DNA from: a virus
DNA: 27,206 bases
Direction: 5' to 3' (one strand)
IMG/VR virus record: IMGVR_UViG_3300022198_004556
Coordinates: 1 to 27,206 of that record
Shown here: piece after piece, positions 1-27,206 of the stretch
How the letters are laid out: the number at the start of each line of letters is the position of its first letter
Numbering within the stretch: position 1 is the first letter of the stretch
Notes under the pieces: model-generated
Databases searched by the model: none
Told to the model about the DNA's origin: nothing
Seen by the model: the letters and a program-made list of their open reading frames with translations, nothing else
Position numbers and translations under genes: made by a program

Positions 1-878
1 ATGGCACGTTTCGTACAAAGACATATACTCCAGTAAAAAGAATTGCAAACAGAAACACTACGATTCCAGAAGAGCGCGACCAATTGTCTCTTCAAGATAG
101 CGCTACTGCTGGGCAAATTCTTAACATTGCGATTGACAGCGCTGGCTTGAATTACACAAGCCCTACAATCACAATTAGCGGTAATGGTTCAGGTGCTAGA
201 TTTGTCGCTGATGTTTTTGACAACAAGATCGTCAATGTTCGTTGCGACTCAAATGGCTTTGGTGGTTATCTGCACGGCGAAGGTTATGATTATGCAAAAG
301 TAATCGTGACTGATCCAGGTGGCGGTACAGGCGCTAAGCTAAGAGCAGTTATTTCTCCAAAGAGAGGCATTCATTACGACCCAGTCGATACATTAAAATG
401 TCGAGAACTGATGCTTCAGACAGACTTTATTGGGAACGAAGAGAACACAATCGTTGCGAACAGCACAGAGTTTTATCAAGTCGGCGTAATCAAAGACTTG
501 ACAATTTTCGGTGGCGACTCAGCATTTACAGGTAACACTGGGCAAGCCGCTAAGATTTTCACAATCGGCACAGTCAGTGGTGCTTGGGTAGAGAACGACA
601 CGTTCACTAATACCCTACAGACAGCCACAGCAAAAATTTATTACGTTGATACGAACACGCTATATTATTTCCAAGATGAAGAGACGGGGTTTGAAGAGTT
701 TGCGCTTGGTGACAACATTATCAATGAGCAAGGTGGAACTGCGCAAATTTTGGCTAAAGTAAATCCGGCAGTTGACGCATATTCGGGTGAGATTTTATAC
801 ATAAATACACTTGATAATGCGGTCACAAGAGAAGCCGCTCAAACCGAAGACATTCGAATAGTTATTCAGTTAGGATAA
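1..878 (+). CDS. 8: Baseplate wedge protein gp8, 3' part (5' end outside window)
   Basis: The reading frame is open from base 3 to the TAA at 876-878 (291 residues) and no start codon with a ribosome binding site is visible, so the gene begins upstream of the window. The last 30 residues (GEILYIN ... TEDIRIVIQLG) line up with the C-terminus of T4 gp8 (GEMIYMEN ... TEEINILFTF). Its place, directly before a large baseplate/fibre protein and upstream of genes 13-14-15, fits T4 order. gp8 is a dimeric component of the baseplate wedge. The first visible part is beta-rich, with Gly-rich turns (SGNGSGA, DPGGGTGA) that I do not recall from T4 gp8 and that may be an inserted beta domain. An in-frame TTG at 84 is not a credible start because good coding sequence continues upstream of it. 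Confidence 0.75.
   Translation, partial: GTFRTKTYTPVKRIANRNTTIPEERDQLSLQDSATAGQILNIAIDSAGLNYTSPTITISGNGSGARFVADVFDNKIVNVRCDSNGFGGYLHGEGYDYAKVIVTDPGGGTGAKLRAVISPKRGIHYDPVDTLKCRELMLQTDFIGNEENTIVANSTEFYQVGVIKDLTIFGGDSAFTGNTGQAAKIFTIGTVSGAWVENDTFTNTLQTATAKIYYVDTNTLYYFQDEETGFEEFALGDNIINEQGGTAQILAKVNPAVDAYSGEILYINTLDNAVTREAAQTEDIRIVIQLG
800..807 (+). promoter_or_regulatory. Possible late promoter (CATAAATA)
   Basis: CATAAATA matches the NATAAATA form of the T4-type late promoter, which is read by a gp55-like late sigma factor. It lies inside the 3' end of gene 8, 75 bases upstream of the ATG at 882. It differs from the T4 consensus TATAAATA at the first base, and it also encodes the gp8 residues around Tyr-Ile-Asn, so a chance match is possible. 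Confidence 0.35.
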
Positions 879-881
879 AAC

Positions 882-3800
882 ATGGCGACACAATTTACTT
901 CTAGTACATTATCGGGTCTCTATAACGACGATTATAGTGAGGCTGATAACTATTATCAGATACTCTTCAATAACGGGAGAGCGCTTCAGGCCAGAGAGTT
1001 AACTCAGCTACAGACGATGATCTATCAGGAGCTGGCACGCCTTGGAAAGAATATTTTCAAGGAAGGCGCAACTGTATCGTCGGGTGGTATGGCTGTTAAT
1101 GCAGGCTACGAATGGGTTAAAATATCTGCTACGAATGCAGGGGGTGCTTTCGCAGATATTCCTGTTGGTACTGTATTCAAGAACCCTATCACCAACGTAG
1201 AAGCCCGTGTACTAGAAGTAAGACCTCGCAACGGTTCTGATTTTGTTCTTGACACAGTGTACGTACAGTATACAAACGCTGGTGCAGACACGATTGGTTC
1301 GACGCCAACAAGATTTGGCGATGGTGAAGTTCTATACGATCAGTCTGGCGGTGGTTATCAACTTACCACGGAAGTGCCTAACGCTACGGGTCAAGGTGTT
1401 AAGTTTACTGTTGGCGAAGGTGACTTCTTTATTCTAGGTCACTTTGTGCACACCACAGAGCAGTCTCTTATTCTTTCGCCGTATACGACGATTGCCAATG
1501 CGACCGTTGGATTTAAGGTTGTTCAGGAAGTTATATCAGTCAACGACACAACTGCATTATACGACAATGCGAATGGTATTGTCAATACCGCATCGCCTGG
1601 TGCTGATCGCTATCGTATTCGCTTACAACTTGTTACACAAGATCAAATTACAAGTGACGATACCTTTGTCTTTTTGGCTACGGTCGAAAACTCTAAGATT
1701 GTCGAAGAGCTTAAAGAATCTGACGCTTACAACAAAATTCAAGAACTGATTGCTATGCGGACTCATGAAGAGTCTGGTAACTACATTGTCAATCCTTTTG
1801 TTGTAAACATTCAAGACGCAGTGGCAGGCGACTCAAGCTTAGAGCTTGTTGTGTCTCCCGGGCTTGCGTATATCAACGGCTATCGTGTAGATAAGACTTC
1901 ACCTACTAAACTTATCGTTCCTAGACCACAAGAAACCGAAACGGTTGAGAATGATGTAATTCCTATCGTCTATGGAAATTACTTCATTTCTGACAGTAAC
2001 AGGGGTCTTCCAAATCTTGACGCGTCTTCTGTTAATCTGTATAATGGATTTGGAGCTACAGGCACGATACTTGGTACTGCTAGAATTCGCGCAGTAGAAG
2101 AAGATGGTGCAAATCATCGCGTATACGTCTTCGACGTGGCAGTGGATTCTGCGCAAAGCTTACGTAACGCAAAGAGTGTCGGTACAGGCGGCACTGACGT
2201 ATTCAATCTAGTGAGAGAAGCAGACGGTGCAAAACTGTATGGAACTACAGACAACGATCTGCTGTTCCCGACTTCTCGCCCGCGCCCTGAGTCCTTTGCT
2301 GACGTTGTTCTCACAAAACAAATTCATGAAGGAAGCCTTGTAGCAGACGGAAGCGGTGTGATCACGCTTCAAACCCTTGCTTCTGGTCAAGCATACACTG
2401 ACACTTCTCTTTGGATTGTTGCATCTGCTGACTCTTCTGCACGTGCGCATACAGTTGGTACGCCTACGAACAGCGGGCGTGATGTGCAAGTCTCTGGATT
2501 GGTTGCGGGCAAGACTTACGAAGTGCTTTCGTATGTGCAGAAGACTGCGACTCGCAAAGCCAAGACTCTTACCACTGCTACAGCAACACTTGCGAAACAA
2601 ACCGATACGGTCAATGATGTGAACTATTATGAGTTTGCAGTGCCTGACATTTATGAAGTCGACTCTGCGAGAGCCAATGTTACGGGTGGTATTAACATGC
2701 TACCGAGCTTGTTGCTCGACGATGGTCAGCGCGACAACTATTATGCGAAAGGGCGCTTGATCATGAACGCCGCTGATAGTGCACCGCCGAATCTTTACGT
2801 CAAGTATCGCTACTTTGCACGTGGTGCTGGTGGTGATTTCTACGACGCTACTTCTTATGGGAACGTTCCTGTTGCATACAGAGATATTCCAAATCATACG
2901 CTAAAAGATGGTACGGTTGTAAATCTTCGCAACTACCTTGATTTCCGTCCAGACGAAACTGCGTTTGGTACAGCCGCCAGCATTTTTGATTTGCCGCGTA
3001 ACGGAGACAATATCACTGCTGATGTTAGCTACTATTTGCCTCGCGCGGACAAGCTTTTGCTCACGCAGGAAGGCGAGATTCAATTGCTTCTAGGGCAGCA
3101 AGCCGCTAATCCTCAGTACAAGCAAGCGCCAGACAATGCTCTTGAGATTTACAAGATTCTTCTCAATGCAAACACGCTTGATGAAAACGATGTTCAGGTA
3201 ACTCCTATTGAGCACAAGCGTTATACAATGGCGGATATCGCTAAAATTGAAGCTAAGTTGGACGATCTTGAAGAATTCACAACGCTTAGTCTTCTAGAAC
3301 TTGAGCAAAAACTTAATGCGGCTCTTGACAGCGATGGTAATGAGCGTGTAGAAAGTGGTTCGCAAGTTGATGACTTCGGTGATCAGACTAGTGCTGATAC
3401 CAATAACGACGACTATGCGGCGTCTATCGATCCCGAAAGTAAGTTGATTAGACCTCAAGTTGACGAAGATAACATTCGGCTTGTAATTGACAATACACTT
3501 TCTTCGAACATTTTGAAGAAAGGCGATAATGTTTATATCAACTACGATTCTGAAGAGTGGGCTTATCAGTCCGTTGCTTCGCGTTCGATCAAGATTAATC
3601 CCTTTGGGCTCGTTGATAACGTTGGTGTTATCAAGCTTTCTCCGACCACTGACGAATGGAAAGAATCAAAAGAAGACGCAGAAAAAGCTGTTGCAGGTTC
3701 GGCTCGCTTAGATAAAAAGCAAGCGTTCCTCTGGAACAACTGGATGTGGAACTGGTTTGGTCGTAGTCTTGAAGATATTGATGTTAGCAGATTCAGCGAG

Positions 3801-6278
3801 CTTCGCTCTGTAAACCCAAGAATTCGTCAACGCGCACTTATTCAATTGCGTGAAAAGTACGCATCGACAGTAACGACTTCTCCGAGATATGGTAACGGGC
3901 GTTTTGTGTCTCGTGTGGTTCCTTCTGATACGCTTCGTGAAGTTGTTGGTAAGCGTATTATCGATCTAGCGTTGATTCCATGGATTCGTTCTAGAAAGAT
4001 TTACTTCCATGCGAAGGGTCTTAAGCCTAATACGAAGTTTACTCCTTTCTTCGATGGGCAGAAAGTAACAGAATGGTGTCGACAAGAATCTTCGTTCGTT
4101 CAATATTCTGATCGCACAGATGATAACGGAAACAAGTATACGCATCAAGCTATCACTGCGCATCCGAGTGGTTCGTCTGAACTTATTTCGAATGCAAACG
4201 GTGAAATTATTGGATCGTTCTTTGTTCCCAATATTCGCCCATCTTACTACGTAAATCGTGTAAATGCAACTGCTAGACAGAAAGCGACGGGTACAAGATT
4301 TAGATCAGGTATTCGTGAATTCAAGTTGCTTGACATTGATACAAATGACTGGGCGGCGGCAGGAAGTAAAGCCTTTGCGTACTATGTTGCGCAGGGTGCG
4401 ATCTGGAATCACTGGAACAATGTGATTTCAACAAGACCGACTGAGTACTGGTGGCCTTTAGCTAACTGGTCGAATTTCCCACAAGCGTATAATTCTAAAG
4501 AACTTCAGAATTATCTGAATCAGGTTCGTGCCGCTGAAGTTCAGCTTGTCGATCCTAAGCTTGCTGGTAAGTACGGTCCTGGAGCCGCTCCGCTTTCTCT
4601 TGCGGCTCTGAATGGGCTTGACGCTACTGGTCAAATGTCTCAGGTTCTTTCTGACTATATTGATGTGGATCAGAATCAGTTTGCATCGAACATTGTTTCG
4701 ACAATGACTGCGCCTCAGAATCCTCTGGCGCAAACGTTCTACGTTGATAATCAATTTGGTGTGACGCTGACAAGCATTCAGCTATACTTTAGAACAAAAG
4801 ACACTGGAAATCTACCCGTTGCGGTTCATTTGCGGCCCGTGGTAAATGGGCGTCCGTCGCACAATGAAATTGTTCCAGATTCTCACGTGTATCTGAATCC
4901 AAGTCAAGTGACTGCTGTTGGTACGAATCCTACGCTTTCTGTGATTCAAGAAAGACCTACAACATTTACGTTCGAAGAGCCAGTGTTCCTGAAGCCTTGG
5001 ACTCACTATGCAATTGTTGTTACGTCTCAGTCTACTGAATATGAATTGTTCAGCGCTAAGACTCAGGAACCCGTGTTCGGTTCTACGTCTAGAATCGTTA
5101 CAACGCAACCCGCTCCTGGTTCTCTCTTCTTGCCTCAGAACGGTGTGTTCTGGCTTGAAACGAAAGATCAAGATATCATGTACAGACTTAAGAGAGCGAA
5201 GTTTGATCTTGGCGGTGGCAGTTTGATTCTTAAGAATGCTAGACTTCCCGACAAGCTTCTTAAAGAGAATCCGCTTCAGATGTACAGCGGCACGAAGAAA
5301 GTGTATGTTCATCATATGTGTCACGGGCTTGAGCCTGGCGATCTTGCGTATGTTGATAGTGCAGAAGATATTGCAGGCATCACAGCCAACACATGGATCA
5401 ATGGATCACACGTTGTTGACTCTGCTGACGTAAACGGATATACTTTCCGTTACGATTCTGCTGGTGGTTCTGCACCTCTTGCGAATTCTTCTGCTATCGG
5501 TGGCGGCGATAAAGTTCTGTCGCGTCGAAACGCAATCTTTAATGTTGTGAATCCATACATTGAAACAATCGTTCCGAATAATACTTCGATTGACATTTCT
5601 GCTAAATTCACTGAAGGTAAGAACATTTCTAGCACACGTATCAATGCCGCGGGTCGATGGACGCAGGATGCTGAGTACTCGCGTATTACGCTCAAGCAAA
5701 ACGTTGACTTCCAGACACCAAAAGCAATTTACAACTTCGCCGCCCAAGAACTTAATCTCGGTGCAGGGGTTGCTTCAACTTACGTCAAACTAGATTTGAA
5801 GACCGCGAACGATTATGTTTCTCCAGTAATTGATCTACAAAGAGCTTCTTACGTGCTTGTCGGCTACTGTCAGGACAATCCTGATGTGACGCCTCATATC
5901 AATGCTGTTGATGAAACACAACCTACAGGCGGTACGACAGGATCTAAGCATATCACGGCACCCGTGTTCCTTGAGCAAGACGCAGTTGGTATTGAAGCAC
6001 GATCCCTTGTAAATATTCCTGACGCGGCTGATATTGTAATGTACTATCGAACCGCATCTTCTGATGAGAATATATACGAGAAGTACTGGACGCAACAGCC
6101 TCCCGTTGATGGCATTCCATACGACAATAGTCAAACGTATCGTGACGCACAATGGCTTGCTGGTGGAAAAGGTGGAACGCTCAAACCTTTCAACCAAGTT
6201 CAAGTTAAATTTATTCTGAAAGGTGCTGATGCCGCTCCTTCGTTGAGGAATCTGAGACTTAGATATCTGGCGGTATAA
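882..6278 (+). CDS. Giant DUF4815-type baseplate/tail-fibre hub protein (1,798 aa)
   Basis: The start ATG at 882 is preceded by AGGA at 872-875, and the gene begins three bases after the gp8 stop. The N-terminus (residues 5-60, with NNGRALQARELTQLQ) is the typical opening of the DUF4815 family, large virion proteins encoded next to gene 8 in marine T4-like phages. Later landmarks are an FN3-like stretch around residues 540-600; a helical, probably coiled-coil segment near residues 783-815 (MADIAKIEAKLDDLEEF); the motif RSRKIYFHAKGLKPNTKFTP near 1030-1050; and a jelly-roll-like region starting PLAQTFYVDN at residue 1281. The family is seen in virions and probably does what T4 gp10 and neighbouring fibre-attachment proteins do, holding fibres to the baseplate rim. 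That role is inferred from position and family. It is far longer than T4 gp10 (about 600 residues), and no frameshift or truncation is seen. Confidence 0.8.
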   Translation: MATQFTSSTLSGLYNDDYSEADNYYQILFNNGRALQARELTQLQTMIYQELARLGKNIFKEGATVSSGGMAVNAGYEWVKISATNAGGAFADIPVGTVFKNPITNVEARVLEVRPRNGSDFVLDTVYVQYTNAGADTIGSTPTRFGDGEVLYDQSGGGYQLTTEVPNATGQGVKFTVGEGDFFILGHFVHTTEQSLILSPYTTIANATVGFKVVQEVISVNDTTALYDNANGIVNTASPGADRYRIRLQLVTQDQITSDDTFVFLATVENSKIVEELKESDAYNKIQELIAMRTHEESGNYIVNPFVVNIQDAVAGDSSLELVVSPGLAYINGYRVDKTSPTKLIVPRPQETETVENDVIPIVYGNYFISDSNRGLPNLDASSVNLYNGFGATGTILGTARIRAVEEDGANHRVYVFDVAVDSAQSLRNAKSVGTGGTDVFNLVREADGAKLYGTTDNDLLFPTSRPRPESFADVVLTKQIHEGSLVADGSGVITLQTLASGQAYTDTSLWIVASADSSARAHTVGTPTNSGRDVQVSGLVAGKTYEVLSYVQKTATRKAKTLTTATATLAKQTDTVNDVNYYEFAVPDIYEVDSARANVTGGINMLPSLLLDDGQRDNYYAKGRLIMNAADSAPPNLYVKYRYFARGAGGDFYDATSYGNVPVAYRDIPNHTLKDGTVVNLRNYLDFRPDETAFGTAASIFDLPRNGDNITADVSYYLPRADKLLLTQEGEIQLLLGQQAANPQYKQAPDNALEIYKILLNANTLDENDVQVTPIEHKRYTMADIAKIEAKLDDLEEFTTLSLLELEQKLNAALDSDGNERVESGSQVDDFGDQTSADTNNDDYAASIDPESKLIRPQVDEDNIRLVIDNTLSSNILKKGDNVYINYDSEEWAYQSVASRSIKINPFGLVDNVGVIKLSPTTDEWKESKEDAEKAVAGSARLDKKQAFLWNNWMWNWFGRSLEDIDVSRFSELRSVNPRIRQRALIQLREKYASTVTTSPRYGNGRFVSRVVPSDTLREVVGKRIIDLALIPWIRSRKIYFHAKGLKPNTKFTPFFDGQKVTEWCRQESSFVQYSDRTDDNGNKYTHQAITAHPSGSSELISNANGEIIGSFFVPNIRPSYYVNRVNATARQKATGTRFRSGIREFKLLDIDTNDWAAAGSKAFAYYVAQGAIWNHWNNVISTRPTEYWWPLANWSNFPQAYNSKELQNYLNQVRAAEVQLVDPKLAGKYGPGAAPLSLAALNGLDATGQMSQVLSDYIDVDQNQFASNIVSTMTAPQNPLAQTFYVDNQFGVTLTSIQLYFRTKDTGNLPVAVHLRPVVNGRPSHNEIVPDSHVYLNPSQVTAVGTNPTLSVIQERPTTFTFEEPVFLKPWTHYAIVVTSQSTEYELFSAKTQEPVFGSTSRIVTTQPAPGSLFLPQNGVFWLETKDQDIMYRLKRAKFDLGGGSLILKNARLPDKLLKENPLQMYSGTKKVYVHHMCHGLEPGDLAYVDSAEDIAGITANTWINGSHVVDSADVNGYTFRYDSAGGSAPLANSSAIGGGDKVLSRRNAIFNVVNPYIETIVPNNTSIDISAKFTEGKNISSTRINAAGRWTQDAEYSRITLKQNVDFQTPKAIYNFAAQELNLGAGVASTYVKLDLKTANDYVSPVIDLQRASYVLVGYCQDNPDVTPHINAVDETQPTGGTTGSKHITAPVFLEQDAVGIEARSLVNIPDAADIVMYYRTASSDENIYEKYWTQQPPVDGIPYDNSQTYRDAQWLAGGKGGTLKPFNQVQVKFILKGADAAPSLRNLRLRYLAV

Positions 6279-6511
6279 TGAGCAAATATGTGCCGGTGAA
6301 AGGCTACTCTGGCTTAGTTCGTGATACAGAAACTAATGCATTAATCAATGTAAATAGTTCTGAAATCGAACAAGCCAGAGAGCGTAAGCGTCTCAAGCTC
6401 CAGAAAAAAGAAGAAGAGCAGACCCTTAAAATCAGAGTGGAATCGATTGAGAATGACTTAACAGAAATCAAAAGCTTATTAAAAGCCTTGCTTGAAAATT
6501 CTTATAAATAA
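6278..6511 (+). CDS. Small coiled-coil protein (77 aa), function unknown
   Basis: The ATG shares its A with the TAA stop of the preceding gene (TAATG at 6276-6280), which suggests translational coupling; no strong separate ribosome binding site is visible. The N-terminal half resembles the short opening YVPVKGYSGLVRDTETNAL seen in small proteins of marine T4-like phages, in which the phrase about a free or attached 'true' peptide is followed by IINVN-like residues. Residues 28-75 form a charged heptad-like helix (EQARERKRLKLQKKEEEQ, then IESIENDLTEIKSLLKALLE), so a coiled-coil oligomer is likely. It could be a virion accessory or chaperone for the neighbouring giant proteins; this is inference from position only. 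A late promoter sequence overlaps its last codons. Confidence 0.7.
   Translation: MSKYVPVKGYSGLVRDTETNALINVNSSEIEQARERKRLKLQKKEEEQTLKIRVESIENDLTEIKSLLKALLENSYK
6503..6510 (+). promoter_or_regulatory. T4-type late promoter TATAAATA
   Basis: A perfect TATAAATA overlaps the final codons (Tyr-Lys-stop) of the small coiled-coil gene and lies 34 bases upstream of the ATG of the 3,237-residue repeat protein. T4-like phages use this single -10-like element for late transcription by host RNA polymerase with gp55 and gp33. It gives the repeat protein its own late transcript start. Confidence 0.8.
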
Positions 6512-6544
6512 GACATAATCGCTTTTTTGGTTGTCGAGAAATTA

Positions 6545-9500
6545 ATGTCATTACGTCCTCTTAAACATTTTGGTGCAGGCGCTTTTAAAGAGCTTCTTAC
6601 TTCTGAAGAAGACTACTTGGCTTATCAGGCTGGTTATCATCTTGGGCAGATGACAACCGATGATTTGTCTGCACTCTCAATCAACGATCAAGGTACCCTT
6701 GTCGGTATCTATGAGGACACTTTCTATACTTCTGGCATTGGTTCAATTCCTGGCGAGACCATCGCAAGAACATTCGAAGTAAACCATCTTTCTGATATCG
6801 AAAGTTCGATTCATACAACGACTTTCACTGAAGGCTATATTCCTCTGCCTTCGACAGTCTATGTTGGCGATACACTTCAAATTACCATTGCTGGCTCTGC
6901 CGCTAGCTCTGGTGCAGGCTTTGAAGAAATAGAATATCAGATTGGTCTTACGGGTTCTGCTCAGTATAGCATCACAAGCGTTACCTCGACTCCTACTCCT
7001 ACGAACACAACTGGTCTGCAAGCCACGTGGGAAGATTATCAAAATGGCTCGTTGTCTGGTTCTTATCAGACAGTGTTTTCTATTCAGGTAACAAACACGG
7101 GTATTCTTAACTTTACCGTCAACGCTACTTCTACTGATCTTCAAAACGCTACGCCTAGCGCCTTTGATAACATTCAGTTCAACTCTGTACGCGTCGAGCC
7201 TCAGCAAAAGCCAAACACTGCTGGTGCAATCTACGAACTATACCAAAACGATGCAAACGTTTCTTCGCTTCAGACTTCGCCTCTAAAGAGAAATCCTTTC
7301 TACTGGAATCGGGCCGCAAACCCTCCAGGGCTGAAAGAAATGAGCGACGCTGAAATTGATATCGTTTGTGAAAGACTTCTTAAAAAGATTTTTGCAAACG
7401 ATCTTCCTGGAACGTTTAGACTGTCGTCAGCATCTCCTGGTCCGGATTGGTCAGAGTTTCTCCAAGACGTTTTTGTTGACACACGTGGTGACGGAACGCG
7501 TCTCGGCTATTCTATCTGGATCAAAGTTCAAGGCATCAAGCCTACTCGCGTAAATCCTCTTTCTCCTCTTAGAGTCAATAATGAGTTTGGTGGTATTCGT
7601 GAGCTAAGCGAGCCAGAAATGCAGTTCACTTTCGGCGAAAGAATGAAGAAAGTGATCATGGATACTGGTATCGGTACGTATGAACTACGTGCTTCTGCTG
7701 ATGGTCCTCCTACAGCACCAGGTACGTGGGAAGCAAGAGGTAGTGCAGTTGACACCATTCTTACCTACGAAGAAGAAAAGACCTATATTGCCACAGACAG
7801 CTATGAGTTAAACTATCTCACAGATTACGAAGCTACGTACACGGGTGATTACTCCGGCGACTATGTACCCACTTATGAAAGTGATTACATTGGTGATTAT
7901 GTGCCCGACTATGCTGGTGATTACAGCGGCGACTACGAAGGTACGTATTCTGGCACGTATAGTGGTGACTATACGCAGAACTATCTGGGCGATTATCTCA
8001 CAGAATACGTTCAGAATTACGAAGGTGAATTCACAGGCGATTATGTCCCGAACTACGAGGGTGTGGACATTCTTGAAGCCTATACAAGCGATTACGAAGC
8101 GGCTGACGCTGAAGAGCCTTACGTTGTTCCTTACGACGAAGCCGGCTATACTGGTAACTATATCAGCGATTACACTGGTGACTTCACAGAAGTTTATTCT
8201 GGCAACTTCACTGATACCTACATTTCTGACGTATACACTGGTAATTTCCTAGTTGATTACACTGGTGATTACGAGAGTGGTTACACTGGTAACTTCCTTG
8301 AGAACTATGTTGATGACCAATACACTGGTAACTTCTTAGAAGATTACATCGGTGACTTCCTTGAGCAATACACCGGTGACTTCTTGCAGAATTACGTTGA
8401 TAATTCTTATATCGGCGAATTCACTGCTATCTACACTGGTGATTTTATTGAAACATATTCTGGTGATTTTCTTCAGAACTATGTTGATGATCAATACACT
8501 GGTAACTACACTGACGAATACACTGGCGATTTTCTTGTAACATACAGCGGTGACTTCTTACAGAATTACGTTGACGACCAATACACTGGTAACTTCACTG
8601 AAGTTTATACTGGTGATTTCCTTGAGCAATACACTGGCAATTTTACTTCAGAATATGCTCAAGACGTTTATATTGGTAATTACGTTAGCGATTACACTGG
8701 TGACTTTTTAACACAATACACAGGAAACTTCTTAGAGAACTATGTACAAGCGCAGTACATTGGCAATTACTCAGAAGTTTATTCTGGTGATTTTATTGAA
8801 ACATATTCTGGTGACTTTACTCAGAACTATGTTGATGATCAATACACTGGTAACTTCCTTGATAATTACACTGGCGATTACGTTTCAGACTATACAGGTG
8901 ACTTCACTCAAAACTATGTTGATGCTCAATACACTGGTAACTTCACCGTAATTTACACCGGTGATTTTCTTGCGCAGTATACCGGGGACTTTGTTTCTGA
9001 GTATGCTCAAGAAACTTACATTGGCAACTATGTTAGTGACTACACTGGCGATTTCCTCACGAATTATACAGGCAATTTCCTTGAGAACTATGTTGACGAC
9101 CAATACACTGGTAACTTCTTAGAAATTTATTCTGGTGATTTTCTAACCACGTATTCTGGTGATTTTCTTCAGAACTATGTGCAGGCGCTTTATACCGGTA
9201 ACTTCCTCCAGAATTACACCGGAGATTACGTTGCAAATTATTCTGGTGATTTTCTTCAGAACTATGTACAAGCACAGTACACTGGTAACTTTATATCTAG
9301 TTACACAGGAGATTTTACTGCGCTTTACACTGGTGACTACGAATCTCTGTACGTTCAAACAAACTACACCGGTAACTATGTCAGCGATTACACTGGCGAC
9401 TTCTTATCACAGTACACCGGCGACTTTTTAGAGAATTACGTTGATGATCAATACACTGGCAACTTTACAGAAAATTATGTCGATGATACTTACACTGGTA

Positions 9501-12500
9501 ACTTCATAGTTAATTACACTGGTGATTACGAGTCAAGTTATGCAACCACATATGCAGTTTTGTATGTGCAAGATCAGTACACAGGCGATTACGCTTCTGA
9601 TTACACCGGTGATTTTGTCGTAACGTATTCTGGTGATTTTACAGAAAATTATGTCGATGATACTTACACTGGTAACTTCATAGTTAATTACACTGGTGAC
9701 TACGTTTCTTTATACGCTACAACTTATGCTGTCAACTACGTTCAGGCTCAATATACTGGTGATTACGCTTCTGATTACACAGGTGATTTTGTTGTAACTT
9801 ACGTAGGTGACTTTACAGAAAATTATGTCGATGATACTTACACTGGTAATTTCCTTCAGAATTATACTGGTGATTTTATCGTATCATATAGCGGTGACTT
9901 TACTCAAAATTACGTTCAGGCTCAGTACACTGGTAATTACATTTCTGTGTACACCGGGGATTTCTTAACAACTTATACTGGTGACTTTACTCAAAATTAC
10001 GTTGATAATTCTTACACCGGTAACTTCTTGCAGACATACACCGGTGACTTTATTGTTTCATACAGTGGAGACTTCTTACAGAATTACGTACAAGCACAGT
10101 ACACCGGTAACTACATTTCTGCATACACGGGCGATTACGTCGAGACTTACACTGGTGATTTTACAACAAACTACATTCAAACGACCTATGCAGGTAACTT
10201 CTTAGAGACGTATATCGGTGACTTTATCGCCAGCTATACAACAGTGTATAACGTAACATATGCGCAAGCAAACTATACCGGTAACTATATTTCGGATTAC
10301 AGTGGCGACTTTACTGAAGCGTACACCGGTAACTTTACTGTAAACTACGTACAGATTGTTTACGGTGGTGATTTCTTACAAACATATACTGGCGATTTTG
10401 TAAATCAGTATACTGGTAATTTCTTAGCTACTTATGCGCAAGCTCAGTATACTGGTAACTACATTTCTGTTTACACCGGCGATTTTTTAGCAACTTACAC
10501 TGGTGACTATGAAAGCATCTATGAGCAGTTGACATACACTGGTAATTATCTCAGCGATTACACTGGCGACTTCATTGTAAATTATGTTGGTAACTATCAG
10601 TCTGTTTATGCGCAAGCACAATATACGGGTGACTTCTTAGCTACGTACTCTGGTGATTTTATCGCCACATTCCAAGGGCAGTACGAAGGTAACTTTACTG
10701 CTCAGTATGAAGGCAATTTCACACAAAACTATACTGGTAACTTCATTCAAGGGTTTGAAGGGCAATACGAAGGTAACTTCACAGCGTCTTACACTGGCGA
10801 TTTCTTGCAAGACTATATCGTCAACGTGTATACTGGTGACTTCCTTGCGTCTTATACTGGTGATTTTTTACAGACATTCCAAGGGCAGTATGTAGGTAAC
10901 TTCTTAACGACCTACACAGGTAACTTCACAGCTACGTATTCTGGCGACTTCCTAGCTACGTTCCAAGGGCAGTATATTTCTGACTATGCGTCTAACTATA
11001 CTGGAACGTTTCTTAACCTGTATATACAAACAACGTATAGTGGCGATTTCTTGGCTACGTACGTTGGTGACTTCTTAACGACCTATACAGGTAACTACGT
11101 AAGTCTTTACGTTCAAGCAGATTATACTGGTAACTTTGCGGCAACATACTCGGGCGATTTCCTTGCTTCTTATCAAGGTAACTTCTTGACAACATACACC
11201 CAAGCAGATTATACTGGTAACTTTACCGCTGATTATGTGCGCGACACATACACTGGTAACTTTGTTGTTACTTACAGCGGTGACTTCCTTGCATCGTACA
11301 CTGGTGATTTTGTCACCAACTATGCACAGAATACGTACACCGGGGACTTTTTAGCTTCTTATACTGGTGATTTTAACCTCGCGTACGTTGGTAATTATCA
11401 ATCAGTTTATGCGCAAGCGAACTACACTGGTAACTTCCTTGCTACGTACGTGCAAGCAGATTATACTGGTAACTTTGTCGCCACTTATGCTGGTGACTTC
11501 CTTGCTACGTTCCAGGGTCAGTATGTAGGTGACTTCATTCAAGGCTACGTTGGATCGTTTACCGCAAACTATACCGGTGACTTCTTAGGTACTTTCGAAG
11601 GGCAATACGTAGGCGACTTCTTAGCGAACTATGATGGTGACTTCATCGCAAACTACTCTGGTGATTTTCTAGCTACATTCCAGGGGCAGTACACCGGTGA
11701 TTTCAACGCCAGCTATGTAGGTAATTTTAACGCAACTTATACTGGCGACTTCTTAGCTACGTTCCAAGGGCAATACGTCGGCGACTTTGTATCAACTTAT
11801 ACTGGTGACTTCTTGGCTACTGTTCAAGAGGGTTATACAGGTTCGTACTTAGGTGTGTATGAAGGAGCATATGTTGGAGCGGCTACGTACGTAGGCAATT
11901 ACGTAGGTCCTGGAGCATGGACAGCATGGCAGTATTCACTTAACGTTTATCATTGGGTAAGATCAACCTCGTCAAACTCGTTCTCTATTCGTTGGAATAG
12001 CGTTACCATCACAGTTCAGTTTGGTAATCCCAACCTTACGCAATTCTCAATTGGTGGTTATGATTATCAGCGTGGTGCGTTTAGAACCGGTGGACTTGGT
12101 AACAGTTTCTATGAAGTTCGAAGAAGATTAACTTCATCAACTTATCTTGGAAGCTACGCCGCTACCGGAACATACTTGGGCGGAATTACTGAAAGCATTC
12201 AGCAAGGTTACACTGGTAGTTACGTAGGTAATTTTTTCCAAGTGTATCTAGGGAACTTCCTTGCTACCTTCGTTAGTGCTGACTATACTGGTAACTTCCT
12301 TGCGTCTTATACAAGTTCGTTTGCGGCAACCTATACTTCTACATTTACTGCTACTTATATACAAGCAGATTACACTGGTAACTTTATTGCCAACTATGCA
12401 GGCAACTACGTATCTAGATACACAGGTAACTTCCTTTCTACTTACGTTCAAGCTTCTTACACAGGTAACTTCCTTGCGACCTATGTAGGTAACTACGATG

Positions 12501-15500
12501 GTAGCTATGCAGGCAACTTCTTGCAGACATTCGTTCGCGCAGATTACACTGGTAACTATGTGTCGGACTATGTCGGTGACTTCGTGGCTGTGTTCCAAGG
12601 GCAGTACGTTGGTGACTTCTTGGCGACCTTTGAAGGGCAGTATATTGGCGATTTCCTTCAAAGCTACACCTCTGCATTTGTGGCAAGCTATACAGGTAAC
12701 TTCTTAGCTACCTTTGAAGGGCAGTATCTAGGTAACTTCCTTGCGGCTTACACAGGCAACTATATTTCGAACTATGCAGGCGACTTCTTAGCATCGTATA
12801 CTGGAAACTACATTGGTGACTTCTTGGCGACGTTCCAAGGGCAGTATGTTGGTGACTTCCTTACTTCGTATACAGGTAACTACATTTCGAACTATGTGTC
12901 TGACTTCTTGGCGACGTTCCAGGGGCAGTATGTTTCTGACTTCCTTGCACAATATACAGGTAACTTCCTTACTTCGTACACTGGAAACTTCTTGTCGAAC
13001 TTTGAAGGTCAGTATACAGGTAACTTCGAAACAACTTATACTGGTAACTATGATTCGCTGTATGTTCAAGCCGATTATACTGGTAACTTCTTACAGCAAT
13101 ATACTGGCGACTTCTTAGCCAGCTATACGGGCGACTTTACAGTAGTGTACGCTCAAGCAGATTACACTGGTAACTATCAGTCAGTTTACACTGGTAACTT
13201 TGCTGTTGCGTACACAGGAAACTATCTCGGTAACTTCTTGCAGACCTACACAGGTGACTATGTTAGTCTGTATGCTGATCAAGTCTACGGTGGTGACTTC
13301 TTGAATGTCTACACTGGTGACTTCTTGAATCTGTACACCGGTGATTACATTTCGACCTATGCGCAAGCAGATTACTCAGGTAACTACATTTCAGATTACG
13401 TCGGTAACTTCTTATCTACCTTCGAAGGTCAATACGTTGGTGATTTCTTGGAGCAGTACAGCGGTAACTTTACTGCTGTTTACACTGGTGACTTCCTTGA
13501 ATCGTTTGCAGGGCAGTACACGGGCAACTTCACACAATCTTACACTGGTAACTTTGTTCAGCCATATTCTGGAGATTTCCTTGCGACATTTGAAGGTCAG
13601 TACGTCGGCGACTTCGTTCTGAATTATGAAGGCAACTTCTTAGCGCAATACACTGGTAACTTCGTCGCAAACTTCGAAGGTCAGTATACAGGCGACTTCT
13701 TGGAAATTTACACTGGTAACTTTATCGAGAATTATGCTGGTGACTTTGTACAGATTTTCCAAGGGCAATACGTAGGTACTTACATTACTGTGTACGTAGG
13801 AAACTTCCTTGAGCAATACACTGGCGACTTTGTGTCAAACTTTGAAGGGCAATACACTGGTAACTTCCTTGCACAGTACACTGGTAACTATGTTTCAAAC
13901 TATTCTGGTGACTTCACTCAAGTATTTGAAGGTCAGTACACTGGTAACTTTATTGTTGAGTACACGGGCAACTTCACTGTTCCTTACACTGGCGATTTCC
14001 TTGCTTCATTCGAAGGTCAGTATACTGGTAACTATCTCAGCGACTACACTGGTAATTTTGTTGTAAGTTACTCTGGCGATTTCACTCAAGTATTCGAAGG
14101 GCAGTACACAGGCAACTTTGTTGTCGCATACACTGGCAACTTTGTTGAAACGTATGTCGGTGATTTCTTAGCCTCATTCGAAGGTCAGTACACTGGCAAT
14201 TTCTTGCAGAATTACACTGGTAACTTCCTTACCACTTACACTGGTGAATTCTTACAGACATTTGAAGGGCAATACACCGGCGACTACGCTACAGGATACA
14301 CTGGTAACTACATTGAAAATTACGTTGGCGATTTCCTTGCTTCATTCGAAGGTCAGTATACTGGTAACTATCTCAGCGACTACACTGGTAACTTCCTTAC
14401 AACATACACTGGCGAATTCTTGCAGACATTTGAAGGGCAGTATACTGGTGACTACGCTACAGGATATACTGGCAACTTCCTTGAGACATACACTGGCGAC
14501 TTCCTTGACACGTTCGAAGGGCAGTATACTGGTGACTTCTTGCAAAACTTTGAAGGTCAATACACCGGGAACTTCCTCGATACTTTCACAGGCAATTTCC
14601 TTACAACGTACGCTGGTGATTTCCTTGCGAGCTTCGAAGGTCAATACATTGGTAACTTCACTCAAACTTATCAAGGCAACTTTACCGTTGTTTACAGTGG
14701 TGACTTCCTTTCTACCTTCGAAGGTCAGTACACTGGCAACTTCTTAGAGATTTACACTGGTAATTACACTGAAACTTACGTTGGCGACTTTGTAACAAAC
14801 TTCGAAGGGCAGTACACTGGCAACTTCTTGCAAAATTACACTGGTAACTTCATTGAGAATTACACTGGCGACTTCCTTCAAAACTTCGAAGGTCAGTACA
14901 CCGGCGACTTCTTAGACACTTATACTGGTAACTTCCTTGAAACTTATTCGGGTGATTTCGAACAAGGATTTATCGGGCTGTACACTGGTGATTTCCAAGA
15001 AACTTATACTGGTAATTACACTGACGAATACACTGGTGACTTCACTCAGAACTTTGAAGGGCAATATACTGGTAACTTCCTTGAAATTTACACAGGCAAT
15101 TATATTGAAAATTACGTTGGCGACTTCACCGAAGTTTTTGAAGGTCAATATACTGGTAACTTCTTAGAAAACTATTCTGGCAACTTCATTGCTGAGTACA
15201 CCGGTGATTTCATTCAAAACTTCGAAGGTCAGTACACAGGCGATTTCTTAGAGACTTACGAAGGCAACTTCCTTGAAACTTACTCTGGTGATTTTGAGCA
15301 AGGGTTTATCGGGCTATACACCGGCGACTTCTTAGACACTTATACTGGTAACTACACTGACGAATACACTGGCGATTTCACGCAAGTATTTGAAGGGCAA
15401 TATACCGGTAACTTCATTGAGAACTATACCGGCAACTTCATTCAGCCTTATACTGGCGACTTCACTGAAGTCTTTGAAGGTCAGTATACTGGCAATTTCC

Positions 15501-16258
15501 TTGAGAACTACTCTGGTAACTTCACAGAAGAATATACAGGCGATTTTGCTCAAGCGTTCGAAGGTCAATACACGGGCAATTTCTTAGAGACCTACGAAGG
15601 CAATTTCCTTGAGTCTTATACTGGTGATTTCCTTGACAACTTCGAAGGTCAGTACACAGGTGACTTCTTAGAAGAGTACGTTGGTAACTTCTTAGAGACT
15701 TACACCGGTGACTTTACTGAAACGTTCATCGGCGCTTACACTGGTGACTACGAGTCTGATTACGAAGGCAACTTCCTCGAGACGTACGCAGGCGATTTTC
15801 TAGAAGAATATATACAGACATATTCTGGCGATTATGTCGGTAACTACACGCCTACATTCTCAGATACATATGAAGGTAACTACACACCAGATTATGAAGG
15901 TGATGCTTATACAGGTGATTACACTTCAGACTATATCGAATCGCAGTACGAAACAAATTATGAAGTTGATTACGAAGAAAGTACGTATCTTTCTGATTAT
16001 GAGACTGATTATGAAGGTACCGTTGATGTTGAGAACTACGTTTCTGGATTCCAAGGGGCTGCGGCTGAAGAAACGTATACCGGGGACTTCCAAGGACCTG
16101 CTGTCATTGAGCAGTACAGCGTTCCTTATGACGGCATTAACTATGAAACAAATTATAATGTTGTCGTGGACGTTAACACCTCTTACTTGGATGAGGCTAA
16201 ACTGACTTCAACGCCGATTATTATTGAAACATACACACTTTATGTTCGCGTTGCATAA
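6545..16258 (+). CDS. Giant octapeptide-repeat virion/fibre protein (3,237 aa)
   Basis: I chose ATG 6545; an in-frame TTG at 6527 is possible but has no ribosome binding site and would disturb the promoter leader. The ribosome site here is weak (GAG at 6536-6538). Residues 1-415 are a non-repeat head containing two related modules (LKEMSDAEI near 265, IRELSEPEM near 350) that resemble N-termini of structural proteins in T4-like cyanophages. Residues about 417-1760 and 1888-3190 are tandem Y-x-G-[DN]-[FY]-x3 octets in units of three plus a linker. Residues 1788-1887 are a Trp/Arg-containing inserted domain. The tail (3190-3237) is acidic and then hydrophobic. There is no Lys from 413 to 3218, and no Cys or Met that I can see after the N-terminal head. 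No catalytic motif is seen. Probably a long, acidic fibre or beta-solenoid on the tail; localisation is inferred from its place between baseplate and fibre genes. MORN-like similarity is superficial. Confidence 0.85.
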   Translation: MSLRPLKHFGAGAFKELLTSEEDYLAYQAGYHLGQMTTDDLSALSINDQGTLVGIYEDTFYTSGIGSIPGETIARTFEVNHLSDIESSIHTTTFTEGYIPLPSTVYVGDTLQITIAGSAASSGAGFEEIEYQIGLTGSAQYSITSVTSTPTPTNTTGLQATWEDYQNGSLSGSYQTVFSIQVTNTGILNFTVNATSTDLQNATPSAFDNIQFNSVRVEPQQKPNTAGAIYELYQNDANVSSLQTSPLKRNPFYWNRAANPPGLKEMSDAEIDIVCERLLKKIFANDLPGTFRLSSASPGPDWSEFLQDVFVDTRGDGTRLGYSIWIKVQGIKPTRVNPLSPLRVNNEFGGIRELSEPEMQFTFGERMKKVIMDTGIGTYELRASADGPPTAPGTWEARGSAVDTILTYEEEKTYIATDSYELNYLTDYEATYTGDYSGDYVPTYESDYIGDYVPDYAGDYSGDYEGTYSGTYSGDYTQNYLGDYLTEYVQNYEGEFTGDYVPNYEGVDILEAYTSDYEAADAEEPYVVPYDEAGYTGNYISDYTGDFTEVYSGNFTDTYISDVYTGNFLVDYTGDYESGYTGNFLENYVDDQYTGNFLEDYIGDFLEQYTGDFLQNYVDNSYIGEFTAIYTGDFIETYSGDFLQNYVDDQYTGNYTDEYTGDFLVTYSGDFLQNYVDDQYTGNFTEVYTGDFLEQYTGNFTSEYAQDVYIGNYVSDYTGDFLTQYTGNFLENYVQAQYIGNYSEVYSGDFIETYSGDFTQNYVDDQYTGNFLDNYTGDYVSDYTGDFTQNYVDAQYTGNFTVIYTGDFLAQYTGDFVSEYAQETYIGNYVSDYTGDFLTNYTGNFLENYVDDQYTGNFLEIYSGDFLTTYSGDFLQNYVQALYTGNFLQNYTGDYVANYSGDFLQNYVQAQYTGNFISSYTGDFTALYTGDYESLYVQTNYTGNYVSDYTGDFLSQYTGDFLENYVDDQYTGNFTENYVDDTYTGNFIVNYTGDYESSYATTYAVLYVQDQYTGDYASDYTGDFVVTYSGDFTENYVDDTYTGNFIVNYTGDYVSLYATTYAVNYVQAQYTGDYASDYTGDFVVTYVGDFTENYVDDTYTGNFLQNYTGDFIVSYSGDFTQNYVQAQYTGNYISVYTGDFLTTYTGDFTQNYVDNSYTGNFLQTYTGDFIVSYSGDFLQNYVQAQYTGNYISAYTGDYVETYTGDFTTNYIQTTYAGNFLETYIGDFIASYTTVYNVTYAQANYTGNYISDYSGDFTEAYTGNFTVNYVQIVYGGDFLQTYTGDFVNQYTGNFLATYAQAQYTGNYISVYTGDFLATYTGDYESIYEQLTYTGNYLSDYTGDFIVNYVGNYQSVYAQAQYTGDFLATYSGDFIATFQGQYEGNFTAQYEGNFTQNYTGNFIQGFEGQYEGNFTASYTGDFLQDYIVNVYTGDFLASYTGDFLQTFQGQYVGNFLTTYTGNFTATYSGDFLATFQGQYISDYASNYTGTFLNLYIQTTYSGDFLATYVGDFLTTYTGNYVSLYVQADYTGNFAATYSGDFLASYQGNFLTTYTQADYTGNFTADYVRDTYTGNFVVTYSGDFLASYTGDFVTNYAQNTYTGDFLASYTGDFNLAYVGNYQSVYAQANYTGNFLATYVQADYTGNFVATYAGDFLATFQGQYVGDFIQGYVGSFTANYTGDFLGTFEGQYVGDFLANYDGDFIANYSGDFLATFQGQYTGDFNASYVGNFNATYTGDFLATFQGQYVGDFVSTYTGDFLATVQEGYTGSYLGVYEGAYVGAATYVGNYVGPGAWTAWQYSLNVYHWVRSTSSNSFSIRWNSVTITVQFGNPNLTQFSIGGYDYQRGAFRTGGLGNSFYEVRRRLTSSTYLGSYAATGTYLGGITESIQQGYTGSYVGNFFQVYLGNFLATFVSADYTGNFLASYTSSFAATYTSTFTATYIQADYTGNFIANYAGNYVSRYTGNFLSTYVQASYTGNFLATYVGNYDGSYAGNFLQTFVRADYTGNYVSDYVGDFVAVFQGQYVGDFLATFEGQYIGDFLQSYTSAFVASYTGNFLATFEGQYLGNFLAAYTGNYISNYAGDFLASYTGNYIGDFLATFQGQYVGDFLTSYTGNYISNYVSDFLATFQGQYVSDFLAQYTGNFLTSYTGNFLSNFEGQYTGNFETTYTGNYDSLYVQADYTGNFLQQYTGDFLASYTGDFTVVYAQADYTGNYQSVYTGNFAVAYTGNYLGNFLQTYTGDYVSLYADQVYGGDFLNVYTGDFLNLYTGDYISTYAQADYSGNYISDYVGNFLSTFEGQYVGDFLEQYSGNFTAVYTGDFLESFAGQYTGNFTQSYTGNFVQPYSGDFLATFEGQYVGDFVLNYEGNFLAQYTGNFVANFEGQYTGDFLEIYTGNFIENYAGDFVQIFQGQYVGTYITVYVGNFLEQYTGDFVSNFEGQYTGNFLAQYTGNYVSNYSGDFTQVFEGQYTGNFIVEYTGNFTVPYTGDFLASFEGQYTGNYLSDYTGNFVVSYSGDFTQVFEGQYTGNFVVAYTGNFVETYVGDFLASFEGQYTGNFLQNYTGNFLTTYTGEFLQTFEGQYTGDYATGYTGNYIENYVGDFLASFEGQYTGNYLSDYTGNFLTTYTGEFLQTFEGQYTGDYATGYTGNFLETYTGDFLDTFEGQYTGDFLQNFEGQYTGNFLDTFTGNFLTTYAGDFLASFEGQYIGNFTQTYQGNFTVVYSGDFLSTFEGQYTGNFLEIYTGNYTETYVGDFVTNFEGQYTGNFLQNYTGNFIENYTGDFLQNFEGQYTGDFLDTYTGNFLETYSGDFEQGFIGLYTGDFQETYTGNYTDEYTGDFTQNFEGQYTGNFLEIYTGNYIENYVGDFTEVFEGQYTGNFLENYSGNFIAEYTGDFIQNFEGQYTGDFLETYEGNFLETYSGDFEQGFIGLYTGDFLDTYTGNYTDEYTGDFTQVFEGQYTGNFIENYTGNFIQPYTGDFTEVFEGQYTGNFLENYSGNFTEEYTGDFAQAFEGQYTGNFLETYEGNFLESYTGDFLDNFEGQYTGDFLEEYVGNFLETYTGDFTETFIGAYTGDYESDYEGNFLETYAGDFLEEYIQTYSGDYVGNYTPTFSDTYEGNYTPDYEGDAYTGDYTSDYIESQYETNYEVDYEESTYLSDYETDYEGTVDVENYVSGFQGAAAEETYTGDFQGPAVIEQYSVPYDGINYETNYNVVVDVNTSYLDEAKLTSTPIIIETYTLYVRVA
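7795..11826 (+). repeat. Repeat block 1: octapeptide array, mainly 29-residue units
   Basis: This coding repeat opens with a Tyr-rich edge (YTGDY, YSGDY, YVPTY; 7795-8160) and then becomes regular: three octets Y-x-G-[DN]-[FY]-x3 followed by a five-residue linker of the YVDDQ or YVQAQ type. Linker tyrosines fall at 8306, 8393, 8480 and so on to 9437, which is 13 consecutive intervals of exactly 87 bases. At 9437-9476 one unit is shortened to 13 residues, losing exactly two octets. From about 10660 the linker changes to FQGQ and spacing becomes looser. Synonymous codons vary freely (tac/tat, ggt/ggc, gac/gat), so the protein pattern is better kept than the DNA. Confidence 0.9.
9464..9811 (+). 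repeat. Tandem 174-base duplication inside repeat block 1
   Basis: Copies 9464-9637 and 9638-9811 encode two 58-residue stretches (two 29-residue units each) that differ at only a few residues, and the opening of a third copy starts at 9812. About 60 bases around FTENYVDDT and the following octets are almost identical in DNA as well, unlike the diverged surrounding units. Both copies carry the same aberrant octet (YATTYAV) that lacks the Gly-Asp core. This looks like a recent duplication of two units in register. Confidence 0.85.
11906..12205 (+). other. Non-repeat inserted domain (residues 1788-1887 of the repeat protein)
   Basis: About 100 residues without the octapeptide pattern interrupt the array. 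This is the only part between the N-terminal head and the C-terminus with tryptophan (GAWTAWQ, YHWVR, IRWN), and it holds most of the arginines of the region, including RRR near its end. It is Ser/Thr/Asn rich and predicted beta-type by eye. On both sides lie similar transition sequences (GYTGSYLG before, GYTGSYVG after), as if a small globular module were presented from a loop of the fibre. I do not recognise a family. A receptor-binding or trimerisation knob is a guess from its place. Confidence 0.7.
12206..16130 (+). repeat. Repeat block 2: octapeptide array, mainly 28-residue units
   Basis: After the inserted domain the array resumes, at first loosely (YVQAD and FQGQ linkers), then as strict 28-residue units: three octets plus a four-residue FEGQ linker. 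From the linker at 13421 to that at 15641 there are 27 intervals; 26 are 28 residues and one, near 14512-14558, is 12 residues (one octet plus linker), which together account exactly for the 2,220 bases. Two linkers are FIGL and one is FAGQ without change of spacing. In these units the second octet nearly always has Asn (YxGN[FY]) and the third nearly always Asp (YxGDF). The end (15800-16130) turns Tyr-rich and acidic, like the start of block 1. Confidence 0.9.
14885..15560 (+). repeat. 336-base segmental duplication within block 2
   Basis: The rare linker FIGL, preceded by YSGDFEQG and followed within two octets by YTGNYTDE, occurs with its Phe codon at 14969 and again at 15305. The distance is 336 bases, exactly four 28-residue units, and similarity between the copies continues for several units on either side. 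DNA differs mostly at third positions, so this duplication is older than the one at 9464-9811. Confidence 0.8.
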
Positions 16259-16273
16259 ACTATGGAGTAATTT

Positions 16274-16753
16274 ATGAAGTATGAATATCTAGATAATGCA
16301 TATTGGGAAGCTGATGATAGGTCCATCGTCAAGTGCATTAGAATCACAACACTTGACGAGGGTCCTGCAAATAAAAAGAAAAAAGATGTAATGCAGTTTC
16401 ACAAGATCCGCCCTGACGGATCCGAGTGCCCCCATTACAAAGAGGTCGTTTCTAAGGTCGGTATTCCTAAAATCGATCAAAACACTGCTGAGCGTAAAGA
16501 AAGAAAAGAGCGCGAAGCAAAAGAAAAACGTGCCATGCACGAACAGCAAAAGAAAACTGCTGAGCTTGAGCAACTTTTCAATCTAAAACTCCAAGCCTTT
16601 GAAATTGACGAGATTAAAAACTCCGGAGATCGTGCGCTTCGCTCAAAACTTCGGCGAGCTAAAAACGTTGTTGAAATGAATGCAGTCGCATCTATTCTGA
16701 TTGCAAAAGAATTGGGAATGTTTGGAGAAAAAGAGAATGAGTCAACCGTCTAA
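16274..16753 (+). CDS. Charged helical protein (159 aa), function unknown
   Basis: The start ATG at 16274 has a good GGAG at 16264-16267. The N-terminal 70 residues look like a small mixed domain (KYEYLDNAYWEADDRS, then a Lys-run and MQFHKIRPDGSECP). Residues 75-115 are very rich in Lys, Glu and Arg (AERKERKEREAKEKR) and are probably one long helix or coiled coil. The C-terminal 50 residues are a helical segment ending near LIAKELGMFGEKE. There is no signal peptide, membrane segment or catalytic motif. It overlaps the next gene by 17 bases, so the two are probably co-translated. It may be a virion or assembly protein linked to the neighbouring giant gene; I do not recognise a named family. 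Confidence 0.75.
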   Translation: MKYEYLDNAYWEADDRSIVKCIRITTLDEGPANKKKKDVMQFHKIRPDGSECPHYKEVVSKVGIPKIDQNTAERKERKEREAKEKRAMHEQQKKTAELEQLFNLKLQAFEIDEIKNSGDRALRSKLRRAKNVVEMNAVASILIAKELGMFGEKENESTV

Positions 16754-17471
16754 AGGATACGTAATTGTTGCATCGCGAAGAAGTTTTTTCTATGTGTCCG
16801 CACTCAATTTGATGGAATCTATTCGCGATTTTTATCCTGATGCCAACATCTGTCTAGTCTGTGAAGAAAAATTTCTTGATGATCGAGGAAGAAAACTCGC
16901 AAACGAAATAATTTTTTGCAACGATCACAAGCGAGCCAAGCTTTGGGGAATGGCAAAGGCGCCGTGGGATATCACGTTTTACATTGATGCAGATACTGAA
17001 TGCGAACATGAGGATATCGAACATGTCTTTGATGAACTTGGTGACTACGATGTTCTATTCACTGGCTTGCCCGAAGAGCGTTCATATTGCTACGCTGAAC
17101 TGAAATTCCCTGGTGGGCAATTTGAACTGTGCGGTGCTGTTTGTTTGTACGACATGCGTAATCCACTAGTACGTGAGTTTATGGATGACTGGTACGATCT
17201 TACCGTGCGTCAGTACGCAGGAACGTGGTGGCCTTTAAAAGAAGATGGTAGTGAAGACACTGATACGTATCCTGCAACACTCAAGCGTTGGGATCAATTC
17301 TCTCTGTGGTGGCTTGTTAACAAAGAGCCAAAATACAAAGACTTGAAAGTAGGCATTTTCAAAGACGACGCGAGATGGAACTTTTTTTCGCGCTATAAAT
17401 ATCAGCACAACGAAAAGCCTGTGGTGATTCGCCACTATTCTGCTTCTGAAGCGAAGCACATGGAGTTTTAA
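16737..17471 (+). CDS. Putative GT-A-type glycosyltransferase (244 aa)
   Basis: I chose the ATG at 16737 because GGAG lies 9 bases upstream (16724-16727) and the protein then starts MSQPSKGYVIVASRRSFF, a beta strand as expected for a nucleotide-sugar-binding fold; the frame is open a little further upstream within the preceding gene. Residues 79-86 (ITFYIDAD) place an Asp-Ala-Asp (D84-x-D86) motif at the end of a hydrophobic strand, as in GT-A enzymes that bind a divalent metal and UDP- or GDP-sugar. Downstream, GGQFELCGAVCLYD resembles the acceptor-side region of the fold. The donor and acceptor cannot be read from the sequence. Because it sits among fibre genes and abuts an oxygenase-like gene, it may decorate a virion protein or a host glycan; this is inference. 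Confidence 0.65.
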   Translation: MSQPSKGYVIVASRRSFFYVSALNLMESIRDFYPDANICLVCEEKFLDDRGRKLANEIIFCNDHKRAKLWGMAKAPWDITFYIDADTECEHEDIEHVFDELGDYDVLFTGLPEERSYCYAELKFPGGQFELCGAVCLYDMRNPLVREFMDDWYDLTVRQYAGTWWPLKEDGSEDTDTYPATLKRWDQFSLWWLVNKEPKYKDLKVGIFKDDARWNFFSRYKYQHNEKPVVIRHYSASEAKHMEF

Positions 17472-18146
17472 ATGAGAGATATTCCTTTAAATGATTTTGC
17501 ACTTGACATTTTAAATGAATCATTATGGTTTGTCAAAGACGAAAACTATAAAGCCGTTGTTTGTAATAAGCAAGATAAGCACAACAAGAAAGATGCTGAC
17601 TACTACACCGGTGAAGAATATTTCAAGCGAATCAAAGCCATGGGGCAAGAGCATAATGGATTTCCAGAAATAGTAGTTGCTCATTCTTTTGGCATCGGGC
17701 AACTGCATTTTGCGAAAGAAAGAACTGTCACTGAAAAGATTCCACAGGTGTCTTCACAGCAAGAGGCTTTTCTGAGCAAGATTCAAACGACTTTTAATTT
17801 AAAAAGAAATGCACTGTTTAGCATTTATCCGCCAGGGGGTTATATTTCTTGGCATAACAATGCAAACGCTTCCGCTTTTAATTTTATTTTCACGTGGAGC
17901 GAAACGGGAGACGGGTATTGGCAGCATTGGGATAATGCTAAAAAAGAAATGGTGACAATACCCGATGTAAAAGGATGGCAGTGTAAAGCAGGATATTTCG
18001 GAGCGTATGAAGATCCTGCAGAAAAATTAGTCTATCACACAGCAAGAACCAATGACTCTTTACGAATGACTGTTGCATTCGTGCTTGATCGATCTGAAAT
18101 GTCTTCTGGCATTCAAGATTGGATTATTGAAGACATTCACGCCTAA
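17472..18146 (+). CDS. 2-oxoglutarate/Fe(II)-dependent oxygenase-like protein (224 aa)
   Basis: The ATG follows the stop of the glycosyltransferase gene with no gap, and GGAG at 17462-17465 serves as ribosome site. The core looks like a double-stranded beta-helix: SIYPPGGYISWHNNANA (His128), FIFTWSETGDGYW, then GWQCKAGYFGAY and YHTARTNDSLRMTVAF, with His189 as likely distal metal ligand and Arg198 in an R-x-T motif as in 2-oxoglutarate binding. The usual H-x-D metal motif is H-N-N here (Asn130 in place of Asp), so the metal site is altered or the real acidic ligand lies elsewhere. Such oxygenases hydroxylate amino acids, lipids or nucleic-acid bases; the substrate is unknown. A protein-hydroxylation step before glycosylation by the upstream gene is an attractive inference. 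Confidence 0.6.
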   Translation: MRDIPLNDFALDILNESLWFVKDENYKAVVCNKQDKHNKKDADYYTGEEYFKRIKAMGQEHNGFPEIVVAHSFGIGQLHFAKERTVTEKIPQVSSQQEAFLSKIQTTFNLKRNALFSIYPPGGYISWHNNANASAFNFIFTWSETGDGYWQHWDNAKKEMVTIPDVKGWQCKAGYFGAYEDPAEKLVYHTARTNDSLRMTVAFVLDRSEMSSGIQDWIIEDIHA

Positions 18147-18151
18147 ATTAT

Positions 18152-18159
18152 TATAAATA
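18152..18159 (+). promoter_or_regulatory. T4-type late promoter TATAAATA
   Basis: A perfect TATAAATA stands in the 45-base gap between the oxygenase-like gene and the 117-residue gene, 32 bases between its end and the ATG at 18192. It is in non-coding sequence and at typical leader length, the best promoter candidate of the window. It separates the modification pair from the following fibre module. AGAGG at 18184-18188 is the ribosome site of the downstream gene, unusually close to the ATG. Confidence 0.85.
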
Positions 18160-18191
18160 GAGCCATAGGTTAGTTTTTGGATTAGAGGCTT

Positions 18192-18545
18192 ATGGCTAGA
18201 TATGAAGAATTAACTATCGATCAAGGAACAGATGTATCTCTGGACCTGTATCTTACAAATGTCGATGGTTCACCAAAAGATTTATCAGGTTTTTCGGCTG
18301 CGGCTAAAATGAGTACGCGGTACGATGTTGATAGTTCTGAAAAAATTTCGTTTGATGCTTATGTCACTGTTCCTCCAACTAACGGTATAGTCAATCTATC
18401 GCTAGCGAATGCTGTTACAAATGCGCTAAATACAAGAAGAAGATACGTGTATGACGTTGAAATTTCTTATGTTGACAGCGATCAGAACACTATCGTAGAA
18501 AGAATTCTAGAAGGACTCATTACCGTAACTCCTTCAGTAACATGA
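18192..18545 (+). CDS. Small beta-rich virion protein (117 aa), BppU-N-like
   Basis: The start ATG at 18192 follows a late promoter. The pattern LTIDQGTDVSLDLYLTNVDG, followed by LSGFSAAAKMS, a polar central part, and VYDVEISYVDSD...RILEGLITVTPSVT, is that of a single beta-sandwich domain resembling the N-terminal domain of phage baseplate upper proteins (BppU family) and similar small proteins in marine T4-like phages. Full length matches one domain, so it is probably a connector or cap for a fibre protein. It is followed after seven bases by a fibre gene. Confidence 0.6.
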   Translation: MARYEELTIDQGTDVSLDLYLTNVDGSPKDLSGFSAAAKMSTRYDVDSSEKISFDAYVTVPPTNGIVNLSLANAVTNALNTRRRYVYDVEISYVDSDQNTIVERILEGLITVTPSVT

Positions 18546-18552
18546 GGTCAGC

Positions 18553-19716
18553 ATGTCAGATAGTATAGTACAAGTCGGAAACAGAACTCTAGTAAGTAAG
18601 ATAACATATGGTACGCCTTATCGTACTGCTGTTATTTCTGCTAGCGCTGACATTGATGCGATCACCGGACTCGTAACTGCTGGTGCTGTTGATGGTTCTC
18701 TTTTTGTTTACGATTCTGCCACCAGCACATGGCGCGCTACACTTACTCTAAGAAAGCAAATCGTCGATGGGCGCGTTTATCCATCCGATTCTGATCGTAC
18801 ACAAATTCTCATTCGTCGTTCGGGTACGCAAGGTGATCCTCTTGTTCTTCGAACTGGCGAACTAGCATACTCTTGGTTGTCTGATTCTGGAAGTGCCGCA
18901 GACGGTTTTGGTGCTGGCGGAGATCGACTCTTTATTGGTGCGGGTCCTGAGAGAGACAGCGCTGGTACTTTAATCTCTCAAAGAATTGATGTAATCGGCG
19001 GTAAGTATTTTACCGATCTTTTAAATCATCCTCATGGAACGCTTACAGCATCAAGTGCTATTATAGTCGATTCCGATAAGAAAGTCAATGAATTTTTTGC
19101 AGATACTATATTTGTTGACAGTGCAAATTTCAGCAACATCTACGTTGGTGACTCTGCCCTTATCAATAATCTTGAAGTTCTTAACGTTCTCACAATCAAT
19201 GATCTTTTTGCTGTTGGTGATGCGATTCTTACGAACGCAACTATCAATGGCAAACTAAACGTTGTCGGTCGTGCAACTTTCGATTCAAGTGTTGTCATTG
19301 AAAGAAATCTTACAGTAGGTAAGAATCTTACTGTTGATTCTGATCTTACTGTTGTTGGTCTTACCACACTTGATTCTGCTGTAATCAACAATCTTCGAAT
19401 CGATTCTAATCTTTCGATTCCGGGTGCTTTGACTGTTACAGGTTCTACTACGTTCGACTCTTCTGCAACCTTTAATGGTGAAGTGTTTATTGGCGATAGA
19501 ACTCTTAGCGAATTCATTGACAGCGATGTATTTCAGTTGCTCAGAGCAGGGCAAGCTATCACTCTTACGTATAGCGACGATAGCGACAGATTGACGATTG
19601 CTGTTCCTGCCGCAACTGCAACTACCCCTGGCGTTGCGTTTTTTGATTCTTCTCAGTTTAATGTATCGGTAACTGGCCTTGTAACGCTTCAAGAATTTGT
19701 TGGCGGCGATTTCTAA
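18553..19716 (+). CDS. Tail-fibre-like structural protein, DS-rich (387 aa)
   Basis: The start ATG at 18553 has GAGGT at 18544-18548 overlapping the preceding stop. Residues 95-130 hold RTGELAYSWLSD ... DRLFIGAG, a module common at the start of phage fibre proteins. From about residue 175 to 330 there are repeated strands of the type NLTVxGxxTFDS (VVGRATFDSS, LTVVGLTTLDSA, LTVTGSTTFDSS), consistent with a fibrous beta-helical shaft. The C-terminal 60 residues (SDDSDRLTIAVPAATATTPGVAFFDSS) look like a fibre tip. The dipeptide Asp-Ser occurs 16 times. Probably a fibre or baseplate spike component; host-binding is inferred. Confidence 0.7.
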   Translation: MSDSIVQVGNRTLVSKITYGTPYRTAVISASADIDAITGLVTAGAVDGSLFVYDSATSTWRATLTLRKQIVDGRVYPSDSDRTQILIRRSGTQGDPLVLRTGELAYSWLSDSGSAADGFGAGGDRLFIGAGPERDSAGTLISQRIDVIGGKYFTDLLNHPHGTLTASSAIIVDSDKKVNEFFADTIFVDSANFSNIYVGDSALINNLEVLNVLTINDLFAVGDAILTNATINGKLNVVGRATFDSSVVIERNLTVGKNLTVDSDLTVVGLTTLDSAVINNLRIDSNLSIPGALTVTGSTTFDSSATFNGEVFIGDRTLSEFIDSDVFQLLRAGQAITLTYSDDSDRLTIAVPAATATTPGVAFFDSSQFNVSVTGLVTLQEFVGGDF

Positions 19717-19722
19717 TAAATA
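19715..19722 (+). promoter_or_regulatory. Probable late promoter (AATAAATA)
   Basis: AATAAATA matches NATAAATA and differs from the T4 consensus at one base. It overlaps the stop codon of the preceding fibre gene and ends 29 bases upstream of the ATG at 19752, the same distance range as the two perfect sites in the window. Confidence 0.55.
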
Positions 19723-19751
19723 TAACAATATTAGTAGGATAGAGACTTAAC

Positions 19752-22700
19752 ATGGCAACAACAAGAATTATCCATAAGAAGACTGCGGTCCCGGAGAAAC
19801 GCCCGGGAATCGCTGATATTGAGCTTGGTGAAATTGCCATCAATACCTATGATGGCAAGCTGTTCATCAAACAAGATCGTGATGGTAATGTTGACATTGT
19901 TCAGGTCGGTGACGATCCTACACCTAATGTATACTACGTTTCAAAAGCGGGTAAGCCAGGCAACTTAGGTACTTCTCTTTCTGATGCATTTAGAACAATC
20001 GACTCTGCGGTTGATCTTATCACAACTCTTCAAGAATTTGAATTCGACGAAGGTATTTGTCGTCGCGACTTAGGTTTGATCCTTGATGGATTGCAGTATG
20101 ATATTGCTTTCGGAACAAACTACAACGCGGTAACTTCTGGGCTTGCATATCAAAGAGCTGGCTCTGCAAAAGTAATTGATGAGCAAATCGTTGCAACTCG
20201 TAGCGCATTTAACGAAGCAAAGGGTGCTATCGCATCTCTTGATCCAGTAAAATTAAGCACAGGCTATGATGGTGCGCTTGCACGAAATGCAAGACACTGG
20301 TCGGAAGTGGTTGACATTTTGGTCAATGGTACGCAGAGTACCGAGCTTTTTGCTGATTCGTTAGAGTTTCCTGAGCCTACGATTCTACCTACACCAGACG
20401 CAAACGACGCGGCAGTCATTCTACAGAATAACAGAGAATGGTTTAAAAACGAAATCGTTCAGTATATCGCAGAAAACTTTCCAGCCCTGACATATGATCG
20501 TAACAAGTGTTCACGTGACACAGGCTTTATCATCGACGCTGTAACGCTCGACCTGATGCTTGGCACGAACTTCAATACTGTTACCGCTGGGCTTGCATAT
20601 TACAGAGGAAATGCTTCTTCACAACTAGTTCTTAGCGATCAGCTAGACGGAACAGTTGGTGCCATTCAAGAGCTTGGTCGACTGATCACTGCGCTTTCAA
20701 TTGACTCAGATTCAAAAGTATCTGTTAATGGAAGCATCGCTGAAATCGTTGATATTCTTCGCAACGGCTCAACGGCTGCGGATACGTTTACTTATCCAAA
20801 TGCTCCAGCTACGACTGCTAATCAATCTGCCGCGGGTTCTGCTATTCAGACGAATAGAACAGCGATTATTAATTCTACTATCTCTTGGATTAATACGAAC
20901 TATCCTTCGCTATCTTACAACTCTACCACATGCGCAAGAGACGTAGGCTTTATTCTTGACGGCTTGACACACGATATCGTGTACGGTGGTAACTATCAAG
21001 CAAGAAGAAGCGCAGACGCATACTACGTCGGTGCGGCCGCTCAGTTGAGTGATTCTGAGAAAGCACCCACCATTGCGGCTTTCGATCAACTTAAGACTAT
21101 CGTAAACACTTATGTGACAACTGCAACCGAACAGGCTCGTGTTGTCGATCTTATCGAAGTAGTTAACGAAGTTCTTGAGGCTGGTTCGACAAACGTTCTG
21201 AGAGCAGAAGTTCTTCCTGATTTCACTGGTGTTGATCCTACAACCACAGCATCTTACAATACGATTCGTGCAGACTCTGCTGATCTAAAAGCAGGCGTTA
21301 TCGCATGGGCTGATCAGAACGGTCCTTCTTCTTATGATAGAGTGCGGTGCAAGCGAGACGTTGGATTCATCATCGACGGGCTGACGTTTGATGTTATGTA
21401 CGGTGGTTCATTTGCTACTAACATTGTTACTCGCGCATACTATTCGTTCGGTACGAATCAGCTTGGTGATAGCGCGGGTGATCCTGAAGTTGTAGCGACA
21501 GCAACAACATACACTCATCTTAGACAAATCGTTGATGAAATCATTCAAGGAAATCTTGTATCGAACCTTTATGAAGGCGCAGATTCTTCTGGTAATGCAG
21601 GGCAATATGCTACTGCTACTGAAGCCGCTGTAACGAATTCGCTTCTCAACATTCTTATTGGCGCAATTCAAGCGGGTAGTCTAGACAGTGTGCCCGCTGT
21701 TGTAAATCCGAATCTGGTATCTCGTGGTGTTAGTTCAGAACTTCGTGATGCGATTCAGTCTATTAATGACGACAGAAATCTAATCATTACGCAGTCAGTA
21801 CAGCGAGCAAATGCAACAAACGATATTACAATCTATCTCAAGTCTGGCGACTATGTGATCAACAATCCGATCCAGTTGCCCGAGAAAGTCGCTATCGTTG
21901 GTGACAACTTGAGAACCACGACCATTCGCCCAAGAAGCGTTGACTCTGACTTGTTCTATGTAAAGAGTGGATGCTTCTTGAAAGACATTACGTTCCGAGA
22001 TCATCAAAACGGAGCGGCTTGTGTTGCGTTCAACCCGAACGTTGACTCGCCAAGAGCAGGTCCGTTTATTGTACAGTCTCCTTACGTGCAGAACTGTACG
22101 TCCATTACCACTGATGGTATTGGTATGAAGATTGACGGTTCGAAGTGTTGGGGTCTGCGTTCGATGGTATCTGACGCATTCACTCAGTACAATGCGGCAG
22201 GTACTGGTGTGTATCTACTGAATCGTGGATACGCTCAGTTGGTGTCTATCTTTACGATTTCTACTGCAACATCTATTCTCGCTGAAACTGGTGGTCAGTG
22301 TTCTATCACTAACTCTAACACCAGCTTTGGTGACTTCGGTCTTATTGCAAGAGGCAGTAGCCCAGTTCTTTACTCTGGTATCCTTGACTCGGATCACACC
22401 AAGTTTGATGACGTGATTCAAGTTAATGAAATCATCAACCTTGACTCGGCTGACTGGTTGAATCCATACGGTGAGTATAAGAAGCCCAACTATGGCGATG
22501 CAATGAAGTTCGATTCTGAGAACTATTACTACACAGTTCTTGGCATTGACTCTGTTAGTCCTGGGGTTTATAACATAACGTTCCAGCCTCCGCTTAACCA
22601 AGATATGCGAAGAAATCAGACCGTTGCTTTCAAACAGCGTTCTGTTATCACGTCATCTTCGCACACGTTTGAATACGTGGGCGCGGGTACGAACACGTTT

Positions 22701-22928
22701 ACTGCTATTCCTCAGAATGGCGGTATTCCTGATCCGACCAAAGAAGTTATTTTCGATTCTGAAACAAACGAAGGGCTTGTGGTATTCACAAGTACTGACC
22801 AGCTTGGTGACTTTAGAATCGGCGCAGAATTGACGATTCGTAGACAGGCTGGTCGAATCGAAGGTGAAACGTTCGAAAGATCGTTGTACGCAATTCTAAC
22901 TCCATATATCCTAGCACTTGAGGGTTGA
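19752..22928 (+). CDS. Large tail fibre with four CxRD repeats and beta-helix (1,058 aa)
   Basis: The start ATG at 19752 follows AGGA at 19736-19739. The N-terminus IELGEIAINTYDGKLFIK (residues 23-40) is the usual phage-fibre attachment motif. Four related modules begin with a Cys-x-Arg-Asp motif at residues 103, 253, 394 and 533 (CRRDLGLILDG, CSRDTGFIIDA, CARDVGFILDG, CKRDVGFIIDG), each followed by an Asp-rich helix and a G-x-N/S-[YF] turn; spacing is 150, 141 and 139 residues. From about residue 670 the sequence becomes a right-handed beta-helix of pectate-lyase type (YLKSGDYVINNPIQLP, then VAIVGDNLRTTTIRP and DITFRDHQNGA). Large cyanophage fibres share this layout. The beta-helix may bind or cut a surface polysaccharide, but no catalytic residues can be assigned. 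Confidence 0.75.
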   Translation: MATTRIIHKKTAVPEKRPGIADIELGEIAINTYDGKLFIKQDRDGNVDIVQVGDDPTPNVYYVSKAGKPGNLGTSLSDAFRTIDSAVDLITTLQEFEFDEGICRRDLGLILDGLQYDIAFGTNYNAVTSGLAYQRAGSAKVIDEQIVATRSAFNEAKGAIASLDPVKLSTGYDGALARNARHWSEVVDILVNGTQSTELFADSLEFPEPTILPTPDANDAAVILQNNREWFKNEIVQYIAENFPALTYDRNKCSRDTGFIIDAVTLDLMLGTNFNTVTAGLAYYRGNASSQLVLSDQLDGTVGAIQELGRLITALSIDSDSKVSVNGSIAEIVDILRNGSTAADTFTYPNAPATTANQSAAGSAIQTNRTAIINSTISWINTNYPSLSYNSTTCARDVGFILDGLTHDIVYGGNYQARRSADAYYVGAAAQLSDSEKAPTIAAFDQLKTIVNTYVTTATEQARVVDLIEVVNEVLEAGSTNVLRAEVLPDFTGVDPTTTASYNTIRADSADLKAGVIAWADQNGPSSYDRVRCKRDVGFIIDGLTFDVMYGGSFATNIVTRAYYSFGTNQLGDSAGDPEVVATATTYTHLRQIVDEIIQGNLVSNLYEGADSSGNAGQYATATEAAVTNSLLNILIGAIQAGSLDSVPAVVNPNLVSRGVSSELRDAIQSINDDRNLIITQSVQRANATNDITIYLKSGDYVINNPIQLPEKVAIVGDNLRTTTIRPRSVDSDLFYVKSGCFLKDITFRDHQNGAACVAFNPNVDSPRAGPFIVQSPYVQNCTSITTDGIGMKIDGSKCWGLRSMVSDAFTQYNAAGTGVYLLNRGYAQLVSIFTISTATSILAETGGQCSITNSNTSFGDFGLIARGSSPVLYSGILDSDHTKFDDVIQVNEIINLDSADWLNPYGEYKKPNYGDAMKFDSENYYYTVLGIDSVSPGVYNITFQPPLNQDMRRNQTVAFKQRSVITSSSHTFEYVGAGTNTFTAIPQNGGIPDPTKEVIFDSETNEGLVVFTSTDQLGDFRIGAELTIRRQAGRIEGETFERSLYAILTPYILALEG

Positions 22929-22931
22929 TAA

Positions 22932-23300
22932 ATGGCTATCCCACTAAATACATTTAAAACGACAACTGCGGTTATCCCGGAGGAACCTCCAGGAGGCTTT
23001 ACTGGCGATAGCGATGTAATTTACGTTGTTCCGCAAGGTATTACAGCAATTATTCTGATGGCACAGGTTGCTAATTTGGATTCTGCTGAGCATACAGTTA
23101 CGTTCTCGCACTATGATCGTGACGAAGCTTTAAATACGGAACTCGTAAAAGACTTTCCTATTCTCCCGAAAGATGCCGCCGGTTTGATCACTGGTAAGTT
23201 GATCGTTGAAGAAACAAATCGTGTTCGCTGTTCGGCTGAAAATGGCTCTGCGAACAAGATGAAACTAGTATTAAGTTATCTGGAATCTCTAAATGGCTAA
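22932..23300 (+). CDS. Small virion-associated beta protein (122 aa)
   Basis: The start ATG at 22932 is preceded by GAGGG (22920-22924) in the 3' end of the fibre gene. Strands such as SDVIYVVPQGITAIILMAQVAN and HTVTFSHYDRD, then RVRCSAENGS and KLVLSYLES, form a compact beta-sandwich pattern without signal or membrane segments. Similar small proteins sit between fibre genes in marine T4-like phages, so a connector or chaperone for fibres is likely; the precise role is unknown. Its last eight bases overlap the next gene. Confidence 0.65.
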   Translation: MAIPLNTFKTTTAVIPEEPPGGFTGDSDVIYVVPQGITAIILMAQVANLDSAEHTVTFSHYDRDEALNTELVKDFPILPKDAAGLITGKLIVEETNRVRCSAENGSANKMKLVLSYLESLNG

Positions 23301-24519
23301 ACGAATAGAGCACGTTAGCGGTCGAGTAAAGGTACGTGATCCGAGTCAATTAGACTCTGATCGTTTTATTTACTTAACGCTAGACCAAGCAGAAGCAAAC
23401 TTCGGTCGCCCGGATTCGAATGGCGCTCTCGTCATTTCTAATACTTCGGGTGTCAGAAGTTTTACCACCGAACCAACTCTTAGCGGGCTTTCTTTTAAGA
23501 TTGGTGCGCTGGATTCTGCTGACTCTGCGTCGCTATATGCTCTGTTTTTAAAAGGTAGCCCTTTTGACGGTAATATTGACAGCGTTGGTTATAGACGCCT
23601 AGATGGCGCGCTGTTAGAAATTGATACGCTTGATACGGTAACAACTCGCGGTAACGTAACCCCTAACCCTATCTTTGTTGGAAAAATTACTGCTGACAGT
23701 GCTGTCTTTGGCGGTGATGTTATCATCGATGGTAGTTTGAGAGTAAATGGCACAACCACAACTCTTAACTCTACCATTCTGACCATCAATGATAAGAATA
23801 TTGTTCTTGCAGACAGCGCACCTGATGCGCTAGCGGCTGATAGTGCCGGTATCACAGTTCGTGGTGCCAATGCAAACATCTACTATAAAGCGGGTACAGA
23901 CACCTGGAATCTCGACAAAGCAGTAAACATTGATTCGAATTTGTCGATTGGTGGTAAGTTCTTCTTAGGTAATTATGATATCCAGAAGACGACACTTGCA
24001 CTTTATGTCGATGAAATCACTGGTGAAATTTATGCAGGAACGCCTGCAGGTGATAGCGCGACAGGCGCTAATATTGCTGATCAAGTAAGAATTGATCCTG
24101 CAATTGCGAATGCAGAGTTTTATCCTCTTTTCACTAGCACGTACAATGGTATCGACAGTGTAAACGCCGACTCTGATTTTACTTACAATCCTGCTCTGAA
24201 TCGTTTGACAACAGGAAGACTGAGACTCAATCAGCTACCTAATCAGCCCATCGAAACTGTATTCCTTACCCTTGACGATTCGAACAACGTTGGTTTCAGG
24301 GATCTTGGTGGGCTTGCAGTTCTTGACTCTGAGCAAGACACTCTGCACAGTGTAACTACGCGAGGCGACTCTACCGACAATGCAATCACTGTCAGAAAAA
24401 TAACAACCACGGATAGCGCAATCATTGGATCGAATTTGCAATTCAATGGCGCTCTTCTAGACGCGGCAAGCAGAAGACTCGTGATTTACGATTCTGCTGG
24501 CGCGATTCTTTGGGGTTAA
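23293..24519 (+). CDS. Tail-fibre-like structural protein, DS-rich (408 aa)
   Basis: The ATG at 23293 lies eight bases inside the end of the preceding gene, so translation is probably coupled. Residues 110-125 (LDTVTTRGNVTPNPI) and 150-180 (GSLRVNGTTTTLNSTILTIN, then KNIVLAD) are hallmark shaft motifs of fibre proteins in T4-like cyanophages and their relatives. A second TTRGDST motif appears near residue 355, so the protein may have two similar shaft modules. Asp-Ser occurs 17 times. It is the last fibre gene before the neck genes, the place T4 uses for wac (fibritin), but no fibritin-like coiled coil is seen, so homology to wac is not claimed. Confidence 0.7.
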   Translation: MAKRIEHVSGRVKVRDPSQLDSDRFIYLTLDQAEANFGRPDSNGALVISNTSGVRSFTTEPTLSGLSFKIGALDSADSASLYALFLKGSPFDGNIDSVGYRRLDGALLEIDTLDTVTTRGNVTPNPIFVGKITADSAVFGGDVIIDGSLRVNGTTTTLNSTILTINDKNIVLADSAPDALAADSAGITVRGANANIYYKAGTDTWNLDKAVNIDSNLSIGGKFFLGNYDIQKTTLALYVDEITGEIYAGTPAGDSATGANIADQVRIDPAIANAEFYPLFTSTYNGIDSVNADSDFTYNPALNRLTTGRLRLNQLPNQPIETVFLTLDDSNNVGFRDLGGLAVLDSEQDTLHSVTTRGDSTDNAITVRKITTTDSAIIGSNLQFNGALLDAASRRLVIYDSAGAILWG

Positions 24520-24524
24520 AGTAA

Positions 24525-25280
24525 ATGGCATCACCAGCATCAAGACAAGAACTGATCGATTTTTGTTTGCGCAGACTCGGCGAGCCTGTGCTTGAGATTA
24601 ACGTTGATGTTGATCAAATCGAAGACAAGGTTGACGATGCGATTCAGAAGTATCAAGAGTTTCATAGTGATGCTACGCTTCGCACTTATCTGAAGTATCA
24701 GGTGACTGCCGCAGACGTTGCAAATAAGTATGTTCCTATTTCATCTAATATTATTTTTGTTTCGAAAGTGTTTCCGTTTTCGACAACGTTCGGATCATCT
24801 GGTAACCTATTCGATATTCGTTACCAGATGTTTTTGAATAACATGGGCGACTTTATCAACTTTGCAGGTGATCTTGCTTATCTGTATCAGATGGAACAGT
24901 ATCTGAGCATGATTGACATGCAACTTCATGGTCATCCTACAGTCAAGTTTTCGCGTCGACAAAATCGTCTGTATATCTACGGTGACTTTGAAGATCAAGA
25001 CCTAAAAGAAGGCGACTATCTTGTTGCTGAAGTTTATCAGACGATTGATCCCGACACGCACACAAGCATCTATAATGATATGTTCATTAAAGACTACACC
25101 ACTGCGCTGATTAAACAGCAATGGGGTGCGAATCTTAGTAAGTTTGAAGGAATGCAATTACCCGGTGGTGTTACGCTAAACGGTAGACAAATCTTTGAAG
25201 ATGCAACTGCCGATATTGAAAGATTAGAAGAGAAACTGAGAAACGAGCAAGAGCTTCCCGTCGATTTCTTTGTAGGTTAA
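24525..25280 (+). CDS. 13: Neck protein gp13 (head completion)
   Basis: The start ATG at 24525 is five bases after the preceding stop. The sequence follows T4 gp13 and its marine relatives through its whole length: ELIDFCLRRLGEPVLEINVD, then VDDAIQKYQEFH, DIRYQMFLN, RRQNRLYIYGDF, TALIKQQWGANLSKFEG and PGGVTLNGRQIF. gp13 binds the portal and, with gp14, closes the DNA-filled head and offers the docking face for the tail. Length is near 250 residues, slightly short of the T4 protein (309). It is followed one base later by gene 14 as in T4. Confidence 0.92.
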   Translation: MASPASRQELIDFCLRRLGEPVLEINVDVDQIEDKVDDAIQKYQEFHSDATLRTYLKYQVTAADVANKYVPISSNIIFVSKVFPFSTTFGSSGNLFDIRYQMFLNNMGDFINFAGDLAYLYQMEQYLSMIDMQLHGHPTVKFSRRQNRLYIYGDFEDQDLKEGDYLVAEVYQTIDPDTHTSIYNDMFIKDYTTALIKQQWGANLSKFEGMQLPGGVTLNGRQIFEDATADIERLEEKLRNEQELPVDFFVG

Positions 25281-25281
25281 A

Positions 25282-26172
25282 ATGGCAACAAATAGGTATT
25301 TTACACAAGGAACGGCATCTGAGCAAAGACTTTATGAAGATATTATTATTGAGTCGCTTAAAATCTATGGTCAAGATGTTTACTACATTCCTCGCGAGAT
25401 AGTCAAAAGAGATTCCATCTTTGACGACGATGCTGTCTCGCGGTTTAGTAATGCCTATCGTATCGAAATGTATATCGAAAACGTCGAAGGTTTTGATGGT
25501 GAGGGGGATTTATTTTCGAAGTTTGGCGTTGAACTTCGTGACGCGGCTACATTCATTGTAGCCAGACGCCGTTGGAATAGCGCTGTACAATATTACGAAA
25601 ATACTGGTGTCAACCAATTTTATCGACCTCGTGAAGGCGATTTAATCTACTTAACGTTATCGAAGTCTTTCTTTGAAATTACAAAAGTCGAGACCGAAAC
25701 ACCTTTCTATCAACTAAAAGACTTACCTGTTTTTAGAATTCGCGCAGAACTCTTTGAGTACAATGACGAAGACTTTGACACAGGTCTTGAAATCGATACT
25801 ATCGAAGCCAATCATGCATATCAGAGATTGCTCGTGTTTGATTTGGCTCAAATGACGGGTAAGTACGAAGTTGGGGATACCTTGACGCAAACAAATCCAA
25901 ACGGTTTCACTATTACTGGTGACGTTGTTAAGATTGATGCCTCGGTATCTTCTCAATATAAAGTATGGGTTGCTCACGCGGGCGCTGACGATGGCGAAGT
26001 TCACACCTTTAGCACATTGTACAGAATAGAAAATGAGAATGGAATCGGTGGTAAACCTACGTCTGTGAGTGAAGAAGATTTACAAGAAGGGAATCAAAAT
26101 ACAGCTTTTGACACAGAGGCTTCAAATATTCTTGATTTCTCTGAATCGAATCCCTTCGGAGATCCAGTATAA
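25282..26172 (+). CDS. 14: Neck protein gp14 (head completion)
   Basis: The ATG at 25282 is one base after the gene 13 stop. EQRLYEDIIIESLKIYGQDV and YYIPREIVKRDSIFDDD (residues 14-50) are strongly like T4 gp14, as is the partner order with gp13 and gp15. gp14 forms the lower ring of the neck. The 296-residue length is close to the T4 protein (256) with a little extra at the C-terminus, which is acidic and low in complexity (EEDLQEGNQNTAFDTEASN). Its stop overlaps the next start (TAATG). Confidence 0.92.
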   Translation: MATNRYFTQGTASEQRLYEDIIIESLKIYGQDVYYIPREIVKRDSIFDDDAVSRFSNAYRIEMYIENVEGFDGEGDLFSKFGVELRDAATFIVARRRWNSAVQYYENTGVNQFYRPREGDLIYLTLSKSFFEITKVETETPFYQLKDLPVFRIRAELFEYNDEDFDTGLEIDTIEANHAYQRLLVFDLAQMTGKYEVGDTLTQTNPNGFTITGDVVKIDASVSSQYKVWVAHAGADDGEVHTFSTLYRIENENGIGGKPTSVSEEDLQEGNQNTAFDTEASNILDFSESNPFGDPV

Positions 26173-27206
26173 TGTTCGGCACATATTTCTATCATCAAAG
26201 AATACGCAAAGCAGTGGCTGTCTTTGGTTCTCTGTTTAACAACATTAACGTTGTGAGAACAAATGCGGCAGGAGACGTAATCAGTCAAGTGAAGGTGCCT
26301 TTGTCTTATGCACCTCGCCGTGATTTCTTGGCTAGAATAGACGCCATGCAGAACGGTGAAGAAGCCGAACGTCAGATTGCTGTTAAGCTACCAAGAATGT
26401 CTTTTGAAATTCTTTCGATGAGCTATGATCCTACGAGACAATTACCAAAGATGAACAAGTGTGTGACTTTTCCTGATAACTTTACAGGGAAAGCACAAGA
26501 AGTTTACACACCAGTTCCATACACTATTGGATTTCAGCTAAGCATATACGCTAAGTCGCAAGACGACGCTTTGCAAATTGTTGAGCAGATTCTGCCATAC
26601 TTTACGCCACAGTATACGGTAACTGTTAAGCCTCTTTCTGATTTCGACACGAAAGAAGATACACCCATTTCGTTAACGGGGCTTACTTTCAGTGACGACT
26701 TCGAAGGTCTTTTAGAAGCGCGAAGAACGATTGTTTACACACTTGACTTTGAAATGAAGTTAAGTCTATATAAAAACGTTTCGTCTTCGGCTTCTATTAT
26801 TACACAAGCTGACGTTAATTTTTACGAGACAGGAAAGGATGGTATTCTTTCTACGGTTTCTGTGAATACATTCTCACAAGAAGGATTGAGCGGAACGATT
26901 TCAGAAGATGGTGGTACTATAACAAATAGTAACTTCAAAATCAAGTACGCACCTCGCGAAATTTCGTCTCTTGAAGTATCGACTAATCCAACTTATGGTA
27001 CTGCTTCAGTAACTTTGACTGAGAATACGACAACTGAAACTGGTAGAATTGTCGCAACAGGTTCTTGGTCATATACGCCTGACGAAGACTGGTATGGAAC
27101 TGACACGTTTGTTGTGCAAGCAAATATCACTGGTGGCGGTAGTATAAGAACTACGATTACAGTTAACGTATCACCCTCAGAAAAAGATGCTATTGACGAT
27201 ACATTT
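26172..27206 (+). CDS. 15: Tail-completion/sheath-terminator protein gp15 with Ig-like C-terminal extension (partial)
   Basis: The ATG at 26172 shares its A with the gene 14 stop. The frame stays open to the end of the window (345 residues, no stop). Residues 1-230 follow T4 gp15: MFGTYFYHQ, ARIDAMQNGEEAERQIAVKL, and QIVEQILPYFTPQY (nearly identical to T4). gp15 forms a hexameric ring ending the tail tube and sheath and docks to the neck. T4 gp15 is 272 residues, but here the chain goes on with a cadherin/VCBS-type Ig domain (about 250-335): YGTASVTLT, SWSYTPDEDWYGTDTF, then TTITVNVSP. KDAIDDTF at the very end looks like the opening of a second such domain. The total length is unknown. Confidence 0.85.
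   Translation, partial: MFGTYFYHQRIRKAVAVFGSLFNNINVVRTNAAGDVISQVKVPLSYAPRRDFLARIDAMQNGEEAERQIAVKLPRMSFEILSMSYDPTRQLPKMNKCVTFPDNFTGKAQEVYTPVPYTIGFQLSIYAKSQDDALQIVEQILPYFTPQYTVTVKPLSDFDTKEDTPISLTGLTFSDDFEGLLEARRTIVYTLDFEMKLSLYKNVSSSASIITQADVNFYETGKDGILSTVSVNTFSQEGLSGTISEDGGTITNSNFKIKYAPREISSLEVSTNPTYGTASVTLTENTTTETGRIVATGSWSYTPDEDWYGTDTFVVQANITGGGSIRTTITVNVSPSEKDAIDDTF

Follow-up and report, generated by a model that had tools for sequence, protein, structure and literature searches.

An entire IMG/VR virus record of 27,206 nucleotides (IMGVR_UViG_3300022198_004556, the window of this analysis) carries a gene for a 3,237-amino-acid protein, most of which is an array of tyrosine-rich octets. With roughly even confidence, we read this giant gene as encoding the shaft of a very long fiber on a T4-like marine phage, in which a solenoid rod is anchored by its N-terminal domain and modified by the products of neighboring genes. 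The rod is probably a beta-solenoid and is probably enzymatically modified. Judged from gene order alone, the giant protein would belong to the baseplate or tail of the virion. The gene lies within the baseplate-fiber-neck module of T4-like tail genes, in the order gp6, DUF4815 protein, giant gene, downstream cassette, and tail fiber gene, followed by gp13-, gp14-, and gp15-type genes. Genes placed in this order are:

3 to 878, gp6-type baseplate wedge gene
882 to 6278, gene for a DUF4815 protein, 1,798 aa
6545 to 16258, + strand, giant fiber-like gene, 3,237 aa, from ATG at 6545 to stop (open reading frame and repeat parsing)
19752 to 22928, tail fiber gene, 1,058 aa, after five smaller genes 3' of the giant gene

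Repeat parsing places the array at approximately aa 432 to 3190, interrupted by a nonrepeat insert of about 110 aa. The parts of the giant gene are:

6545 to 7795, + strand, conserved N-terminal domain (aa 1 to 417), putative anchor
7838 to 11887, + strand, array part 1 (aa 432 to 1781), mostly 29-aa units (repeat parsing)
8234 to 9451, + strand, 14 consecutive 29-aa units (repeat parsing)
9578 to 10621, + strand, 12 consecutive 29-aa units with strong two-unit alternation (repeat parsing)
11888 to 12220, + strand, nonrepeat insert (aa 1782 to 1892), putative knob, GGYDYQRGAF ... YEVRRR
12221 to 16114, + strand, array part 2 (aa 1893 to 3190), its C-terminal end mostly 28-aa units (repeat parsing)
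13433 to 14524, + strand, 13 consecutive 28-aa units (repeat parsing)
14525 to 14560, + strand, single 12-aa step, an odd 36 bases (repeat parsing)
14561 to 15820, + strand, 15 consecutive 28-aa units, including the AlphaFold2 (AF2)-modeled aa 2729 to 2952 (14729 to 15400)
16226 to 16255, + strand, conserved C-terminal decapeptide ETYTLYVRVA, identical to the last residue in phage C48C1

The protein contains 251 strict YxG[DN][FY] octets, 250 of them within the array segment, whereas composition-preserving shuffles averaged 1.9 and never exceeded 7. The octet array recognized in a preliminary description of the DNA letters is therefore real, and the interval arithmetic given there was exact, with 13 intervals of 87 bases from 8306 to 9437, and 26 units of 84 bases plus one of 36 (the 12-aa step at 14525 to 14560) from 13421 to 15641. 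That description missed the nonrepeat domain at aa 1782 to 1892, however, and part of the array is irregular, where linkers follow one or two octets, octets are degenerate, and 4-aa steps occur.

Strict octets are spaced by 8 (146 times), 12 (42 times), or 13 (40 times) residues. Every regular unit has, on average, exactly seven aromatic residues, which recur every 4 residues with a slip of +1 in 29-aa units. When the array was parsed by its linker pieces, 63 of 81 intervals held exactly three octets (35 of 28 aa and 28 of 29 aa), nine held one or two, and the remainder were two-unit gaps or irregular. The first half of the array contains 80 short steps and 44 long ones. Two consecutive short steps filled 35 of 45 gaps there, compared to approximately 15% expected from random order. 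The array is of low complexity, with almost no Lys, Arg, Cys, or Met, and each unit carries some 3 to 5 acidic residues. Its matches to Pfam families (tRNA_Me_trans_M, Bflower_3, and DUF3334) and to a PHROG exonuclease (phrog_14198) were rejected as noise from repeat composition.

The three-step register is under selection, because its anchors are invariant or nearly so (Tyr in 156 of 156 octets and Gly in 154 of 156) despite mixed synonymous codons, and because the second corner is N in 26 of 26 28-aa units and D in 26 of 26 29-aa units counted. Unit-to-unit identity is approximately 60% and is maximal between units two or four positions apart rather than between neighbors, with even lags exceeding odd lags by 0.058 (permutation standard deviation, 0.010). 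Array growth by duplication of two- or four-unit blocks fits this even-lag excess. Across the four regular blocks, every raised lag was even, at two or four units, while lags of one or three were never raised; in two of the four blocks only lag 4 was raised. An assembly artifact was ruled out because an independent contig (L004) had 19 mismatches in an ungapped comparison with window positions 1 to 9566 and because several relatives have identical or nearly identical arrays on separate contigs. Together, the shuffles, selection pattern, and independent assemblies also exclude chance or a low-complexity artifact as the source of the array.

A first search with profiles of the N-terminal domain found 48 IMG/VR stretches encoding relatives, and a later one found at least 177. 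The sole relative among INPHARED phages is in C48C1 (OQ984149, Kyanoviridae), where it is annotated as hypothetical, and literature searches on the motif and on giant Tyr-rich fibers returned nothing relevant. The family, which lies outside Pfam and PHROGs and has one unnamed GenBank entry, is undescribed. Complete proteins have lengths of 490 (L097), 1,319, 2,078 to 2,080, 3,146, 3,237, 3,347, 3,463, and 3,509 aa, and two others (L066 and L069) pass 4,023 aa before any stop is reached. The gene after that of the 490-aa member, the shortest complete one, encodes 834 aa and also matches the family N-terminal domain, so that this locus (L097, 9965 to 13941) holds tandem paralogues. In L005 (near 12031 to 12085), L046, L052, and L056, the reading frame of the giant gene is broken by a frameshift in or before the array, through either decay of the gene or errors in sequencing the repeats.

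Both ends of the protein are conserved among relatives, while the length and motif of the array vary. For example, L072 and L071 share 92% of the N-terminal domain and a fraction of 0.17 of array 4-mers (the truncation of L071 explains part of this difference), and L040 and L044 share 65% of the domain and 0.03 of array 4-mers. As judged by such comparisons, arrays change far faster than N-terminal domains. The three-octet rule proposed in the preliminary description recurs with unrelated motifs: L040 and L041 have five 29-aa units of the form FTSTSSEA/FISTSSEA/FTSTSSFE/YVGQP, and L044 has seven 30-aa units of the form YTQTYEGPF/YTQAYEGPT/FTRTSSVP/YVET. Three-segment intervals accounted for 66 of 97 in L048 and 44 of 63 in L049. 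Other relatives have 12-aa or 10-aa steps with no clear triplet period, which weakens a single-coil rule for the whole family. The photosystem gene psbA, sought as a host clue, was not found in the records of 11 relatives, leaving a cyanobacterial host without support. The 32-kb contig of one relative (L056) was binned with Thiotrichaceae bacterium UBA7357, but misbinning of phage contigs is common, so this is a weak host hint.

The relative in C48C1 (CDS0201, a 3,347-aa "hypothetical protein") has a homologous N-terminal domain (36% identity over 155 aa), the same four-residue Tyr/Phe period, inserted domains, and an identical C-terminal ETYTLYVRVA. It is followed by the same downstream genes, with the glycosyltransferase-like and oxygenase-like genes at 25257 to 26689 of its locus (L001). 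It differs in stepping by 12 aa (YSRTRVSTYDGT) and 8 aa (YSRNFAGN) without the 28/29-aa rule and in having six or more inserts, compared with one in the window. The C48C1 protein (L001, 14671 to 24714) also contains a stretch of about 65 aa that is directly duplicated (aa ~2008 to 2092 and following), which is either real or an assembly effect.

At the N terminus, a second AF2 run (N-terminal domain plus array start, 24 sequences) gave a good model of the domain, consisting of three strand-strand-helix modules (near residues 6 to 34, 252 to 284, and 338 to 374) with an Ig-like or cupredoxin-like beta-sandwich (~51 to 234) inserted after the first. The domain had no match in Pfam or PHROGs, and profiles of the domain, array, glycosyltransferase-like protein, and oxygenase-like protein found nothing useful among PDB sequences. 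Fold matches of the domain to laccases, cupredoxins, and ICP were rejected as evidence of an enzyme and read as generic Ig-like sandwich similarity. The insert at aa 1782 to 1892 had no match in Pfam. It has counterparts in the middle of the array in L013, L017, L048, and C48C1, and the motif GGYxYxRGxF is common to the window, L017, L048, and C48C1. Most full-length members terminate in E[TIA][YWF]TL[YW][VCA]RxA, a motif seen nowhere else in the family loci examined. In three relatives (L081, 10001 to 14609; L083, 10001 to 14586; L086, 10001 to 14589), the giant gene is two adjacent genes split near the insert, the second of which starts with MADF, continues the array, and ends in ETWTLYVR[AI]A, an arrangement reminiscent of fibers made in two halves.

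Directly 3' of the giant gene is a cassette of three genes, followed by a fiber assembly-like gene:

16274 to 16753, + strand, 159-aa conserved protein, assembly factor-like by position only
16737 to 17471, + strand, GT-A-like glycosyltransferase, invariant YxDAD ... HED (alignment; Pfam Glycos_transf_2 sub-threshold)
17472 to 18146, + strand, 2OG-Fe(II)-oxygenase-like protein, invariant PPGG/ISWHNNAN ... YH ... R (alignment; phrog_81)
18192 to 18545, + strand, L-shaped tail fiber assembly-like protein (phrog_3304/phrog_1084)

Neighbors were counted at 16 distinct 3' ends, with denominators limited to ends having enough sequence. The 159-aa gene was next in 15 of 16 (the sixteenth contig stops 746 bases on), the glycosyltransferase-like gene was downstream in 15 of 15, the oxygenase-like gene was downstream in 13 of 13, and the fiber assembly-like gene was within the distance set in 11 of 12. 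The two enzyme identities are putative, resting on motifs and sub-threshold matches. The YxDAD sequence (a DxD motif) is invariant in 14 glycosyltransferase-like homologs, 9 of which match Pfam Glycos_transf_2 (best E value, 0.0013) and one of which matches Glyco_transf_8, with no match above a curated family cutoff and a sub-threshold one for the window member. Two of 14 oxygenase-like homologs weakly match phrog_81, the PHROG family of 2OG-Fe(II) oxygenases (best E value, 8e-4). This family has an invariant H-N-N ... H ... R, in which Asn replaces the metal-binding carboxylate expected in H-x-D/E, so these proteins need not be active oxygenases. Because the genes are strictly adjacent, both enzyme-like proteins may act on the giant protein.

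Eight 28-aa units (aa 2729 to 2952) were modeled with AF2, using seven other in-register stretches as the alignment. The model is confident (mean pLDDT, 92.1, with a range of 89.7 to 92.1 over the five models; pTM, 0.78) and repeats every 28 residues. A confident model lacking such a period, which the preliminary description named as refuting its proposal that each unit is one triangular solenoid turn of three octet faces plus a corner linker, was thus not obtained. DSSP analysis of the model assigned strands of 6, 6, and 10 residues per unit, with breaks at G-[DN]. Thus, the three corners were recovered, but the short FEGQ piece lies inside the 10-residue strand, lengthening the third face instead of forming a corner linker. 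The earlier figures of about 90 turns and 40 nm would hold if the fold is a solenoid. Foldseek found no PDB match at an E value of 0.001 (best E value, 0.069; probability, 0.30), and a search of BFVD gave nothing closer (best E value, 0.0019; TM score, 0.19). The comparison suggested in the preliminary description therefore pointed to the predicted class without significance: PDB neighbors were almost entirely single-chain parallel beta-solenoids, at TM scores of 0.1 to 0.3. Among these, the RTX antifreeze protein 3p4g, CsgA 8c50, and SufB/SufD 5awg share stacked short strands and tight corners with the model but differ in coil length and lack sequence similarity, and their matches are insignificant (E value of 0.07 or worse). 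The RTX calcium beta-roll nonapeptide GGxGxDxUx is absent from the array, which has a single Gly and steps of 8, 12, or 13 aa.

This model, together with the triplet rule in unrelated motifs, tips our judgment slightly in favor of a single-chain beta-solenoid. The model calls for caution, as AF2 is biased toward solenoids for repeats; unlike other predictors, it assigns high confidence to unrealistic solenoids built from perfect random repeats (PMC11795689). The authors of that study note that the effect may be confined to near-perfect repeats; units here are about 60% identical. A strict solenoid would be dislocated where short pieces follow one or two octets, and the triplet rule fails in approximately 10 to 30% of linker intervals. 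Stacking Asp columns without compensation from Lys or Arg and the disorder modeled at the irregular array start also count against it. Those difficulties ease if the array is instead a homotrimeric three-start beta-helix of the T4 gp5C type, each octet being one strand with neighbors from three chains (i against i+8), since odd extra steps are tolerated and Asp columns spread out with no Asp-on-Asp stacking. T4 gp5C octads carry Gly at position a, Asn/Asp at b, Val at g, and a polar residue at h (PMC3004832), so the V-x-G-[DN] of gp5C corresponds to Y-T-G-[DN] in the array, in the same eight-residue step and also in a myovirus tail module. In addition, part of the array is matched by phrog_430, a tail-lysozyme profile of PHROG (E value, 9e-17), and a fiber assembly-like gene is close by. 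We regard a trimer as a serious alternative, though unlikely, with a calculated rod length of about 160 nm (~330 octets of 4.8 angstroms each). Position g is Tyr (or Phe) in regular units and never Val, and gp5C has about 11 VxGxxxxx repeats, unlike the approximately 300 octets here, which are made discontinuous by a 4- to 5-aa piece after every third octet. A trimer leaves that piece unexplained, even though the rule recurs with unrelated motifs. The sequence profile found no gp5-like chain in the PDB, and gp5C is a hub needle, whereas the giant gene is in the baseplate-fiber region. AF2 placed the beta-sheet within one chain, but monomer runs are biased and cannot probe trimers.

Two further arrangements are less probable. 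Gly-Asn and Gly-Asp favor type II' turns, and an antiparallel zigzag would use each octet as a strand and each G-[DN] as a two-residue type II' hairpin turn within a long single-layer sheet. With three strands per unit, the direction would invert at each unit, matching the even/odd alternation. This arrangement is very improbable: strands in the model run through some G-N corners (DSSP, model residues 173 to 186 and 201 to 214), unlike two-residue hairpins, the nearest structures are parallel solenoids, and the two blocks with lag 4 alone raised are a better fit to block duplication. A flexible, largely disordered, glycosylated mucin-like spacer with no rigid rod is improbable to a somewhat lesser degree. 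It would suit the low complexity, the near absence of Lys, Arg, Cys, and Met, the glycosyltransferase-like neighbor, and a motif and length unconstrained among relatives. The solenoid model is weak proof against it given the AF2 bias, and the irregular array start was predicted to be disordered (pLDDT of ~30). However, aromatic residues placed strictly every 4 residues, Gly corners that never vary, and corners selected for N or D are difficult to account for in an unfolded chain, and such aromatic-rich sequence is atypical of disordered linkers.

Other phage structural proteins resemble the giant protein in part. T4-like long tail fibers (gp34 to gp37) are likewise long, with rod and knobs, as in the family, some members of which are split at the knob into adjacent genes, but known tail fiber families in Pfam and PHROG gave no sequence match. 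In Synechococcus phage S-RIM2, the gene just before the neck protein gene encodes a structural protein (AOO05742) with glycine-rich four-residue repeats (VTGN) resembling the array. It was rejected as a homolog, being similar in repeats only, with Val/Leu in place of Tyr/Phe and no N-terminal domain or C-terminal homology. S-RIM2 also encodes a 6,378-aa hypothetical protein directly after gp6 (L055, 5144 to 24280; record positions 55143 to 74279), unrelated in the search used but a further giant at that position.

Under the solenoid reading, the N-terminal domain would anchor the giant protein to the baseplate or tail, and each 28- to 29-aa unit would form one roughly triangular coil, with faces of 6, 6, and 10 residues meeting at right-angled G-[DN] corners. 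Tyr and Phe would stack as ladders along a stiff beta-rod, the insert would form a knob along the shaft, and the C-terminal peptide may cap the rod or be read by an assembly factor. The array would grow and shrink through duplication of two- or four-unit blocks, together with motif replacement, so that rod length and chemistry could shift quickly with both ends held. The glycosyltransferase-like and oxygenase-like proteins would most likely modify the rod, and may harden or decorate it, possibly by hydroxylation and then glycosylation of its many Asn, Asp, Thr, and Ser residues. A broader and more tentative proposal, which we think rather unlikely, is that such fixed-end, rewritable beta-rod fibers are widespread and decorated by their own hydroxylase and glycosyltransferase, yielding a sugar-coated solenoid that changes quickly under pressure from hosts or defenses.

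If this reading is right, marine phages carry an undescribed fiber family in which evolution has rebuilt a single rod fold from many motifs, providing a natural experiment on the sequence rules needed by a long beta-rod. The conserved enzyme-like neighbors make posttranslational modification by phages of their own fibers directly testable, and the 2OG oxygenases frequently described in marine phages may thereby gain one concrete function.

Follow-up and report, generated by a model that had tools for sequence, protein, structure and literature searches.

gp15 tail terminators of uncultured phages extended by an immunoglobulin-like arm with exchangeable tips

The gp15 locus

The window, by which the whole stretch of DNA analysed here is meant, is an entire viral record of 27206 bases. 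Three genes lie at its end in the order gp13-gp14-gp15, as in T4. The first (24525-25280, + strand) was annotated as the head-tail adaptor gp13 on the basis of a match to the PHROG family Ad2 (6.7e-42) and an alignment with T4 gp13, and the second (25282-26172, + strand) as the head closure protein gp14, with matches to PF11649 (E 6.9e-32) and to the PHROG family head closure Hc2 (4.7e-77). The last ORF (26172-27206, + strand) starts with an ATG at 26172 and runs for 345 amino acids without a stop codon until the contig breaks off at 27206, with the end of the gp15 gene lying beyond the window.

The tail terminator core of this protein comprises residues 1-222 (26172-26837, + strand). Residues 5-222 match the Pfam family T4-gp15_tss (PF16724) with an E value of 4e-69 and a score of 233 bits, against a curated cut-off of 25, and the core also matches the PHROG tail sheath stabilizer family (6.8e-75) and, in a PDB search, T4 gp15 (E 8e-25). 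By sequence and gene order, the gene belongs to the gp15 family, gp15 being a conserved protein of morphogenesis in T4-like phages.

The core is followed by a putative linker (residues 223-232; 26838-26867, + strand), delimited by alignment and by a low-confidence stretch at 201-232 in the model of the complete relative L002 (vide infra), and by a first Ig/cadherin-like domain, Ig1, at about residues 233-337 (26868-27182, + strand; 233-336 in the same model). Big_9 (PF17963) matches residues 278-332 with an E value of 5.3e-5 and 24.5 bits, above its curated cut-off of 23.6, in a protein that is cut by the contig end; Cadherin_5 also appears, under its cut-off (E 0.011). The last eight residues, KDAIDDTF (27183-27206, + strand), align with the start of a second Ig domain in complete relatives, Ig2, which occupies 340-432 in the L002 model. 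To judge from these family matches, the Ig domains of the arm are ordinary members of Big_9. Pfam was also run on 13 further window proteins and gave no Ig match in any of them.

The original prediction had placed gp15 and Ig/cadherin-type domains in one frame, and the Pfam matches bear this out. It had the Ig part begin at 26900; an Ig domain does follow gp15, but it begins slightly earlier, at about residue 233 (26868). Its reading of AIDDTF as the beginning of a further domain agrees with the alignment to complete relatives. The two-Ig arm, the tip domains and the exchange of the distal part described below had been missed because the contig ends.

Elsewhere in the window, a 3243-amino-acid ORF (6527-16258, + strand) consists almost wholly of short repeats of the YTGDF, YTGNF or YSGDFL type, and its sole Pfam match lies below the cut-off. 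The adjoining region (16701-18146, + strand) encodes a protein with a weak glycosyltransferase match (Pfam, 0.027) and a second protein that by eye resembles a 2-oxoglutarate oxygenase, with no Pfam or PHROG match. These two proteins possibly modify the repeats of the giant ORF.

Continuity of the fusion

An IMG/VR scan found 593 relatives, of which the best 80 were taken as loci. Among these 80, 71 gp15 ORFs are complete, with a stop codon, and the other nine are cut by contig ends. The reading frame continues to 416 amino acids or more in 64 of the 71, so that the same fusion, which the original prediction had proposed to look for elsewhere, is common in related uncultured phages. The window's nearest relatives have gp15 proteins of 427-460 amino acids, and Big_9 scores range from 28.2 to 66.5 bits in ten complete relatives. 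The remaining seven complete ORFs are short, and one of them (L079) has an apparent frame break near residue 225.

At the window's junction there are an in-frame GTG at residue 231 and a TTG at residue 239, the latter directly abutted by AGGA. Neither is a conserved internal start, as the GTG is present in one and the TTG in two of the 18 sequences inspected, window included. In comparisons with seven relatives, changes in the extension are mostly synonymous, and dN/dS is about 0.03-0.06 for the core and about 0.10-0.21 for the extension where computable, these values being approximate with synonymous sites near saturation. On these alignments the extension is translated and constrained, but less so than the core.

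A frameshift, a chimeric contig or a separate Ig gene at the junction would each give a false fusion, and the contig end that cuts the window gene and the frame break in L079 are what such a reading could draw on. The original prediction had named the first and the last of these as its own possible refutations. The frameshift is dismissed by the 64 continuous complete ORFs and the mostly synonymous change across the extension, and the separate gene by that same pattern of change and the lack of a conserved internal start. An artefact is therefore refuted for the family and retains next to no probability overall. Open frames in 64 of 71 relatives, low dN/dS and the missing internal start together indicate that the fusion is a real, translated and constrained part of the protein.

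Architectures among relatives

A wider survey of uncultured loci began with 278 gp15 ORFs, which after filtering gave 129 unique proteins, 117 of them complete. Of the complete proteins 59 are under 280 amino acids and 58 are 360 or longer, counts that come from similarity searches and do not represent natural frequency. The length surveys left out ORFs with a profile match starting after position 5 or without an upstream methionine, and the 117-protein survey also left out cultured-phage loci.

Five architectures of the long proteins can be distinguished. The bare two-Ig arm gives proteins of 416-460 amino acids, and a third domain after the two Ig domains gives 535 (L240-242). Proteins in which the two Ig domains are followed by DUF285 have 625-636 amino acids, those with the lectin-like Laminin_G_3 (LamG) have 644-653, and those with the same third domain as L240-242 and an FG-GAP propeller (FG-GAP_2) have 1056-1269. 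The two-Ig architecture is kept across strongly diverged proteins. Among the best 80 of 593 loci, 50 of the 64 complete armed proteins are tipless, and an adhesive tip is thus not essential.

A sister group has shorter gp15 proteins of about 260 amino acids with a D-Y-G-F motif near the end. Four unique proteins of this group carry a cupredoxin-like domain with a C-x-x-H-P-x-x-M stretch (L138:4476-5627, with a Copper-bind match of 4.7e-5, and also L135, L136 and L141), and from sequence and tree this fusion apparently arose independently of the Ig fusion. In the gp15 tree, armed and arm-less relatives coexist in one clade; the armed clade has an SH-aLRT of 90, below star level. One row with a core under 215 amino acids and duplicates were left out of this tree. 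The T4 sequence, truncated where its locus stops, sits on a very long branch, and the label 'none' for L079 is due solely to its frame break.

The genes 3' of gp15 are structural or fibre-like in the armed loci inspected; a small-terminase gene stands there in C48C1, and an ORF of similar size in the short group. In locus L074, an arm-less gp15 that belongs to the armed clade is followed, 89 bases on, by a free-standing DUF285 gene (L074:6794-7945; 383 amino acids, E 2.4e-63). Because of this arrangement, it is possible that the DUF285 tip came about by fusion of a neighboring gene. Derivation of tips from paralogues in the same phage was considered and rejected, DUF285 being found only at gp15 in two of ten records and LamG once each in two of eight.

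Exchange of the distal part

Closely related pairs differ at the end of the arm. L054 and L055 share 99.1% identity as far as Ig2 extends and 98.2% from the stop codon on, and only L054 has a DUF285 tip. L049 and L043 form a second pair with and without a tip, with flanks of 96% and 91%. Between L079 and L070 identity is 90.8% as far as Ig2 reaches, and beyond it DUF285 follows in one and a LamG tip in the other. Gain, loss and exchange of tips are thereby shown.

The exchange extends to Ig2. In a nucleotide comparison of L055 and L043, the core is 63% and Ig1 54% identical, whereas Ig2 is 98% identical, the high identity beginning at the Ig1/Ig2 boundary. The converse is seen in L044 and L240, where identity is 86% before that boundary and 92% after the gene, and the Ig2 in between has diverged (54%). 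Taken with the tip pairs, this pattern indicates that Ig1 travels with the core and that Ig2 and the tip move.

Such mobility could also be expected of a near-neutral, promiscuous Ig module spread by recombination and conferring general stickiness or nothing at all; Fraser and colleagues reportedly proposed a role of this kind for some phage Ig domains in 2006 (cited in PMC5259590). The coexistence of armed and arm-less relatives in one clade, the weaker constraint on the extension than on the core and the intact flanks where a tip has been lost are all consistent with passive display. It is nevertheless judged improbable, given that the extension is under purifying selection, that the two-Ig architecture has been retained through strong divergence, and that what is repeatedly gained is a binding-type domain and not random sequence.

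Predicted structure

An AlphaFold2 model was made of the relative L002 (432 amino acids, 82% identical to the window) from 32 aligned sequences. It consists of a gp15-like core, the linker at 201-232 with a pLDDT of about 30-40, and two beta-sandwich domains at about 233-336 and 340-432, mostly with a pLDDT of 80-96; the two-Ig fold and the linker are thus predicted features. The gp15 part is of modest confidence and the overall pTM is 0.51; in fold, the core resembles T4 gp15 (Z 15.5) as well as further tail terminators. A model of the propeller tip was poor (mean pLDDT 50, 4 sequences), and its beta-propeller matches were used only as agreement with the Pfam FG-GAP assignment.

The best structure match of L002 Ig2 in the PDB is the decorating domain of the collar protein of Agrobacterium phage Milano (Z 12.3, rmsd 1.6 A over 86 residues, 26% identity), followed by the phage 7-7-1 collar (Z 11.7) and then by bacterial adhesin domains of FrhA and MpAFP. 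A profile of 21 Ig2 domains searched against the PDB likewise returned Milano gp13 first (E 1.5e-5), then an RTX protein (3.2e-4) and the 7-7-1 collar (8.1e-4), and a profile of 22 Ig1 domains also returned Milano gp13 first, weakly (E 0.0084). The Ig2 match spans residues 69-155 of the collar chain; the collar wall domain has no listed VIA-align match to the arm, a missing match being no proof of absence. Given the breadth of Big_9, the likeness to the collar may stem from membership of that family and not from a common function; what the matches show is a shared domain type. The collar-like decoration envisaged in the original prediction is nonetheless made more likely by it.

A proposed role for the arm

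T4 gp15 is described as a hexameric ring atop the sheath, capping sheath and tube (PMC3004832), and residues 203-245, in the last part of the protein, are reported to contact the C-terminal arm of gp14 (PMC12270204). As the Ig arm starts where these contacts are made in T4, it would emerge from the ring where gp14 and gp15 meet, in six copies. The gp15 core would remain a working tail terminator, with a C-terminus extended by a flexible linker and, as in the complete relatives, a two-Ig arm with or without a tip. If gp15 is a hexamer as in T4 and the arms point outward, six of them would radiate from the head-tail joint. Ig1 would form a stalk evolving with the core, and Ig2 and the tip a cassette exchanged between lineages in the manner of tail-fibre tips.

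The tip domains come from surface or binding families (Laminin_G_3, DUF285, FG-GAP_2, and cupredoxin-like in the sister group). With Ig domains of collar type bearing lectin-like, DUF285 or propeller tips, the arm most likely serves for weak and exchangeable adhesion to structures on the host surface, and it would probably keep the virion close to glycans or proteins there. The evidence suggests a surface-binding arm, sometimes tipped, in an unexpected place. A working terminator bearing a linker and a two-Ig arm, as a neck-borne, low-affinity adhesion device with exchangeable ends in six copies, is accordingly favoured, with slightly better than even confidence. A stronger form is put forward tentatively, and is thought rather doubtful: that the terminator is a second evolvable receptor-binding platform, on which the distal cassette determines what the virion adheres to, whatever the baseplate fibres bind.

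To our knowledge the neck, whiskers aside, has rarely been considered a site of host interaction. If the proposed role is correct, phages would evolve adhesion at the neck too, through a terminator with a modular arm and exchangeable tips, and the C-terminus of gp15 would be a natural point for fusing proteins to be displayed on contractile-tail particles. The near-identical phages with and without a tip make the role of collar decorations testable.

Comparison with known systems

The core aligns with T4 gp15 (PF16724; PDB 4HUD, 3J2M, 9MKB), residues 1-223 of the window protein corresponding to T4 residues 1-222, and has the same fold. T4 gp15 has 272 amino acids and, as the original prediction had held, no Ig part, in contrast to the window gp15 with its arm.

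The collar proteins Milano gp13 and 7-7-1 gp118 have a decorating domain that resembles Ig2 in fold and sequence and is situated on the neck. The collar is described, however, as a separate protein with a wall domain, forming four pentadecameric rings (PMC10491603, PMC12796354), whereas the domains described here are a C-terminal extension of the terminator. In the Milano report, the function of the collar is called unknown by the authors, who link it to particle robustness (PMC10491603). The whiskers of T4, made of fibritin (gpwac), are six-fold neck appendages, as the arm would be if exposed; fibritin is described as a coiled-coil trimer bound to gp13 (PMC12270204), and the arm is an Ig extension of gp15. 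Fibritin_C was found in none of seven related records, all of them fragments, with T4 as a positive control, and the arm does not appear to be fibritin.

The main rival to an adhesion arm is a structural or fibre-docking collar, in which the arms would bend back to gp14, gp13 or the sheath and stiffen the neck, or would hold the long tail fibres in the manner of T4 fibritin, with no host contact. The best fold match is to a collar protein linked by its authors to robustness of the particle, Fibritin_C is found in T4 but in none of the seven related fragments, and in an alignment with T4 gp13 the window gp13 lacks most of the insert reported to bind fibritin. That insert, however, is missing in all 14 non-T4 sequences compared, armed or arm-less, cultured cyanophages included. 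A brace should moreover co-evolve with its neighbors, yet Ig2 and the tips are exchanged between lineages and the tips come and go, and what is matched in Milano is the decorating domain and not the wall. Vibrio phage D485 has an annotated whisker gene together with a long gp15, so that arm and whiskers are not simple alternatives. A purely structural collar is on balance considered unlikely, and a specific replacement of the whiskers by the arm was not supported, the gp13 insert being missing with or without an arm and D485 having both whisker gene and long gp15.

Long gp15 proteins are also found in cultured phages. Those of the cyanophages Bellamy, S-SCSM1, S-SCSM2R and Sf-FS3 have 333-359 amino acids, with the extra stretch inserted before a terminal D-F-G-F-like motif, and that of D485 has 421, with extra residues near the C-terminus; Pfam found an Ig match in none of the five. 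The D485 protein (L344:2540-3805) has a long tryptophan-rich repeat extension without a Pfam match. A separate observation concerns gp14: that of Synechococcus phage Sf-FS3 (L231:689-2980; head closure) has 763 amino acids and a Laminin_G_3 match (E 2.9e-7), and those of P-SSM2 and Bellamy have 470-483 amino acids, as against 296 in the window. Decoration of the neck by insertion may therefore also affect gp14.

Five gp15 queries were compared with 50,697 cultured-phage records at a threshold of 80% query coverage. Four of them reached this coverage nowhere, and the fifth (L028) reached it in a single record, Sf-FS3, with Bellamy at 74% (tblastn). An occurrence of the same fusion in these cyanophages was rejected, as the gp15 proteins of Sf-FS3 and Bellamy have no Ig match and carry their extra stretch before the C-terminal motif. 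The Ig part of the window alone found no match in the cultured-phage comparison, no published report of a gp15-Ig fusion was found in the open-licence literature, and what is known of the distribution of armed gp15 comes solely from uncultured contigs. A viral structure library lists further long gp15 proteins, among them those of Vibrio phage V09 (434 amino acids) and Campylobacter phage CPt10 (456 amino acids). The same fusion may exist in a named phage, because a 532-amino-acid entry of that library aligns over the whole L002 model.

Ig-like domains occur on other phage virion proteins, T4 Hoc among them, and weak surface binding has been proposed for them. Those domains are on capsid, tube or fibre proteins, whereas the domains described here are on the tail terminator and bear exchangeable tips.
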